A program made the position numbers and the translations under genes. The notes beneath the pieces were generated by a model. The model was not told the DNA's origin, searched no databases, and worked only from the letters and a program-made list of their open reading frames with translations. DNA of 64,000 nt from positions 434,001 through 498,000 of the forward strand of contig NZ_CANMDB010000001.1 in the NCBI RefSeq assembly GCF_947496515.1, read 5' to 3'. The DNA is from an uncultured Roseobacter sp. Lineage in GTDB: Bacteria > Pseudomonadota > Alphaproteobacteria > Rhodobacterales > Rhodobacteraceae. This document shows, one piece after another, positions 1 to 64,000 of this stretch. Numbering within the stretch: position 1 is the stretch's first letter; each line of letters begins with the position of its first letter.

Positions 1-779
1 CGCGCTTCAAACAGGCGTTCCAGCCGGCGCGAGGGGATCTCATAGGCGTTCAGCACCGCGATGAACCCGAGGATACCTGCGGCGATGATGGCGCCGATGG
101 TTGCCTCCGCCCAGGCGGGTTTGACGGGGAAGTCATGGGCAATCTTGGCGCGGCGTGCGGACCAGAGCGCGTAGATGGCCCAGACCACAGCGAGTATGCC
201 GAAGATCCAGCTCCAGGTCTCACCGAGCGTGCCGTTGATGCCGCCGAACTTCATGAAGGTGGGATCAAGCGGGCCAATGGTCTGGCCGCTGGTCTGATAC
301 CAGGCGACATTGCGCCAGACGAGCAGACCCCCGAGTGTCACGATAAAAGCGGGGATCGTCAGATATCCCACCAGCCAGCCCTGAAACGCCCCGATCAGTG
401 TGCCGAGCGCCAGCCCCGCGGCAATGGTGATCCAGGGCGTCAGCGGATGGCCAAGACCCAGCCCGAAGAGATCCGGCAGATATCGCGTCTGCAGCATCGC
501 CATAAAGGCCGAGCAGGTTGCAAGCAGCGCACCCACGGCCAAATCAATGTGGCGGGTGACGATCACGAAGACCATGCCGGTGGCCATGATCGCCACGCTC
601 ACGGTCTGGATGGTCAGGTTAAAGATGTTGCGGGGCGTCAGAAATCGCCCCTCGGTCAGCACATTGAAGGCAATGCAGATGACCAGAAAGGCCCCGATCA
701 TGCCCAGCAGCCGGGTATCGATTTCAAGCGCCTGAAATCCGGTGCGTTTCTTGGTTTGCGGGGCGGACACATCGGTCAT
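1..779 (-). CDS. xylH: Xylose ABC transporter permease XylH (C-terminus beyond window)
   Basis: Inner-membrane permease of a sugar ABC importer of the XylH/RbsC family. Reading the minus strand from the ATG at 779 gives about 259 residues (start MTDVSAPQTKKRTGF). After a short cytoplasmic tail come hydrophobic segments at about 21-41, 55-80 and 112-135, and a family-typical stretch containing RHIDLAVGAL. The frame is still open at base 1, so the C-terminal part is missing. It lies 99 bp downstream of xylF on the same strand, which supports the xylose assignment. The ATPase (xylG) is not visible and presumably follows outside the window. Related ribose or galactose permeases look similar, so the substrate call rests on XylF. 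Confidence 0.9.
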   Translation of the reverse strand, partial: MTDVSAPQTKKRTGFQALEIDTRLLGMIGAFLVICIAFNVLTEGRFLTPRNIFNLTIQTVSVAIMATGMVFVIVTRHIDLAVGALLATCSAFMAMLQTRYLPDLFGLGLGHPLTPWITIAAGLALGTLIGAFQGWLVGYLTIPAFIVTLGGLLVWRNVAWYQTSGQTIGPLDPTFMKFGGINGTLGETWSWIFGILAVVWAIYALWSARRAKIAHDFPVKPAWAEATIGAIIAAGILGFIAVLNAYEIPSRRLERLFEA

Positions 780-837
780 TCGGAAGGCTCCTGCGGAACG
801 GCAAGGGACAGCATGCGCCGGGGCGCAGCCAGGGTCA

Positions 838-862
838 GGGGCCCCTCCGGCAGAGGGACCCC
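838..862 (-). terminator. Intercistronic stem-loop between xylF and xylH
   Basis: CCCTC (843-847) pairs with GAGGG (853-857) around a 5-nt loop. After one mismatch the stem extends with GGGG (838-841) against CCCC (859-862). A second small hairpin (TGCGCC/GGCGCA) sits at 814-827. Neither has a T-run, so an RNA stabiliser or partial terminator that keeps xylF transcript above xylH is more likely than a full stop. The pairing is seen in the sequence; the role is inferred. Confidence 0.5.
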
Positions 863-878
863 GTCACATCAGTCGGGC

Positions 879-1904
879 TTAGTTACAGGGTGCCGGACCG
901 CCGGACACACCCTGGCAGAGCGCGTCCTTTTCAATCCAGCCCGCGTCCACCACGGCCGACAGGTTGTCCGCTGTCACCGGAACAGGTGTCAGGAAGCGCG
1001 CGATCATCTTGGTGCCGCCGGGCGATGTCCATTCCTGCGCGTCGACAACATCCGCCATCTCGGTGCCACCGGCGAGCGACACGGCAATCTCTGCCGCGGC
1101 CTTGCCCAGATCGCGCGCGTCCTTCCAGACGGAGACGGTCTGCGTGCCCTTGGCCACCCGGTTCAGGGCTGCGTGATCGCCGTCCTGACCGGAGACGGGG
1201 ATACCTTCCATGCCCTGCGCCGTCAGCGCCGCGACCACACCACCCGCGGTGCCGTCGTTGGAGGCCACGACCGCGTCGACGTTGTTGTCATTGGCGGTCA
1301 GGATCTGCTCCATGTTGCGCTGCGCATTCGCGGGCAGCCAGCCATCGGTGTAGGCCTCGGCCACGATGTTGATCTTGCCCGCATCAATGGCTTCCTGCAG
1401 CACTTCCTGCTGACCACCGCGCAGGAAATCCGCGTTGGGGTCGGTGGGCGAGCCCTTGATCATCACGTAGTTGCCCTCGGGCAGCGCCTCAAAGACAGCC
1501 CGCGCCTGCATCCGGCCCACTTCGACGTTGTCGAAGGTCAGATAGAACGCGCGCGGATCCTCGATCAGGCGGTCATAGCCAACGACCGGAATCCCCTCAT
1601 CCGCGGCAGCTTGAACAGCCGGACCGATGGCCGCACTGTCCTGTGCGAGGATGATCAGCGCATCCACCCCCTGTGCGATCAGGCTTTCCACGTCCGACAA
1701 CTGCTTGGCCGAGGAGCTTTGCGCATCCGACGACACGTATTCGGCACCGGCTGCATCGAGGGCTGCCTTGATCGCAGCCTCATCGGTTTTCCAGCGTTCT
1801 TCCTGAAAGTTGGACCAGCTCACGCCGACGGTCAGGTCTTGGGCATAGGTGGCTGTGCTCAGGGCTGCCGACACGGCAACGCCCATAATCATCATCTTCT
1901 TCAT
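879..1904 (-). CDS. xylF: D-xylose ABC transporter periplasmic binding protein XylF
   Basis: Periplasmic type I sugar-binding protein that captures D-xylose for the XylFGH importer. The 341 residues begin with a signal peptide (MKKMMIMG..., cleavage near residue 21, ATYA|QD). The mature part follows the XylF pattern: LTVGVSWSNFQEERW at the N-terminus, GYDRLIED near residue 115, and a C-terminal half with SNDGTAGG and SGQDGDHAAL. A start at 1904 is supported by a purine-rich GGGAGGATAC motif just upstream. It is the first gene of the operon, divergent from a ROK regulator across 203 bp. The sequence is close to the family norm in length and motifs. Confidence 0.95.
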   Translation of the reverse strand: MKKMMIMGVAVSAALSTATYAQDLTVGVSWSNFQEERWKTDEAAIKAALDAAGAEYVSSDAQSSSAKQLSDVESLIAQGVDALIILAQDSAAIGPAVQAAADEGIPVVGYDRLIEDPRAFYLTFDNVEVGRMQARAVFEALPEGNYVMIKGSPTDPNADFLRGGQQEVLQEAIDAGKINIVAEAYTDGWLPANAQRNMEQILTANDNNVDAVVASNDGTAGGVVAALTAQGMEGIPVSGQDGDHAALNRVAKGTQTVSVWKDARDLGKAAAEIAVSLAGGTEMADVVDAQEWTSPGGTKMIARFLTPVPVTADNLSAVVDAGWIEKDALCQGVSGGPAPCN

Positions 1905-1976
1905 TGTATCCTCCCAGTGGGACAGTTCTGTTGACTGTTCATGCCTTTGTTTGATCTGGCATGGCGCAAAGGATTG

Positions 1977-2009
1977 ACTGTTTTAATTCAGCTGTCAAAA
2001 TAAAACTGT
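1977..2009. promoter_or_regulatory. Candidate ROK operator in the xylF/ROK divergent promoter region
   Basis: An AT-rich imperfect inverted repeat stands out in the GC-rich surroundings: ACTGTTTTAATT at 1977-1988 against AAAATAAAACTGT at 1997-2009 (10 of 12 positions complementary). It lies between the divergent starts of xylF (1904) and the ROK gene (2108), where an autoregulating repressor would bind. The repeat is seen directly; binding by the neighbouring protein is inferred. Confidence 0.5.
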
Positions 2010-2107
2010 CCTATTTGTGCTATTATTTCGGGCGAACAGCTGAAATGGGTCTATAAATTCCCGGAAACGGGCGGAGATCGTACATTAATATTCAGAGGGG
2101 TGAATAA

Positions 2108-3364
2108 ATGGATCTCGATCTGCAGGACCTCAATCTTGCCGAGAGCCGCGGCGGCGCCGGTCCGATTCGACCCGATCCGGATGCGCCGGGCAGCAACCTG
2201 CGACACCGTGTTTTCGAGACTGTGCGCTCCGCTGGCCAGATCTCGCGGATCGATCTGGCAAAGCAACTGAAGGTCAGCCCTGCGTCGATCACCACGCTGG
2301 TGAGCGAACTGCTGGACCTCGGGCTGTTACAAGAAAACAGCGATACAAGCCGCAGCACAACCCGCGGGCGCCCGCCCGTGGCGCTCTCGGTGCAACCCGA
2401 TGCGGGCTACGTGGTGGGGATCAAGCTGTCGCGGTTCCAGCATACCGCGCTGCTGGTCGACGCCGCAGGTCAGCCCCTGGCGGAGGCGAGCCTGCCCTGC
2501 CTGCCCAGGCGCCGCAGCCTTGATCAGGTGCTGACCGAGACGGCGGAGGTGCTGGACATGCTGCTGCGAAAAGCCGATCTCGCACGCGGAGACATCGCAT
2601 GCATTGGCCTTGGCCTGCCCGGGATCGTTGATCACGCCAGTGGGCAGATGGTCTGGTCCCCGCTGCTGACCTGCCGGGCCAAACCCTTGCGCCGGATTGC
2701 GGAGGATGCCTTTGGCGTGCCCGTGGCCGTAGACAACGACGCCAACCTCGTCACCTTGGCGGAACTGTGGTTCGGCAAGGGTCGCGCCATGGCAGATTTT
2801 GCCGTGGTCACAGTCGAGGAAGGCGTCGGCATGGGGCTGGTGATCAACCACCGGCTCTACCGGGGCGCAGGATCGCTGGGCATGGAGCTGGGCCACACCA
2901 AGGTGCAGCTGGACGGCGCGCTTTGCCAATGCGGCCAGCGCGGCTGTCTCGAGGCCTATATCGCCGATTATGCGCTGGTGCGGGAGGCCTCTACCGCGCT
3001 CGACCCCGCCAGTACCGAGGTCGCCGCCTCAGATGTCATGCTGCAACAGCTCTATGAGCAGGCCAAGGCGGGAAACGAGGCGGCCCGCGTGATCTTTCGC
3101 CGCGCCGGGCGGTTTCTCGCCCTTGGTCTGGCGAATGTGGTCAACCTCTTTGATCCGCCGTTGATCATTCTGGCGGGTGCGCGGATGCAGTATCACTATC
3201 TCTACGCCGATGAGGTCATGCGCGAAATGCAGGGGCTCGCGCTTAACCGTCAGACGGCGCCGCAGCAGGTCGAAACCCACGCCTGGGGAGATCTCATGTG
3301 GGCGCATGGTGCTGCGGCACTGGCCTTGTCGGAGATTGCGGATGCCATGGCGGAAGGCCGATGA
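2108..3364 (+). CDS. ROK family transcriptional regulator (XylR-like)
   Basis: Likely sugar-responsive repressor of the divergent xylose transporter. The 418 residues have an N-terminal winged helix-turn-helix at about 34-78 (QISRIDLAKQLKVSPASITT) and a ROK sugar-kinase-like domain from about 98. GLGLPGIVDH (167-176) and DNDANLV (209-215) are the kinase-fold signatures. The ROK zinc site is complete, with H263 and the cysteines of CQCGQRGC (273-280). The ATG at 2108 follows an AGAGGGG ribosome-binding site. The gene ends in an ATGA overlap with the FG-GAP protein gene. The effector is not identifiable from sequence; xylose is inferred from position. Confidence 0.88.
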   Translation: MDLDLQDLNLAESRGGAGPIRPDPDAPGSNLRHRVFETVRSAGQISRIDLAKQLKVSPASITTLVSELLDLGLLQENSDTSRSTTRGRPPVALSVQPDAGYVVGIKLSRFQHTALLVDAAGQPLAEASLPCLPRRRSLDQVLTETAEVLDMLLRKADLARGDIACIGLGLPGIVDHASGQMVWSPLLTCRAKPLRRIAEDAFGVPVAVDNDANLVTLAELWFGKGRAMADFAVVTVEEGVGMGLVINHRLYRGAGSLGMELGHTKVQLDGALCQCGQRGCLEAYIADYALVREASTALDPASTEVAASDVMLQQLYEQAKAGNEAARVIFRRAGRFLALGLANVVNLFDPPLIILAGARMQYHYLYADEVMREMQGLALNRQTAPQQVETHAWGDLMWAHGAAALALSEIADAMAEGR

Positions 3365-4836
3365 GAGCGGCACTCCTGCTGTGCCTGCTGGCGCATGGGG
3401 TTCAGGCCGAGGTCCGCTTTGAGGATCTGTCGGCCACCCTGCCCGAGCACCGCTATACCGGCGGGTGGGAGCATTTTGTGGGCGGCGGGGTGGCCGTCTT
3501 TGATTGCAACGGTGATACGCTGCCCGATCTGCTGGCGGCGGGTGGTGAGAATGCGGCAATGTTGATGGTGAATGCCGGCGAGATGCGGTTTTCCACCGCC
3601 CCCCTACCCCGCTTTACCGGCGTCACCGGGGCCTATCCGCTCGACGTCGATGGCGACGGGCACCTCGATGTGGTGCTGCTGCGCGTGGGTGAAAACCAGC
3701 TGTTGCGCGGCGATGGGTCATGCGGGTTCACCCCCGCCAACGAGGCGTTGGGCTTTGACGGCGGTACCGCATGGTCCACGGCTTTCTCCGCGACATGGGA
3801 GGCCACAGGCCCGGTGTTGGCCGTGGGCAACTATGTGGATCGTGACGATCCCGAAGGCCCGTTCGAAGCCTGCGACGACAACCGCCTGCACTACTGGGAG
3901 GGCGCAGCCTTTCGGGCGGAAACGCTCTCGCCGGGGTTCTGCGCGCTGTCCATCCTGTTTGCCCGGGACGCCGGTGGGGTAAAACGGCTGCGGTTGTCCA
4001 ATGACCGGCACTACTACGTGCGCGGTGGATCGGAGCAGATGTATGACCTGACGGAGCAGCGCTTTCTGGGGCCGGAGGATGGCTGGGCCGAGACACAGCT
4101 CTGGGGCATGGGCATTGCCAGTCGGGACATCACCGGCGACGGCCGGGCCGAGGTGATGCTGACCTCCATGGGGGATCAGCTGCTGCAAATCGCCCGAGCC
4201 GATGGTAGGTACGAGGCGGCACCTTTTTCGCAGGGCACCTACGCCCAGCGGCCGCATGTGGGCGATGACGGACGCCCCTCGACCGGGTGGCACGCGGGTT
4301 TTGCGGATGTGAACAACGACGCACGCCCCGATCTCTTTATCGCCAAGGGCAACGTGGACCAGATGCCCGGGCTGGCGATGGAGGATCCCAACAGCCTGCT
4401 GATCCAGGGACCAGATGGACGTTTTGAGGAACGCTCCGTCTCCGCTGGTGTGGCGACCGTGGCGCGGTCGCGCGGCGCGGCACTGGCCGATCTCGATCTG
4501 GACGGTCGGCTTGATCTGGTGGTGATGAACCGCCGCGCTCCGATGGAGCTTTACCGCAATGTGACGGAAGCGACCGGCCATTGGCTATCGCTGGAATTGC
4601 GGATGGAGGGGGCGAACACCCGCGCCGTAGGCGCGCTGGTGGAGGTGACGGCAGGCGAGATCACTCAGGTGCAGGAGCAGACTGTCGGCGGCGGGCACGC
4701 CGGTGGACAGGCAGGCCCGCTGCACTTTGGTCTCGGCCCGGCAGCGCGCGCGGATATTCGCATCACGTGGCCTGACGGTCGCGTGAGCGTGGTGCGTGAT
4801 GTGCGGGCAGATCAGCGGCTGGAGATGCGCCCCTAA
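3361..4836 (+). CDS. Secreted FG-GAP/VCBS repeat protein with ASPIC/UnbV C-terminal domain (CRTAC1 family)
   Basis: Exported beta-propeller-type protein of unknown role. The ATG at 3361 overlaps the ROK stop (ATGA) and gives 491 residues with a signal peptide of about 16 residues (MRAALLLCLLAHGVQA). A longer frame from 3298 would lose the signal peptide. Calcium-binding D-x-D/N-G-D repeats are visible: DCNGDTLPDL (48-57), DVDGDGHLDV (95-104), DITGDGRAEV (256-265), then DVNNDARPDL and DLDLDGRLDL. The last 70 residues match ASPIC/UnbV, with GPLHFGLG and a VRITWPDG-like end. Translational coupling to the xylose-type regulator is unusual. It faces a cytochrome c peroxidase gene. No enzymatic function is claimed. 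Confidence 0.85.
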   Translation: MRAALLLCLLAHGVQAEVRFEDLSATLPEHRYTGGWEHFVGGGVAVFDCNGDTLPDLLAAGGENAAMLMVNAGEMRFSTAPLPRFTGVTGAYPLDVDGDGHLDVVLLRVGENQLLRGDGSCGFTPANEALGFDGGTAWSTAFSATWEATGPVLAVGNYVDRDDPEGPFEACDDNRLHYWEGAAFRAETLSPGFCALSILFARDAGGVKRLRLSNDRHYYVRGGSEQMYDLTEQRFLGPEDGWAETQLWGMGIASRDITGDGRAEVMLTSMGDQLLQIARADGRYEAAPFSQGTYAQRPHVGDDGRPSTGWHAGFADVNNDARPDLFIAKGNVDQMPGLAMEDPNSLLIQGPDGRFEERSVSAGVATVARSRGAALADLDLDGRLDLVVMNRRAPMELYRNVTEATGHWLSLELRMEGANTRAVGALVEVTAGEITQVQEQTVGGGHAGGQAGPLHFGLGPAARADIRITWPDGRVSVVRDVRADQRLEMRP

Positions 4837-4882
4837 AGGATGCCGTCCAAACCTGAGACACCCCTCTTCGCTCAGAGCGCCC

Positions 4883-4958
4883 GCGCAACAGGCACTGTTG
4901 CGCCGCGCCGTTCCGCCCCCACGGGGCGGCGCGATTGCGCCACCCCTCGGAACGGCGC
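4883..4958. repeat. Nested inverted repeats between convergent genes
   Basis: Between the convergent ends at 4836 and 5001 lie three stem-loops: GCGCAACAG (4883-4891) with CTGTTGCGC (4895-4903), perfect with a 3-nt loop; GCGCCGTTCCG (4905-4915) with CGGAACGGCGC (4948-4958), perfect 11-bp arms; and CGCCCC (4914-4919) with GGGGCG (4923-4928) inside it. This may be a bidirectional terminator or a dispersed palindromic repeat unit. Repeat status cannot be judged from one copy. Confidence 0.6.
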
Positions 4959-5000
4959 TTCAGTATAACTGTCGGGTATCTCTGGTTTAGGCGGGATGGT

Positions 5001-6323
5001 TCAGCGGTCAACCGGCAGACCACTGGGCACCGCATCGGGCACGCCCAGCCGATCGCCAAGCGCTTCGGGATCGCTCAGGCTGCCCAGAAATGCCACCAGC
5101 GCTGCCACATCATCCTCGGCCAATTCTCTGGGCTGGACGGAAACGGCCGCGCGCAGGCGGGCTTGCTCCGCCGGGTCACCTATGTATCGCCAGTCGTCAA
5201 GACCGGCCATCACGGGCAGCGTGACAGTGCTCGGTTCGAACAGGTCGAGGGCTCGCTGCGGATCCAGATGCGCCACGATAAACCCGGCCAGATCCGCGTG
5301 GCTTCCCGTATGCCCATAGGGGGCCGTGTCCGCAACATTGCGCAGAGACGGCGTGCGGAAGGCATAAGCGTCCTCTGCCTTGCCCGTCACCCGCATCCGG
5401 CCCGTGTCGCGCGCGTGATCCTCGAACCGCGCCGCCTTGCCCGGTCCGAATTGGGGCACGCCCATCGCGTGATAGCCGTGGTCGGTCTGAAACGGCCCGC
5501 TGTGACAGGCCGCACAGCCTGCGGACCCGTAGAAAAGGGTCATGCCACGCGTCGCTTGCGGCGACAGGTCCCCCTGCCCGCGCAGATAGGCATCGAATGC
5601 GCTGGTGTCCGAGCGCCATTCAAAGGCCACGAAGGCGGCGATGGCATCGGAAATATCGGTGAAATCCACCCGCTCCTGCCCGGGAAAAGCCGCCGCAAGC
5701 AGAGGCGCGTACCCGGGCGTCTCTACCACCCGGGCCGAGAGAAGATCCCACGCGCCGCCCGGGCCCGTGATCCTGCCCTGGCGCACTGCTTGCGATACGT
5801 CATTTTCGCTGTAGTGGCCCGCCATTTCATCCGCGCTCAGCACCGGAAACATCGTCTGGGCGGAGAGCAGGTTTGCAAAGCCCGCCGTCATCTCCGCGCC
5901 CATCGGTGTGCGCAAGCCGCCAGGCTTGTCCGGGTCCACCTCGATCCGGCCATCGTGAAAGAGCCGCGTGAACTCCCGTGCGCCCAGATTGAACAACGCG
6001 GGCGCATGGCGCGGGATGCGCTGCTCCGGCGTGTTTTGCGCGGTGGCGTGGCGCTCGGGGCCGAGCCCCACGCCACCCTCACCCAGCGACAGCGCGACCC
6101 CATCGGCGGTGGCAAATTTCGGGTGGTGGCACGTCGCGCAGGAGATATTGCGGTTGCCCGACAGGATCGGATCGTAGAACAGCATTTGCCCCAGCCGCAC
6201 CTGCGCCGGGTCGAGTGGCATATAATCCGCATCCGTCACCGGGTCGGGCATCTGCGCCATGGCTGCCACGGCACTGCCAGCGCCAAGGATCGCGCCCCAT
6301 AAAAAACGTCTCACCTGTACCAA
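5001..6323 (-). CDS. Periplasmic di-heme cytochrome c peroxidase (CCP/MauG superfamily)
   Basis: Periplasmic c-type di-heme protein that probably reduces hydrogen peroxide with electrons from small cytochromes, or acts as a MauG-like oxidase. The 440 residues begin with a signal peptide (to about residue 23, AMAQ). Two heme-binding motifs are clear: CATCH at 62-66 and CAACH at 270-274. GQMLFYDPILSGNRNISC is the classic CCP entry to the first heme. It is longer than the E. coli type (an insert between the domains around 80-200). The start at 6323 is chosen because it gives the signal peptide. The gene is monocistronic, 56 bp after the pgm stop on the same strand. CCP versus MauG cannot be settled here. 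Confidence 0.88.
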   Translation of the reverse strand: MVQVRRFLWGAILGAGSAVAAMAQMPDPVTDADYMPLDPAQVRLGQMLFYDPILSGNRNISCATCHHPKFATADGVALSLGEGGVGLGPERHATAQNTPEQRIPRHAPALFNLGAREFTRLFHDGRIEVDPDKPGGLRTPMGAEMTAGFANLLSAQTMFPVLSADEMAGHYSENDVSQAVRQGRITGPGGAWDLLSARVVETPGYAPLLAAAFPGQERVDFTDISDAIAAFVAFEWRSDTSAFDAYLRGQGDLSPQATRGMTLFYGSAGCAACHSGPFQTDHGYHAMGVPQFGPGKAARFEDHARDTGRMRVTGKAEDAYAFRTPSLRNVADTAPYGHTGSHADLAGFIVAHLDPQRALDLFEPSTVTLPVMAGLDDWRYIGDPAEQARLRAAVSVQPRELAEDDVAALVAFLGSLSDPEALGDRLGVPDAVPSGLPVDR

Positions 6324-6333
6324 ACTCCCTGCA

Positions 6334-6349
6334 CTGGCCCACCGGCCAG
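6334..6349 (-). terminator. Hairpin downstream of pgm
   Basis: CTGGCC (6334-6339) and GGCCAG (6344-6349) form a perfect 6-bp stem with a 4-nt loop between the pgm stop (6380) and the peroxidase start (6323). There is no T-run, so this is at best a weak terminator marking the end of the glycogen operon. Confidence 0.35.
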
Positions 6350-6379
6350 CTTCGTCTTTCGTCCAGCAGCTTGTGCCGC

Positions 6380-8011
6380 TCAGGTCTTTACATCCGGCTC
6401 TGTCCGGCCGATGTGCGCCTGCATCTCCGTCAGTTCTACCACCGCGTCGCGGACCTTTTCCAGCGCCACATCGGGCGATAACCCATGGTCGGCGCCCGGT
6501 GCCGCGTATTGCTCCAGATAAACGCGCAACGTCGCCCCCTCGGTGCCTGTGCCCGACAGGCGCAACACGGCGCGCGCTTCGCCCGCGAACCAGATCCGCA
6601 GGCCCTGATTGTGACTGACAGAGCCATCCACGGGGTCATGGTAGGAGAACTCATCCGCCCCGGTGATATCCAGCCCACCAGCAGCCGTCCCGGCCAGCGC
6701 GTCAAGCCTTCCCCGCAGCCCGTCCATCAGTGCATTCGCGGCCTCGGTCGGGACCGCCTCGTAATCATGACGCGAGTAGTAGTTGCGCCCGTACCGCCCC
6801 CAGTGATCGGTCAGAATCTCCGCGACCGACTGATCCCGCTCTGCCAGGACGTTGAGCCATAGCAGTACGGCCCAGAGGCCGTCTTTCTCGCGCACGTGAT
6901 CGGAGCCGGTGCCGGCACTTTCTTCACCACAGAGCGTGACCTTGCCCGCATCGAGCAGATTGCCGAAAAATTTCCAGCCGGTGGGCGTTTCAAAAGCGGC
7001 AAGGCCCAGATGCTCGGCAACCTTGTCCGCCGCAGCACTCGTGGGCATGGAGCGCGCCACGCCGGACAGGCCACCCGTGTACCCCGGCGCCAGCTGGGCG
7101 TTCGCTGCCAGAACTGCGAGACTGTCTGAGGGGGTCACATAGATGCCGCGCCCGACGATCATGTTGCGGTCGCCATCGCCGTCGGAAGCCGCCCCGAAAT
7201 CGGGGGCTGTGTCCGACATCATCTCGTCCATCAGGGTCTTGGCCCAGACCGGGTTGGGGTCGGGGTGACCCTTGCCGAAATCCTCGCTGGGTACCGCATT
7301 GATCACCGTGCCCGCAGGCGCGCCGAGCGTCTCTTCGAGGATCGCGGTGGCATAAGGTCCGGTCACCGCGTGCATGGCGTCGAACCGCATGGTGAAGCCG
7401 CCTTCGAAAAGCGCCCGGATCTTGCCAAAGTCAAAGAGCGTTTCCATCAGCGCCTGGTAGTCCGTGACCGGATCCACGATCTCCACTGTCATGGGGCCGA
7501 CCGTCGCAGTGCCGACGGCGCTCAGGTCGATGTCGGCGGTATCAAGGGTGTAATAGGCCGCGATGCTCTGCGTCTGCTCGAACATCGCCTGAGTGATGTT
7601 TTCGGGCGCAGGGCCACCGTTGGCGACGTTGTACTTGACGCCGAAATCCGCATCGATCCCGCCTGGGTTATGGCTGGCCGACAGCACAAAGCCACCGTCG
7701 GTGCTGCGCTGCCGGATCAGGTTCGACACCGCAGGCGTCGAGAGCAAGCCGCCCTGCCCCACAATGACCTTTGCCGCCCCGTTGGCCGCCGCCATGCGCA
7801 ACATCGTCTGGATCGCGGGCCGGTTGAAATATCGCCCGTCCCCGCCCATGACGAAAGTCTTTCCCTCGGCACCACCGATGGCGTTGAACGTGGCCTGAAC
7901 GAAGCACTCCAGATACCCCGGCTCCATAAAGACGCGGGTCTTTTTGCGCAGGCCCGAGGTGCCGGGTTTCTGCCCCTCGAAGGGCCCCTTGGAAATGGTC
8001 TGAATGTCCAT
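6380..8011 (-). CDS. pgm: Phosphoglucomutase (alpha-D-glucose phosphate-specific)
   Basis: Interconverts glucose 1-phosphate and glucose 6-phosphate, linking glycogen turnover to the Entner-Doudoroff enzymes encoded upstream. The 543 residues match the eukaryote-like Pgm subfamily in length. The phosphoserine loop is SASHNPGG with catalytic S113, the Mg-binding loop is DGDGD at 277-281, and the sugar-specificity loop is CGEESAG at 361-367. TSGLRKKT near the N-terminus binds phosphate. It is the last gene of the glycogen block, 11 bp after malQ. Nothing unusual is seen in it. Confidence 0.97.
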   Translation of the reverse strand: MDIQTISKGPFEGQKPGTSGLRKKTRVFMEPGYLECFVQATFNAIGGAEGKTFVMGGDGRYFNRPAIQTMLRMAAANGAAKVIVGQGGLLSTPAVSNLIRQRSTDGGFVLSASHNPGGIDADFGVKYNVANGGPAPENITQAMFEQTQSIAAYYTLDTADIDLSAVGTATVGPMTVEIVDPVTDYQALMETLFDFGKIRALFEGGFTMRFDAMHAVTGPYATAILEETLGAPAGTVINAVPSEDFGKGHPDPNPVWAKTLMDEMMSDTAPDFGAASDGDGDRNMIVGRGIYVTPSDSLAVLAANAQLAPGYTGGLSGVARSMPTSAAADKVAEHLGLAAFETPTGWKFFGNLLDAGKVTLCGEESAGTGSDHVREKDGLWAVLLWLNVLAERDQSVAEILTDHWGRYGRNYYSRHDYEAVPTEAANALMDGLRGRLDALAGTAAGGLDITGADEFSYHDPVDGSVSHNQGLRIWFAGEARAVLRLSGTGTEGATLRVYLEQYAAPGADHGLSPDVALEKVRDAVVELTEMQAHIGRTEPDVKT

Positions 8012-8022
8012 CTGTGCTCCTT

Positions 8023-10005
8023 TCAGTTGTCACTGGCGCCGCGTCCGGCCTTGGCCATGATACGGGCAATTTTTTGTGTCGCGGGGTGGGTGGCGATATC
8101 TGCTGTGCTGACAGGGCTGCGCCGCCGCCAGTTCGGATGGACGTCCACGGTGCCCGGCAGGTTCTGGGCCTCGCGCACGCCGAGCACGTCATCGAGTTGC
8201 ACAGCCACCAATGCCGCAGGACAAGAGGCCAGATCGACGTGCACCCGGTCCGCCAGATCTTGGGGGCCGTATCGCGCGAGTTTGGCCACCCCCTGGCCCA
8301 GCAGATCGGCCTTTTCCGCCGCGCGCACGCGGGTCGCCTCTGCCTCACCGTCGCTGTCGATCCAGTCCAGACGTCGCCACCAGCCAATGTCGGCCCCCTC
8401 CCAGAAGCCGCGGATGGTCGGGGTGTCGTGGGTGCCGAAGCAGGCCAGCGACCGCGGGCGCACCGCATCCGGTCCGCGAAAGGCGCCGTTGGCCGTTTTT
8501 TCGTATTGCAGCACCGTGTAGCCGTAAAAGCCCTTTTCCGCCATTGTGTCGCGAAATCCATCGGGGACCAGCCCCAGATCCTCGCCGACGATAAGTGTGC
8601 CCGCACGCTGCGCCTCGATCAGGATGATGGCCGTCAGCGCGTCGAACGGCTGACGGATATAGCCGCCCGGGCTGCCGTCCTCGGGGATCCAGTAGCTGCG
8701 ATTGAGGCCCAGAGCGTGGTCGATCCGCAGCACGCCGCAATGGCGCATCGCCTGACGCAGGACCTGACGTAACGGCCCGTAGCCTGCCGCCGCCAGCTTG
8801 CGCGGGGAATAGGCGGCCAGTTGCCAGTTCTGACCGGCGGGGCTGAGATGATCGGGCGGCGCACCGAGCGCGACGCCCTGCGCCAGCGTATCCCCGGCGG
8901 CCCAGGCTTCCGCCCCATCGAGCCGCGCGCCCACGGCCAGATCCAGATAGAGCCCGAGCGCCATACCACCCCCTCGCGCGCGCTCATGGGCGGTCGCCAA
9001 CTGCCCGTGGGCCTGCCACTGAAGCCACAGATGCAACCGCGCGGGATCGCCCGGTGCCTGCGATGGCAGGCGGTCGGGGTCGGGCCAGTGTCGCCAATCC
9101 GCACCGTGCTCGGCACTGAGGGTCTCAAACCGTGCAAAATCGGCCAGCGCCTCACCGCCCTCCGCGACAAACGCGTCGAAACTGCTCTGCTCCTTCCGGG
9201 TCGCGTTGGTCTCAAACCACTCGAAAGCGGCCTCCAGGGCTGCGCGGTGCAATGCGGTGGTCGCGGGATAGTCTATCAGATCGCCAGCGGTTGCTCTGGC
9301 ACTCCCACCGCCCGGCAGCGCGTCGAGGGCGACATGGGCGGTGTTCAGAAAACCGCGGTGTGTCGGCGAATAGGGGCTGATGGTGTCCGCCGCCGCCCAA
9401 CCAAGCGCGTGGACGGGATTTATACCTAGAAAATCCGCGCCCTCTGCCCCGAGCGCCTCGGCCAATACGGCCAGATCCTCGAAGTCACCCAGCCCGTGAT
9501 TACGGGGCGACGGCAAGCCGTAAAGGGCGGCGGTCATGCCCCAGACCTGCGCTACACCCGTCTTTTGCGGGAGCAACGGCGCTCGCTGTGGGGTCGCGAT
9601 CAGCAGACAGACCTGCGGCGCACCTTTGCCCTGCAGCTGCAGACTGTGTAGGCCCGCGGGCAAGGCGGGCAGATCAATGCGCGCCTCTGCATTGCCTTCC
9701 GCAAAGGCTTCTGTCGCGCCTTCCAAAGTCAGCTGCCAGATGCCCGGTCGGGCGATCTCCAAACAGCAGGGCTGCTCTGCCGGAATGATCCGTTCGCGGG
9801 GCAGGAGCCGGGCGTCGTCCTCGGCGCGCAGCAGCGCGAGCGTCTCTGCTACGGCCGCGGGGGTGTCCACCTCCAGCCCTTCGGCGCGCAGCAGCGCGCG
9901 CTGCGTGTCCGGACTTGTTGCACGATCCTCGCCGCTCAGGTCACGGAACTGGTCAAAGACACCGCAGCGCGCGGCCAGCGCTGACAGGGTATCGTCGGCG
10001 GACAT
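8023..10005 (-). CDS. malQ: 4-alpha-glucanotransferase (amylomaltase, GH77)
   Basis: Cytoplasmic GH77 enzyme that transfers maltooligosaccharide segments, recycling the short glucans left by debranching and phosphorolysis of glycogen. Of 660 residues, the N-terminal 140 form the variable MalQ N-terminal domain. The catalytic core has the three acidic motifs in order: RIDHALGLNR (Asp nucleophile, about 426), IVGEDLG (Glu acid/base, about 473) and THDTPT (about 527). It lies 4 bp downstream of glgX and 11 bp upstream of pgm. Its length is normal for the long bacterial MalQ group. Confidence 0.93.
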   Translation of the reverse strand: MSADDTLSALAARCGVFDQFRDLSGEDRATSPDTQRALLRAEGLEVDTPAAVAETLALLRAEDDARLLPRERIIPAEQPCCLEIARPGIWQLTLEGATEAFAEGNAEARIDLPALPAGLHSLQLQGKGAPQVCLLIATPQRAPLLPQKTGVAQVWGMTAALYGLPSPRNHGLGDFEDLAVLAEALGAEGADFLGINPVHALGWAAADTISPYSPTHRGFLNTAHVALDALPGGGSARATAGDLIDYPATTALHRAALEAAFEWFETNATRKEQSSFDAFVAEGGEALADFARFETLSAEHGADWRHWPDPDRLPSQAPGDPARLHLWLQWQAHGQLATAHERARGGGMALGLYLDLAVGARLDGAEAWAAGDTLAQGVALGAPPDHLSPAGQNWQLAAYSPRKLAAAGYGPLRQVLRQAMRHCGVLRIDHALGLNRSYWIPEDGSPGGYIRQPFDALTAIILIEAQRAGTLIVGEDLGLVPDGFRDTMAEKGFYGYTVLQYEKTANGAFRGPDAVRPRSLACFGTHDTPTIRGFWEGADIGWWRRLDWIDSDGEAEATRVRAAEKADLLGQGVAKLARYGPQDLADRVHVDLASCPAALVAVQLDDVLGVREAQNLPGTVDVHPNWRRRSPVSTADIATHPATQKIARIMAKAGRGASDN

Positions 10006-10009
10006 CTCC

Positions 10010-12100
10010 TCAGCCTCCCAGCGGCGCGAGGGTCAGCGCCATCACGGATGGTCCCGTCACGGCGATCCGGTCAGTTGTCACGGGATGACCGCGCGTGGCG
10101 TTGCCCGTGCTGTCCATCCCGTAGACCCAGCGTTTGCCCACCGGGGCCTCCGGCACCACGACGGCCGCGCGCGCGCCACCGCGGTTGAAGATCACAAAGA
10201 CCACGTCGTCGTCCCGCTCCTGCACGATTGCCTCGGCAGAGCATCGAAACGTCACACAGAGGCTGGACAGACCGGGATCGCGCCAATTGAGCGGATGGCC
10301 CTCGAAATCGGACCATGCCACATCCGGCAATCCATCTGCCGGGCGCAGCGCCGCGTGCAAAAACCGTGTCTGACGCAAGGCGGGATGGTCGCGCCGCAGC
10401 GCTGAAAGCTCTGCTACGAAATCGGTCAGTTCCGCATCGCCGGCAACCCAGTCAAGCCAGGCGATCTCATTGTCCTGACAATAGGCGTTGTTGTTGCCAG
10501 CCTGGGAATTGCCCATCTCATCGCCCGCCAGCAGCATCGGTGTGCCCTGCGACAGAAAGAGCGTGGCCAGCATGTTGCGCGCGCGCATCCGGCGGCGGGC
10601 GGTAATCTCGGGATCGTCACTGGGCCCCTCCACCCCGCAGTTGTCGGAGTAGTTGGCGTTGTGACCGTCCTGGTTGTCTTCGAGATTGGCCTCATTGTGG
10701 CGCTTGCTGTAGCGGGTCATGTCCGCCAGCGTAAACCCGTCGTGGGCCGCAATGAAATTGATCGAGGAGGACGCGCGGCGCCCACCGTGATCGAACTCTC
10801 CCGCGGATCCCAGCAACCGCGCGCCAAGCTCCTGAGCGCTGTGCGCATCGCCGCGCCAGAACCTGCGCAGCGTGTCGCGATAGGCATCGTTCCATTCGGC
10901 GAATTTCGGCGGGAACTCTCCCAGGCGGTAGCCGCCGGGGCCGATGTCCCACGGCTCCGCAATCAGCTTGATACCGGCCAGCACCGGGTCCTGCCGGAGC
11001 GCATCGAAAAACCCACTGCCCACGTCAAATCCGTGCAGTTCCCGTCCGAGTGTCGTGGCCAGATCAAAGCGGAACCCGTCCACGCCCATGCACTCCACCC
11101 AGAACCGCAGGCTGTCCATCACCATGCGCAGCACATGCGGGTGGGCCACGTTGAGCGTGTTGCCCGTCCCGGTGTCATTGACGTAATAGCGCGGCTGACC
11201 GCTGATCAGCCGGTAGTAAGACGCGTTGTCCAGACCGCGAAACGACAGTGTCGGGCCGCGCTGATCGCCTTCAGCGGTGTGGTTGTAGACCACATCGAGC
11301 AGCACCTCGATGCCCGCGGCGTGAAACCGCGCTACCATCTCGCGGAAGCCCGCCAGTCCCGATGCGCCGTAGTAGCGCGGCTCGGGTACGAAAAACCCTA
11401 TGGTGTTGTAGCCCCAGTAGTTCGACAGACCCTTGTTGAGCAGAAAGCCGTCGTTGAGGAAGGCATGCACCGGCAACAGCTCGATCGCGGTCACACCAAG
11501 CCGTTGCAAATGCTCAATAATGGCGTCACTGGCCAGACCTTCGTAGGTACCCCGCTGCGCCTCGGGCACATCCGGGTGCTGTTGCGTCAACCCTTTGACA
11601 TGGGCCTCGTAGATCAGCGCGCTGTCCCACCCGCGGCGCAGCGGTGGGCTTGCGTTCTCGAAAAGTGCGGGATCGGACACCACGGATTTCGGAACGTATG
11701 CTGCGGAATCCCGACTGTCAAAGGACAAATCCTGCGCGCTGGAGGTCAGATCATAGCCCAGCGTTGCGGTGTCGTTGATCCAGCGGCCCCTGAGTTCGCG
11801 GGTATAGGGATCCAGCAGCAGTTTATTGGCATTGAACCGGTGCCCGCGCTCGGGCGCATAGGTGCCGTGGGCCCGGTAGCCATATAGCGTGCCAGTTGCC
11901 AACCCCGGGACATATCCGTGCCAGACATCGCCCGTGCGCTCGGGCAGGCGCAGCCGGGCGGTCTCTGTCCGGCCATCGGGGCTGAACAGACAAAGGTCCA
12001 TCCGGGTGGCATGGGCGGAAAAGACGGCAAAGTTGACACCCTCGCCGTCATGATGGGCTCCCATCCTGAAAGGTGTGCCCGAGGTGATCTTGTGGCCCAT
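10010..12100 (-). CDS. glgX: Glycogen debranching enzyme GlgX (GH13, isoamylase-type)
   Basis: Hydrolyses alpha-1,6 branches of phosphorylase-limit glycogen in the cytoplasm. The 696 residues comprise an N-terminal CBM48 domain (about 10-130) and a GH13_11 barrel. Catalytic regions are DGFRFDLA (Asp near 345), AEPWDIG (Glu near 381) and AAHDGFTL (Asp near 452). The start MGHKITSGTPF gives the usual N-terminus. It sits 7 bp after glgA and 4 bp before malQ, consistent with one transcript. Confidence 0.95.
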   Translation of the reverse strand: MGHKITSGTPFRMGAHHDGEGVNFAVFSAHATRMDLCLFSPDGRTETARLRLPERTGDVWHGYVPGLATGTLYGYRAHGTYAPERGHRFNANKLLLDPYTRELRGRWINDTATLGYDLTSSAQDLSFDSRDSAAYVPKSVVSDPALFENASPPLRRGWDSALIYEAHVKGLTQQHPDVPEAQRGTYEGLASDAIIEHLQRLGVTAIELLPVHAFLNDGFLLNKGLSNYWGYNTIGFFVPEPRYYGASGLAGFREMVARFHAAGIEVLLDVVYNHTAEGDQRGPTLSFRGLDNASYYRLISGQPRYYVNDTGTGNTLNVAHPHVLRMVMDSLRFWVECMGVDGFRFDLATTLGRELHGFDVGSGFFDALRQDPVLAGIKLIAEPWDIGPGGYRLGEFPPKFAEWNDAYRDTLRRFWRGDAHSAQELGARLLGSAGEFDHGGRRASSSINFIAAHDGFTLADMTRYSKRHNEANLEDNQDGHNANYSDNCGVEGPSDDPEITARRRMRARNMLATLFLSQGTPMLLAGDEMGNSQAGNNNAYCQDNEIAWLDWVAGDAELTDFVAELSALRRDHPALRQTRFLHAALRPADGLPDVAWSDFEGHPLNWRDPGLSSLCVTFRCSAEAIVQERDDDVVFVIFNRGGARAAVVVPEAPVGKRWVYGMDSTGNATRGHPVTTDRIAVTGPSVMALTLAPLGG

Positions 12101-12107
12101 GCCAGGG

Positions 12108-13559
12108 TTACTCCTGCGCCGCGCGCGTGCTCAAAACGTCCGCGTAGATCTGGTGGTATGCCGCGGCAGACGTGTCCCACCCCACCGGATGACGCATGGC
12201 GCGGCGCATCATCCCCGCCCACTCCCGCGGTTGGGCATAAAGATCGCAGGTGCGCATCAGCGCCTGTTCCAGCGCGTCTGCAGTGACCGGCGCGAATTGC
12301 ACCCCGGTGGCACAGCCTGCGACGCGTGCCGCCTCATTGGCGTCGATCACCGTATCGGCCAGCCCGCCCGTTCGCGCCACCACCGGCAAGGTGCCATAGC
12401 GCAGACCATAAAGCTGCGTCAGCCCACAGGGCTCGAACCGCGAGGGGATCACGATGGCATCGCTGCCGCCCTGCATCAGATGCGACAGCGGCTCGTCATA
12501 ACCGATGATCACCCCGACAGAGCCCGGATAGCGGTGCGCTGCGGAGACAAAGCCTGCCTCCAGTCCCGCATCGCCGCTGCCCAGCACCGCCAGACGCGCA
12601 CCACGTGACACCAGGGCAGGCAGGGCGTCTAGCAGCAAGTCGAGCCCCTTTTGCGTCGTCAGCCTGCTGATCACGCAAAAGAGCGGGCCGTCACCCCCGG
12701 GCTGCAACCCGAAGCGGCGCAAGACAGCGGCCTTATTCTCAGCCTTGGGTTTGAGCCGTTTCACCGAATAGGGAGCTGCCAGCGCAGGGTCATTTTCCGG
12801 ATCCCAGACGTCCAGATCGATCCCGTTCAGGATGCCGGAGAGATCCGCGCTACGCGCGCTCAAAAGCCCTTCCAGCCCCATGCCGAACTCCGGCTGCATC
12901 AGCTCGGCTGCGTATGTCGGGCTGACGGTCGTGATCCGGTCGGCGTAGACGAGCCCGGCCTTGAGGAAGCTGATACGGCCGAAATACTCGATGCCCTCGG
13001 ATGTATAGAGGGCGGAGGAGAGCGACAGATCGGTCATCAGGATCGGATCGAAGAGACCCTGAAAGGCGATGTTGTGGATTGTCGTAATGCAGGGCGGTGG
13101 GTTTTCCGACTGGTGCAGATAGGCGGCGGTGAGACCCGCCTGCCAGTCGTGCAGATGCACCAGATCGGGTTGCCAGTCGGCCAGCGCGCCTGTCGCCACC
13201 TTGGCGGCAACCATGGAGAGGGCTGCGAAACGCTGCGCGTTATCGGACCAGTCCTGCCCGTCGCCATTCAGATAGATATTGCCCGGCCGGTCGTAGAGAT
13301 CCGGCGCATCGAGCAAGAGCAAATCAATACCGCCGCTTTCCACGCTCACCAGCCGCGCGGGTCCGCCCGGCAGATGCTCCGCCTCCCAAAGCGTTTTCCC
13401 CTCTTTCAGCAAGGGACCGAGCGCGGGGTAGCCGGGCAGCAACACGCGCATGGACACACCCAGCGGTGCCAGCGCCTTGGGCAGTGCGCCCACCACATCC
13501 GCCAGCCCGCCCGTCTTGACGAAGGGCGCGCATTCCGAAGCAACGCTGAGAACTTTCAA
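12108..13559 (-). CDS. glgA: Glycogen synthase (ADP-glucose, GT5)
   Basis: Elongates alpha-1,4 glucan from ADP-glucose. The 483 residues match bacterial GlgA. The N-terminal ADP-glucose contact is KTGGLADVVG at about 16-25, and the C-terminal Rossmann domain carries PSRFEPCGLTQLYGLRYGT, which contains the catalytic and nucleotide-binding residues of GT5. The start codon directly adjoins the glgC stop (1 bp apart), so the two are probably translationally coupled. Confidence 0.97.
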   Translation of the reverse strand: MKVLSVASECAPFVKTGGLADVVGALPKALAPLGVSMRVLLPGYPALGPLLKEGKTLWEAEHLPGGPARLVSVESGGIDLLLLDAPDLYDRPGNIYLNGDGQDWSDNAQRFAALSMVAAKVATGALADWQPDLVHLHDWQAGLTAAYLHQSENPPPCITTIHNIAFQGLFDPILMTDLSLSSALYTSEGIEYFGRISFLKAGLVYADRITTVSPTYAAELMQPEFGMGLEGLLSARSADLSGILNGIDLDVWDPENDPALAAPYSVKRLKPKAENKAAVLRRFGLQPGGDGPLFCVISRLTTQKGLDLLLDALPALVSRGARLAVLGSGDAGLEAGFVSAAHRYPGSVGVIIGYDEPLSHLMQGGSDAIVIPSRFEPCGLTQLYGLRYGTLPVVARTGGLADTVIDANEAARVAGCATGVQFAPVTADALEQALMRTCDLYAQPREWAGMMRRAMRHPVGWDTSAAAYHQIYADVLSTRAAQE

Positions 13560-13560
13560 G

Positions 13561-14820
13561 TCATAGATCCAGTTTGTCGATCATGGGCTGGGTGATCAGG
13601 CAGACGCCGTTGGCGGTGCGTCTGAAGCGGCGCGCGTCCTCTTCGGCGTCCTCGCCAACCACAAGTCCTTGCGGGATCACCACGCCGCGGTCAATCACCA
13701 CGTTGGTCAGCCGGGCGTTGCGCTCAATCTCCACGTAGGGCAGCGCCACAACACCGTTGAGCTGAGAGAACGACCGGGTTCGGACACCGGTAAAGAGCAG
13801 GCACTGCTCCAGGCTGGAGCCGGAGATGATGCAGCCTCCCGAAACCATGGAGGAGACCGCCTGACCCCGCCGCCCTTCTTCGTTGTGAATGAACTTGGCG
13901 GGTGCTGTCAGTTCCGAATAGGTCCAGATGGGCCATTCCGTGTCGAAGAGATCCAGTTCGGGCGTGAAATCCGTCAGATCGACGTTGGCCTGCCAAAAGG
14001 CATCGACCGTGCCCACATCGCGCCAGTAGGCCTTTTCCTCGTTGCCCGAGCGCACGCAGGAGCGGCTGAAGGGATGGGCGATCGCCTTGCCCTCGCGCAC
14101 GATCCGGGGAATGACGTCGCCACCGAAGTCGTGATTGTAGTCCGGGTCGGTGGCACATTCATCGAGCAGTTCGAACATGTAGTCCGTCTTGAAGACATAA
14201 ATGCCCATGCTGACCAGCGCCTGATCCGGATCACCGGGCATGGCGGGCGGATCGGCGGGCTTTTCGACGAAATCAAGGATGCGGTCCTCAGTATCGACCT
14301 TCATCACACCAAAGGCGGTGGCGTCCATGCGCGGCACTTCGATGCAGCCGACAGTCACATCGGCGCCGCTCTCCACGTGGTGGCGGATCATCAGCGAATA
14401 ATCCTGCTTGTAGATGTGATCGCCCGCGAGGATCACGATATACTTGGGCCCGTAGCCTTCGATGATGTCGCGGTTCTGGGCCACCGCATCCGCCGTGCCC
14501 TTGTACCAGTTTTCATTGTCCATCTGCTGGGACGCTGGCAGGATATCGAGGCTCTCGTTGCGCTCGGCACGGAAAAAGCTCCAGCCCCGCTGGCAATGAC
14601 GGATGAGCGAATGGGCCTTGTACTGCGTGGCCACGCCGATGCGCCGGATGCCGGAGTTGACGGCATTGGACAGGGGAAAGTCGATGATCCGGCTTTTACC
14701 GCCGAAATACATCGCCGGTTTGGCGCGCCTGTCAGTCAGCTCGTAGAGCCTGCTGCCACGCCCGCCCGCCAGGACATAGGCCATTGTCTGCTGCGCAAGG
14801 CGTTGTGTTTCTCGGTCCAT
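13561..14820 (-). CDS. glgC: Glucose-1-phosphate adenylyltransferase (ADP-glucose pyrophosphorylase)
   Basis: Makes ADP-glucose from ATP and glucose 1-phosphate, the committed step of glycogen synthesis. The 419 residues have an N-terminal nucleotidyltransferase domain with GGRGSRL (19-25), [11 protein letters not shown] (31-41) and GDHIYKQDY, where D134 is the metal ligand. A C-terminal left-handed beta-helix follows, with the usual [11 protein letters not shown] stretch. The allosteric N-terminal arginine and lysine region (residues 20-41) is conserved, so activation by a glycolytic intermediate is expected from the family. It lies 41 bp after glgB. Confidence 0.97.
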
Positions 14821-14861
14821 TTTGTGTCTCTCCCCCGTTTATTGATCTTTCACGCCATTGG

Positions 14862-17054
14862 TCAGCCGCGCCTGAGCTCAAAAAAGAGCGTCGAGAGCGG
14901 CGGTAGCGTGATCTCGATGGACTGCGCCCGCCCGGACGCCGCCACCTCGTCGCTGTCAACACCTCCCATGTTGCCGCGACCGTCACCTCCGTAAAACTCC
15001 GAGTTGGTGTTGAGCCGTTCTACCCAATGGCCCGCCTCCGGTACCCCGATGCGCCGCGCCTCCCGCGCGACGGGGGTGAAGTTCGAGACCACAAGCATCG
15101 GCGCATCGGCCTCTGTCCCCTTGCGCACCCAGGCAAAGACGGACTGATCGCTGTTGTTCTCCTCCACCCAGTCGAACCCATCGGGGCTGGCGTCGCGGGC
15201 ATAGAGCGCGGGGGTGTCGCGATAAAGCGTGTTGAGATCCCGCACCAGCGTCTGGATCCCGCGATGCTCGGGCGCGTCCAGCAAATGCCAGTCGAGGCTG
15301 CCATCGTGGTTCCATTCGATGCCTTGCGCGAACTCGCAGCCCATAAAGAGCAGCTTCTTGCCCGGATGTCCCCACATGAAGCCATAATACGCGCGCAGGT
15401 TGGCGAATTTGTCCGAACCCTGCCCCGCCATCTTATCGAGCAGCGAGCCTTTGCCGTGCACCACCTCATCGTGGCTGATCGGCAGAATGAAATTCTCCGA
15501 AAAGGCGTAGTGCAAGCCGAAGGTCACCTTGGAATGGTGATATTTACGGTGAACCGGGTCTTCGGCCATGTAGCGCAGGGTATCGTTCATCCAGCCCATG
15601 TTCCATTTGAACCCGAAACCGAGCCCACCTGTGTCCGCTGGCGCACTGACGCCCGGGAAGGCGGTGCTTTCCTCTGCCACGGTCATGATGCCGTCGGTCT
15701 CGCCATAGGCCGCGGTGTTCATGGCGCGCAGAAAATCTATGGCCTCGTAGTTCTCGCGCCCGCCGTCTTTGTTGGGGATCCACTCGCCGTCCTTGCGGCT
15801 GTAATCCCGGTAGAGCATGGAGGCCACCGCATCCACGCGCAGCCCGTCCACGTGATGTTCCTGCAGCCAGTAGAGCGCGTTGGCGATCAGGTAGTTGGAC
15901 ACCTCGGCCCGCCCGTAGTTGTAGACCATGGTGTTCCAGTCAGGATGGAACCCTTCCTTTGGGTCGGCGTGTTCGTAAAGTGCGGTGCCGTCGAATTTCG
16001 CCAGACCATGCGGGTCTTCTGGGAAGTGCCCCGGCACCCAGTCGAGGATCACGCCGAGCCCTGCACGGTGGGCAGCATCGATAAAGGCGCGGAACTCCGC
16101 CAGCGTGCCGTGCCGGATGGTCGGCGCATAAAGGCCCACGGGCTGGTACCCCCAGGAGCCGTCGAACGGAAACTCCGACACGGGCATCAGTTCCAGATGG
16201 GTAAAGCCCATATCCTTGGCGTAGCTTACCAGTTGATCGGCATGCTCATGGTAGCTGAGTGGGCGGTGACCCTCCTCCGGCACCCGGCGCCAGGAGCTCA
16301 GATGCACCTCATAGATGGAGATCGGCTGATCCACCCGCTGCATCGCGCCGCGCCGGTCCATCCAGTCGGCATCCTGCCAGTCATGCACCGACAGATCACG
16401 CACGACCGAACCGGTGCGCGGCGGATGCTCTGCGCCGAAGCCCACCGGATCGGCCTTAAGCGGCATCACCTGCCCGTCCTGGCCCACCACCTCGTATTTG
16501 TAGATCTCGCCATCCCCGATGCCGGGAATGAAGATCTCCCAGCACCCGGTGGCGCCCCGGCGGCGCATCAGGTGCCGCCGTCCGTCCCAGGTGTTGAAAT
16601 CCCCCACAACGGAGATCCGCTGCGCATTGGGTGCCCAGACCGCGAAATGCGTACCCCGGATACCTTCGTGCGTCATTACATGAGCACCGAGGGCCTTCCA
16701 GAGCTTCCGATGGGTTCCTTCACCCAGCAGGTATTCGTCCCAGTCGCCCATCACGGGACCAAAGCGATAGGGATCATCCGCCACCCAGCTGTGATCGCCT
16801 TGGCTGATCTTCAGATGATAGGCAAAGCGGTTCTTGCGGCGACTGGCGACCCCCTCGAAAAGCCCGTCTGAAACGGGTTTGAGCGCCAGGATCCGGCGTC
16901 CGGTCTTGGGGTCTACCGCCTCGATACTGTCGGCGTCCGGAACATGCGCGCGGATGACCCATTTGCCATCCTCTTCATGCAGACCGAGTACCGAAAACGG
17001 ATCGCTGTGGCGCGCGGCTGTGATCGCGCCCGCATCCTGAGGTGATAGTCCCAA
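14862..17054 (-). CDS. glgB: 1,4-alpha-glucan branching enzyme
   Basis: Introduces alpha-1,6 branches into glycogen. The 730 residues have an N1 domain and a CBM48 (to about 220), a GH13_9 barrel and a C-terminal all-beta domain. Catalytic motifs are DGLRVDAV (Asp about 406), AEEST (Glu about 460) and ISHDEVVHGK (Asp about 528). The full-length N-terminal extension places it in the long E. coli-like class. It lies 15 bp after glgP. Confidence 0.97.
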   Translation of the reverse strand: MGLSPQDAGAITAARHSDPFSVLGLHEEDGKWVIRAHVPDADSIEAVDPKTGRRILALKPVSDGLFEGVASRRKNRFAYHLKISQGDHSWVADDPYRFGPVMGDWDEYLLGEGTHRKLWKALGAHVMTHEGIRGTHFAVWAPNAQRISVVGDFNTWDGRRHLMRRRGATGCWEIFIPGIGDGEIYKYEVVGQDGQVMPLKADPVGFGAEHPPRTGSVVRDLSVHDWQDADWMDRRGAMQRVDQPISIYEVHLSSWRRVPEEGHRPLSYHEHADQLVSYAKDMGFTHLELMPVSEFPFDGSWGYQPVGLYAPTIRHGTLAEFRAFIDAAHRAGLGVILDWVPGHFPEDPHGLAKFDGTALYEHADPKEGFHPDWNTMVYNYGRAEVSNYLIANALYWLQEHHVDGLRVDAVASMLYRDYSRKDGEWIPNKDGGRENYEAIDFLRAMNTAAYGETDGIMTVAEESTAFPGVSAPADTGGLGFGFKWNMGWMNDTLRYMAEDPVHRKYHHSKVTFGLHYAFSENFILPISHDEVVHGKGSLLDKMAGQGSDKFANLRAYYGFMWGHPGKKLLFMGCEFAQGIEWNHDGSLDWHLLDAPEHRGIQTLVRDLNTLYRDTPALYARDASPDGFDWVEENNSDQSVFAWVRKGTEADAPMLVVSNFTPVAREARRIGVPEAGHWVERLNTNSEFYGGDGRGNMGGVDSDEVAASGRAQSIEITLPPLSTLFFELRRG

Positions 17055-17069
17055 GCCCCTCTCCCTTCT

Positions 17070-19493
17070 TCAGGCGACATCCTTTGCAGCGCCCCGGGGC
17101 CCGATCAGGCTGGGTGCGTTCCAGATGTCACGCGCGTAGCCCGCAATCGTCCGGTCAGACGAGAACCAGCCCACACGCGCCGTGTTGAGCGCGGCCATCT
17201 TTGTCCAGGCCTGTGCGTCTGCAAAGGCTCGGTCCACCTGCCGCTGTGTGTCAAAGTAGCTGTCGAAATCACAAGTCACGAGGAAATAATCGTGATCCAT
17301 TAACCCTTGCACCAATCCGGTATAGCGGTTCTTGTCCTCGGCTGAGAAGACGCCGCTTTCGATTTGCTGCAGAACACGGGTCAGACGCAGGCTCGCCTCC
17401 ACTGCCCGGCGGGCGTAGTTGGGCTCCGCCCGCCGGGCGGTCACCTCCGCGGCTGTCAGCCCGAAAAGAAAGAAGTTTTCGGCCCCGACACAGTCGCGGA
17501 TTTCCACGTTTGCGCCATCCAGCGTGCCAATCGTCGGCGCGCCATTCAGGGCAAACTTCATATTCCCGGTGCCGGAGGCCTCCTTTCCGGCAGTCGAGAT
17601 CTGCTCGGAGAGATCCGTGGCAGGGATCAGAACTTCCGCCATGGAGACGTTGTAATTCTCCGGATAGACAACCTGCAGCAACTCCTTGGTCGCCGGATCG
17701 GCGTTGATGTGTTTGGCCACATCGTTGATCAGGTGGATGATCTCCTTGGCAACCACGTAGCCGGGGGCCGCCTTGCCGCCAAAGATCTTGACCCGCGGGG
17801 TCCAGTCCCCGTTCGGATTCTCTCGGATCTCGTTCCACAGCGCGACAGTTTCCAGCAGATTCATCAACTGGCGCTTGTATTCGTGAATCCGCTTGATCTG
17901 CACGTCGAACATCGCGTCGGTGTTCAGCGTGACCCCGTCACGGTCCTTGAGCCATTTGGCCAGCCGCGCCTTGTTGAGATCTTTGGCCGTCTGGAATGCG
18001 TCGAGGAACCCAGCGTCGTTCACATGAGCGGTCAGCCCTTCAAGCTGCTGCAGATCGTCCGGCCAGCTGGTGCCGATGGTATCGTTGATCAGAGTGCGCA
18101 AAGGCGGGTTGCAGGTATAAAGCCAGCGGCGCGGCGTGATGCCGTTGGTCTGGTTGATTATCCGTCCCGGATAGTCGCGATTGAGATCGGCAAAGACCGT
18201 CTCTTTCACCAGATCGGAGTGGAGCGCGGAGACACCGTTGACCCGGTGCGCCATCACGAAAGCAAGCTCGCCCATCTTGACCTCACCATGCTCCAGAATG
18301 CGCACCTCGCTGCCGGACTCCGCAAGGTGCCCGGCTTCGATCAATTGGATAAGCTGATGGTGACGCGGCAGGGTCCGGATAAAGAGATCCTCTGGCCACC
18401 GCTCCAGCGCTTCGGGCAGCAGGGTGTGGTTGGTATAGGCCAGCGACGCGCGCGCGATGCGAATGGCCTGCGCCGTCTCCATCCCGTGCAGGTCGATCAG
18501 CTGACGCACCAGTTCCGGTCCCGCGATCGCAGGATGCGTGTCGTTCAGCTGGATCGCCACATGGTCATGCAGCTCCTGCAGATCGCCGCCTTCACTGAGA
18601 AAGCGCCGCAGCAAGTCATGGATGGAAGCCGCGGTAAAGAAATACTCTTGCTTCAGGCGCAGCTCCTTGCCGACCTCGGTGGTGTCATCGGGGTAAAGCA
18701 CGCGGCTGATGGTGCGGGCCAGCGCTTCGGGCGCGCTCGCGGCCATGTAGTCGCCGCGGTTGAAGCTCGCGAGATCAAAGGCGGTGGTGGGCTTGGCAGA
18801 CCACAGCCGCAGCGTATTGGCCCAGCGACCCTGCCAGCCGATGACCGGCGTATCATAGGCCGACGCCATCACCGTTTCCGCCGGATGCCAGACGATTTTA
18901 CCGCTCTCGCTGCTCACATGCCCGCCGAAGTCAATCGGATAGCTGACCTCGGGCCGCTCGAACTCCCATGCGTGACGCTGGGAAAGCCATGTCTCAGCCG
19001 TTTCCATCTGTGCGCCGTTTTCGAAATGTTGCTCGAAAAGCCCGTGCTCGTACCGGATGCCATAGCCATAGGCCGGGATCCCGAGGGTGGAGAGCGAATC
19101 CATGAAGCAGGCCGCCAGACGCCCCAGACCGCCGTTACCGAGGGCCGCATCGGGTTCATTGGCGACGACGGTGCCATAGCTCTGGCCCAGACCTTCGAGC
19201 GCTTGTTCAGCTACTTCGTCCAGACCGAGGTTCACGGCCACATCCTCCACCAGCCGACCGATCAGAAACTCCATCGACAGGTAATAGACGCGCTTGCCCT
19301 TGGCCTCATAGGTCTTGCGGGTGCTCTCGAACCACGGATCGACGACGTGATCGCGCAGGGTCAGCGACAGCGACATGCGCCAGTCGTAGGTTGCAGCATG
19401 CTCGGGATCCTTGCCGAGCGAGTGTTTCAGATGACGCAGAAGATCGGCGCTGAATTGCTCGACCGACACGAGAGGAGACTGGGGTACGGACAT
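17070..19493 (-). CDS. glgP: Glycogen/starch/alpha-glucan phosphorylase (GT35)
   Basis: Releases glucose 1-phosphate from glycogen ends using pyridoxal phosphate. At 807 residues it is normal for the family. The PLP site EASGTGNMKFALNG is present near residue 645, with GTLDGANVEI just after it. The N-terminal GNGGLGRLAACF belongs to the catalytic cleft. It is the first gene of the glg part of the block, and 99 bp separate it from the fructokinase gene, room for an internal promoter. Maltodextrin phosphorylase is a close relative, but context favours glycogen. Confidence 0.95.
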   Translation of the reverse strand: MSVPQSPLVSVEQFSADLLRHLKHSLGKDPEHAATYDWRMSLSLTLRDHVVDPWFESTRKTYEAKGKRVYYLSMEFLIGRLVEDVAVNLGLDEVAEQALEGLGQSYGTVVANEPDAALGNGGLGRLAACFMDSLSTLGIPAYGYGIRYEHGLFEQHFENGAQMETAETWLSQRHAWEFERPEVSYPIDFGGHVSSESGKIVWHPAETVMASAYDTPVIGWQGRWANTLRLWSAKPTTAFDLASFNRGDYMAASAPEALARTISRVLYPDDTTEVGKELRLKQEYFFTAASIHDLLRRFLSEGGDLQELHDHVAIQLNDTHPAIAGPELVRQLIDLHGMETAQAIRIARASLAYTNHTLLPEALERWPEDLFIRTLPRHHQLIQLIEAGHLAESGSEVRILEHGEVKMGELAFVMAHRVNGVSALHSDLVKETVFADLNRDYPGRIINQTNGITPRRWLYTCNPPLRTLINDTIGTSWPDDLQQLEGLTAHVNDAGFLDAFQTAKDLNKARLAKWLKDRDGVTLNTDAMFDVQIKRIHEYKRQLMNLLETVALWNEIRENPNGDWTPRVKIFGGKAAPGYVVAKEIIHLINDVAKHINADPATKELLQVVYPENYNVSMAEVLIPATDLSEQISTAGKEASGTGNMKFALNGAPTIGTLDGANVEIRDCVGAENFFLFGLTAAEVTARRAEPNYARRAVEASLRLTRVLQQIESGVFSAEDKNRYTGLVQGLMDHDYFLVTCDFDSYFDTQRQVDRAFADAQAWTKMAALNTARVGWFSSDRTIAGYARDIWNAPSLIGPRGAAKDVA

Positions 19494-19558
19494 ATGATCT
19501 CTTTTTACAGTTTACGGGTTGGGGAGGATACCCGTCGATGAAATTTGGGACCGTTTAT

Positions 19559-19584
19559 CGGGTTTCGACCTCGAAAAATACCCG
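19559..19584 (-). terminator. Hairpin between fructokinase gene and glgP
   Basis: Read on the minus strand, CGGG, a 3-4 nt bulge, TTTCGA, a 2-nt loop, TCGAAA and CCCG form a 10-bp bulged stem in the 99-bp gap between the fructokinase stop (19593) and the glgP start (19493). It may attenuate read-through from the edd operon or mark a separate glg promoter region. The structure is seen; the function is inferred. Confidence 0.4.
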
Positions 19585-19592
19585 TTTTATGG

Positions 19593-20519
19593 TCATAGCT
19601 CCTTTGCCCAGGGCGGGTTCGCTCCCGCGCGGGACACGGTAATCGCTGCCACCTGTGCGCCTAGTGACAAGGCTGACTTAAGGGCCTCCGCGCTGATGTC
19701 AGAGGCGTTCTGCTTGTTTAACAGGCCCATCTGGTTCAACTGGGCCATCAAGCCTGCGTTAAAGGTATCGCCCGCGCCCACGGTGTCGACCACCGTGGCC
19801 TTACGCGCCGGCACCTCGACGCTCACGCCCCCTGCCGCAAAGGCCGTAGCACCCTCTGCCCCGCGGGTCACCACGACAATCGACGGTCCGGAAGCGCGCA
19901 GGTTTGCGGCCTTTGCAGCCAGATCGTCCTGCCCAGGCACGATCCAGTCCAGATCCTCGTCCGACACTTTGACCATATCCGCGAGCGCGATCATCCGCTC
20001 CAGCCGCGCGCGGTACCGGCTCTCGTCCCGGATGAACGCCGCGCGGATGTTCGGGTCCAGTACGATGAGCCGCCGCTCCGCCTCGCGAGCGGCCAGCGCT
20101 GCGTAGAACTCCGCACAGGGCTCACTGATCAGGCTGATACCGCCGAAGTAGAGCGCCTGCACCGCCTCATCGAGATCGGGCAAAGCCTCCGGGTCCAACA
20201 TCCGCCCCGCGGTGTTTTCGTCATAGAACGTATAGCGCGCCTGACCGTTGGTCAGCTCCACAAAGGCCAGTGTCGTCGGCAGATGAGAGCGCAAAACATG
20301 GCTACAATCCACATGGCTGTCGGCCAGACCCTGCATCAGCTGAACCCCAAAGAGATCCTCCGACACGCCCGTCAGAAACCCCGCGGGTTGGCCGAGACGA
20401 CCGAGGGCAATGGCCGTGTTGAAGATCGCACCGCCCACGTGCGGCGTGAACCCCGCACGGCCGTTTGCATCCGTTGTCGGGATCATGTCGATCAGCGCTT
20501 CACCGCAACATAAGATCAT
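19593..20519 (-). CDS. PfkB-family carbohydrate kinase (probable fructokinase)
   Basis: Likely phosphorylates fructose at C6 in the cytoplasm, feeding the Entner-Doudoroff enzymes encoded just upstream. The 308 residues show the PfkB/ribokinase fold with the N-terminal motif GGAIFNTAIALGRLG near 30-44 and the C-terminal signature DTVGAGDTFNAG, whose catalytic Asp lies near residue 251. It lies 33 bp after eda. 2-Keto-3-deoxygluconate kinase is a related possibility, but the GEALIDMIP start and presence of a fructose-type transporter favour fructokinase. Confidence 0.85.
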   Translation of the reverse strand: MILCCGEALIDMIPTTDANGRAGFTPHVGGAIFNTAIALGRLGQPAGFLTGVSEDLFGVQLMQGLADSHVDCSHVLRSHLPTTLAFVELTNGQARYTFYDENTAGRMLDPEALPDLDEAVQALYFGGISLISEPCAEFYAALAAREAERRLIVLDPNIRAAFIRDESRYRARLERMIALADMVKVSDEDLDWIVPGQDDLAAKAANLRASGPSIVVVTRGAEGATAFAAGGVSVEVPARKATVVDTVGAGDTFNAGLMAQLNQMGLLNKQNASDISAEALKSALSLGAQVAAITVSRAGANPPWAKEL

Positions 20520-20552
20520 ATTCTTACTCCTTCCGGTGCGCGCGCACCGGTC

Positions 20553-21194
20553 TCAGGCCTTGAGCGTGGCCGCATCGCGGGCCAGCGCCTCGATCCCGGA
20601 CCAGTTGCCCGCATTGACCATCGCCGCGGGGGCAACCCAGCTGCCACCAGCGCAGAGGACATTGGGCAGATCAAGATAGCTCTGCGCGTTCTGCGGGCTG
20701 ACACCCCCAGTCGGGCAAAAGGAGATCTGGGGCAAGGGCGCGCCGATCGCCTTGAGCGCAGGCGCGCCACCCGAGGCCTCTGCAGGGAAAAACTTGAGCA
20801 TGTCATAGCCGCGTTCCAGCAGCCGCATTGCCTCCGACGCGGTGGCGGCACCCGCCAGCAACGGCAAGCCTTCGGCCTCGCAGGCCGCGATCAGCTTGTC
20901 CGTGGCCCCCGGCGAGACACCAAAGGTGGCGCCTGCGGCCTTGGCGTTCTTGACATCCTCGGGTGTGACCAGCGTGCCGGCTCCCACAACGCCACCCGGC
21001 ACCTTGGCCATGGCCGCAATTGCATCGAGAGCTGCGGGCGTGCGCAGCGTCACCTCTAGCGCGGGCAGACCGCCTGCGACGAGCGCTTCGGCCAAGGGCT
21101 GGGCGGTGGCGCCATCCTCGACGACCAGCACGGGTACGATGGGCGCCAGCATGCAGATCTCACGCGCGCGTTTGCTCGCCTCTAAGGGGGTCAT
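20553..21194 (-). CDS. eda: KDPG aldolase (2-dehydro-3-deoxyphosphogluconate aldolase)
   Basis: Cleaves KDPG into pyruvate and glyceraldehyde 3-phosphate, the last step of the Entner-Doudoroff pathway. The 213 residues are typical for this class I aldolase. E47 in EVTLRT is the general base, and the Schiff-base lysine is K134 in LKFFPAEASGG. GAGTLVTPED (71-80) is also conserved. It lies 15 bp after edd. The fructokinase gene follows. Confidence 0.96.
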   Translation of the reverse strand: MTPLEASKRAREICMLAPIVPVLVVEDGATAQPLAEALVAGGLPALEVTLRTPAALDAIAAMAKVPGGVVGAGTLVTPEDVKNAKAAGATFGVSPGATDKLIAACEAEGLPLLAGAATASEAMRLLERGYDMLKFFPAEASGGAPALKAIGAPLPQISFCPTGGVSPQNAQSYLDLPNVLCAGGSWVAPAAMVNAGNWSGIEALARDAATLKA

Positions 21195-21209
21195 GGAGAA
21201 AGTCCTTTC

Positions 21210-23015
21210 CTAGAACAGAACGCTGGCGCCAGTATCCGCCGTGCCGACGGACCGGCGGAATTGCGCAAAAAGCTCACGGCCCAGCCCGTATTCATTGGCG
21301 CCCAGATTGATCGTGACAGGCGCCCGGTCGAGCACACCGGGCGTCAGGATGTTCAGATCGCCTGCAACGGCGTCCACCCGCAGGATGTCGCCATCCTGCA
21401 GCTTGGCGATGGCGCCACCGTCCAACGCCTCGGGGCTGACGTGGATCGCGGCGGGCACGGAACCGGAAGCGCCTGACATGCGCCCGTCCGTAACCAGCGC
21501 TACGTTGATCCCGCGCGCTTGCAGGTTTTTCAAAAGCGGCGTGAGGCTGTGCAACTCCGGCATGCCGTTGGCCTTGGGCCCCTGAAAGCGCACGACGACA
21601 ACGGTGTCGTCCTCGATCTCGCGGGCCTTGCAGGCGGCTTTCACTTCTTCCTGATCGTTGAAGATGCGCACCGGTGCTTCGACGATTCTGTGCTCGGGTT
21701 TGACGGCCGAGACCTTCATGACCGCGTTGCCAAGCGTCCCGCTCATGCGTTTCAGCCCGCCCGTCGACTGGAAAGGATCCGTTGCAGGGCGCAGGATCTT
21801 CTCGTTGAGGCTGTGGGTCGTTCCGGGTTCCCACACCGCCTTGCCGTCCTTCAGCTTGGGCTCCTGGGTGTAAAGCTCCAGACCGCCGCCCGCGACCGTC
21901 TTGGTATCGCCGTGCAACAGCCCCGCCTCCAGCAGCTGACCGATCATGAAGCCCAGACCGCCCGCGGCGTGGAAGTGGTTCACATCCGCAAGACCGTTGG
22001 GATAGACCCGCGCAAGCAAAGGCGTGACCTCGGACAGATCCGAAAAATCCTGCCAGTCGAGGATGATCCCGCCCGCGCGTGCCATGGCAACGAGGTGAAT
22101 GAGCAGGTTGGTGGAGCCTCCGGTCGCGTTGAGCCCGATAATCCCGTTCACAAAGGCTTTTTCGTCCAACACATCGCAGACGGGAAGATAATTGTCGCCA
22201 AGGTCGCTGTGGGCAATTGCAGCTTGTGCACCCGCCTTGGTCAGCGCATCTCGCAAGCCGGTATTGGGCGTGACGAAGCTGGTCCCTGGCAGATGCATGC
22301 CCATGAATTCCATGAGCATCTGGTTGGTGTTGGCCGTGCCGTAGAAGGTACAGGTGCCGGGTCCGTGATAGGCGCCCATCTCCGCCTCCATAAGGGCGGC
22401 GCGGTCCACTTCTCCAGCGGCGAACTTCTGGCGGACCTGGGATTTCTCCTCATTCGAGAGGCCGGAGGTCATGGGCCCCGCGGGCAGGAAGACCGTTGGA
22501 ATGTGACCGAAGGTCTGGGCGGCGATGATCAGGCCCGGCACGATCTTGTCGCAGACGCCCAGATAGACCGCTGCATCGAAGGTGTTGTGGGTCATGGCGA
22601 TGCCCGTCGCCATGGCAATGAGATCGCGGGAGAAGAGGCTGAGCTCCATGCCCGGCTCCCCTTGCGTGACACCGTCGCACATCGCGGGAACGCCGCCTGC
22701 AACCTGCGCCGTCGCCCCCACCTCGCGCGCCGCTTCGCGAATGACCTCCGGGTAGCGCTCAAACGGCTGATGGGCCGAGAGCATGTCATTATAGGTCGTC
22801 ACGATGGCAAGATTGGGTGCCTGCTCGGTCGCGAGTTTGTCCTGATCCGGGCCCGCGCCCGCATAGGCATGCGCCTGCCCGCTGCAGCTCAGATGGCCGC
22901 GCGCCGGTCCTTTGACGCGCGCCGCCTGCATGCGGGCCAGATAATCGCCCCGCGGTCCTTCACTGCGGGTGATGATCCGGTCCGTGACGCGGGTGATGGT
23001 GTCGTTCAGTTTCAT
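21210..23015 (-). CDS. edd: 6-phosphogluconate dehydratase
   Basis: Dehydrates 6-phosphogluconate to KDPG. The 601 residues belong to the IlvD/Edd family. Iron-sulfur ligands by alignment with E. coli Edd are C155 (LGVCDKIVPG) and C222 (PGTCTFYGTANTN), with the expected 67-residue spacing. MCDGVTQGEPGMELSL (112-127) is the Edd-specific substrate loop. The gene is 42 bp downstream of gap and 15 bp upstream of eda, which fits a gap-edd-eda-fructokinase operon. Confidence 0.97.
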   Translation of the reverse strand: MKLNDTITRVTDRIITRSEGPRGDYLARMQAARVKGPARGHLSCSGQAHAYAGAGPDQDKLATEQAPNLAIVTTYNDMLSAHQPFERYPEVIREAAREVGATAQVAGGVPAMCDGVTQGEPGMELSLFSRDLIAMATGIAMTHNTFDAAVYLGVCDKIVPGLIIAAQTFGHIPTVFLPAGPMTSGLSNEEKSQVRQKFAAGEVDRAALMEAEMGAYHGPGTCTFYGTANTNQMLMEFMGMHLPGTSFVTPNTGLRDALTKAGAQAAIAHSDLGDNYLPVCDVLDEKAFVNGIIGLNATGGSTNLLIHLVAMARAGGIILDWQDFSDLSEVTPLLARVYPNGLADVNHFHAAGGLGFMIGQLLEAGLLHGDTKTVAGGGLELYTQEPKLKDGKAVWEPGTTHSLNEKILRPATDPFQSTGGLKRMSGTLGNAVMKVSAVKPEHRIVEAPVRIFNDQEEVKAACKAREIEDDTVVVVRFQGPKANGMPELHSLTPLLKNLQARGINVALVTDGRMSGASGSVPAAIHVSPEALDGGAIAKLQDGDILRVDAVAGDLNILTPGVLDRAPVTINLGANEYGLGRELFAQFRRSVGTADTGASVLF

Positions 23016-23057
23016 CTCGGTTCCCTCCGGTCCCTGGACGTCTGAAAGCGCTGCCCC

Positions 23058-24065
23058 TCAGGTTTTGGACAGCGCCGCAAGCTTGCGCCCGGTGTCGATC
23101 ATCCGGTTGGCAAAGCCCCATTCATTGTCATACCAGCTGACGATCCGCACCAGCCCGTCCTTGGTGACGCTGGTCTGGGGCGCGGCAAAGCTGGATGAAT
23201 GCGCATCGTGGTTGTAGTCGATCGATACGGTCGGGTCGGTCTCATAGGAGAGTACCCCTTTGAGCTCGCCCTCGGCCGCCTCCTTCATCGCGGCGTTGAT
23301 TGCGTCGGCGGTGGCGGGCTTTTCGGTGATGCAGGTCAGATCCACCAAGGATACGTTCGGCGTGGGCACACGGATCGCAGAGCCTTCGAGCTTGCCTTCC
23401 AGATGCGGCAGCACCAGCGAGATCGCCTTGGCCGCTCCGGTGGATGTGGGCACCATCGACACGGCCGCCGCGCGCCCGCGGTAAAGATCCTTGTGCGGTG
23501 CGTCATGGGACGGCTGGTCACCCGTGTAGGCGTGCACGGTCGTCATGTAGCCGGTTTTGATCCCGAAGGCCTTGTCGAGCACATAGGCCACGGGAGCGAG
23601 GCAGTTGGTGGTGCAGGACGCGTTGGAGATGACGATATCGTCCTTTGTCATCTCCTTGTCATTGACACCGAACACGATCGTGCGGTCTGCACCGGCACCC
23701 GGGGCGGAAATCAGAACCCGCTTTGATCCATTCTTCAGGTGCTCGGCTGCCTTGTCGCGCGCGGTGAAAAAGCCCGTGCATTCCATTGCCACATCGATCC
23801 CATCCCACGGCAATTCCGCAGGGTTGCGGATCGCGGTGACGGCAATCTCGCGGCCATTGACCACCAGCGCGTCTCCCTTGACACTCACATCGGCCTTCAG
23901 ACGGCCGTGCACGCTGTCGTATTTCAGCAGATGCGCCAGTGTCTCCGGCGAGGACAGATCGTTGATTGCCACAACCTCAAGGTCCGTCACCTCATTCTCG
24001 ATCATCGCCCGCAGGACACCGCGACCGATGCGGCCAAACCCGTTGATTGCAATTGCGTGAGACAT
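23058..24065 (-). CDS. gap: Glyceraldehyde-3-phosphate dehydrogenase (type I)
   Basis: Oxidises glyceraldehyde 3-phosphate, the product of the Eda reaction encoded two genes downstream. The 335 residues have the NAD-binding NGFGRIGRGVLRA (8-20), the active-site cysteine C151 in SNASCTTNC and the catalytic H178 in VHAYTGDQ. The DLS at 36-38 after the second beta strand suits NAD over NADP. As first gene of the operon it has a LacI-type palindrome about 50 bp upstream. Pairing gap with edd and eda suggests this copy serves Entner-Doudoroff catabolism; other gap copies may exist elsewhere. Confidence 0.96.
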   Translation of the reverse strand: MSHAIAINGFGRIGRGVLRAMIENEVTDLEVVAINDLSSPETLAHLLKYDSVHGRLKADVSVKGDALVVNGREIAVTAIRNPAELPWDGIDVAMECTGFFTARDKAAEHLKNGSKRVLISAPGAGADRTIVFGVNDKEMTKDDIVISNASCTTNCLAPVAYVLDKAFGIKTGYMTTVHAYTGDQPSHDAPHKDLYRGRAAAVSMVPTSTGAAKAISLVLPHLEGKLEGSAIRVPTPNVSLVDLTCITEKPATADAINAAMKEAAEGELKGVLSYETDPTVSIDYNHDAHSSSFAAPQTSVTKDGLVRIVSWYDNEWGFANRMIDTGRKLAALSKT

Positions 24066-24111
24066 CTTCTTTCTCCAGACCTGTTTCCGCCGCGACGCGG
24101 CCTTATTCGCT

Positions 24112-24125
24112 CGTTAGCGCTAACG
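24112..24125. promoter_or_regulatory. LacI-type operator upstream of gap-edd-eda
   Basis: CGTTAGCGCTAACG is a perfect 14-bp palindrome with the central CG expected for LacI/GalR-family operators. It lies 47 bp upstream of the gap ATG. Caulobacter XylR is a LacI-family repressor with an operator of closely similar form. No LacI-family gene is in the window, so the regulator must be encoded elsewhere. Only one copy was seen. Confidence 0.7.
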
Positions 24126-24253
24126 ACCACAGTTGAGCGAAAAGATCAACGGTCCTTAGCGCAGCTTTCAGGCCCAAACCGGGCCATGGCATGTTGCCGC
24201 GACACGCCATTGCAGCGGGCACACACGCTCAACTTGCATAAAAGCACGCTATT

Positions 24254-24898
24254 TCAGCTTTGTGACCCCTCGTTCGCGAAAAACACGTCCACAGGCAACA
24301 TCGCCTTTTGCACACGGTTCGCGTTGGGCAGATCGTTGCCTTCGGCGCGCATCTGAGCCGCTGTTTCGTCCAGACCCGCATCCCGCCACCGCTGCAAAAG
24401 CCGCGCGCGCAAGACCTCCCACGCGACCTCAAGGCCCACGCTGAGATCCCAGTGAGTGGACAGTCCTCGCCAGGGTGCCTCGTCCAGCAGCAAATAGTTA
24501 CCTTCGACAATCACCGTATCACAGGCCGGATCGAGCTGCCCTGCCCCGGCAATAGCCAGATCGCGCGACCGGTCAAAAAGCGGGTAGTAAACCACCTCCT
24601 CATTGGCCAGCGCGGGCATCAGCCGTGAGAAACCGCCCACGTCGAAGGTTTCCGGCGCGCCCTTGCGCGGCAGCAGCCCCGCGTGCTCCAGAAGAGCGTT
24701 GTCCAGATGAAATCCGTCCATCGGCACAACCCGCGCCGCGCATCCGCGGTCAACAAGGGCCTCGGCCAGTCGGGCAGCGAGGGTCGATTTACCACTACCG
24801 GGTGGCCCGGCCAGTGCCACCAGCCTCCGCCGATGCGCGCGCGGCGCGGCAAGCACCGCGTCGGCCAAGTCAGACAGATCCCGCATCCGTTCGCTCAC
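24254..24898 (-). CDS. frcK: P-loop kinase of the FrcK / uridine kinase-like family
   Basis: P-loop kinase that belongs, by position, to the frcBCAK fructose uptake operon described in Sinorhizobium. The 214 residues have a Walker A motif GPPGSGKST at 31-39, a DGFHLDN motif near 80 and VIVEGNYLL near 128, a pattern shared with uridine and pantothenate kinases. The GTG start at 24898 overlaps the frcA stop (GTGA). The substrate is unknown; phosphorylation of the imported sugar is a family-level guess. Confidence is high for the fold and lower for the name. Confidence 0.75.
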   Translation of the reverse strand: MSERMRDLSDLADAVLAAPRAHRRRLVALAGPPGSGKSTLAARLAEALVDRGCAARVVPMDGFHLDNALLEHAGLLPRKGAPETFDVGGFSRLMPALANEEVVYYPLFDRSRDLAIAGAGQLDPACDTVIVEGNYLLLDEAPWRGLSTHWDLSVGLEVAWEVLRARLLQRWRDAGLDETAAQMRAEGNDLPNANRVQKAMLPVDVFFANEGSQS

Positions 24899-25671
24899 GC
24901 GGCGGCGGCGTCGGAGGGCGGCTCCTTAGCACCGGTCATGAAGGCCACTGCGTCCGACATCGTGTAGTCCTTGGGATCAATGAGGCACAGGCGCTTACCC
25001 AGACGGTGCACATGGATGCGGTCCGCCACTTCAAACACATGCGGCATATTGTGACTGATCAGGATGATCGGGATACCGCGCGATTTCACGTCGGCGATCA
25101 ACTCCAGCACGCGGCGCGATTCCTTGACGCCGAGGGCCGCCGTGGGCTCGTCCAGGATGATCACCTTGGAGCCGAAAGCCGCGGCCCGCGCGACCGCCAC
25201 ACCCTGACGCTGCCCGCCCGAGAGCGTCTCTACCGCCTGATTGATGTTCTGGATGGTCATCAACCCCAGTTCGGACAGCTTGTCGCGCGCGATGCGCTCC
25301 ATCTCTGCCCGGTCCAGCTGGCGCAGCCATTTGCCCCGAAAACCCGGTTTGCGGATCTCCCGCCCCATGAACATGTTGTCAGCGATGGACAAAGCGGGCG
25401 ACATGGCCAGCGTCTGGTACACCGTCTCGATGCCCTCGTTACGCGCATCTATGGGCGAGGTGAAGTTGACCTTCTTGCCTTCGAGGTAGACCTCGCCGTC
25501 GTCAGGGATCACCGCCCCAGATACCGCCTTGATGAGAGAGGATTTACCCGCACCATTGTCGCCGATCACCGCCAGGATCTCGCCCGGCATCAGATCGAAA
25601 TCACAATGATCCAGCGCGGTGACGCGCCCGTAGCGCTTGACCAGATTGCGGCCTTTGAGGATGGGTTCCAT
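24895..25671 (-). CDS. frcA: Fructose-type sugar ABC transporter ATPase FrcA
   Basis: Energises the FrcBCA sugar importer at the inner membrane. The ATG at 25671 (TAATG overlap with frcC) gives 258 residues, a single ABC domain, unlike the double-domain RbsA or XylG. Walker A is GDNGAGKS (37-44), the signature LSGGQ is at 150-154 and Walker B is VIILDEP (170-176). A longer frame to 25749 would lie inside frcC and lacks family similarity at its N-terminus. The family transports fructose, mannose and ribose in rhizobia. Confidence 0.9.
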   Translation of the reverse strand: MEPILKGRNLVKRYGRVTALDHCDFDLMPGEILAVIGDNGAGKSSLIKAVSGAVIPDDGEVYLEGKKVNFTSPIDARNEGIETVYQTLAMSPALSIADNMFMGREIRKPGFRGKWLRQLDRAEMERIARDKLSELGLMTIQNINQAVETLSGGQRQGVAVARAAAFGSKVIILDEPTAALGVKESRRVLELIADVKSRGIPIILISHNMPHVFEVADRIHVHRLGKRLCLIDPKDYTMSDAVAFMTGAKEPPSDAAAA

Positions 25672-26729
25672 TACACCGATACCTTTCTGATCCATTGGTC
25701 CACGCCCACGGCCGCGATGATCAGCAAGCCGATCAGCAGGTAGGTCCACTGTGCATCTGCACCGAGAAGCCGGAGGCCAAGGGTAAAGACGCCCACGATC
25801 AGCGCGCCAAAGAGCGTCCCCATGATCGAGCCGCGCCCGCCGAACAGAGAGATCCCGCCGATCACCACCGCCGTAATGCTCTCGATATTGGCCAGTTGGC
25901 CGGAGGTGGGCGAGACAGAGCCAATGCGCCCGATCAGAGCCCAGCCCGCGAAGGCGCAGATCAGACCCGCCAGCATATAGACGGAGATAAGCGTGGCCTT
26001 GACGTTGACGCCCGACAGCTCCGCCGCTTCGGGATCATCACCTACGGCATAGACGTGTCGCCCCCAGGCCGTGTGTTTGAGCGCATAGGCCAGAACGAAG
26101 ATCAGCACCAACATGAAGACAACCCCGTAGGTCAACCGCGCCCCGCCAAGCTGGATCGTCGTTCCGAAGAACTGCAACAGCGGCGCCTGCGCCTCGATCT
26201 CCTGACTTCGGATCGTCTCGTTAGCGGAGTAGAGGAAATTGGTGGCCAGCACGATCTGCCACATGCCCAGTGTCACGATGAACGGTGGCAGTTTGACCTT
26301 TGCAACCAGCCAGCCGTTGATAAAGCCAATGAGCGCCCCGCACATCAGACCACAGGCCACCGAGACCTCAACCGGGATGCCGTAGCGAAAGGTGAACTGC
26401 CCCATCACTACCGATGACATCACCATGATCGCACCCACGCTGAGGTCGATCCCGGCGGTCAGAATGATCAGGCTCTGCGCCGCGGCGACAATCCCCACGA
26501 TCTGGACTTGCTGCAGGATGAGGGTCAGCGCAAAGGGTGAGAAGAACTTGCTGCCAAGCAGGATCCCGAAGATCACGACGGAGGCGATCAGCACGATGAG
26601 CGGTACCAGCGATGGATTGAGATGCAGCAGATGCTGAGCGGTCCCGACAAACCCGCGGTTTGAATGCTCAAAGGCGGCGACGGTTTCTGATCTTGATTGG
26701 TCGCCGGACGGCTCCGATGCCTCGGACAT
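25671..26729 (-). CDS. frcC: Fructose-type sugar ABC transporter permease FrcC
   Basis: Inner-membrane permease (RbsC/XylH superfamily) of the Frc importer. The ATG at 26729 follows a strong GGGAGGGAACC site and gives 352 residues (MSEASEPSGDQ...). About ten hydrophobic helices are visible after a soluble N-terminal 40 residues, and the family motif LTAGIDLSVGAIMVMSS lies near 95. It starts 130 bp after frcB, with a stem-loop in between, and overlaps frcA. Confidence 0.92.
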   Translation of the reverse strand: MSEASEPSGDQSRSETVAAFEHSNRGFVGTAQHLLHLNPSLVPLIVLIASVVIFGILLGSKFFSPFALTLILQQVQIVGIVAAAQSLIILTAGIDLSVGAIMVMSSVVMGQFTFRYGIPVEVSVACGLMCGALIGFINGWLVAKVKLPPFIVTLGMWQIVLATNFLYSANETIRSQEIEAQAPLLQFFGTTIQLGGARLTYGVVFMLVLIFVLAYALKHTAWGRHVYAVGDDPEAAELSGVNVKATLISVYMLAGLICAFAGWALIGRIGSVSPTSGQLANIESITAVVIGGISLFGGRGSIMGTLFGALIVGVFTLGLRLLGADAQWTYLLIGLLIIAAVGVDQWIRKVSV

Positions 26730-26788
26730 GGTGGTTCCCTCCCCCAGTGCAGGCGCCCGGGCACCTGCCACGTTTCATAAATGGGCCA

Positions 26789-26809
26789 TGGCGGGTCCAG
26801 AACCCGCCA
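26789..26809 (-). terminator. Stem-loop between frcB and frcC
   Basis: TGGCGGGT (26789-26796) pairs perfectly with ACCCGCCA (26802-26809) around a 5-nt loop, in the 130-bp gap after the binding-protein gene. A second possible pairing is TCAGGG (26814-26819) with CCCTGA (26838-26843). No T-run follows. It probably raises frcB transcript over the membrane genes by RNA protection or partial termination. Confidence 0.5.
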
Positions 26810-26859
26810 GGCATCAGGGCAGCACGTCTCCGCACCACCCTGACGTCAGATTGCGGGGA

Positions 26860-27888
26860 TCAGCCCCAGCAAAGATCCTTGCCCTCGCTGACAGAGATCG
26901 ATTCAACCCCGTCCGCGGGGGCATCCGTCACCAGCGCGACACCGGTGTCGAAAAACTCCTTGCCGGGTGTTGGCTCTGGTTTTGTGCCATCCTCTGCCCA
27001 GGCCTTGATTGCCTCGACACCCAGAGCGGCCATCTGCAGCGGGTATTGCTGCGACGTTGCCCCGATCACACCGTCGGCCACGTTCTGCACGCCGGGGCAG
27101 CCACCGTCCACGGAGACGATCAACACCTCGTTCTCGCGCCCGATGGCCTTGAGCGCCTCATAGGCGCCAGCGGCGGCGGGCTCGTTAATGGTGTGCACCA
27201 CGTTGATACCCGGATCACGGGCAAGCAGGTTTTCCATCGCCCGGCGGCCGCCTTCTTCGTTGCCGTCGGTGACGTCGCTGCCCACGAGCCGCGGATCGTC
27301 CTCATCACCGATCACATTCGGATCCGCCAGCTCAATCCCGAACCCGTCGAGAAAGCCCTGATTGCGCAGTACGTCCACCGTCGGCTGGCTCACGTTCAGA
27401 TCCAGCGTGGCGATCTTGGCTGTTTCGGCATCATCACCCATCTGCGCGCGCGCCCACTGGCCGATCAGCACACCGGCCTTGTAGTTATCCGTGGCAAAGG
27501 TCGCGTCAGCCGCGTCAATCGGGCTTAGCGGCGTGTCCAGCGCGATCACCAGCAACCCGGCGTTCCGCGCCTGTTCGACCGCTGACACGATGGACGACGT
27601 ATCGGAAGCCGCGATCAGGATGCCCTTGGCGCCGTCCAGAATGCAGGTCTCAATCGCCTGAACCTGTGTCTCATGGTCGCCGTCCACCTTGCCGGCAAAG
27701 GACTTCAAGGTCATGCCCAGCTCTTCGGCCTTGGCCTCTGCGCCCTCTTTCATCTTGACGAAGAACGGGTTCGTGTCGGTCTTGGTGATGAGGCACGCGC
27801 TGGTGCTGTGCCCGTCCGCGAGCGCGACGGTACTGACAGCGCCCATTGCGCTGAGGCCCAGGATGGTGCTGGCAAGAAGTCTCTTCAT
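26860..27888 (-). CDS. frcB: Fructose-type sugar ABC transporter binding protein FrcB
   Basis: Periplasmic binding protein of the Frc sugar importer. The 342 residues begin with a signal peptide of about 24 residues ([11 protein letters not shown]...VALA). The mature protein is a type I periplasmic-binding fold: [18 protein letters not shown] near 38, [19 protein letters not shown] near 82 and [14 protein letters not shown] in the C-terminal lobe. The end CWG is typical of Frc-type binding proteins. It is divergent from a ROK regulator, the same arrangement as frcR-frcBCAK in Sinorhizobium. Confidence 0.9.
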
Positions 27889-28004
27889 GTTTTTCCTCCC
27901 AAGGAAAGTCTTTTGGTCATTATTTTCAGGACGCGTGTCGCGTTCTGACCCGCGGTCTAGCGCCGCCGGTCATGGCGAACACACAATATTTACTCCCGGG
28001 TGTC

Positions 28005-28029
28005 AATAAATAAGTAAACTTGATTTATT
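28005..28029. promoter_or_regulatory. Candidate FrcR operator
   Basis: A 25-bp AT-rich inverted repeat: AATAAAT (28005-28011) with ATTTATT (28023-28029) flanking a core AAGTAAACTTG. It lies 26 bp before the ROK start (28055) and 117 bp before frcB (27888). Its base composition contrasts sharply with the surroundings, as for the xyl operator at 1977. Binding is inferred. Confidence 0.5.
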
Positions 28030-28054
28030 AATTACGGCAGGACAGACTGCGCGC

Positions 28055-29278
28055 GTGGACAAAAGCATAGATCGCCAAATGGACGGACAAGAGCTTGCGG
28101 GGCTGAGCAGCGGTGTTAACCAGCGCGGCGTGCGCAATTATAACGAACGTCTGCTGCTGTCGATGTTCATGCGGCACGGGCCGATGCCGGGAAGTGATCT
28201 GGCGCGCAAGGCCGGGCTATCCCCCCAGACCGTGTCGGTGATCTTGCGCAAACTGGAACGTGACGGGCTGCTGGTGCGCGGCGCGCCACAGCGCGGACGG
28301 GTCGGCAAGCCGTCGGTGCCGATGGATCTGGCACCCGAGGGCGTGTTCTCCTTCGGCCTCAAGATCGGGCGGCGCAGTGCGGAGCTTTTGCTGCTGTCGT
28401 TGAGCGGCACTGTGATCGGGCAGTTACATCTGTCCTACCGCGCGCCTGATCCGGCGGAGGTGTTCGGCTTTCTCGCCGATGGCATGTCGCAGCTGTTGAA
28501 CGCGCTTAGCCCGGCGCAACAGGCGCGCCTGTGCGGGATCGGGCTGGCCAGCCCCTTTGAGCTGTGGAAGTGGCGGACCCAATCGGGTCCGGCGACGGAT
28601 GATTTCAGCCAGTGGCAGAATGTGGATTTCGCGGCCGAGATCGCGCGTTTCAGCCCGCTGCCGCTTTTCATGTGCAACGATGCCACCGCCGCCTGCCGGG
28701 CCGAGCATCTTTACGGACTGGGCAAGAAATTCCGCGATCACGCCTATTTCTACATCGGGTCCTTCATCGGGGGCGGCGTCGTGTTGAACCATACCGTTTT
28801 CGAAGGCAATCAGGGCAACGCGGGCGCTCTGGGCTCGCTGCGCACCACGGGGCCGCTGGGCGAAAGCCAGCAGCTGATTGATGTGGCCTCGCTGCATCTG
28901 CTGGAAGCGCGATTGATAGAGGTTGGGCTCGACCCCAAGCAGCTGTGGCATCTGCCGCAGGACTGGACCGCGATCAGCCGCTATGTGGATCCGTGGATCG
29001 GCGAGACCGCGCAGGAACTTGCCAAGGCGTCGCTCTCGATCTGCTCCGTTGTGGACTTCGAAGCGATCCTGATCGACGGTGCCTTCCCGGACCCGGTCCG
29101 CGCCGAACTGGTCGACCGCGTGCGCCGCTATCTGGCGACACAGGACACCCGTGGGCTGCTGCCGCCAAAGATCGAGGCAGGTGCCATCGGCTTTCACGCC
29201 CGAGCCATCGGCGCGGCAAGCGGGCCGATCTTTGCGCAGTTTTTCCTGAACATGAACGCTGGTCTCGCTGCGGTCTGA
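28055..29278 (+). CDS. frcR: ROK family transcriptional regulator (FrcR-like)
   Basis: Probable repressor of frcBCAK. The 407 residues start at a GTG (28055), with an in-frame ATG eight codons later as an alternative. The winged HTH lies at about 27-70 (DLARKAGLSPQTVSVILRKL), followed by a ROK domain with GIGLASPFE, CNDATAACRAEH and YIGSFIGGGVV. The zinc-binding cysteine cluster usual in ROK proteins is absent: where H-x9-11-C-x-C-x4-C is expected the sequence reads GNAGALGSLRTTGPLGESQQ. The C-terminus is 4 bp from a convergent dehydrogenase gene. The effector is unknown. Confidence 0.85.
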   Translation: MDKSIDRQMDGQELAGLSSGVNQRGVRNYNERLLLSMFMRHGPMPGSDLARKAGLSPQTVSVILRKLERDGLLVRGAPQRGRVGKPSVPMDLAPEGVFSFGLKIGRRSAELLLLSLSGTVIGQLHLSYRAPDPAEVFGFLADGMSQLLNALSPAQQARLCGIGLASPFELWKWRTQSGPATDDFSQWQNVDFAAEIARFSPLPLFMCNDATAACRAEHLYGLGKKFRDHAYFYIGSFIGGGVVLNHTVFEGNQGNAGALGSLRTTGPLGESQQLIDVASLHLLEARLIEVGLDPKQLWHLPQDWTAISRYVDPWIGETAQELAKASLSICSVVDFEAILIDGAFPDPVRAELVDRVRRYLATQDTRGLLPPKIEAGAIGFHARAIGAASGPIFAQFFLNMNAGLAAV

Positions 29279-29282
29279 GCGG

Positions 29283-30434
29283 TCAAAGCGCCGCTTGCAG
29301 CACCTCGACCAGCGTCGCTGTGGATAACGCGCAGGGGTTGCCTTTCATGGAAGACGAAGTGGCGGCTTCTTCCGCGATGCTCTCAAGGCACACATCAGAA
29401 GCCACCCAATCCGACAACCCCGGCACCTGCCATCCGTCGAGCAAGGCTGACCAGTCGTGAAACAGGCGGTTCGGATCATGCTCCATCCCTTCTGCCATCC
29501 AGCGCGCCACCGCATCAAAGCGGCTGACCTCCATGCCCAAGTGCGACAGTGCGGCACGATTGGCCACCATGACCGGCCCCAGCAGCCGGCCGCAAATGAG
29601 CCCGTGCGGTGCCCCGAGCCGACCGCCGAGCACCCCCGCCAACCCGTGCACCGCGCCAAGTCCCGCATTGGCAAGCGTCAGCCCGCCAGAAAGGCTGACA
29701 AAAGCCATGGCGTCCCGCGCCGCGCGGTCTTCCTGGGCCGCCAGCCGGGCAAGGGCGGCGGCCCCTTGCGGGATCGCCGCCGTGCAAAGCGCATCCGTCA
29801 ACGGATTGGCCCGTCGGCTGAGATAGGGTTCGATCACCTGCGTCAGCGCGTCGAGGCCCGATGCCAGCGTCTGCGCTCGCGGCGCATGGTCGGTGAGCGC
29901 GGGATCAATCAGCGCCAGATCCGGCAGCATCCGGTCATCGCGCAGGCTGACCTTACGGCCCGCATCGGGCACGGTGATAACGGCGTTCTTGGTGACCTCC
30001 GCCCCGGTGCCGGCGGTCGTGGGTACGGCGATGAAAGGCAACGGTGCGGCTGTCAGGGGTTTTGCATGGCCGACGCCTTCGAGATGGTCGAGCACGCTGC
30101 CCTCACCCGGCAGCAGCGCTGCGAGCGCCTTGCCCAGATCAATCACCGCTCCCCCGCCCACGGCGATCACGACATCACAGGCCGCGGCGCGTCCCGTGGC
30201 CAGCGCGGTCTCCAGCGCGGGCAAATCGGGTTCGCCGCTGCTGAAGATGGGAACGACGTCCGCCCCCTGCGCCACGAGGCGCTCGGTCACGTGATCCACC
30301 CAGACGACCGACCGGCCCCGGACCAGCAAGACGCGGTGTCCGAACTGCAGCGCACGCGGGATCGCCTGCTCTGCGACCCCGCGGCCAAAGACGATCCGGC
30401 CCGCGGTCAGAAAGCTGAAATCTGTCAGGCTCAA
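29283..30434 (-). CDS. Iron-containing alcohol dehydrogenase
   Basis: NAD(P)-dependent group III (iron-type) alcohol dehydrogenase. The 383 residues have the dinucleotide-binding [15 protein letters not shown] (about 93-107), the conserved [16 protein letters not shown] (about 138-153) and a metal-site region [21 protein letters not shown] with its histidines. Its ATG overlaps the glpK stop (ATGA), so it is translated as the last gene of the glycerol operon. A role in oxidising glycerol, glyceraldehyde or a related polyol is inferred only from this position. Lactaldehyde or butanol dehydrogenases and maleylacetate reductases share the fold. Confidence 0.82.
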
Positions 30435-31918
30435 AACGTCATGGTGGCTTCAACCGCGCGTTTCCAGGCGGCGTACTTCCGGGCGCGGCTGTCCTCTTCC
30501 AACTGCGGCGTGAACTGCTGTTCCAGCGCCCAGCTATTGGCAAAGCCCGCCTGATCCGGATAGATCCCGGCCCGCTGCCCGGCGAGCCACGCCGCGCCGA
30601 GCGCTGTTGTCTCCAGCACCCTGGGCCGGTCCACCGGCGCGCCGATGATGTCGGAGAGAAACTGCATCGCCCAGTCGGAGGCCGACATGCCACCGTCCAC
30701 GCGCAGGGTCGCACCTGCCTCGTCGCTGGGCCAGTCCGCCTGCATCGCTTCCAACAGATCGCGGGTCTGGTACCCCACACTTTCCAGCGCCGCCTTTGCG
30801 TATTCCTCCGGCCCCGAGTTGCGTGTCAGACCAAAGACAGCCCCCCGGCATTCCGCATTCCAGTAAGGTGCGCCCAGACCCACGAAGGCGGGGACCAGCA
30901 CCACGTTCTGATTGGGGTCGGCTTGTTCCGCCAGGGGCTGAGTCTCGGCAGCCTCGCGGATGATCTTGAGCCCGTCGCGCAGCCACTGCACCACGGCGCC
31001 CGCCACGAAGATAGATCCCTCAAGGGCGTATGTCGGCGTGCCATCGAACTGATAGGCGATGGTCGTCAGCAGCTTGTTCTGCGAGGTCACCGCCGTGTCG
31101 CCCGTGTTCAACAGCGCAAAGCAGCCCGTACCGTAGGTCGATTTCAGCATGCCGGGCTCAAAACAGGCCTGACCGATGGTGGCCGCCTGCTGATCGCCCG
31201 CGACGCCGAGGATGGGGATCTCACGACCAAACAGATCGGGCCGGGTCATGCCGAAATCTGCCGCGCAATCGCGCACCTCTGGCAGCATCTCCAGCGGGAT
31301 GCCAAAGAGGTCGCAAATGGTGGTGCTCCAGCGTCCCTTGTGGATGTCATAGAGCGATGTGCGCGCGGCATTGGTGGCGTCCGTGACATGGGCCGCCCCA
31401 CCCGTCAGCTTCCAGATCAGAAAGCTGTCGACCGTCCCAAAAAGCAGCTCACCCTGCGCGGCCCGGTCTCGCGCGCCCTTTACGTGGTCAAGGATCCATT
31501 TCAACTTGGTGCCGGAGAAATACGGATCGGCCAGCAGGCCGGTCTTTTCGGTAATCATCCGGTCGTGCCCGGCGGCGCGCAACTGGCGGCAATAGTCCGC
31601 CGTGCGCCGGTCCTGCCAGACAATCGCATTGTGGATCGGCCTGCCCGTATCCTTGTCCCAGACCACGACAGTTTCGCGTTGGTTGGTGATGCCGATGGCG
31701 GCGATATCATCCGGCCCAAGACCGGCTTTTTCAATCGCAGCCCGGCAGGTCCCTGCGGTGGTGGACCACAGATCACCCGGGTCATGCTCGACCCAGCCAC
31801 TGTCGGGGAAGTGCTGCGGGAATTCCTCTTGCGCGCTGGTGACAATCCGCATTTCCGCGTCAAAGACGATCGCACGTGAGGATGTCGTCCCCTGATCAAT
31901 GGCGAGAATATGTGTCAT
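30431..31918 (-). CDS. glpK: Glycerol kinase
   Basis: Phosphorylates glycerol imported by GlpSTPQUV to glycerol 3-phosphate for GlpD. The ATG at 31918 gives 495 residues ([16 protein letters not shown]). The phosphate-binding loop DQGTTSSR is at 8-15, [13 protein letters not shown] near 77 and [16 protein letters not shown] near 400. An apparent N-terminal extension to 32035 is translation of a palindromic repeat and is rejected. The gene is 147 bp after glpV with a repeat and a stem-loop in between. Confidence 0.97.
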
Positions 31919-31941
31919 GCGGCGAGCCTCTGATCTGCGCT

Positions 31942-32003
31942 GTCCTCGGGCCTGACCCGAGGACCTGTTGGCATAAGATCCTCGGGTCAAGCCCGAGGAT
32001 GAC
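31942..32003. repeat. Double palindromic repeat between glpV and glpK
   Basis: Two head-to-head copies of a roughly 27-nt dyad unit separated by 12 nt. The unit consists of GATCCTCGGG, a 5-nt spacer such as TCAAG, and CCCGAGGATGAC. The copy at 31977-32003 is the exact reverse complement of the copy at 34170-34196. The copy at 31942-31964 is slightly shorter. The linker (CTGTTGGCATAA) resembles that of the copy at 34515-34580. Such dyads are known as dispersed extragenic elements in alphaproteobacteria. Confidence 0.85.
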
Positions 32004-32019
32004 GATGGCAAATGAGCAC

Positions 32020-32052
32020 GGCCGGGGCGCAGCATCTCTGCACGCCCCGGCC
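32020..32052 (-). terminator. Strong hairpin directly downstream of glpV
   Basis: GGCCGGGGCG (32020-32029) pairs perfectly with CGCCCCGGCC (32043-32052) around a 13-nt loop, 13 bp after the glpV stop. There is no T-run, so partial termination or 3' end protection is likely, leaving glpK expressed at a lower level or from the same message. Confidence 0.55.
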
Positions 32053-32065
32053 AAGGATCACTGGC

Positions 32066-33787
32066 TTACTGCCAGGATTTGATCAGCTCGTCGTAGCTGA
32101 CGGTCTGAGGTTCTTCGTCCTCATTTTCCAGCTTGGCGAAGGGCGCGCCTTCGCGATCAAACCAGACCTGGGGGTCTTCTTCCTCGTTCATGACCGGACC
32201 AAGATCACCTTGGACACCCGCACGCTCCAGACGCTCCAGCACCCGCTCCTGATCGGCGCAAAGCGCATCCAGCGCTTCCTGAGGTGTCTTGGAGCCGGAC
32301 ATGGCATCGCCGATGTTCTGCCACCACAGCTGCGCCAGCTTGGGGTAATCGGGCACGTTGGTTCCGGTTGGTGACCATGCGACGCGCGCGGGCGAGCGGT
32401 AGAACTCGACCAGACCGCCCAGCTTGTCCGCACGCTCGGTGAAGTGATCAGCGTCGATGGTGGACTCGCGAATGAAGGTCAGCCCTACGTCGGACTTCTT
32501 CAGATCCACCGTCTTGGAGACCACGAACTGCGCGTAGAGCCATGCGGCCTTGGCGCGATCCACCGGCGTGCTCTCCATCAGCGTCCAGCTGCCTGCATCC
32601 TGGTAGCCGATCTTCTGACCTTCTTTCCAGTAGACGCCGTGCGGGCTGGGGGCCATGCGCCACTTGGGCGTGCCGTCCTCGTTCATCACCGGCAGGCCGG
32701 GCTCAACCGTGGCGGCAGTGAAGGCAGTGTACCAGAACATCTGCTGCGCGACGTTCCCCTGCGCCGGGATCGGACCCGCCTCGGAGAAGGTCATACCGGC
32801 CGCGGCAGGTGGCGAGTACTTCTGCAGCCATTCAATGGCCTTTGTCACCGCATAGACCGCCGCAGGCGCGTTGGTCGCACCGCCGCGTGCCACACAGGAC
32901 CCGGTCGGCTGCGAGTTCTCGTTCACCCGGATGCCCCATTCGTCGACGGGCAGACCGTTCGGCTCACCCACGTCGCCCATGCCTGCCATGGACATCCACG
33001 CATCGGTGTAGCGCCAACCCAAGGATGGATCTTTCTTGCCGTAGTCCATGTTGCCAAAGACCTCGCCGTCCACACCCATGTGGCTCAGATCCCGGCCCGT
33101 GAAGAACTCTGCGATGTCCTCATAGGCAGACCAGTTGACCGGCACACCGAGCTCATAGCCAAAGGCTTCCTGGAAATCGGCCTTGTTCTTGTCGTCATTG
33201 AACCAGTCGTAGCGGAACCAGTAGAGGTTCGCGAACTGCTGGGTTGGCATCTGGTACACTTTGCCATCAGGGCCGGTGGTAAAGCTGAGGCCGATGAAGT
33301 CTTCCATATCAAGCGTCGGCAGGGTCACATCCGCGCCCTCACCCGCCATCCAGTCAGTCAGGTTGCGCACCTGCTGGTAGCGCCAGTGGGTGCCGATCAG
33401 ATCGCTGTCATTGACGTAGGCATCATAGATGTTCTCGCCGGACTGCATCTGTGTTTGCAGCTTCTCGACGACGTCGCCTTCGCCGATCAGATCGTGCGTT
33501 ACCTGAATACCGGTTATGGCAGTGAAGGCCGGGGCCAGCACCTGGCTTTCATATTCATGGGTGGTGATCGTCTCGGAGACGACCTTGATCTCCATCCCCT
33601 GGAAAGGCTGAGCGGCATCGACGAAGAACTGCATCTCCGCCTCCTGAGCGGCGCGGTCCAGCACGGAGAGGCCAGCGATCTCATTGTCGAGAAACGCCAT
33701 CGCCGCATCCATGTCGGCCCAGGCCGGCAACGCCAAAGACGCGACCATCGCGCCCACGGCTGTGGTTGATTTCAATCTAAAGTTCAT
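32066..33787 (-). CDS. glpV: Glycerol ABC transporter substrate-binding protein GlpV
   Basis: Periplasmic binding protein for glycerol in the GlpSTPQUV importer known from Rhizobium leguminosarum. The 573 residues, long for a binding protein, start with a signal peptide of about 24 residues (ending LPAWA). A family-specific N-terminal helix region (AAMAFLDNEIAGLSVLDRAAQ) precedes a type II periplasmic-binding fold with TTHEYESQVLAPAF and GEGDVVEKLQTQMQSG. It lies 80 bp after glpU. The substrate call follows from the complete glp context. Confidence 0.9.
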   Translation of the reverse strand: MNFRLKSTTAVGAMVASLALPAWADMDAAMAFLDNEIAGLSVLDRAAQEAEMQFFVDAAQPFQGMEIKVVSETITTHEYESQVLAPAFTAITGIQVTHDLIGEGDVVEKLQTQMQSGENIYDAYVNDSDLIGTHWRYQQVRNLTDWMAGEGADVTLPTLDMEDFIGLSFTTGPDGKVYQMPTQQFANLYWFRYDWFNDDKNKADFQEAFGYELGVPVNWSAYEDIAEFFTGRDLSHMGVDGEVFGNMDYGKKDPSLGWRYTDAWMSMAGMGDVGEPNGLPVDEWGIRVNENSQPTGSCVARGGATNAPAAVYAVTKAIEWLQKYSPPAAAGMTFSEAGPIPAQGNVAQQMFWYTAFTAATVEPGLPVMNEDGTPKWRMAPSPHGVYWKEGQKIGYQDAGSWTLMESTPVDRAKAAWLYAQFVVSKTVDLKKSDVGLTFIRESTIDADHFTERADKLGGLVEFYRSPARVAWSPTGTNVPDYPKLAQLWWQNIGDAMSGSKTPQEALDALCADQERVLERLERAGVQGDLGPVMNEEEDPQVWFDREGAPFAKLENEDEEPQTVSYDELIKSWQ

Positions 33788-33867
33788 GTGAGTCCTCCCG
33801 AGACATTATTGAACTGTTTTTAGGGTGAGCCACCCGATGCGTGCCCGGATGCCTCATTCTCCTTGTG

Positions 33868-34140
33868 CTACACCCAGCGGAACACCGCGGCAGCATAGAC
33901 AAGACACGCCAGCATCGCATAGGGCTGCGGCGCGATCTCCAGACCCAGCCAGATCAGATTGATAAAGGCTGAGCCGAGCAGAGTGATGAAAAGCCGATCC
34001 CCCCGCGTTGTTTCAATCCTCAGAATACCCACGCGGGGCGTCTCCGGGTATCTGATGGCGAGAATTGTGAAGATGATCAGCAGGCTTGCGATCACCATGA
34101 AGAAAATCGCTGTCGGCCATGTCCATGCCATCCAAGCCAT
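33868..34140 (-). CDS. glpU: Small membrane protein GlpU (DUF2160)
   Basis: A 90-residue integral membrane protein of the glycerol ABC transporter operon; its exact role is unknown. Three hydrophobic segments are visible at about 8-30 (TAIFFMVIASLLIIFTILAI), 49-68 and 73-88. The middle loop has the DUF2160 motif RIETTRGDRLFITLLGSAF. A GGAGG site precedes the ATG at 34140. A palindrome starts 30 bp upstream, but the ribosome-binding site is intact. It normally lies directly next to glpQ; here a GIY-YIG cassette intervenes. Confidence 0.85.
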   Translation of the reverse strand: MAWMAWTWPTAIFFMVIASLLIIFTILAIRYPETPRVGILRIETTRGDRLFITLLGSAFINLIWLGLEIAPQPYAMLACLVYAAAVFRWV

Positions 34141-34169
34141 TAATCAGGTCCTCCAATCAAAAAGCGGCT

Positions 34170-34196
34170 GTCATCCTCGGGCTTGACCCGAGGATC
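34170..34196. repeat. Palindromic repeat, left boundary of GIY-YIG cassette
   Basis: A single 27-nt dyad unit: GTCATCCTCGGG, spacer CTTGA, then CCCGAGGATC. It matches the right boundary unit at 34554-34580 in inverted orientation at 26 of 27 positions and the unit at 31977-32003 at 27 of 27. It ends 8 bp before the GIY-YIG stop codon. Confidence 0.85.
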
Positions 34197-34204
34197 TCTC
34201 ACTG

Positions 34205-34501
34205 TCAGGCCGCCGCAATATCCGACCAAAGGTCTCGCCAACCGGGGTTGGTCTTTTGGATAAGGGCCACCTTCCACGATCGCCGCCACCGCTTCAGCGA
34301 TTTTTCCCTCTGGATCGCGACCGACATGTCGGAGTGCAGTTCGAACCAAACCAACCGTTCCAGATTGTACCTGTCCGTGAAACCCGTGGCGGCGTGCGTG
34401 CGATGTTGCCAGATGCGGTGCTGCAGATTGCTGGTGACGCCGATATACAGGGTCCCGCCGGGGCGATTGGTCACCATGTAGACAGCTATCTCTCTCGGCA
34501 T
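34205..34501 (-). CDS. Small GIY-YIG nuclease domain protein
   Basis: A 98-residue stand-alone GIY-YIG domain of the COG2827 type. VYM (7-9) stands for GIY and YIG (19-21) for YIG. The helix after it reads VTSNLQHRIWQHR with the expected arginine, and the catalytic glutamate lies in REKSLKRWRR (about 65-74). The C-terminal NPGWRDLW is typical of this family. It has no extra DNA-binding domain. The ATG lies 13 bp downstream of a 66-bp palindrome, and it is transcribed with the glp operon. The role is unknown; DNA cleavage at or near its own repeats is a hypothesis. Confidence 0.88.
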   Translation of the reverse strand: MPREIAVYMVTNRPGGTLYIGVTSNLQHRIWQHRTHAATGFTDRYNLERLVWFELHSDMSVAIQREKSLKRWRRSWKVALIQKTNPGWRDLWSDIAAA

Positions 34502-34514
34502 CCGCGTGCCTCAC

Positions 34515-34580
34515 GTCATCCTCGGGCTCGACCCGAGGATCTGTTGGGCAGGAGATCCTCGGGTCGAGCCCGAGGATGAC
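34515..34580. repeat. 66-bp double palindrome, right boundary of GIY-YIG cassette
   Basis: A perfect inverted repeat of 27-nt arms (34515-34541 and 34554-34580) around a 12-nt loop TGTTGGGCAGGA; each arm is itself a dyad (ATCCTCGGG, spacer, CCCGAGGAT). It has the same head-to-head layout and related linker as 31942-32003. It lies between the glpQ stop (34607) and the GIY-YIG start (34501). Confidence 0.9.
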
Positions 34581-34606
34581 CGCGTCCTGGTTAACAAACC
34601 GTTGCA

Positions 34607-35487
<881 letters not shown>

Positions 35488-35488
<1 letters not shown>

Positions 35489-36359
35489 CACACCCCATCC
35501 CGTTTGTCGAGGTTTGTCATCACGGTGTAGAACACCCAGGAAATTAGCAGGATCACCAGGAAATACATGATGGAGAAGGCTGCTGCCGGTCCAAGATCGA
35601 ACTGACCCAAAGCCATCTTGACCAGATCAATCGACAGGAAGGTCGTGGCAGAGCCCGGCCCGCCGCCAGTGACCACGAAGGGCTCGGTATAGATCATGAA
35701 ACTGTCCATGAACCTGAGCAGGATCGCGATCATGAGGACCCCTGCCATCTTGGGCAACTCGATGTAGCGGAACACGGCCCAGCGGCTTGCCTGATCGATC
35801 TTGGCAGCCTGATAATACGCGTTGGGAATGGACTGCAGCCCGGCGTAGGCCAGCAAAGCCACGAGCGAGGTCCAGTGCCAGACATCCATGACGATTACAG
35901 TGACCCACGCCGCAAAGACGTCCTGGGTGTAGTTATAGGAGATCCCCAGCTCGTTCAGCGTGTAGCCCAGCAGGCCAATGTCGACGCGGCCAAAGATCTG
36001 CCAGATCGTGCCCACCACGTTCCAGGGGATCAGTAGCGGCAGCGACATGACCACCAGACAGAAAGACGCCCAGAACCCGGATTTCGGCATGTTCAGCGCA
36101 ATAAATATGCCAAGCGGAATCTCGATCGCCAGAATGATGCCCGAGAACATCAGCTGCCGCCAGAGCGCGTCCCACATTCGGTCGTCTTGAAGCATCTCGC
36201 GGAACCATTCGAGCCCCGCCCAGAAGAACTGGTTGTTGCCGAAGGTGTCCTGGACCGAATAATTCACAACCGTCATCAGCGGGATCACCGCCGAAAAAGC
36301 CACCAGCACCAGCACCGGCAGCACCAGAAACCACGCCTTTTGATTGACTGTCTTGTTCA

Positions 36360-36360
<1 letters not shown>
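35488..36360 (-). CDS. glpP: Glycerol ABC transporter permease GlpP
   Basis: Inner-membrane permease (MalF-like) paired with GlpQ. The ATG at 36360 overlaps the glpT stop (TGATG) and gives 290 residues (MNKTVNQKAWFLVLPVLVL). Six hydrophobic stretches are apparent, and the EAA loop is AGLQSIPNAYYQAAKIDQAS. Coupling on both sides shows it belongs to the continuous glpS-T-P-Q unit. Confidence 0.92.
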
Positions 36361-37441
<1,081 letters not shown>

Positions 37442-37442
<1 letters not shown>

Positions 37443-38530
37443 CAGGCGGCCTCCGCATAGGGCGCCGCAGCAACGAGATCGCCATCCTGCGCAAAGAGGT
37501 AGACATGGGCGGGATCAAGGAACACATCCAGTTCCTGACCGGGTGTCAGGCTCTGGATTCCGTGCACAAGCCCGACCCAGCGTTCACCGTGGTGATCCAG
37601 ATGGATGAAGGTTTCGGAGCCCGTGATCTCCGTCACGGAAAGCCGTGTGGAAAAGCGCATCGCCCCGGCGCCATGGGGCGTCAGCTCCAGATGGTTGGGG
37701 CGGAACCCGGCGGTGTAGTCACCGTCCGACAGCTGCGATGCCCCCGCAGGTGCCAAAACAGACTGACCGTCGCCAAAAGACAGTTGGTCGCCTCGCTTGG
37801 TGATCTTGAGAAAGTTCATCGGTGGGTCGGAAAACACCCGTGCCGTGGTCGCGTTCACCGGCTTGCGATATACTTGGGGTGTCGGACCAAACTGCGTCAC
37901 CCGACCCTCCCAAAGCGCCGCAGTATTGCCGCCCAGCAGCAGCGCCTCCTCCGGCTCAGTGGTGGCATAGACGAAAATCGCACCGGATTCCTCAAAGATC
38001 CGGGGGATCTCGGCGCGCAATTCCTCGCGCAGCTTGTAATCCAGGTTGGCCAGCGGTTCGTCGAGCAGCACCAATCCTGCGTTCTTGACCAGCGCCCGCG
38101 CCAGCGCGCAGCGTTGCTGCTGCCCGCCCGAGAGTTCCAATGGCTTGCGCTGCAGCATGGGTGTCAGCTGCATCAGTTCCGCCGTTTCACGCACCCGGGC
38201 GTCGATCTCCTTGCGGGTCTGCCCCATCAGCTTCATCGGGGAGGCGATATTGTCATAGACCGTCATGGACGGGTAGTTGATGAACTGCTGGTAGACCATG
38301 GCCACCTTACGATCCTGCACCCGCATGCCAGTGACGTCTTCGCCGTTCCAGATCACACGCCCCGTCGCAGGCACATCAAGCCCGGCCATCAGACGCATGA
38401 GCGTTGTCTTGCCCGACAGCGTCGGGCCAAGAAGGACGTTCATCGTCCCTTTTTCGAGCGCAATGTCGGTGGGGTAGATATGCGTCTGCCCCCCGACAGT
38501 CTTAGACACCCCTTCCAAGATCAAGGTCAT
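37442..38530 (-). CDS. glpS: Glycerol ABC transporter ATPase GlpS, H-loop histidine missing
   Basis: Second ATPase of the glycerol importer. The ATG at 38530 follows a GGGGGAAC site and gives 362 residues. Walker A is GPTLSGKT (35-42), the signature LSGGQ is intact (133-137) and Walker B is LVLLDEP (153-159) with E158. The switch region reads VYATTEPEEA, with T191 where the catalytic-cycle histidine is expected. A TOBE-like domain follows from about 240. It starts 16 bp after glpD. See GlpT for the complementary loss. Confidence 0.92.
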
Positions 38531-38546
38531 GTCCGTTCCCCCACGT

Positions 38547-40151
38547 TTATTCTGCGGCTTTGGCCATGCGCTCGCTCTGCTGCGATTGCATGAAGGTCTC
38601 CAGTCCCGCAATTTCTTCTTTTGTCAGTCTCAACCCAAGCTTGTTGCGCCGCCAGACGATATCTTCGGCGGTGCAGGCATATTCCTCCTCCATCAGCCAC
38701 AGCACTTCGCGCGCTGTCAGGCTGGCGCCAAAGTCCTGGCCGAGATCCGATGCTGCCTTCGCGTCTCCCAGCACATGCCAGGCATCGGTGCCATAGGCCC
38801 GAACCAGACGGCGCGCCCAGAAATCGCCCAGAAACGCGAAGTCATTTTGCAACCGCGCGACCAGAGCGTCGAACCCATCGACGGGAAAATCGCCGCCTGG
38901 CAGCGCGACCTCCGCCGTCCAGTGACCGGACGTGCCGGGAAAGAATGGCACGATCTTGTCCATCGCGTCCTCTGCCAGCTTGCGGTAGGTGGTGATCTTG
39001 CCACCAAAGACGTTCAAAATCGGCGCGCCACCGGTATTCTCGACCTTCAAGGTGTAATCGCGTGTGGCTGCTGTCGCGCTGCTCGCACCGTCATCATAGA
39101 GAGGGCGCACGCCGGAATAGCTCCATACCACATCGTCAACAGAGATATCACGCTTGAGATACTGGTTCACGAAGTCCAGCAGATAGTCACGTTCGCCATC
39201 GCTGCATTCAGGCTTTTTACTGGGGTCGTCATGTTCCGCGTCGGTGGTCCCGATCAGCGTGAAATCCGTCTCATATGGAATGGCAAAGATGATCCGCCCG
39301 TCTGTCCCCTGAAAGAAGTAGCATTTGTCATGATCATAGAGCTTGCGCGTCACGATATGGCTGCCACGCACGAGCCGCACCCCTTCGGTGGAATTGATCC
39401 GTACCTTTTGCTGGATGATATCCCCGACCCAAGGACCACCCGCGTTGACCAGCATCCTGGCGCGCAGCGTGCGCTGTTCGCCCGCGTAGGTATCCTCAAC
39501 CGTGACCTCCCAGACGTCATCAACGCGCGCGGCGCTGACGACTTTCGTGCGGACCATGATATCGGCGCCCCGCTGTTCGGCATCCCGCGCGTTCAGCACG
39601 ACCAGCCGTGAATCCTCGATCCAGCAGTCTGAATACTCGTAGGCCTTAGCCAAGCGGTCCTCGAGCGGCGCACCTTCGGGCCCCTGCGTGAGGTCGAGCG
39701 TGCGGGTGGCAGGCAGGATCTTGCGCCCGCCCAGATTGTCATAGAGCAGCAGGCCAAACCGGATCAGCCAGGCCGGGCGCCGCCCCTTCATCCACGGCAT
39801 GACCGTGTTGAGGATCTTGGACGTGGGCGTCGACCCCTCAAAGCGCATGTCCTTGTGATACGGCAGCACAAACCGCATCGGCCAGCTGATATGCGGCATG
39901 GCCTTCAGCAACACCTCACGTTCAGCCAGCGCATGACGCACCAGATTGATCTCGAAATACTCCAGATATCGCAGACCACCGTGAAAGAGCTTGGTTGAGG
40001 CGGAGGATGTGGCAGAGGCCAGATCGTTCATCTCCGCAAGCGCCACGCTAAGACCGCGCCCCGCCGCATCCCGGGCGATGCCGCATCCGTTGATGCCACC
40101 ACCGATGATGAACAGATCATAGGTTTCGGATTGCGTTTGCGATGACGTCAC
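38547..40151 (-). CDS. glpD: Glycerol-3-phosphate dehydrogenase (FAD, quinone-linked)
   Basis: Membrane-associated flavoprotein oxidising glycerol 3-phosphate to dihydroxyacetone phosphate. The start is taken as the GTG at 40151, giving 534 residues; a GGGGGGCCAG stretch precedes it and the FAD-binding GGGINGCG then falls at 17-24. The open frame continues to 40403, but the added 84 residues run through the promoter and show no family similarity. FHGGLRYLEYFEINLV near 60 and the C-terminal DAO_C domain are typical. It is the first gene of the glp operon, divergent from glpR. Confidence 0.95.
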   Translation of the reverse strand: MTSSQTQSETYDLFIIGGGINGCGIARDAAGRGLSVALAEMNDLASATSSASTKLFHGGLRYLEYFEINLVRHALAEREVLLKAMPHISWPMRFVLPYHKDMRFEGSTPTSKILNTVMPWMKGRRPAWLIRFGLLLYDNLGGRKILPATRTLDLTQGPEGAPLEDRLAKAYEYSDCWIEDSRLVVLNARDAEQRGADIMVRTKVVSAARVDDVWEVTVEDTYAGEQRTLRARMLVNAGGPWVGDIIQQKVRINSTEGVRLVRGSHIVTRKLYDHDKCYFFQGTDGRIIFAIPYETDFTLIGTTDAEHDDPSKKPECSDGERDYLLDFVNQYLKRDISVDDVVWSYSGVRPLYDDGASSATAATRDYTLKVENTGGAPILNVFGGKITTYRKLAEDAMDKIVPFFPGTSGHWTAEVALPGGDFPVDGFDALVARLQNDFAFLGDFWARRLVRAYGTDAWHVLGDAKAASDLGQDFGASLTAREVLWLMEEEYACTAEDIVWRRNKLGLRLTKEEIAGLETFMQSQQSERMAKAAE

Positions 40152-40221
40152 CTGGCCCCCCTGACCCAGCGATTTCCTGCTGGAGCAATGGGTAGCGCAC
40201 CGCCTGATGCCGTTCAAGTGC

Positions 40222-40280
40222 CTTTTTCGTTTATGTTCGATTTTTGCGTTCGACTTTCGCGGCGAACATTTTCGAACGTC
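40222..40280. promoter_or_regulatory. Candidate GlpR operator region
   Basis: Between the divergent glpD and glpR starts, several TTCG/CGAA half-sites cluster: TTTTTCGTTTATGTTCGA, TTGCGTTCGACTTTCG, and the inverted GAACATTTTCGAAC. GlpR of the DeoR family recognises sites of this TTCG-rich kind in other bacteria. The rest of the 269-bp gap shows no gene. Exact operator borders are not resolved. Confidence 0.5.
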
Positions 40281-40420
40281 GCGGTGCTTGACGTTGAGCA
40301 GAGCCAACGATCTCTGCCCGTCGGCTCGGCTGCGCTCGTCAGCAGTTGCGTGCAAGACAACGGATATTTTTCTTTGAAAATAATCGGCAATGCGACTATT
40401 CACACATAGGGAGGGTCGTC

Positions 40421-41182
40421 ATGTCGCAGAGTTTTCGTCAGCCAGATATTCTGAAGATCGCCCAACGAGAGGGTAAGGTCACGGTCGAAGAACTGGCAAC
40501 GCGCTTTGGCGTGACGCTGCAAACCATCCGCAGGGACCTGACCGAACTCGCAGAAGCGAACAAACTCGAACGTGTGCACGGCGGCGCGATTCTACCATCC
40601 GGCACGACCAACATCGAATACGAAGAGCGCCGGTTGTTGAACCAGGATTCCAAACGCGCCATCGCGCGTGCCTGCGCCAGCGAGATCCCCGAGGGGTGTT
40701 CGATCTTCCTCAACATCGGGACGGGCACCGAGGCGGTCGCCCGGGAGTTGCTGGAGCATCGCGACCTGCTCGTCGTGACCAACAATATGAACGTGGCCAA
40801 TATCCTCGCCGACAATTCCGAATGCCAGATCATTGTCACAGGCGGCGCGTTGCGGCGCTCCGACGGCGGACTCGTAGGGCCGCTCACGACCGAGACGATC
40901 CGTCAGTTCAAATTCGACTTTGCAGTCATTGGATGCTCCGCCATGGACGCGGACGGCGATTTGCTGGATTTCGATATTCAGGAGGTCGGCGTCAGCCAGA
41001 CCATCATCGCGCAAGCGCGCCACGCTTTTCTGGTGGCGGATCAGTCCAAGTTCAGCCGAACCGCCCCGGCGCGCATCGCTTCCATGCAGGTCCTGTCGGC
41101 TGTCTTTACCGACCACCCGTTGCCTCAGGATCTGGCGCGCCGGTGCGCCGACTGGGATACGCGGGTCGTGGTCGCCGCGTGA
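40421..41182 (+). CDS. glpR: Glycerol regulon repressor GlpR (DeoR family)
   Basis: Represses glycerol uptake and metabolism until glycerol 3-phosphate is present (family knowledge). The ATG at 40421 follows GGGAGGG and gives 253 residues. The DeoR HTH is at about 19-42 (KVTVEELATRFGVTLQTIRRDL), followed by RVHGGA (51-56) and a sugar-phosphate-binding domain with LNIGTGTEAVA and VGPLTTETI. It is divergent from the glpD operon. Its stop is 2 bp from the convergent creatininase-family gene. Confidence 0.93.
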   Translation: MSQSFRQPDILKIAQREGKVTVEELATRFGVTLQTIRRDLTELAEANKLERVHGGAILPSGTTNIEYEERRLLNQDSKRAIARACASEIPEGCSIFLNIGTGTEAVARELLEHRDLLVVTNNMNVANILADNSECQIIVTGGALRRSDGGLVGPLTTETIRQFKFDFAVIGCSAMDADGDLLDFDIQEVGVSQTIIAQARHAFLVADQSKFSRTAPARIASMQVLSAVFTDHPLPQDLARRCADWDTRVVVAA

Positions 41183-41184
41183 GC

Positions 41185-41961
41185 TCAGGGATGCTGCGGC
41201 AGCGGCGTCTTTTCCATCTTTCGCAGCAGATCCACGAACCCGGCCACCTGATGCCGCGCCGTCTCCGCCCCTTTTTCGGCCGTGGCGAGATGGGCCTCCC
41301 CCACGGTGCCCTCGGGATTGAGATCGCTGGCAATCCAGCCGTAGGACACCGGACCAATGGGTGAAATTGCCGTCTCCTCCGCGGTAGAGCGGAAATCCTG
41401 CGCCTTGCTCATATCAACCGTTTCGGGCCGAAAGTGCAGCATTAGTGAGGTCTCCACATCGCCGCCATGGATGCCAAAGCGTTGCTCCCGCTCGGAGTAG
41501 AGATGCGCGGGTGCACCGAAGGCGCCCCATTGGCATTTGACGGCGAGCATGCCCGCCTGGACCCGCAACTCCCGTGTCAGAATAGAGACCAGATCCAGGT
41601 TGCCCCCGTGGGAGTTGATGATGGCAATCTTGCGAATGCCCGCGCGCGCCACGCTGAGGCCGATCTCCGTCCAGGCAGACAGAGCCGTGGCAGCACTCAG
41701 CGTCAGGGTGCCAGCGGCCCAGAGATGTTCGTTCGATTTGCCCACCGCTTGCAGCGGCAGGATACGCAGATCCAGATCTGCCGGGGCCTGCACCCGCAGT
41801 TCGGCCAACATCCCCTGCCCGATCAGCGTATCGGTGCCCACCGGCAGATGCGGCCCGTGCTGCTCGATCGCCGCCGTGGGGAGGATCGCGATCGTCTTCA
41901 TGGGATCAAGATCCACGAAATCCGGGGCGCGATAATCGGCCCAGTCGCGCGCGCCGCTCAT
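41185..41961 (-). CDS. Creatininase-family amidohydrolase
   Basis: Metal-dependent hydrolase of the creatininase fold, which includes creatinine amidohydrolase, the ArfB deformylase and MftE. The 258 residues carry the metal ligands E33, H35 and D44 in EQHGPHLPVGTD, NSHGGN at 116-121 and HGGDVET with E170. It is the last gene of a nine-gene operon, its ATG overlapping the oxygenase stop (ATGA). In this setting it may open an amide bond in a heterocyclic ring or remove an N-acyl group. The exact substrate cannot be told from sequence. Confidence 0.85.
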   Translation of the reverse strand: MSGARDWADYRAPDFVDLDPMKTIAILPTAAIEQHGPHLPVGTDTLIGQGMLAELRVQAPADLDLRILPLQAVGKSNEHLWAAGTLTLSAATALSAWTEIGLSVARAGIRKIAIINSHGGNLDLVSILTRELRVQAGMLAVKCQWGAFGAPAHLYSEREQRFGIHGGDVETSLMLHFRPETVDMSKAQDFRSTAEETAISPIGPVSYGWIASDLNPEGTVGEAHLATAEKGAETARHQVAGFVDLLRKMEKTPLPQHP

Positions 41962-42878
41962 GCGTGGGCCTTGGGCGGATAGGTGGCATCAAGACGCGAC
42001 TGCAGATAATCGGCCGCGCGAACCGGCGGATACTTTGCCTGCCCCGTCCCGGGCAGAGCGGCCACAACCGTATCGGGGTTCGCCTCGACAAAGAAGGCCA
42101 CGGACCGCCGTTGTTTTTTGGGGGGCAGCACCCGGTGGGGTGTGGAGACGTAAATATCGTTGGTCCAGCGCATGAGGCAGTCACCGATGTTGACCACATA
42201 AGCCCCCGGCACATGCGGCACATCCGTCCAGTCACCTCCGCGCGGACGCACTTGCAGCCCGCCCTCGCCATCCGTCATCAGCAGCGTGATGGCCCCGTAG
42301 TCCGTGTGTGCGCCAGCGCCGATCTCGTCTGTAGCCCCGGTGGAGGGCGGATAGTGCAGCAGGCGAAGTGCGGCGAGCGGATCCTGAAAAGCGGACGTGA
42401 AATGCTCCGGTTCCAGCCCCAGATCGGCGGCAAAGGCGCGGTGAATGTCCACGCCCAGAGCAAGTGCGGCGTCATAGTAATCCAGCATCGTCTGCCGGAA
42501 CCCATCAATTTCAGGCCAGACGTTCACCCCACGGAACGGATCCCCGCGCCTGACGCGGGGATCTCCCGGTTCCAGATCGAGCCCGATGTTGAAGCTCTCC
42601 TTGCGGTCCACCTGACCGGATGTGTCATCGAGGGATTCGTCTCCCTGTGCTGCCCAACCGCGATAGTGCGGCGTCTTCAGGATGGACAGCGCCTCCTTGT
42701 CCGCCACGGAAAGCGCGAAGAACGCCGCCGCCATCTCAAAGACGCGGTCGCGCAGAGCCTCCGGCACCGTATGGTGCTGCAGCAGGAAAAACCCAGGCCC
42801 CCGGACCGCCGCCCCCAGATCCCGCAGAAATCCTGCGCGGTCGTGCTCAAACCGCCGCCAGTCGAGAACCGGGATCAT
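41958..42878 (-). CDS. 2-oxoglutarate/Fe(II) oxygenase, isopenicillin N synthase-like family
   Basis: Non-heme iron oxygenase of the DIOX/IPNS fold. The ATG at 42878 (ATGA overlap with the preceding gene) gives 306 residues. Iron ligands are H191 and D193 (HTDYGAITL) and H248 (TPHRV); the 2-oxoglutarate-binding RxS is R257/S259. The DIOX_N region is residues 1-115. Fungal thymine-7-hydroxylase belongs to the same family, which is relevant because the operon also encodes a cytosine deaminase-like enzyme and a pyrimidine-type importer. Codons for residues around 105-113 contain a 25-bp palindrome. Confidence 0.87.
   Translation of the reverse strand: MIPVLDWRRFEHDRAGFLRDLGAAVRGPGFFLLQHHTVPEALRDRVFEMAAAFFALSVADKEALSILKTPHYRGWAAQGDESLDDTSGQVDRKESFNIGLDLEPGDPRVRRGDPFRGVNVWPEIDGFRQTMLDYYDAALALGVDIHRAFAADLGLEPEHFTSAFQDPLAALRLLHYPPSTGATDEIGAGAHTDYGAITLLMTDGEGGLQVRPRGGDWTDVPHVPGAYVVNIGDCLMRWTNDIYVSTPHRVLPPKKQRRSVAFFVEANPDTVVAALPGTGQAKYPPVRAADYLQSRLDATYPPKAHA
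42539..42563. repeat. Repeat-like palindrome inside the oxygenase gene
   Basis: GATCCCCGCG (42539-42548), spacer CCTGA, then CGCGGGGATC (42554-42563). The layout (GATCC...GGATC, 5-nt spacer CCTGA) copies the extragenic unit at 31942-31964. It lies in frame, encoding the stretch GDPRVRRGD, which has the usual family length, so nothing appears inserted. Confidence 0.6.
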
Positions 42879-43504
42879 GCGCGCACCTCCTTGCCACGCC
42901 CGCCGGGAAGGCCGAGGAAGCTGCCCATCCGCGCACTGACCCTGTCGAGATGCGCTGCCCGGCTGGCGGGGGTGGAGCTGTCCATCAGGTAATGCGCGGC
43001 AAAAACCGTCCGGCAGCGCCGCGAACAGATGGCTCGCACCCCGCGCAGGATCGTCCGTTTTCCCGGCGCACCGATCATCTGCGTCAGCCACCAGCTGGCA
43101 CCACAGGTCGTAAAGACACCCAGCCGGGTGATGTGGGTCAATCCCGGCCGGATGTTGTCGTTCTGACCATCCGGCATCAGAAAGGCCACATCGGGCAGCA
43201 ACACCCGGTCCAGCCACCCTTTCAGCATGGCGGGCAGCCCGTACCACCACGTCGGGTAAACAAAGATCAGCGTATCGCACCACAGGATGTGCTCCACGTC
43301 CTGCGCAACCGGCGCACGGTTGCAGGTGGTATCCTCGTAGATGTCGAGCTCCCCAGAGCTCAGCACCGGAGAGAAGTCGCCGCGATACAGATCAATGAGC
43401 CGCGTCTCCGCACCTGCCTCGCGCAGCTTATCCATCACCCTGTCGCGCACCGCAGCGGTGAAACTGGTCTCTTTCGGGTGGCAGTACACAATCAGGGCCC
43501 GCAT
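42875..43504 (-). CDS. Flavodoxin-fold NAD(P)H oxidoreductase (first of a pair)
   Basis: NAD(P)H:quinone oxidoreductase/FMN reductase type protein of 209 residues. The N-terminal ALIVYCHPKETSF binds the flavin phosphate, and FVYPTWWYGLPAMLKGWLDRV (residues 81-101) is the Flavodoxin_2 hallmark. It starts directly after the stop of its paralogue (no intervening base) and overlaps the oxygenase gene. It may supply reduced flavin or reduce a pathway intermediate. The substrate is unknown. Confidence 0.83.
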   Translation of the reverse strand: MRALIVYCHPKETSFTAAVRDRVMDKLREAGAETRLIDLYRGDFSPVLSSGELDIYEDTTCNRAPVAQDVEHILWCDTLIFVYPTWWYGLPAMLKGWLDRVLLPDVAFLMPDGQNDNIRPGLTHITRLGVFTTCGASWWLTQMIGAPGKRTILRGVRAICSRRCRTVFAAHYLMDSSTPASRAAHLDRVSARMGSFLGLPGGRGKEVRA

Positions 43505-44086
43505 TCAAAATCTCTCCATTTCAGCGTCGATCCGGGCCAGAAACCCGGCGCGTTGTGCATCCGTCGCGCGATTCATGTCATAGAGCGCAAGATACCGCAT
43601 CTTGTCCGGGCGACACACGTGCCGCACAGCGCGGGTGACCACACGCCGTGGCGGATCTCCCACCAGCAGTGCCCGCATGCGGCTGCCGCCATAGGTCGTT
43701 ACAGCCGCCAGCTTGCGGATATTGCGCAGGTTCGGGCGAACGCGGCCCTGATCCAGGGTAAAGGACACACCCGGTAGAAAAACACGGTCAAAAAAGCCCT
43801 TCAGGATCGCCGGATAGCCGAAATTCCACACGGGAAACACCATCACCAGCGCCTCGGCCCGGCGCAAGCGATCCACGTATTCGTCCACCGCACCGGTATT
43901 GCCCGGCGCATCGTGATAGCCCCGCCGCTCCTCGGCGGTCAGCACGGGCGAAAACCCTTCGGCGTTCAGATCGCAATCGTCCACATCCCAGCCCCGCGCC
44001 AGCAAGCCATCCACGACGCGGGTGTGCAGCGCGGCAGAAAAACTCTCCTCGCAGGGGTGCGCAAAAAGGACGAGCGCTGCGGTCAT
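43505..44086 (-). CDS. Flavodoxin-fold NAD(P)H oxidoreductase (second of a pair)
   Basis: A 193-residue paralogue of the next gene. It has ALVLFAHPCEESF at the N-terminus and VFPVWNFGYPAILKGFFDRV (residues 80-99), the matching flavodoxin-fold motif. The ATG overlaps the FAD oxidase stop (ATGA). Two adjacent but clearly diverged copies suggest different partners or a heterodimer rather than a recent duplication. Function beyond the family is not known. Confidence 0.83.
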   Translation of the reverse strand: MTAALVLFAHPCEESFSAALHTRVVDGLLARGWDVDDCDLNAEGFSPVLTAEERRGYHDAPGNTGAVDEYVDRLRRAEALVMVFPVWNFGYPAILKGFFDRVFLPGVSFTLDQGRVRPNLRNIRKLAAVTTYGGSRMRALLVGDPPRRVVTRAVRHVCRPDKMRYLALYDMNRATDAQRAGFLARIDAEMERF

Positions 44087-45483
44087 TCTGCAGCGCGCAG
44101 GTTCGGGTAGGCATACATCCGGTCATAGGCCCAATCGGGATCGTCCCAGGCGATCATCTTGCCGGGGTTCAGCAACCCCTTGGGATCTGCCTCGCGCTTG
44201 AAGGCCAGCTGGCGGTCATCCACGGTCTGCCGCCCGCCTTCCTCCAGCGTGTAGCGGTGGGGGTTGAAGATCATCGCACCTGCGTCCTCATGCATCTTCA
44301 CAATCTCGTCGAGGCGCGCCTCGGTGGTGAACTTCACAAGGCTGAGCCCGGCAAAGATCACCTTGCCGCCCTCGCGCAGCACTTCGAGATGTTGCAGCAC
44401 TTCGGGGCTGAGGGCATCGCGCAGCTGTTTCACAAGGTCCAGATGGTCTGGCGCGCCGTATCGGACCTGCAGATAGGTGATGCTGGGGTCCACCTTGAGC
44501 GCGCGCAGCGTTGTATGGTTCCAGCCGTACTCAAAGATGGTGCCCGGTCCACGCTCCCAGTCGGAAGCGTCGCTGCGATAGATCAGCCGCGCGTCGGGTC
44601 GCCGATCCAGGAACGTCTCGAAACCGTCCATGGACTGAGGTGCGACCATCAGCGCGATCAGGCTGGTGCCCGCTTCCACATGCGGGGCGACGCGCTGAAA
44701 GTAGTCCTTGGCAATGGGCGCCTCGAACACGGTGGCGAGCTTGATCAGGATGCCGTCTTCATTGGCCAGCTCCTCGGCAAACTGAGCTGCCTGCATGAAG
44801 TCCTCGGTGGCAACGAACATCTCCACCCAGTCGTAAGCCGGTGCCAGCGGGATCTCGATCTCCGTGATGATGCCGTTCGTGCCATAGGCATGGCTGACGC
44901 GGGCAAGCTCCTCGCCGCGGAACTCCAGCACGCGGGGTTCTTCCTCCATGGTGACCACCCGCAGGCGAATGATGTTGCCCAGATCGCGCAAGGATCCCCA
45001 GGTGCAGGAACCGACCCCGCCCGAGCCGCCCGCGATAAACCCGCCGATTGTCGCCGTGGCCCAGGTGGAGGAAAACATGCGAATTTCCTGGCCCGAGTGC
45101 TCCTTGCAGGCGGCATCCAGATCCTTGAGCAAACATCCCGGTTCCACGACCACGCGACCCGGGTGGATCTCCTTCACGGCCGCCATGTGGCGCAGGTGCA
45201 TCACACAGCCGCCTGCCAGCGGCATCGCCTGACCGTAGTTGCCCGTCCCCGCACCGCGGGTGGTGACTGGCACGTCATGGACGTAGCAGACCCGCAGCAC
45301 CTCGATCACCTCGGCCTCGGTGCGAGGGGCCACGACGAAATCCGCCGACACCCCATCAAGCCGCGCCTTGAGCACGGGCGAGTACCAAAAGAAATCCCGG
45401 CTCTTGGCCTTGAGCCCGGCGCCACTGTCTTCCAGATCCAGATGCGCAAGGGCGGCTTTGGCAGCTTCAATGTTCGCGGTCAT
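44083..45483 (-). CDS. FAD-binding oxidoreductase (PCMH/GlcD-type)
   Basis: Flavoprotein of the vanillyl-alcohol oxidase/GlcD superfamily. The 466 residues have the FAD-binding PCMH domain at about 45-225 with APRTEAEVIEVLR and TRGAGTGNYGQAMPLAGG (75-92), and SGGVGSCTWGSLRDLGN near 155. A C-terminal substrate domain follows. The gene is coupled on both sides by ATGA overlaps. In the operon it could oxidise an alcohol or hydroxy acid made by the 2OG oxygenase. D-lactate or glycolate dehydrogenase similarity is general and does not fix the substrate. Confidence 0.85.
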   Translation of the reverse strand: MTANIEAAKAALAHLDLEDSGAGLKAKSRDFFWYSPVLKARLDGVSADFVVAPRTEAEVIEVLRVCYVHDVPVTTRGAGTGNYGQAMPLAGGCVMHLRHMAAVKEIHPGRVVVEPGCLLKDLDAACKEHSGQEIRMFSSTWATATIGGFIAGGSGGVGSCTWGSLRDLGNIIRLRVVTMEEEPRVLEFRGEELARVSHAYGTNGIITEIEIPLAPAYDWVEMFVATEDFMQAAQFAEELANEDGILIKLATVFEAPIAKDYFQRVAPHVEAGTSLIALMVAPQSMDGFETFLDRRPDARLIYRSDASDWERGPGTIFEYGWNHTTLRALKVDPSITYLQVRYGAPDHLDLVKQLRDALSPEVLQHLEVLREGGKVIFAGLSLVKFTTEARLDEIVKMHEDAGAMIFNPHRYTLEEGGRQTVDDRQLAFKREADPKGLLNPGKMIAWDDPDWAYDRMYAYPNLRAAE

Positions 45484-46742
45484 GGCGTCCTCATGAGATG
45501 GTCAAGTTCGGCATAATCGGGCAGCGTCCGGTCGATCTGGCGGCCCCCGCGCAGGACGATCCGGTCGGACTGAGGACGGGCGAAAAGCTCCGTCCAGCTG
45601 CGCGCGCGGCAGATCACCAGATCGGCCGGTGCGCCGGGCGTCAGACCCGGCGCCTCCAGCCCACAGGCCGCCGCCGGGTTGGTCGTGAATGCCTGCGCCC
45701 AGTCCCCGTCCGAATGATCCAGATGCCCGATCCGCGTTGCCTCCCGCATCACCTCGATCATGTCGAGATCGCCGTAGGCGTAGAAGGGATCGCGGGTATT
45801 GTCGGAGGCGAAACTCACCGGCACGCCCCGCGCCTTCAACTCGTGCACCAGGGTGATGCCCCGCATCCGTGGCGTGCCCTCCTGCCTGTCCTGCAGGTAG
45901 AGATTGCACATGGGCAGAGAGACGGCATGCAGCCCCGCGCGCGCCACCAGATCCATCGTGTCGCCGGCGCGGGCGTCTTCCTGCGTGCTGAGCGAACATA
46001 AATGGCCAACGACCACCGGCGCATCAAAGCCCGTTTCGATCACCGTCTCGGCGATCAGCCGCAGCGTCTCCGAGCTGGGATCGAGCGTCTCATCCACGTG
46101 AAAGTCCGCGGCAAGCCCGTGCTTGCCTGCCAGATCGAAGAAATAGCGCAGCCGGTCGGCCAGATCCGGCACGGGGTAGGCCACCATGCCCAGCACACCG
46201 CCTGTCTCTGCCACGATCTTTGCCGTCCGGTTGAACTCCGTCCCGGGCCCCACGCCTTCGCATCCCAGAAGGCAGGCGGCCTGCAACGCGATCTTGTCTC
46301 GCCAGCGGTCCCGCATCTCCGCAAAGACAGGCCAGGAAATCGCGTCCTGCGGCGGGATACTGTCGATATGCGTGCGAATGGCGCGGGTGCCATGGGCGTA
46401 GGCGCAGCGCAGGGCGAAATCCATCCGAGTGGCCACATCCTCCGCCGTCCAGTTGGCTTGCCGATCGGCCCCCACCGTGTCCAACGCACCGGGAAAGCTG
46501 CCGTCGGGGTTGGGGCTGCGCGGCCAGATATGACCCTTGTCGAGATGCGTGTGCATGTCCACAAAGGCGGGAAAGACCATCGCCCCCTTCATGTCCACCG
46601 GTTGGCCGGGCGCATCGGTGATCTGCCCATCGCAAAGGCTCAAATCGGTCTGTATCAGATCCCGTCCATCGCCCATCAGACACCCCGGCACAGTGAGGTT
46701 TTGCAGCGTCACGTGACCTGCGGGAAGGACCTTGAAATCCAT
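45480..46742 (-). CDS. CodA-like amidohydrolase (cytosine deaminase family)
   Basis: Metal-dependent deaminase of the CodA family. The ATG at 46742 (TGATG overlap with the permease) gives 420 residues. Metal and catalytic residues are H64 and H66 (DMHTHLDK), H215 and E218 (FHVDET), H247 (GHLCSLS) and D314 (FASDNTRDPFYAYGDLD), a near-complete CodA signature. Members deaminate cytosine, isoguanine or creatinine-like rings. Its place directly after an NMT1/THI5-type importer suggests it acts first on the imported compound. Confidence 0.87.
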   Translation of the reverse strand: MDFKVLPAGHVTLQNLTVPGCLMGDGRDLIQTDLSLCDGQITDAPGQPVDMKGAMVFPAFVDMHTHLDKGHIWPRSPNPDGSFPGALDTVGADRQANWTAEDVATRMDFALRCAYAHGTRAIRTHIDSIPPQDAISWPVFAEMRDRWRDKIALQAACLLGCEGVGPGTEFNRTAKIVAETGGVLGMVAYPVPDLADRLRYFFDLAGKHGLAADFHVDETLDPSSETLRLIAETVIETGFDAPVVVGHLCSLSTQEDARAGDTMDLVARAGLHAVSLPMCNLYLQDRQEGTPRMRGITLVHELKARGVPVSFASDNTRDPFYAYGDLDMIEVMREATRIGHLDHSDGDWAQAFTTNPAAACGLEAPGLTPGAPADLVICRARSWTELFARPQSDRIVLRGGRQIDRTLPDYAELDHLMRTP

Positions 46743-47599
46743 CAGCGATCCCGGCTCAGCGCGCTTTCGTGCCACTTGCGCAGCAGCATGTGGCTGAGAA
46801 AGCTGAGCCCGGCAAAGATGATCACGCCCGTCACAGCGATCAGGATCAGCGCCGCGAACATCCGCGGGATGTTGAGCCTGTAACCCGCCTCCAATATTCG
46901 AAAGGCCAGCCCCGATTTGAGCCCGCCCGTGCCCGCCACATACTCCGCAACCACAGCGCCGATCAGCGATAGCCCGCCCGCTATGCGCAAGCCGCCGAGG
47001 AAATACGGCAGCGCCGAGGGCAGTTGCAGAAACCGCAGCGTCTGCCAGCGCGAGGCACCGTAGATGCGGAAAAGGTCGCGCAGGTTATGATCGGCCGAGT
47101 TCAGACCCAGCGTCGTGTTGCTCAACACAGGAAAAAACGCCACCAGCCAGGCACAGAGCAACAGCCCCGCAATGCGGCTGTCCACATAAATGAAGATCAA
47201 GGGTGCGATGGCCACGATGGGCGTCACCTGCAGGATGACCGCGTAGGGGTAGAAACTCATCTCCACCAGTCGCGACTGGGTGAAAAGCACCGCGAGCCCC
47301 ACCCCGCCGATCACCGCAACGGCAAGCGCCATCAGGGTGATCTGCACCGTGACCAGAAGCGCCTCGAACAGCATCGCCCAATCATCGATCAACGTCTGCA
47401 GTACAAGCCCGGGACCTGGCAGGATGTAATGGGGGATCTCATTCCAGACGACAATGCGGTCCCAGAGGCCCAGCATCAGCACCAGCACAACGGCAGGCAG
47501 GATCCACTTGCCAAACCGTTCCAGCCGACGCGCGCGCAGCCGGGCGACCTCGTCGGGATCTACCGCCGTGACCTGCTCCGTGGGCTCTGCGATGCTCAT
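46742..47599 (-). CDS. ABC transporter permease (ThiX/SsuC type)
   Basis: Inner-membrane permease of 285 residues with six hydrophobic segments, beginning after a charged N-terminus at about 32-50. The BPD_transp motif is DLFRIYGASRWQTLRFLQLPSALPYFLGG (near 195-223). It partners the ATPase and binding protein encoded just upstream, with ATGA and TGATG overlaps. The family imports nitrate, sulfonates, taurine or thiamine pyrimidine precursors. Confidence 0.9.
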   Translation of the reverse strand: MSIAEPTEQVTAVDPDEVARLRARRLERFGKWILPAVVLVLMLGLWDRIVVWNEIPHYILPGPGLVLQTLIDDWAMLFEALLVTVQITLMALAVAVIGGVGLAVLFTQSRLVEMSFYPYAVILQVTPIVAIAPLIFIYVDSRIAGLLLCAWLVAFFPVLSNTTLGLNSADHNLRDLFRIYGASRWQTLRFLQLPSALPYFLGGLRIAGGLSLIGAVVAEYVAGTGGLKSGLAFRILEAGYRLNIPRMFAALILIAVTGVIIFAGLSFLSHMLLRKWHESALSRDR

Positions 47600-48381
47600 G
47601 CGGCCTCTCCCATGGCTTCGTGCAGCGCATCTGTCGCGCGGCGGGTGTAGCCTGCATATTCGCTGGAGGTGCGAAAGGCATCGTCGCGCGGATAGGCGGC
47701 ATCGACGCTCAGTTCCGTGATCACGCGACCCGGCCGCGCGGCCATCACAACGATGCGATCCGACAAGAAAACGGATTCAAACACGGAGTGGGTGACGAAG
47801 ATGACCGTGCAGCCAATAGCTTCCTTGAGACGCAACAGATCATTGTTGAGCCGAAAGCGCGTGATCTCGTCCAGCGCCGCAAAAGGCTCGTCCATCAGGA
47901 TAAGCCGTGGTCGCGTGACCATGGCGCGCGCGATAGAGACCCGCATCTTCATGCCCCCCGACAGCTCGCGCGGATAGCTCGACTGGAAGCGCTCGAGCCC
48001 CACGAGCTTGAGCGCTTCGAGCACCTCGTCCCGCACCGACGAGTAGGGTTGGCCGCGCAAACGGAAAGGGAGCCAGACGTTTTGCGCAACCGTGGCCCAG
48101 GGCATAAGCGTTGGTTCCTGAAAAACAACGCCCAGATCGCCCACACCCTGCCCTTCGGTCCAGGTGATGCGCCCCGCGGTGGGATGCAGCAGGTCAGAGA
48201 TAAGCCGCAGGGCAGTCGATTTCCCGCAGCCCGAGGGGCCGAGCAAGGAGATGAAATCTCCTGTCCGCACCTCAAGCGACATCCCCTTGAGCGCGACCAC
48301 GTCGCCGCCGAAGGTTTTGTCGACCCGCTCCATTCGCAATAGCGTGGGCCGGGCGGTTCCCGGCCTGTCCGCTGCTGTCAT
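47596..48381 (-). CDS. ABC transporter ATPase (SsuB/ThiZ type)
   Basis: ATPase of the same importer, 261 residues. Walker A is GPSGCGKS (48-55), the signature is LSGGMKMR, Walker B is LILMDEPFAALD and the H-loop reads VTHSVFE, all intact. It starts 52 bp after the binding-protein gene, across a small stem-loop, and overlaps the permease gene by ATGA. Confidence 0.92.
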   Translation of the reverse strand: MTAADRPGTARPTLLRMERVDKTFGGDVVALKGMSLEVRTGDFISLLGPSGCGKSTALRLISDLLHPTAGRITWTEGQGVGDLGVVFQEPTLMPWATVAQNVWLPFRLRGQPYSSVRDEVLEALKLVGLERFQSSYPRELSGGMKMRVSIARAMVTRPRLILMDEPFAALDEITRFRLNNDLLRLKEAIGCTVIFVTHSVFESVFLSDRIVVMAARPGRVITELSVDAAYPRDDAFRTSSEYAGYTRRATDALHEAMGEAA

Positions 48382-48409
48382 ACATCCCCCAAACAGCTAT
48401 CCCGCGCCG

Positions 48410-48425
48410 GGCTGCGGGTGCAGCC
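48410..48425 (-). terminator. Stem-loop after the NMT1/THI5-type binding-protein gene
   Basis: GGCTGC (48410-48415) pairs with GCAGCC (48420-48425) around a GGGT loop, in the 52-bp gap before the ATPase gene. It fits the pattern of a stem-loop after each binding-protein gene in this window. Confidence 0.4.
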
Positions 48426-48433
48426 TCGCCCGC

Positions 48434-49435
48434 TCAGGGCTTGATGTCCATGCCAACGGATTTGTTCGTGAACTCCAGCGTGTAGGCGGACTGCCAATCC
48501 AACCCGTCTTCCAGCACGCCCGCGGCAACCATCTTGGCGTAAAAATCGCCGATCACCTCATCAGTCATCGAGCCGATTCCCATCTCCAGCGCTGAGCCGC
48601 TGTCCACGATGCCCTCTTGCAGCATCATGTTCTTGGCAAAGTCGATCTTGTCCTGGCTCATGTCCGGATTGGCGGCCATGATCATCTCATCCGCAGCGCT
48701 GCTGTCACCGTAAAGGTAGTTGTACCAACCGGTCAGCGATCCGTCGACGAAACAGGTGACCTTTTCGGGATCTTCGGCGATGGTGTCCGCCATCGTCTCA
48801 ATCGTGGTTGCGTAAGAGGAATAGCCCGCATCCGCGATCAGGAAAACGTCCGGTTTGATCCCGGCTTCCTTCTCGACGGCATAGGGTTCGGAGCTGAGAT
48901 AGCCCTGCATGCCCTTTTGAGTATCGGCAATGAAAGGTGCGGGGTTGAAGGTATAAGGTTCGCGCTGCTCGACCGTGAAGCCGTGTTCCGCAATCATCCA
49001 CTGGTAGTAGGAGGTGAAGCCGTTGTCGCCGATCAACAAGGTCAGGTCTTTGAGGTCATCCCAGCTCTCGGCCTCACCGGGATGGGCCAGGATCACCTGC
49101 GGATGCTTCTGAAAGATCGCCGCGACCGAGACAACGGGGATCCCTTCCTTAACCGCGTTGAAGGCCTGCAGCATGTCGCCACCCATGTGGAAATCAATGC
49201 GGCCCGCCAGCATCAGCGCACGGTTGTTCACCTGCGGCCCGCCCGAGATAATTTCGACCTCCAGCCCGCAGTCCGCGTAGGTGCCGTCCGCGACAGATTG
49301 ATAAAAGCCACCGTGCTCTGCCTGCGCCAGCCAGTTTGTCCCGAAAACGACGGGTGTGAGGTCGGTGTCTGCCAGGGCGGCGGTCGCGCCGAGGCTGAGG
49401 GCGCACGCCAGCGTGGTAACGGGGGAAAGGGTCAT
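48434..49435 (-). CDS. ABC substrate-binding protein, NMT1/THI5 family
   Basis: Periplasmic binding protein resembling those for thiamine pyrimidine precursors. The ATG at 49435 is preceded by GGAG and gives 333 residues; an upstream in-frame ATG at 49447 is less well placed. The signal peptide is about 26 residues (ACALSLGATAALA). The mature start has TNWLAQAEHGGFYQ, the THI5/NMT1 pyrimidine-pocket motif, and SGGPQVNNRALMLAG. First gene of the nine-gene operon. A pyrimidine-like ligand is inferred; nitrate- or sulfonate-type ligands are less likely by this motif. Confidence 0.87.
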   Translation of the reverse strand: MTLSPVTTLACALSLGATAALADTDLTPVVFGTNWLAQAEHGGFYQSVADGTYADCGLEVEIISGGPQVNNRALMLAGRIDFHMGGDMLQAFNAVKEGIPVVSVAAIFQKHPQVILAHPGEAESWDDLKDLTLLIGDNGFTSYYQWMIAEHGFTVEQREPYTFNPAPFIADTQKGMQGYLSSEPYAVEKEAGIKPDVFLIADAGYSSYATTIETMADTIAEDPEKVTCFVDGSLTGWYNYLYGDSSAADEMIMAANPDMSQDKIDFAKNMMLQEGIVDSGSALEMGIGSMTDEVIGDFYAKMVAAGVLEDGLDWQSAYTLEFTNKSVGMDIKP

Positions 49436-49620
49436 GGTGATCTCCATTATCTTTGTTTGCGCGATGCTCCGAAGCCGGTGGCACAAAGGGAAGCGTGTTG
49501 CCGTGTGTCAGGGACGTTGCGTCGAATAGTTGCCCTCATTTTGGGCAACCGAAACGATTCTGTCCAAAGTTTCATCGGGCCTTGGCTGTGATCCCTCTCA
49601 ATGCGGTTACCCGCTGGCCC

Positions 49621-49640
49621 CACCGCATTCGAATGCGGTG
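49621..49640. repeat. Perfect 20-bp palindrome, copy 1
   Basis: CACCGCATTCGAATGCGGTG is a perfect palindrome. It overlaps a second hairpin, GCGGTGTG (49635-49642) with CACACCGC (49649-49656), so two alternative structures are possible. It shares the 16-bp core CCGCATTCGAATGCGG with copy 2. Confidence 0.75.
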
Positions 49641-49806
49641 TGCCTGCCCACACCGCGCGCACGGGCGGATGCAACAGCTTGGAGAGCCAAGGTTTACACC
49701 GCCTACGCGCCAAATCTGAAGGGAGCGATCGCATTTCAAATGACGGTCAGACCTGCTGGCCGCGGGCGCGATGATGTGCGATCCTAGGCAAAACGGCGGA
49801 GGTCCT

Positions 49807-49826
49807 CGCCGCATTCGAATGCGGCG
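49807..49826. repeat. Perfect 20-bp palindrome, copy 2
   Basis: CGCCGCATTCGAATGCGGCG is a perfect palindrome sharing the 16-bp core with copy 1. Both copies are followed by GC-rich sequence containing GCGCGC and GGAT(T)GC, which suggests a larger shared unit of about 50 bp. It ends 33 bp from the bhcD stop. Confidence 0.75.
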
Positions 49827-49858
49827 CCCCGGGCCCTATCCGGTGCGCGCGGATTGCG

Positions 49859-50836
49859 TTAGAGCGCGACCGTGGTTGCCCGACCGGTTTCCTCGGCCAT
49901 CTTCGCGGCCACCGCCGCCACAGCCAGATCCTGAAGCCCGACACCCGTTCCGTCAAAGAGCGTAATCTCTTCTGCGGTGGACCGCCCACGATGATCGCCG
50001 TTGATCACCGCGCCGATGGGCGTTATCGCGTCTTCCTTGAGGTGACCGGCCGCCACCGCGTGCTGCGCCTCGCCGATGCTGACGGATTGCGCAACCTCAT
50101 CGGTGAAAACTGTGGCGCGGCTGAGCAGCATCGGGTCCACCTCCTGCTTGCCCTTGGTGTCCGTTCCCATGCAGGCGATATGCGTGCCCGGTTTGATCCA
50201 CTCTGCCATCAGCAGCGGCTCAAACGCCGAGGTGATCGTAATAATGACATCCGCCTGCGCACCCAGTTCTTCGGCGCTGACCGCCTCGAACCCCAGCCCC
50301 AACTCTTCGGCCACAGCACCCAGTTTTGGCAACATCTCGGGGTGCGGGTTCCATGCAACGACCCGGTCAAAGCTGCGCTGCTCTGCTGCGGCGCGCAGTT
50401 GAAAGGTGGATTGATGCCCTGCGCCTACCATGCCCAGGACCTTGGCATCCTCACGCGCCAGATGCGCGATGGAGACCGAGGAAGACGCCGCCGTGCGCAC
50501 AGCGGTCAAATAGTTCCCGCCCACCAGTGCCCGCAGTTTTCCGGTATCGGGATCGAACAGGAAAATCGTCGACTGATGGTTCGTCAGCCCTTTGTCGGCG
50601 TTCCCGGGCCAATAGCCACCGGATTTCAGACCCAGTGACTTCCCGGCCCTGTCGAACCCTGATTTAAAGCCATAAAGCGCATCCGCGTAGCCGATGGCCT
50701 CACGGATCACGGGGAAGTTGTAGGCGTCGCCCGAGGCCATGGCACCAAACACGGCTTCCACAGCCGTGAAGGCCTCCGCCCGGCTGACGACCTCCGCGCA
50801 GACCTCCTCTGTCACGATCAACAACCCGTCTGCCAT
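49859..50836 (-). CDS. bhcD: Iminosuccinate reductase BhcD (ornithine cyclodeaminase family)
   Basis: Reduces iminosuccinate to aspartate with NADH, closing the beta-hydroxyaspartate cycle. The 325 residues are of the ornithine cyclodeaminase/mu-crystallin fold: LTAVRTAASSSVSIAHLARE and the Rossmann motif GMVGAGHQSTFQLRAA near 126-141. Family membership alone would not give this function; it follows from the complete bhcA-B-C-D gene order known in Paracoccus denitrificans. It lies 74 bp after bhcC with a small hairpin between. Confidence 0.9.
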   Translation of the reverse strand: MADGLLIVTEEVCAEVVSRAEAFTAVEAVFGAMASGDAYNFPVIREAIGYADALYGFKSGFDRAGKSLGLKSGGYWPGNADKGLTNHQSTIFLFDPDTGKLRALVGGNYLTAVRTAASSSVSIAHLAREDAKVLGMVGAGHQSTFQLRAAAEQRSFDRVVAWNPHPEMLPKLGAVAEELGLGFEAVSAEELGAQADVIITITSAFEPLLMAEWIKPGTHIACMGTDTKGKQEVDPMLLSRATVFTDEVAQSVSIGEAQHAVAAGHLKEDAITPIGAVINGDHRGRSTAEEITLFDGTGVGLQDLAVAAVAAKMAEETGRATTVAL

Positions 50837-50872
50837 GCTCTACCCCTCGTCTTTTGTGATATTATGGGCCGT

Positions 50873-50889
50873 GCCGGGCGGTACCCGGC
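50873..50889 (-). terminator. Small hairpin between bhcC and bhcD
   Basis: GCCGGG (50873-50878) pairs with CCCGGC (50884-50889) around a 5-nt loop in the only sizeable gap (74 bp) inside the bhc operon. It may tune bhcD relative to bhcABC. Confidence 0.35.
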
Positions 50890-50910
50890 CCGGCAATGCC
50901 GAAAACTTGA

Positions 50911-52074
50911 TCAGTATGCCTTGCCGCGCGCCGACACAGGCCAGAGCGTCTCGACCTTGCCACCGCGCACCCCCACGTACCAGTCGTGCACATTGCAGGT
51001 CGGGTCGCAGTGCCCTGGCACGAGTTTCAGCTTGTCATTGACCTTGAGTACGCCATCAGGGTCGGCAACAACGCCGTGCTCATCAGAGCATTTGACGTAT
51101 TCCACATCCGAACGACCGTAGATCGTCGGCAGACCACTGTCCACGGATTGCGCCTTGAGCCCGGCATCCACGATCGCCTTGTCGGCCTTGGCGTGGCTCA
51201 TCACCGATGTCAGGATAAATAGGGCGTTCTCCCACTCTCCCTCGTCGATGCGATTGCCGTCCTTGTCCAGAATGCGGCCATAATCCGCATCCATGAAGGC
51301 GTAGGAGCCGCATTGCAGCTCGTTGAAGACGCCCGAGTTGCTCTCGAAATAATAGGACCCAGTGCCGCCACCGCCGACGATGTCGCACTCCAGCCCCTCG
51401 GCCTTCAGCATCTCGATGCTTTCGCGCACCTGATCAATGGCAATCTGGGTCTTTTCCTGCCGGTCGGCATAGCTGTCCATATGCTGCATCGCGCCCTGAT
51501 AGGCTTGCAGACCGGCAAATTTCAAACCCTCGGCCGCGTCAATGGCCTTGGCCAGATCGACCACGGGCTGACCGTATTGCACGCCGCAACGACCCGCGCC
51601 GACGTCGATTTCGACCAGACACTCGATCTCCGTCCCGTGGCGTAACGCCGCCTCAGACAAATCGGCCACGTTGTCGAGATCATCCACACAGCAGATCGCC
51701 CGCGCACCCAGCTTGGGCAACCGGGCCAGCCGGTCGATCTTGGCCGGATCGCGCACTTGGTTGGAGACCAGCACGTCCTTGATACCACCGCGGGCGAACA
51801 CTTCCGCCTCCGACACCTTCTGGCAGCATACACCGACCGAGCCGCCAAGACGTTCCTGCAACAGCGCCACATCCACCGATTTGTGCATCTTGCCGTGCAC
51901 CCGGTGCCGCATACCATGGCTCCGCGCATAGTCGCCCATCTTCTTGATATTGCGCTCCAGCGCATCAAGGTCAAGCACGAGGCACGGTGTCTGAATGTCG
52001 GCCTCGTCCATGCCGATGGCGGCGGGAATATCGTAGCCGACCTCATAGTCGTCGAAATTGACCTGCTTGTTCAT
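50911..52074 (-). CDS. bhcC: Beta-hydroxyaspartate aldolase BhcC (DSD1/alanine racemase-like PLP fold)
   Basis: Condenses glycine with glyoxylate to (2R,3S)-beta-hydroxyaspartate, the carbon-joining step of the cycle. The 387 residues have the N-terminal PLP lysine in HGKMHK (K62 by analogy), a PLP-phosphate region VGGGGTGSYYFES (glycines near 230) and a C-terminal metal-binding PGHCDPTCNVHDW. It is 12 bp after bhcB. D-threonine aldolase or D-serine dehydratase would be the default family name; the operon decides the function. Confidence 0.92.
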   Translation of the reverse strand: MNKQVNFDDYEVGYDIPAAIGMDEADIQTPCLVLDLDALERNIKKMGDYARSHGMRHRVHGKMHKSVDVALLQERLGGSVGVCCQKVSEAEVFARGGIKDVLVSNQVRDPAKIDRLARLPKLGARAICCVDDLDNVADLSEAALRHGTEIECLVEIDVGAGRCGVQYGQPVVDLAKAIDAAEGLKFAGLQAYQGAMQHMDSYADRQEKTQIAIDQVRESIEMLKAEGLECDIVGGGGTGSYYFESNSGVFNELQCGSYAFMDADYGRILDKDGNRIDEGEWENALFILTSVMSHAKADKAIVDAGLKAQSVDSGLPTIYGRSDVEYVKCSDEHGVVADPDGVLKVNDKLKLVPGHCDPTCNVHDWYVGVRGGKVETLWPVSARGKAY

Positions 52075-52086
52075 GTCATCTCCTCC

Positions 52087-53058
52087 TTAGCCCAGGGTCC
52101 AGGGCAGTTTATCCAAATCCACATTGCCGCCGGTGACGATCACGCCCACGCGCTTGCCACGGAATACCTCCGGGTTGCGCAGGATCGTGGCCAGTGGCAC
52201 GGCACAGCTCGGCTCCATCACGATCTTCATGCGCTCCCAGGTGAGCTTCATCGCGTCGATGATTTCCTGCTCACTGGCGGTCAGCACATCGGTAACGAAC
52301 TGCGATACAAAGTGCCATGTGTTCTCTTTCAGTGGCACCTTCAACCCGTCGGCGATCGTATTCGGCGCATCATCCGCAATGATGTGTCCCGCACGAAAGG
52401 ACCGTGCGGCATCGTCGGCCTGATCAGGTTCAGCGGCGTAGATCTCTATCCCCGGCGCGAGGTTGGAGAGCGTCAGACACGTCCCCGAGATCATGCCGCC
52501 ACCGCCGATGGGCGCGATAACCGCATCCATTGTATCGATCTGATCCAGCATTTCCAGCGAACAGGTGGCCTGGCCGGCAATCACGCGCGGATCATTGTAT
52601 GGATGTACGAAATCAGCACCCGTTGCTTCGTGAACCTCCGCAAAAACAGCTTCGCGTGAGGTGGTAGAAGGCTCGCATTCGGTGATGATGCCGCCATACC
52701 CGCGTACCGCCGCCTTCTTGGCCTCGGGTGCGGTGCGCGGCATGACCACATGACAGGGGATGCCGCGGCGCCCAGCGGCGTAGCTGAGCGACAAGGCGTG
52801 ATTGCCCGACGAATGGGTGGCAACCCCTTTCTCCGCCATGGCGTCGCTCAGACCGAAGACAGCGTTGGATGCGCCCCGCACCTTGAACGCCCCGGCCTTC
52901 TGGAAGTTCTCGCATTTGAAGAACAGCTCCGCTCCGGTCAGCTCGTTCATATAGGACGAGGTTAGGATCGGTGTGCAGTGAATATGCGGCTTGATCCGCT
53001 GATGCGCCGCCTTCACATGCGCAATCGTCAGATCCGGTCCGGTCAAAACATCAAGCAT
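52087..53058 (-). CDS. bhcB: Beta-hydroxyaspartate dehydratase BhcB (serine/threonine dehydratase-like)
   Basis: PLP enzyme dehydrating beta-hydroxyaspartate to iminosuccinate. The 323 residues are fold type II: PLP lysine K59 in GAFKVRGA, the substrate loop SSGNHA (83-88) and the phosphate-binding GGGGMISG near 178. No C-terminal ACT domain is present, as in serine racemase-like members. It lies 11 bp after bhcA and 12 bp before bhcC. Confidence 0.92.
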   Translation of the reverse strand: MLDVLTGPDLTIAHVKAAHQRIKPHIHCTPILTSSYMNELTGAELFFKCENFQKAGAFKVRGASNAVFGLSDAMAEKGVATHSSGNHALSLSYAAGRRGIPCHVVMPRTAPEAKKAAVRGYGGIITECEPSTTSREAVFAEVHEATGADFVHPYNDPRVIAGQATCSLEMLDQIDTMDAVIAPIGGGGMISGTCLTLSNLAPGIEIYAAEPDQADDAARSFRAGHIIADDAPNTIADGLKVPLKENTWHFVSQFVTDVLTASEQEIIDAMKLTWERMKIVMEPSCAVPLATILRNPEVFRGKRVGVIVTGGNVDLDKLPWTLG

Positions 53059-53069
53059 GTGGGCTCCCT

Positions 53070-54260
53070 TCAGGCTGCAGTTTGAACAAAGGCGCTACGG
53101 TGCTGGCGGAAGTACCCCTGCGCTGCCGCAACCCCGCTTCCGAGCTCAACGGAATAGTCCAGATCGGCCATCGCCATCTCGATTGTGGCCAGCCCGGACA
53201 GAGTCATGACATCCGTCAGACTGCCCAGATGCCCGATCCGGAACGCCTTGCCATTCATCTCTCCAAGGCCCACGCCAAAGGACACGCCATAGGCGTTGAA
53301 GGCCTGATCGGTCAGCTGATTGCTGTCGAACCCGTCGGGCACATAGATCGCGCTGACCGTATTCGAGTAGAGCGACCGGTCCTTGGCCACGAGGCGCATC
53401 CCCCAAGCATCAACGGCCCGCCGGACCCCTTCGGCGAGGCGAAAGTGCCGTGCGTAGACATTCTCCAGACCTTCTTCGAACAGCATCGAGAGGCTTTCCC
53501 GCAGCCCGTAAATGAGTTGCAGCGGCGGCGTATAGGGATAGCCCCCGGCCTTGTTCGACGTCAGCATGTCGCGAAAGTCAAAAAACGTCCGTGGCAGCTG
53601 CGCGGTCTCCATCGCCGCGATTGCCTTTGGACTGACGCCGAGGATCGCCATCCCGGTCGCCAGCATGAACCCTTTTTGCGAGCCGGAGACGGCAATATCC
53701 ACCCCCCAGGCATCCATCTCGAACGGCATGGACGCCAGCGAACTGACGCAATCCGCAAACAGCATCGCGGGGTGGCTTGCCGCATCCATGGCCGCACGCA
53801 CTGCCGCGATGTCAGACACAACGCCGGTCGCTGTTTCATTATGAGTGACAAGCACCGCCTTGATCTGATGCGATTTATCGGCGCTGAGAGCCTGCTCGAA
53901 CTGATCCGCTGGCGCGCCCATGCCCCAAGGACAGTCGATGATGTCAACCTGGAGCCCGTGACGCTGACACAGATCAATCCAGCGGTGACTGAACATCCCG
54001 TATCGCCCCACCAGAACGCGGTCGCCGGGGCTGAGCGTGTTACAGATCGCCGCCTCCCAACCGCCCGTCCCGCTCGCCGGAAAGGTGATGATCTGACCTT
54101 CAGACGTTCCGAAAACGCGTTTGGTATCCTCCAGCACGGGCGCCAGCGTTTCGACAAAGTCCGGTGCGCGGTGATCGCGGGTCTGCATATTCATCGCAGC
54201 ACGCAACCGGTCGGGGATGTTGGTCGGTCCTGGGATAAATACGGGGTTCTGCTCTGACAT
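53070..54260 (-). CDS. bhcA: Aspartate-glyoxylate aminotransferase BhcA (class V)
   Basis: Transfers the amino group from aspartate to glyoxylate, giving glycine and oxaloacetate. The ATG at 54260, preceded by GAGGAGG, gives 396 residues (MSEQNPVFIPGPTNIP). PLP contacts are D170 (LFADCVSS) and Schiff-base lysine K196 (SGSQKGFM); GTGGWEAAI (65-73) holds the phosphate. An upstream open extension to 54707 runs through the promoter and into bhcR and is rejected. First gene of the operon. Confidence 0.93.
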   Translation of the reverse strand: MSEQNPVFIPGPTNIPDRLRAAMNMQTRDHRAPDFVETLAPVLEDTKRVFGTSEGQIITFPASGTGGWEAAICNTLSPGDRVLVGRYGMFSHRWIDLCQRHGLQVDIIDCPWGMGAPADQFEQALSADKSHQIKAVLVTHNETATGVVSDIAAVRAAMDAASHPAMLFADCVSSLASMPFEMDAWGVDIAVSGSQKGFMLATGMAILGVSPKAIAAMETAQLPRTFFDFRDMLTSNKAGGYPYTPPLQLIYGLRESLSMLFEEGLENVYARHFRLAEGVRRAVDAWGMRLVAKDRSLYSNTVSAIYVPDGFDSNQLTDQAFNAYGVSFGVGLGEMNGKAFRIGHLGSLTDVMTLSGLATIEMAMADLDYSVELGSGVAAAQGYFRQHRSAFVQTAA

Positions 54261-54312
54261 CACGATCTCCTCCTCAGCCAGCGGTAGAATATCAGATAGC
54301 GTCCGGGTCGCA

Positions 54313-54346
54313 ATTTTCTCGAAAATATTTTTCACTATAGTTCGAA
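54313..54346. promoter_or_regulatory. Candidate BhcR binding region
   Basis: In the AT-rich bhcA/bhcR gap, ATTTTC (54313-54318) and GAAAAT (54321-54326) form a perfect inverted repeat with a 2-nt spacer, and a second site with TTCGAAAAT starts at 54341. A further TTTTCATTTTCGG stretch lies near 54380-54395. BhcR of Paracoccus is known to bind this intergenic region and to release it with glyoxylate. The exact sites are inferred. Confidence 0.5.
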
Positions 54347-54462
54347 AATACCTATGTCCTTGCTTTGGATGACATATCCCTTTTTCATTTTCGGTCTCAT
54401 CAGCGCTCTTGAAATTATTTTTCATCGCGTCATCGTTTGTAAAAGCCGATGAGGAGCTTGCC

Positions 54463-55287
54463 GTGACCCCAAAGAAACGCCCCCGCGGGCGCCCCAAATC
54501 TGTCTTTCGCGAGAGCAGCGCGGGAACCCTGCAGTCGCTCGACCGTGCCCTCGGCGTCCTGACCGCGGTCGCAGAGGCGGGCAGCCTGACGCTGAGCGAT
54601 GCGGCGATGATTTTGGGCATACCCACCGCGACGACGCACCGGATCCTCACCACCTTGCAGAAACACGGCTTTGTGACCTTCGATGAAGAGGAGCAGGCCT
54701 GGGCCATCGGGATCGAGGCCTATCGCACCGGTGCGTCCTTCATGAACCGCACCGGCCTGAGCACGGTCAGCCGCCCTGTCATGCGCAGCTTGATGGAAAA
54801 GACGGGCGAGACCGCAAACCTCGCCATTCCGGACGGGGCGGAGGTGGTCTTTGTCGGGCAGGTGGAAACCGCCAACCCCATCCGCGCCTTCTTTGCCCGC
54901 GGCACTCGAACGGCGATGCACGCCTCCGGCACCGGCAAGGCCATTCTGTCGGCCCTGCCGGAGACGCGTGCGCGCAAGCTCTTGATGTCGGCTGGTCTCA
55001 CGCGCTTCACCGACCGGACGCTGGTGAGCGCCGAGGCGCTCTTTGCCGATCTCGCCGTCAGCCGGGCGCGGGGCTGGTCATTTGACGGGGAAGAACGGCA
55101 TGGTGGGATGTCCTGCATCGGTGCCGTGATCTACGACGAGCACGGCGAGCCCTGCGCGGGTGTGTCGATCTCGGGGCCCAGCACGCGGTTTGATGCGCTG
55201 CGTGTACCCGAACTGGGGGGGATGGTGGCGGATGCCGCCACCCAGATCACCCGTTTGATTGGGGGCGCGGCGCCTCTCGGCCAGTGA
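54463..55287 (+). CDS. bhcR: IclR-family regulator BhcR of the beta-hydroxyaspartate cycle
   Basis: Glyoxylate-responsive regulator of bhcABCD (known in Paracoccus). The GTG at 54463, preceded by GAGGAG, gives 274 residues; an in-frame ATG at 54409 would add 18 residues without its own site. A basic N-terminus (PKKRPRGRPK) precedes the IclR winged HTH at about 25-80 (LTLSDAAMILGIPTATTHRIL). The effector domain includes HASGTGKAILSALPE. Its 3' end overlaps the convergent matB by 41 bp. Confidence 0.92.
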   Translation: MTPKKRPRGRPKSVFRESSAGTLQSLDRALGVLTAVAEAGSLTLSDAAMILGIPTATTHRILTTLQKHGFVTFDEEEQAWAIGIEAYRTGASFMNRTGLSTVSRPVMRSLMEKTGETANLAIPDGAEVVFVGQVETANPIRAFFARGTRTAMHASGTGKAILSALPETRARKLLMSAGLTRFTDRTLVSAEALFADLAVSRARGWSFDGEERHGGMSCIGAVIYDEHGEPCAGVSISGPSTRFDALRVPELGGMVADAATQITRLIGGAAPLGQ

Positions 55288-56791
55288 AGAGATCTGCGTA
55301 TTCCTCGCGCAGCACGTTTTTTTGCACCTTGCCCATGGTGTTGCGCGGCAGCTCTGGTAGCACGATCAGTTTGCGGGGATGCTTGAAACGCGCCAAGGCC
55401 TCGGCGACCTCTGCCGCGATGGCGTCCAGCTCCGGCTCCGCCGCTCCCTCGGCCACGATGAAGCCCACGACCGTCTCCCCAAAATCCGGATGCGCCACAC
55501 CAACCACGGCGCTTTCCTTGACGCCGGGTTGCGCATCGAGCACCGCCTCGACCTCCTTGGGGTAGATATTGTAGCCGCCGGAGATGATCAGATCCTTGTT
55601 GCGACCGACGATCTGAAAGTAGCCCTGATCATCCACGAGTGCGAGATCACCGGTGATAAAGAAGCCATCCTCGCGCAGCTCTTCCCGGGTCTTCTCGGGC
55701 ATCTGCCAGTACCCCTGAAAGACGTTAGGGCCGCGCACCTCGATCTGGCCGATCTCACCATCGGGCAATGTCTCGCCCGTCTCAGGGTCGGTGATCTTTG
55801 CCTCGACCCCCGGAAGCGGAACCCCCACCGTGCCCGCCCGGCGCGCGCCATCGTAGGGGTTGGAGGTGATCATATTCGTCTCTGTCATACCGTAGCGTTC
55901 AAGGATGCGGTGACCGGTGCGCGCTTCAAAGCGGTTGTGCGTCTCGGCCAGCAACGGCGCGCTGCCGGAGGTAAAGAGCCGCATCCGCGCCGTCAGATCG
56001 CCGGTGAAGCAGTCGTCGTCGAGCAGACGGGTGTAGAAGGTCGGCACGCCCATCATGGTCGTGGCCTGCGGCAGCAGCGCGATCACCTGATCCAGATCGA
56101 ACCGCGGCAGAAAGATCATGGATCCGCCCGCCATCAGCGTGACGTTGCTCGCCACGAAAAGCCCGTGTGTGTGAAAGATCGGCAGGGCGTGGAGCAGCAC
56201 GTCCTCTGCTGTAAACTGCCACAGGTCGGTCAGCGTCCGGGCGTTGGACAACAGGTTGTCCTGGCTCATCATCGCACCCTTGGAGCGCCCGGTTGTCCCC
56301 GAGGTGTAGAGCAAAGCAGCAAGGTCATCCGGTGCGCGCGCTGCCGTCTCTGTTGACGACTTCAAGGTCGCAGCCCTGTCGGTCAACGACCCTTGCCCCC
56401 GCGCGTCAAGCGTTTCCAACCGCGCGCCAGCCGCTTCGGCTACCGCGCCCAAAGCCTCCGACTTGGCCGGATCGCAGATCAGCAGCCGCGCACCGCTGTT
56501 GCTTACGAAGTATTCAAGCTCCGCCACCGTGTATCCGGTATTCAGAGGCAGAAAGACCACGCCCGTCTGAACCGCCGCGGCATAGAGCGCCAGCGCCTCA
56601 GGCGACTTTTCCGCCTGCAATGCCAGGCGATCCCCGGGCGCGAGCCCCATCCGGTGAAACGCGGCGGCGTATCGTCCCGCCATCTGGAGAAAAGCGCCGT
56701 AGGTCAGGATAGACCCCTCTGCGTCAATCAGAAAAGGCGCATCGCTCGCCGCGTGCGGAGCAAAAAGCGCATCATAAAGCGGGTTTGCCAT
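55247..56791 (-). CDS. matB: Malonyl-CoA synthetase MatB (AMP-forming acyl-CoA synthetase)
   Basis: Activates malonate to malonyl-CoA in the cytoplasm. The ATG at 56791 gives 514 residues (MANPLYDALFAPH). The AMP-binding P-loop YTSGTTGRSKG is at 162-172, followed by GYNIYPKEVEAVL and the catalytic lysine in NTMGKVQKN near 490. It is the last gene after a TRAP transporter, the pairing seen in rhizobial malonate loci (matPQM with matB). The malonyl-CoA decarboxylase gene matA is not in the window. Other dicarboxylate or methylmalonate substrates are possible. The last 41 bp overlap bhcR antisense. Confidence 0.88.
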   Translation of the reverse strand: MANPLYDALFAPHAASDAPFLIDAEGSILTYGAFLQMAGRYAAAFHRMGLAPGDRLALQAEKSPEALALYAAAVQTGVVFLPLNTGYTVAELEYFVSNSGARLLICDPAKSEALGAVAEAAGARLETLDARGQGSLTDRAATLKSSTETAARAPDDLAALLYTSGTTGRSKGAMMSQDNLLSNARTLTDLWQFTAEDVLLHALPIFHTHGLFVASNVTLMAGGSMIFLPRFDLDQVIALLPQATTMMGVPTFYTRLLDDDCFTGDLTARMRLFTSGSAPLLAETHNRFEARTGHRILERYGMTETNMITSNPYDGARRAGTVGVPLPGVEAKITDPETGETLPDGEIGQIEVRGPNVFQGYWQMPEKTREELREDGFFITGDLALVDDQGYFQIVGRNKDLIISGGYNIYPKEVEAVLDAQPGVKESAVVGVAHPDFGETVVGFIVAEGAAEPELDAIAAEVAEALARFKHPRKLIVLPELPRNTMGKVQKNVLREEYADLFTGREAPRPQSNG

Positions 56792-56819
56792 CGTTCGTCC
56801 TTTCCTGTCACAGACTGCC

Positions 56820-58136
56820 CTAGAAAGATGGTCCCATGACCGCATCGGGCAACCATGTGGCCAACCCCGGAAAGAGGCACAGCAGCAAAATCGCGATCAC
56901 CATGCAGGCCACGAAAGGCAGCGACCCCATCAGGATCGTGCGCAGCGAGATGTCGGGCGCGATCCCGTTGATGACATAGAGGTTGAGGCCGACGGGCGGG
57001 CTGATCAACCCGATCTCCATATTGATGGTCAGCACCACGGCGAACCAGATGGGATCGAACCCCGCGGTGGTGATGATCGGCAGCAGGATGGGGGCCGCCA
57101 TCAGGATCACCGCGACGGGTGGCAGAAAGAACCCCGCCACCAGCAGGAACACATTCACCGTGCCCATTAGCACCCAGCGGTTGACCTCCAGCGTGCCGAT
57201 CCATTCGGCGATGGATTGGGTGATGAAGAGGCTCGACAGCATGTAGGAAAAGACGCCGGCCGCCCCGATGATGAAGAGGATCATCACGCTTTCCTTGGTG
57301 CTGTCGCGCAAGACGTGCCAAAGCGCACGCGGGCTCCACAGCCGGTAGATCACCATGGCGATCAGCAGACACAGGAGCGCACCTACCGCCGCCGTCTCCG
57401 ATGGCGTGGCGATGCCGCCGTACATGGCATAGAGCACCCCGATGATGATCCCGATGAACGGCAGCACGCGGGGCAGGATCTCCAGTCGCTGACGCCAGCT
57501 ATAGCTGCCAGAGGACAGTACGCTGGTGTTGCCGGACGCCCATGTGGAATAGAGCGACCACACCATGAAAAGCGCCACCAGCAATAACCCCGGGATGACG
57601 CCTGCGAGAAACAGGCGGCCAATCGACGTCTCCGTCGCGATCCCGTAAACGATCATGGTGACGGACGGTGGGATCAGGATGCCCAGCGTACCGCCGGCTG
57701 CGATGGAGCCTGCGGCGACCCCGTCCGGGTAGCCGCGCTTGCGCATCTCGGGGATGCCCATCTTGCCAATGGCTGCACAGGTCGCAGGGCTGGAGCCGGA
57801 CATGGCCGCAAAGAGCGCGCAGGCCCCGAGGTTGGAGATCACGAGCCCGCCAGGCACCCGCGTCAGCCAGCGCTCCAGCGCCTCGTAGAGGTCCGCCCCC
57901 GCCCGCGTCGACGCGATGGAGGCTCCCATGATGATGAACATCGGGATCGACAGAAGCGCGAAATTGTTGAGCTTGCCAAACAGGATCTCCGGCATCAGCT
58001 CCAGACTGCGCATCCCGTCAAAGACCATCAGAAACCCTGCCGAGACGATGAGCAAGCCGATGGCGACAGAGACGCCGGAGAAAAGGACGATGATGGTGGC
58101 GAGCGCGACAAAGACCCCAAGGACGAGCGGATCCAT
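56820..58136 (-). CDS. TRAP transporter large permease (DctM type, probable malonate)
   Basis: Ion-driven TRAP membrane subunit that carries out transport. The ATG at 58136 (TGATG overlap with the small permease) gives 438 residues (MDPLVLGVFVALATIIVLFSG) with about 12 hydrophobic helices and the DctM motif AGGTLGILIPPSVTMIVYGI near 137-156. A longer open frame to 58298 lies inside the upstream gene. It is 28 bp before matB. The malonate assignment rests on matB. Confidence 0.9.
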   Translation of the reverse strand: MDPLVLGVFVALATIIVLFSGVSVAIGLLIVSAGFLMVFDGMRSLELMPEILFGKLNNFALLSIPMFIIMGASIASTRAGADLYEALERWLTRVPGGLVISNLGACALFAAMSGSSPATCAAIGKMGIPEMRKRGYPDGVAAGSIAAGGTLGILIPPSVTMIVYGIATETSIGRLFLAGVIPGLLLVALFMVWSLYSTWASGNTSVLSSGSYSWRQRLEILPRVLPFIGIIIGVLYAMYGGIATPSETAAVGALLCLLIAMVIYRLWSPRALWHVLRDSTKESVMILFIIGAAGVFSYMLSSLFITQSIAEWIGTLEVNRWVLMGTVNVFLLVAGFFLPPVAVILMAAPILLPIITTAGFDPIWFAVVLTINMEIGLISPPVGLNLYVINGIAPDISLRTILMGSLPFVACMVIAILLLCLFPGLATWLPDAVMGPSF

Positions 58137-58684
58137 CAGCTGTCCTCCAGACCGAAGGGCGCCTCGGCGCGGGTCAGCACGCCCACCAGATCCGCGATCA
58201 GCTGCAGCAACAGCAGGCCAAAGCCCACGGGCAGCGCCAGATAAGGGATCCACAGCCGCACGCCCCAGACCGTGTCGGAGCGCCAGCCGCGGTCCCACGC
58301 AAAATGCCAGTAGTCATAGCCGTACCACAGCATCACCCCGATAATGATGATGGAGAGCGACAGGGTCAGCACCGCAAGCGCTCGCCGTGCGACCATCGGC
58401 AGTGCCAGCGGGATCAGATCCACATTCACATGGCCCCGCAACCGCTGCACGTACGGCAGCCCCACCAGCGTCGCGGCGATCACCAGATAGACAACCATCT
58501 CCGTCTGCCAGACGGTCGAGCCGTTCAGCACGAACCGGACAAAGATCATCTGGCAGGTTATGCCAACGGCCGCGACGATCATCGCCGCAGAGCACCAACC
58601 GGCGACCGTGGAAAGGGCTGCGACAGCGCGCACAAAGGGATGGTTGCCGACCTGCGGGGGTGCCGCGGTGTCATGACCTGCCAT
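58136..58684 (-). CDS. TRAP transporter small permease (DctQ type)
   Basis: Small membrane subunit of the same TRAP system: 182 residues with four hydrophobic segments, starting at about 20-45 (AALSTVAGWCSAAMIVAAVG). It has the family pattern VWQTEMVVYLVIAATLVGLPY and RGHVNVDLI. It sits between the binding protein (60 bp, with a stem-loop) and the large permease (overlap). Confidence 0.9.
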   Translation of the reverse strand: MAGHDTAAPPQVGNHPFVRAVAALSTVAGWCSAAMIVAAVGITCQMIFVRFVLNGSTVWQTEMVVYLVIAATLVGLPYVQRLRGHVNVDLIPLALPMVARRALAVLTLSLSIIIIGVMLWYGYDYWHFAWDRGWRSDTVWGVRLWIPYLALPVGFGLLLLQLIADLVGVLTRAEAPFGLEDS

Positions 58685-58711
58685 GAGGATGTCCTGATGC
58701 TCAAAAGGATG

Positions 58712-58737
58712 GCGGGGCGGTCATCGGACAGCCCCGC
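58712..58737 (-). terminator. Stem-loop after the TRAP binding-protein gene
   Basis: GCGGGGC (58712-58718) pairs perfectly with GCCCCGC (58731-58737) around a 12-nt loop, just after the binding-protein stop (58745). No T-run. It probably sets a higher level of the periplasmic component. Confidence 0.5.
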
Positions 58738-58744
58738 TCTTGGG

Positions 58745-59731
58745 TCAATCTACAGCAAGCGCCATGTCGAGCAGCTTTTGCCCGTCTGGGACTTCCTCGA
58801 CGAAGGCCTTGAAGGATGTCTCCTGCGCGACCGCTTGCCAGGCGGCAAAATCCTCAGCCGTCATCTGGGCAATTTCGACCCCGGCATCCTCGAACACCTT
58901 GACCGATTCCGCATCCTGCTTCTTGGCCTCTTCGAGATAGAAGGCCTCCGCCTTGGCAGACGCTTCCAGCAAAGCGGTCTGCTGCGCCTCGCTGAGCCCA
59001 TCGAAAGTGGATTTGTTCATCAGCAAGGGCTGATACATGAACCACAGTGCGATGTCGGAGGCAGGCGTGTAGCAGGCGACCTGCTCATAAATGCGGTAGG
59101 AGACGAAAGACGCCGAAGAGGTATTCGCCGCCGTCAGCACGCCTGTCTGCATGGCGTTGTAGATCTCGGACGAGGCCATGGACGCGATCGAGGCCCCTGC
59201 CCCTGCAAGCATCTGCTCAAACGCTTTGCCAGCGGCGCGGGTCTGCTGGCCCGCCACGTCATCGGGGCTGGTGATGCAGCTTTCCTTGCCGACGAAACCG
59301 CCCGCCAGATAGCCGTGCACCAGCACCATCACGTCATCCTCGGCCATCTTGGCCTCCAGCGCCTCCATGAAGGGACTGTCGGAGAGGCGTGCCGCATGGT
59401 CGTGGTTCTTCACCAGCCCCGGCATCAGCGTGAGGTTGAAGGCAGGCTGCTGACCGCCCGCGTAGCTGAGCGGCAGCACCGTCATGTCGAGCTGACCGCG
59501 GCTGAGCGGTTTATACTGCTCACGCGCCTTAAAGAGGGACTGCGAGCCAAAGATGCGGATGTCGAGATCCACATCCGCCGCGCCGACGTCATCGGCGATC
59601 ATCTGCGCCACCTGATGACGCACGTCCTGTGCCGACCACTGATGCGACAGGCGCAGTTCGGTCGCTTCAGCCGTGACCGACACGGATGCAAGGCCCGCAG
59701 CCAGCGCTGCGGAAAGCAGGGTTTTTTTCAT
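58745..59731 (-). CDS. TRAP transporter substrate-binding protein (DctP type, probable malonate)
   Basis: Periplasmic binding protein that delivers the substrate to the TRAP permease. The ATG at 59731 gives 328 residues with a signal peptide of about 23 residues (MKKTLLSAALAAG...AEA). The mature part has the DctP pattern LRLSHQWSAQDVRHQVAQMIADDV and later MASSEIYNAMQTGVLTAANT; the conserved arginine region is GQQTRAAG. It is the first gene of the TRAP-matB operon, with 234 bp of upstream intergenic space before the formate dehydrogenase operon. Confidence 0.9.
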   Translation of the reverse strand: MKKTLLSAALAAGLASVSVTAEATELRLSHQWSAQDVRHQVAQMIADDVGAADVDLDIRIFGSQSLFKAREQYKPLSRGQLDMTVLPLSYAGGQQPAFNLTLMPGLVKNHDHAARLSDSPFMEALEAKMAEDDVMVLVHGYLAGGFVGKESCITSPDDVAGQQTRAAGKAFEQMLAGAGASIASMASSEIYNAMQTGVLTAANTSSASFVSYRIYEQVACYTPASDIALWFMYQPLLMNKSTFDGLSEAQQTALLEASAKAEAFYLEEAKKQDAESVKVFEDAGVEIAQMTAEDFAAWQAVAQETSFKAFVEEVPDGQKLLDMALAVD

Positions 59732-59965
59732 GATGTCCTCCCAGACTGCCGGTGATGTAAGGCCCGGCGATATCACGAACATTTAGCGCAACCCGGGTTC
59801 TGTCAACATTCTTGTGATCATCGAAAGGTCATCGACGGGCCGCGCAAACCCCTCACCTGACAGAGCGGCCCGAGCCGACAACCGCAATGGCTGTCCCGCC
59901 CAATGCCGGGGCCCATCGCCGCTGCCCGAACCGGGCTTTGGCCGCTCAGAACATCTGGAGAGATG

Positions 59966-60094
59966 CTAGTCGCTCAGCCGAACGGCCTGGCCTGCGGTAC
60001 GGTCTGCTGCGGAAAAGCCCGCTTCATGCAGCCCGTAAAAGGCACCCACGGAGATCACCGCCATGGCAAGGGCTGCCAATACCATCTCTCTCAT
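59966..60094 (-). CDS. 42-residue single-span membrane protein at the end of the formate dehydrogenase operon
   Basis: A very short gene whose ATG overlaps the stop of the formate dehydrogenase gamma gene (ATGA), which is the main argument that it is translated. The 42 residues start MREMVLAALAMAVISVG, a hydrophobic helix at about 4-22, followed by YGLHEAGFSAADRT and the polar end AVRLSD. Topology is probably one transmembrane helix with a short periplasmic tail. No function is known to me. It could be a small accessory subunit or stabiliser of the membrane-bound complex. Confidence 0.65.
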   Translation of the reverse strand: MREMVLAALAMAVISVGAFYGLHEAGFSAADRTAGQAVRLSD

Positions 60095-61278
60095 GTGCGA
60101 GCTGCCTTCGTCTGTTCCTGCTCGGCTTCCTCAGCCCAGATGCTGTGATGCTCGCGGGCCCACTGCAGCTCAACCTCGCCGTCGCCCATGGCCGCATAGG
60201 CGCCCTCCATACCGACCGAGCCGATGTAGATATGCGCGATGATGATCGCCATCAGCACAAAGCTGACGATGGCATGCCACAGCTGCGCCAGCTGCATTTC
60301 CTCATGCGGGGCCAACGCCGTGTTCAACTCTCCCAGCCCGATCAATTGCGGCAGTCCGAGGGCGTTCAGCTTTTCGAAAGTCGCCGCGAACATCGGTAGC
60401 TCGAAGGGGAACAGCAGCGAAAGACCAGAGGCGGAAATCGACGCACCCAGGATGATCACGGACCAGAAGATCAGCTTTTGCCCGGCATTGAACTTTTTGG
60501 CGGGCGGGTGGCCGCCACCGAAGATGCCGCCGCCCTTGAGGATCCAGTTGATGTCGGTCCGGTCAGGCAGATTGTGCACGACCCAGAAGATGAACACGAG
60601 CACCAGCGCCAGCATGAATGCCCAAGAGACGTTGTTATGAACCCATTTCGACGCCACCGCGACAGTGGCAAAGGCCTCATGTCCAAAAGCCGGTATCAGC
60701 AGCTTGCGCCCCGCCAGCGAAATCAGCCCGGTGATCCCCAGCAGAATGAAGGACCCCGCAAGCAGCCAATGACCAAAGCGTTCAATGGACTTGAACCGCA
60801 GAATCGTCTTGCCCGTCTTCTCTCCGTCGATGCGGATCCGACCGCGGATCAGGTAGAAGATCGCCAGCAGCAAGATCATACCGCCCAACAGCGCGCCGCC
60901 GTAGGTCAGCAGCGGCCCCTCCCTAAAGAGAAGCCAGGACATGCCGCCATCCTGGATCAGCACCTCCGCCGCGGGGCCGCGCACCTGCGTTGTGACATCG
61001 GCGGTATCAAAGCGCAGCCCGCGCCACAGATCAGGGTCGGACGCCCCGCCACGGGTGCCCAACTGCTCTGTCGTGGCGGCAGCCGCCGCCGGATCGCCCG
61101 TCAGGTCGGAGCGAAAGCTGTCATCAACCTGGATGCCTTCCTGACGACGCAGGATGTCCTCCAGCGTTTGCGCCCCACCCGTGGCCGTTCTGTCCACCGG
61201 CGGAGCGCCTGCCTCCTGTGCCTGCGCGAGCAGTGGCAGACACAGCGACAACACCAAAACACTTAGAAAACGCAGCAT
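60091..61278 (-). CDS. Formate dehydrogenase gamma subunit (cytochrome b556)
   Basis: Membrane anchor that passes electrons from the formate dehydrogenase to quinone. The 395 residues have a signal peptide (to about 20), a periplasmic stretch of 100 residues and then TM helices starting near 123 (LTYGGALLGGMILLLAIFYLI). Heme-ligand histidines lie in RFGHWLLAGSF, WVHNNVSWAF and QLWHAIVSFVLMAIIIAHIYIG. The signal-peptide form is typical of alphaproteobacterial FDH. It is 63 bp after the beta subunit gene and overlaps the 42-residue gene. Confidence 0.92.
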   Translation of the reverse strand: MLRFLSVLVLSLCLPLLAQAQEAGAPPVDRTATGGAQTLEDILRRQEGIQVDDSFRSDLTGDPAAAAATTEQLGTRGGASDPDLWRGLRFDTADVTTQVRGPAAEVLIQDGGMSWLLFREGPLLTYGGALLGGMILLLAIFYLIRGRIRIDGEKTGKTILRFKSIERFGHWLLAGSFILLGITGLISLAGRKLLIPAFGHEAFATVAVASKWVHNNVSWAFMLALVLVFIFWVVHNLPDRTDINWILKGGGIFGGGHPPAKKFNAGQKLIFWSVIILGASISASGLSLLFPFELPMFAATFEKLNALGLPQLIGLGELNTALAPHEEMQLAQLWHAIVSFVLMAIIIAHIYIGSVGMEGAYAAMGDGEVELQWAREHHSIWAEEAEQEQTKAART

Positions 61279-61341
61279 CGAAGCTTCCTGAATGGTAAGG
61301 ATGATCGGGGCAGCGGTTCTCCACTGCCCCGGGGATCGGCG

Positions 61342-61938
61342 TCAACCGCCTTTCTGGTCGTAGGCGGTTCCCCAGCCCCAGGCGCCGGAGCCGAAGCCGC
61401 GCGCCACGACACGCTCGCGGTAGATATTGGCGACGGTGTCGCCATCGCCCGCCAGCAGTGCTTTGGTCGCGCACATCTCCGCACAGATGGGCAGTTTGCC
61501 TTCGGCGATCCGGTTGCGCCCGTATTTGGCGAACTCGGCGGAGGAGTTGTTCTCCTCCGGGCCACCGGCGCAGAACGTACACTTGTCCATCTTGCCGCGC
61601 GATCCGAAGTTGCCCGCCTGCGGGAACTGCGGCGCGCCGAAGGGGCATGCGTAAAAGCAGTATCCGCAGCCGATGCACAGATCCTTGGAGTGCAGCACGA
61701 CGCCTTCTTCGTTCTGGTAGAAACAATCCACCGGACAGACGGCCATGCAGGGCGCGTCCGAGCAGTGCATGCAGGCGACCGAGATCGACCGTTCGCCCGG
61801 AGAGCCGTCGTTGATCGTGACGACCTTGCGGCGGTTGATGCCCCAGGGCACCTCATGCTCGTTTTTACAGGCGGTGACACAGGCGTTGCATTCAATACAG
61901 CGCTCGGCGTCGACGAGAAATTTAGCTCTTGCGGCCAT
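61342..61938 (-). CDS. Formate dehydrogenase iron-sulfur subunit (FDH3 beta type)
   Basis: Electron-transfer subunit with four cubane clusters. The 198 residues show sixteen cysteines in ferredoxin pattern: C14/C17/C20/C24, C56/C59/C64/C68, C88/C91/C94/C98 and C120/C123/C152/C156. No transmembrane anchor is present at the C-terminus, unlike E. coli FdnH, which fits the shorter FDH3-type beta. It lies 14 bp after the alpha subunit gene. Export is presumably with the alpha subunit. Confidence 0.93.
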
Positions 61939-61952
61939 TGTTCAATGCTCCC

Positions 61953-64000
61953 TTATGCGACCCAGATTTTGCAGAGAGTGGCTTTGGTCTCCTGCATCTG
62001 GGTGACGCTGTCATAGCCGTAGGTCTGGGCGGTGTTGGTGGACTCCCCCAAGACATAGGGATCGGCGCCTTCGGGATATTTGTCCCGAAGATCGCGCCCC
62101 TCCATATGCCCGCCAAAGTGGAAGGGCATGAAGGCCACGCCTGCTTCGACCCGCTCGGTGATCATCGCTTTCACCTTGACCTTTCCGCCCTCGGGCCCTT
62201 CGACCCAGACGTCATCACCGTCCCGCACGCCAAGGTTGTTGGCATCGCGCGTATTGACCTCGATGAACATGTCCTGCTGCAATTCAGCCAGCCAGGGGTT
62301 GGAGCGTGTCTCATCCCCGCCGCCCTCGTATTCCACGAGCCGCCCGGAGGTCAGCACGATGGGATAGTCAGCCGAGAAGTCCTGCTGCTGGATCGACGCG
62401 TACATCGTCGGCAAGCGCCAGAACTTCTTGTCTTCGTAGGTCGGGTAATCGGCCACCAGATCGCGGCGGTTGGTGTAAAGCGGCTCGCGGTGTACCGGTA
62501 CAGGATCCGGGAACGTCCAGACCACGGCGCGGGCCTTGGCGTTGCCGAAGGGCGCACAACCGTGCTTGATCGCGACCCTTTGAATACCGCCCGAGAGATC
62601 TGTCTTCCAGTTCACACCGCCAACGCGGTCCTGATAGTCGGACGGGTATGGACCCTGTTGCGAGTTCTCGCCAACCTCTGCCGTGGGCTGCTCCTCTTCC
62701 AGATACCCGGCGACACGTTCAATCGACCGACGCTCCTCCGCCGTCAGATCCCCGTCCCAGCCAAGGTCCTGCAGCATCTGCATGGTGAACTCGGGGTAAC
62801 CGTCCTGGATCTCCGCACCAGGGTTGGAGACACCCTCGGCCAGCAGGTTCTCTCCGTCCCGCTCCACACCAAAGCGCGCGCGGAAGGCAAGACCGCCCTC
62901 GGCCACGGGCAGCGACATATCATAGAGGTTCGCGGTGCCGGGGTGTTTCATCTCCGGAGTGCCCCAGGCAGGCCATGGCATCCCATAGAAGTCCCCGTCC
63001 GCCGGCCCGCCATTGGCCCGCAGCGTGGTACGGTCAAAGGTATGCTGGTTGGCCATGTGCGTCTTCAAGCGCTCCGGGCTCTGCCCGGTGTAGCCGATGG
63101 TCCACATGCCCCTGTTGAATTCGCGGGTTATGTCCTCGATCACCGGCTCGTCGCCTTCAACCGCGATATTGCGGAAGAGCTTGTCATGAAAGCCCAGCTT
63201 TTTGGCGAACATGGACATGATCGTGTGATCGGGCAGCGATTCAAACAGCGGCTCCACCACCTGATCGCGCCATTGCAGCGACCGGTTCGAGGCCGTCACC
63301 GATCCGCGTGTTTCAAACTGGGTGCAGGCGGGCAGCAGATAGACACCATCCTCACGGTCCTGCATCACGGCGGAAACGGTTGGATAGGGATCAACCACCA
63401 CCATGGTGTCGAGCTTCTCCATCGCCGTCTTCATTTCCTTCTGACGGGTCTGCGAGTTTGGCGCGTGCCCCCAGAGGAACATGATCCGGGTATTGTCAGG
63501 CTGGTCGATGTTCTCCTTATCTTCCAGCACGCCGTCGATCCAGCGGCTGACGGGGATGCCCGTCTCGTTCATCATCAGACGGTCGCCGCCGTCCTTGCCA
63601 GCGCCTTCCATGACGGAGAAGCGGGTCTTGAGCCAGTCAAGATCCTCTTCCCAGACCCGCGCCCAATGCGCCCAGGAGCCTGGTTTGAGGCCGTAGTACC
63701 CGGGCAATGTGTTCGCCAGAACGCCGAGGTCCGTAGCACCCTGCACATTGTCGTGGCCGCGAAAGATGTTGGTGCCGCCACCTGCCGTGCCCATGTTGCC
63801 GAGCGCCAGCTGCAGCACGCAATACGCGCGCGTATTGTTATTGCCGTTGGTGTGCTGCGTGCCACCCATGCACCAGATGACGGTGCCCGGCCGGTTGTTC
63901 ACCAGTGTCCGCGCAACCCGTTTCAACTGGCTGCCGGGTGCGCCTGAGACCCGCTCGACCTCTTCGGGTGTCCATTTGGCCACCTCGGTCTTGATCTGAT
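61953..64000 (-). CDS. Formate dehydrogenase molybdopterin alpha subunit (N-terminus beyond window)
   Basis: C-terminal 682 residues of the large catalytic subunit, which oxidises formate to CO2 at a Mo- or W-bis-molybdopterin site in the periplasm. Visible features are CMGGTQHTNGNNNTRAYC-like cofactor contacts near the window edge, FRGHDNVQGATDLG, and the C-terminal molydop-binding domain with SGRLVEYEGGGDETR and FHFGGHMEGRDL. The frame is open at base 64000. The N-terminal iron-sulfur site, signal sequence and the Sec/Cys catalytic residue are outside, so these cannot be judged. Confidence 0.93.
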   Translation of the reverse strand, partial: QIKTEVAKWTPEEVERVSGAPGSQLKRVARTLVNNRPGTVIWCMGGTQHTNGNNNTRAYCVLQLALGNMGTAGGGTNIFRGHDNVQGATDLGVLANTLPGYYGLKPGSWAHWARVWEEDLDWLKTRFSVMEGAGKDGGDRLMMNETGIPVSRWIDGVLEDKENIDQPDNTRIMFLWGHAPNSQTRQKEMKTAMEKLDTMVVVDPYPTVSAVMQDREDGVYLLPACTQFETRGSVTASNRSLQWRDQVVEPLFESLPDHTIMSMFAKKLGFHDKLFRNIAVEGDEPVIEDITREFNRGMWTIGYTGQSPERLKTHMANQHTFDRTTLRANGGPADGDFYGMPWPAWGTPEMKHPGTANLYDMSLPVAEGGLAFRARFGVERDGENLLAEGVSNPGAEIQDGYPEFTMQMLQDLGWDGDLTAEERRSIERVAGYLEEEQPTAEVGENSQQGPYPSDYQDRVGGVNWKTDLSGGIQRVAIKHGCAPFGNAKARAVVWTFPDPVPVHREPLYTNRRDLVADYPTYEDKKFWRLPTMYASIQQQDFSADYPIVLTSGRLVEYEGGGDETRSNPWLAELQQDMFIEVNTRDANNLGVRDGDDVWVEGPEGGKVKVKAMITERVEAGVAFMPFHFGGHMEGRDLRDKYPEGADPYVLGESTNTAQTYGYDSVTQMQETKATLCKIWVA

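Follow-up and report, generated by a model that had tools for sequence, protein, structure and literature searches.

The locus raises the question of which compound is taken up and broken down by the products of the nine genes that run on the minus strand from 49435 to 41185 in the window, here the whole 64,000-nucleotide stretch of uncultured Roseobacter sp. DNA that was analysed. The original prediction described a coupled operon for the import and degradation of an N-heterocycle and favoured 5-methylcytosine/thymine or a thiamine pyrimidine as the substrate. The functional class fits; the substrate is probably wrong, in view of the folate-titled relative of the FAD enzyme and the altered CodA pocket described below.

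Operon layout and conservation

All nine genes are present and match the families predicted for them, namely NMT1, ABC_tran, BPD_transp_1, amidohydrolase, FAD_binding_4, Flavodoxin_2 (twice), DIOX_N with 2OG-FeII_Oxy, and Creatininase (Table 1). The ORF coordinates also bear out the tight coupling: 52 bp separate the binding-protein gene from that of the ATPase, and from the latter onward every junction overlaps or abuts, with 4 bp shared by the ATPase and permease genes. The likeliest start of the deaminase gene is the ATG at 46742, which reaches one base into the permease stop and gives a protein of 420 aa; the mechanical GTG start at 46775 is less likely. A palindrome, CGCATTCGAATGCG, is located upstream of the operon; it had no match in 194 loci and is not counted as an operon part. 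Structure prediction without an alignment was unsuccessful (pLDDT 34.6).

Table 1. Genes of the operon, with positions in the window
Gene product	Position	Strand	Match
Periplasmic solute-binding protein, NMT1/THI5-like, 333 aa	48434..49435	-	Pfam PF09084, 66.7 bits
ABC transporter ATPase	47596..48381	-	PF00005
ABC transporter permease	46742..47599	-	PF00528
Amidohydrolase, annotated 'cytosine deaminase' (PRK07583/NF005759), proposed pterin deaminase	45480..46742	-	NCBIfam NF005759, 600 bits (cut-off 403)
FAD enzyme, FAD_binding_4 (PCMH) type, proposed pteridine flavin oxygenase	44083..45483	-	6v42 match
Flavodoxin-fold NAD(P)H oxidoreductase 1	43505..44086	-	PF02525, 95.1 bits
Flavodoxin-fold NAD(P)H oxidoreductase 2	42875..43504	-	PF02525, 109.3 bits
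2OG-Fe(II) oxygenase, IPNS/DIOX_N type, optional member	41958..42878	-	PF03171, PF14226
Creatininase-fold amidase, proposed to open or rearrange a cyclic amide ring	41185..41961	-	PF02633, 222.4 bits

Conservation was followed in the 80 best relatives among the matches listed in a search with an alignment of the FAD protein; for 61 of the 80 the 10-kb flanks are nearly complete, the locus spanning 21,300 bases or more, and these are termed full-flank loci. Gene calls in these loci utilize a BLAST identity of at least 44%, or 55% for the 2OG oxygenase. The three transporter genes, the deaminase, the FAD enzyme and a reductase occur together in all 61 loci, so the operon is not a chance assembly, and the lack of joint conservation that the original prediction had named as grounds for its rejection was not found. 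The creatininase gene accompanies this core in 54 of the 61 loci and the 2OG oxygenase gene in 22. FAD-enzyme relatives without a deaminase relative in view are seen at three loci (L237, L242 and L244).

A complete bhcABCD set lies directly upstream of the operon, and the BHAC pathway was considered as a partner; since BhcB, BhcC and BhcD occur in none of the full-flank loci, the set is read as a neighbour. The molybdenum hydroxylase genes paoABC adjoin the Rhizobium and Agrobacterium versions of the cluster. As a cluster member paoABC was rejected, with paoC present at two of 32 loci (L100-L132 with L104 left out, nearly all Hyphomicrobiales, 10-kb flanks).

FAD enzyme, amidohydrolase and a probable pterin route

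The one close solved relative of the FAD enzyme is PDB entry 6V42 (phmmer E 1.3e-169; next best E 1.2e-12), and a Foldseek comparison gives 57% identity over 452 columns with a TM of 0.92. The title of 6V42 reads 'flavin oxygenase ... involved in folate catabolism', and its function is taken here from that title; no publication behind the entry was located in literature searches. In a 59-row tree of FAD enzymes, 6V42 and the window protein fall inside one 32-row group with support of 100/99, the group being a split on a midpoint-rooted tree and the support covering the group rather than the place of 6V42 inside it. Long branches and one unsafe join were flagged in this tree, neither involving 6V42 or the window protein. 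Alike in identity, fold and tree group, the FAD enzyme is the apparent ortholog of the crystallised 6V42/6V43 flavin oxygenase, which is compared by its title. Because that title points to folate catabolism, pterins are preferred as substrates to 5-methylcytosine, thymine or a thiamine pyrimidine.

The amidohydrolase had been called a CodA-like deaminase. It was aligned with those matches that reach 34% identity or 250 bits, giving 111 rows including the window protein (110 distinct sequences, one Klebsiella gene occurring twice). The CodA-type metal and catalytic site (HxH, H..E, H, D) is intact in every row, and the named residues of the motifs HxHLDK, HxDE, GHxC and DN are kept in all 111 rows, except L67. 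The pocket was compared at Gln156, Asp314 and Trp319, three residues presumed to have roles in E. coli CodA. The Gln156 column holds Cys in the window protein and Gln in none of the 111 rows when aligned to 1k6w, the alignment to 4r7w having a gap there. The Trp319 column holds Phe in 110 rows and Tyr in one; the Asp314 column holds Asn in all 111, a weak mark, since 4r7w has Ser at this position. The CodA likeness thus stands for the amidohydrolase metal site and fails for the cytosine pocket, whose Gln and Trp are replaced; the protein is proposed to be a pterin deaminase. The metal-ligand motifs are also intact in the other two metalloenzymes, as predicted: H191, D193, H248, R257 and S259 of the 2OG oxygenase are kept in 27 of 27 aligned relatives, and E33, H35, D44, H118 and E170 of the creatininase-fold protein in 74 of 74. 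The motif residues of all three enzymes are presumably the metal-binding ones.

A RidA gene is a usual neighbour of the cluster, near 48 of the 61 full-flank loci by clustering and 53 by profile, and was not found in the window. In L048, L234 and L235, annotated gamma loci, it comes directly after the deaminase gene, as it does in L226, L227 and L231 by weak profile matches (35-40 bits). At L049 (Comamonadaceae, the family of Variovorax) it is found not behind the deaminase but at the cluster's far end, and at L225 none was found by profile. The profiles of the RidA, riboswitch-region and FAD-tree scans were built from 91 loci with odd-length rows dropped, as were, for six families, matches below 34% identity; the ORF starts are mechanical. 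The Rut pyrimidine pathway combines flavin oxygenation, an amidase, a RidA-type deaminase and a flavin reductase. Its logic is shared by the operon, but none of the nine proteins was assigned to a Rut family in Pfam or NCBIfam.

Compared by description only, Arad3529 of Agrobacterium radiobacter K84 and the Variovorax F1 PDA are deaminases of cyclic amidines, like the proposed window enzyme. According to the available parts of PMC9513972, the Variovorax pterin deaminase shares 37% identity with Arad3529 and was cloned with a primer placed in the 'endoribonuclease' genes downstream of predicted V. paradoxus deaminase genes; these parts report a deaminase and a carboxypeptidase G, and no gene cluster. 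If 'endoribonuclease' is RidA under an old annotation name, as is assumed here, the gene occupies in V. paradoxus the position that RidA has in several gamma versions of the window cluster.

The operon is probably a catabolic operon for pterins or folate, acting on the pteridine ring. This reading is drawn from the grouping of the FAD enzyme with 6V42, the invariant metal site of the deaminase without the CodA Gln, the RidA neighbours, the precedent of BrbF, a creatininase-fold enzyme described in the available text of PMC9478397 as using a riboflavin precursor as substrate, and the presence of XdhB in the same genome (1231 bits, cut-off 849.5). Substrates and step order are inferred from sequence. 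A pterin or folate-derived pteridine would enter via the NMT1-type importer and lose its 2-amino group to the amidohydrolase (pterin to lumazine type). The flavin oxygenase, possibly supplied by the two reductases, would then oxidise either the pteridine itself or the side chain at C6, and the 2OG oxygenase, where present, would add a further hydroxyl. The creatininase-fold enzyme would open or rearrange the resulting cyclic amide, with RidA, in the relatives that have it, hydrolysing an imine or enamine. Purine degradation may receive the product at xanthine, and a xanthine dehydrogenase is encoded in the genome. The xanthine riboswitches beside the Klebsiella and Rahnella versions, described below, suggest either such an outlet into xanthine or an action of some parts on purines. 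Against the pterin reading stand the absence of RidA from the window, its position at L049 and its absence at L225, the FAD-enzyme relatives without a deaminase relative in view, and the deaminase and 2OG relatives that adjoin xanthine riboswitches where the FAD and creatininase genes are lacking.

Competing routes and substrates

It is conceivable, if unlikely, that the operon contracts the pteridine to a purine, the creatininase-fold protein being a 'tetraoxypteridine isomerase' and the 2OG oxygenase a pteridine hydroxylase. McNutt, and Rappold and Bacher, reportedly described the conversion of a lumazine-type pteridine to tetraoxypteridine, xanthine-8-carboxylate and xanthine. The creatininase-fold protein would here open the pyrazine-ring amide and reclose it as an imidazole, and such a route, if true, would account for the xanthine-sensing OFF riboswitches that adjoin two versions of the cluster.

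The same riboswitches raise the possibility, likewise unlikely, that a guanine-, xanthine- or urate-like purine is imported and oxidised, with the deaminase and the 2OG oxygenase acting on purines. In Klebsiella and Rahnella, the xanthine riboswitch RF03054 lies upstream of an operon of a binding protein, an amidohydrolase and a 2OG oxygenase that diverges from the cluster. At L178 the order is riboswitch, 2OG oxygenase and LysR, followed by a relative of the window deaminase; in G074, a genome from the same family as the window, a 2OG relative adjoins the riboswitch and the FAD enzyme is encoded on another contig. The genes behind the xanthine riboswitch (NMT1 motif) in the available text of PMC7373994 include NMT1 proteins, isopenicillin-N-synthase-like dioxygenases and amidohydrolases, all three shared with the window, and the precise functions of the dioxygenases are given there as not established. 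The window deaminase family occurs in 5 of 16 riboswitch genomes and 24 of 382 others (Fisher p 0.0036, kinship ignored and both scans assumed to have sampled the same 398 genomes). Against the purine reading, the FAD and creatininase genes are absent from all 17 riboswitch regions, and the window has no RF03054 between 37000 and 62000 at E up to 1. RF03054 was also not found in 59 genomes including the window's own, the control genomes being equally silent, and occurs at two of the 31 cluster loci scanned, both Enterobacterales. The title of 6V42, moreover, names folate and not purine catabolism.

The original proposal, import of 5-methylcytosine/thymine or a thiamine pyrimidine followed by deamination, methyl hydroxylation and ring opening, is improbable. 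In its favour, the binding protein matches the NMT1/THI5 family and counts among its PDB kin, all weak, 4nmy at E 0.0011 and the thiamine-pyrimidine (FAMP) binding protein 3ix1 at E 0.036. According to the available text of PMC7373994, however, NMT1/THI5 annotations were misleading for riboswitch-linked genes. No TPP or HMP riboswitch was found in the stretch 37000-62000 or in the 31 cluster loci scanned, and none of the annotated neighbourhoods inspected has a gene with thiamine in its name. Fungal thymine dioxygenase is a near solved relative of the 2OG oxygenase (147.7 bits), but it ranks third, behind 9ovh and 6jyv, and the oxygenase gene is optional; methyl hydroxylation is therefore unlikely as a core step. 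The replaced pocket residues of the deaminase likewise stand against this proposal.

Creatinine or hydantoin use, by a creatininase and a CodA-like creatinine deaminase, is suggested by family names only and is barely credible: the creatininase equivalog TIGR04448 (NCBIfam) gives 78.6 bits against a cut-off of 235, NSHGGN replaces the NGHYEN of creatininase, and no creatinase or hydantoinase is among the nine proteins in Pfam and NCBIfam. The 4.9-Mb genome has two creatininase-family genes. Homarine catabolism, a first guess, was abandoned, with no such gene set in the searches made for it and the 6V42 match pointing elsewhere.

Implications of the proposed pteridine catabolism

The operon represents a large conserved pathway that has been partly anticipated by others, and a literature search by family names found no paper on it; a review consulted on flavin oxygenases contains nothing about folate or pterin. 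If the pterin/folate reading is right, a large block of genes that proteobacteria carry under the names 'cytosine deaminase', 'creatininase' and 'NMT1/THI5' would belong to a single route by which folates and pterins are recycled for their nitrogen and carbon, which may account for part of the xanthine-riboswitch genes. To our knowledge, the pteridine reactions of the 1960s-70s were described without genes, and the operon offers named gene candidates for them.

Operon organization and the FAD enzyme

Gene calls and family profiles place the nine genes of the operon on the minus strand exactly where the original prediction had put them, and with the families it had named: an NMT1-type binding protein, an ATPase, a permease, a deaminase, an FAD enzyme, two reductases, a 2OG oxygenase and a creatininase-fold protein. 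The ATPase gene runs 4 bp into the permease gene, the ATG of the deaminase gene shares one base with the permease stop, and the two reductase genes abut; a 4-bp overlap recurs at each of the deaminase/FAD, FAD/reductase 1, reductase 2/2OG and 2OG/creatininase junctions.

Among PDB sequences (phmmer), the FAD enzyme has a single strong match, 6v42 (E 1.3e-169; next, 1.2e-12), titled 'Crystal structure of the flavin oxygenase with cofactor bound involved in folate catabolism'. The predicted structure of the FAD enzyme (pLDDT 86.8, built from a 47-row alignment) compares with 6v42 at 57% identity and a TM of 0.92, and a homolog from an Agrobacterium operon of this kind comes even closer to 6v42 (703.6 bits). 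In a 59-row tree, 6V42 and the window's enzyme share one 32-row group (support 100/99), which also includes operon FAD enzymes of Rhodobacterales, Stappiaceae and Rhizobiaceae. The 6V42 match, its function being known here from its title, is the strongest evidence for a folate/pterin reading, and the operon most likely serves pterin/folate catabolism. The originally predicted class, N-heterocycle import and degradation, is retained, whereas the proposed substrates (5-methylcytosine/thymine or a thiamine pyrimidine) fit poorly with an FAD enzyme resembling 6v42 and a deaminase in which CodA Gln156 and Trp319 are replaced. Part of the pterin/folate reading had been anticipated, by the 6V42 depositors as well as in studies of pterin deaminase; a literature search, mostly outside subscription journals and hence no proof of absence, found no paper describing the operon as a pathway.

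In such a pterin/folate pathway, reductases 1 and 2 may serve the flavin oxygenase, and the 2OG oxygenase, an optional member, could hydroxylate the ring or side chain. The creatininase-fold protein scores best with the MftE and creatininase models, below both cut-offs. The creatininase family has a precedent for chemistry on such rings: BrbF, formerly annotated as a creatininase, takes formate off a riboflavin precursor, according to PMC9478397.

The deaminase and RidA

The deaminase matches NF005759, a model named cytosine deaminase, with 600 bits, against 166 and 116 bits for other cytosine deaminase models. The metal-site residues and the Asp-Asn pair do not vary in any of the 111 aligned rows, Gln is found in no row at the column of E. 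coli CodA Gln156, and the Trp319 column holds Phe or Tyr; the roles of these CodA and metal-site residues are assumed here.

Fan et al. reportedly proposed an undescribed pterin degradation pathway in 2013, and endoribonuclease L-PSP is a long-used annotation for RidA proteins. PMC9513972 names Arad3529 of Agrobacterium radiobacter K84 as the one pterin deaminase for which deamination of folic acid had been shown before; the Variovorax pterin deaminase described there, 37% identical to Arad3529, was cloned via endoribonuclease genes located downstream from genes predicted to encode deaminases in V. paradoxus. In Klebsiella, Rahnella and Pantoea the gene right after that of the deaminase is RidA, as it is, by weak profile matches, in loci L226, L227 and L231; in the Comamonadaceae locus (L049) RidA lies at the far end of the cluster, and L225 shows none. 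The L049 and L225 arrangements, like that of L237, weigh slightly against the pterin/folate reading.

Deaminase relatives of Aminobacter, Shinella and plasmid pADP-1 sit in other gene settings. Those on the plasmids of Aminobacter SR38 (L051) and Shinella HZN7 (L052), with 49-51% identity, share a different cluster of isochorismatase, tautomerase, DpsA-like and opine-dehydrogenase-like genes. The amidohydrolase of pADP-1, which shares 52.5% identity with the deaminase of the Comamonadaceae locus, lies near atzD, atzE and atzF, the rest of the cluster being absent.

Conservation and surroundings of the gene set

With the FAD protein as bait, 141 plasmid records are matched, and the genome-contig scan yields at least 80 loci, 61 of the best 80 having near-full 10-kb flanks. 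Among these 61, a sample picked by FAD-protein similarity and therefore biased to close relatives, the transporter genes, deaminase, FAD enzyme and a reductase occur in every locus, a result that does not refute the original prediction; creatininase is found in 54, RidA in 48 by clustering (53 by profile) and the 2OG oxygenase in 22. Creatininase and RidA accompany transporter, deaminase, FAD enzyme and reductase in each annotated neighbourhood viewed in Palleronia, Paroceanicella, Sulfitobacter, Rhizobium and Agrobacterium. Klebsiella, a Comamonadaceae bacterium and Mameliella carry more distant versions; additional beta- and gamma-like ones occur in several genomes and on Rahnella and Pantoea plasmids, and a distant one, without the window's type of transporter, in Ruegeria TM1040. 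An FAD homolog at E 1e-60 is carried by 73 of the 292 genomes of the order, and one of at least 62% identity by 46 of them (row count); of the 19 genomes of the genus, own included, 9 have a 2OG ortholog at 80% identity or more.

Twelve more alphaproteobacterial FAD regions include exceptions: L242 and L244 combine the FAD and transporter genes with no deaminase relative, and L237 has the FAD gene alone, with ~10 kb of the upstream side in view. Three FAD-enzyme paralogs stand side by side in one cluster at L238 (genome G797) and two at L236 (G891), perhaps for successive oxidations.

Directly upstream of the operon lie the complete beta-hydroxyaspartate cycle genes, with BhcA, BhcB, BhcC and BhcD all above the NCBIfam cut-off; BhcB, BhcC or BhcD adjoins the operon in none of the 61 full-flank relatives among the best 80. 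The perfect 14-bp palindrome CGCATTCGAATGCG has exactly two copies in the own genome, both between bhcD and the operon, and no match in the 194 loci searched; the pair may be either an operator pair or a rearrangement scar. A malonyl-CoA synthase gene (NF005702, above cut-off) adjoins that of a TRAP large permease.

Coordinates of features in the window and in two compared loci
Feature	Sequence	Coordinates	Strand
Nine-gene operon	window	41185..49435	minus
Palindrome, first copy	window	49624-49637	
Palindrome, second copy	window	49810-49823	
bhcABCD	window	49859-54707	minus
Malonyl-CoA synthase and TRAP large permease	window	55247-58298	minus
Amidohydrolase	pADP-1, atrazine plasmid (L233)	8491-9822	
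Region with two xanthine riboswitches	L178 (genome G441)	8476-14779	

Xanthine riboswitches and the purine alternative

Rfam scans find a xanthine riboswitch in 2 of 31 cluster loci, Klebsiella L048 and Rahnella L234, and none in the Pantoea cluster locus. In both, it sits upstream of a divergent operon of binding protein, amidohydrolase (a PRK12393 match in Klebsiella) and 2OG-Fe(II) oxygenase (the Klebsiella one shares 33% identity with that of the window), and one of the 16 riboswitch-bearing genomes among 398 of the phylum, G074, belongs to the window's family, which slightly favours a purine role. That the operon acts in a purine pathway instead of on pterins or folate is nevertheless unlikely, with the FAD and creatininase genes found in none of the 17 regions fetched around the riboswitch. 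These regions hold relatives of the 2OG oxygenase (13 of 17) and of the binding protein (14, four of them strong), and a strong deaminase relative at L178 only; the FAD enzyme is present elsewhere in 5 of the 16 genomes. At L178, from the same class as the window, the first riboswitch precedes binding protein, ATPase and permease genes, and the second 2OG oxygenase, LysR and deaminase-relative genes.

Because 2OG and binding-protein relatives are frequent and FAD and creatininase genes absent in these 17 regions, the riboswitch regulon has parts in common with the operon's pathway yet differs from it. The own genome contains a full XdhB match. For a pterin/folate operon, a pteridine route ending in xanthine, improbable as we judge it and drawn from earlier pteridine chemistry, would unite the operon with the riboswitch.
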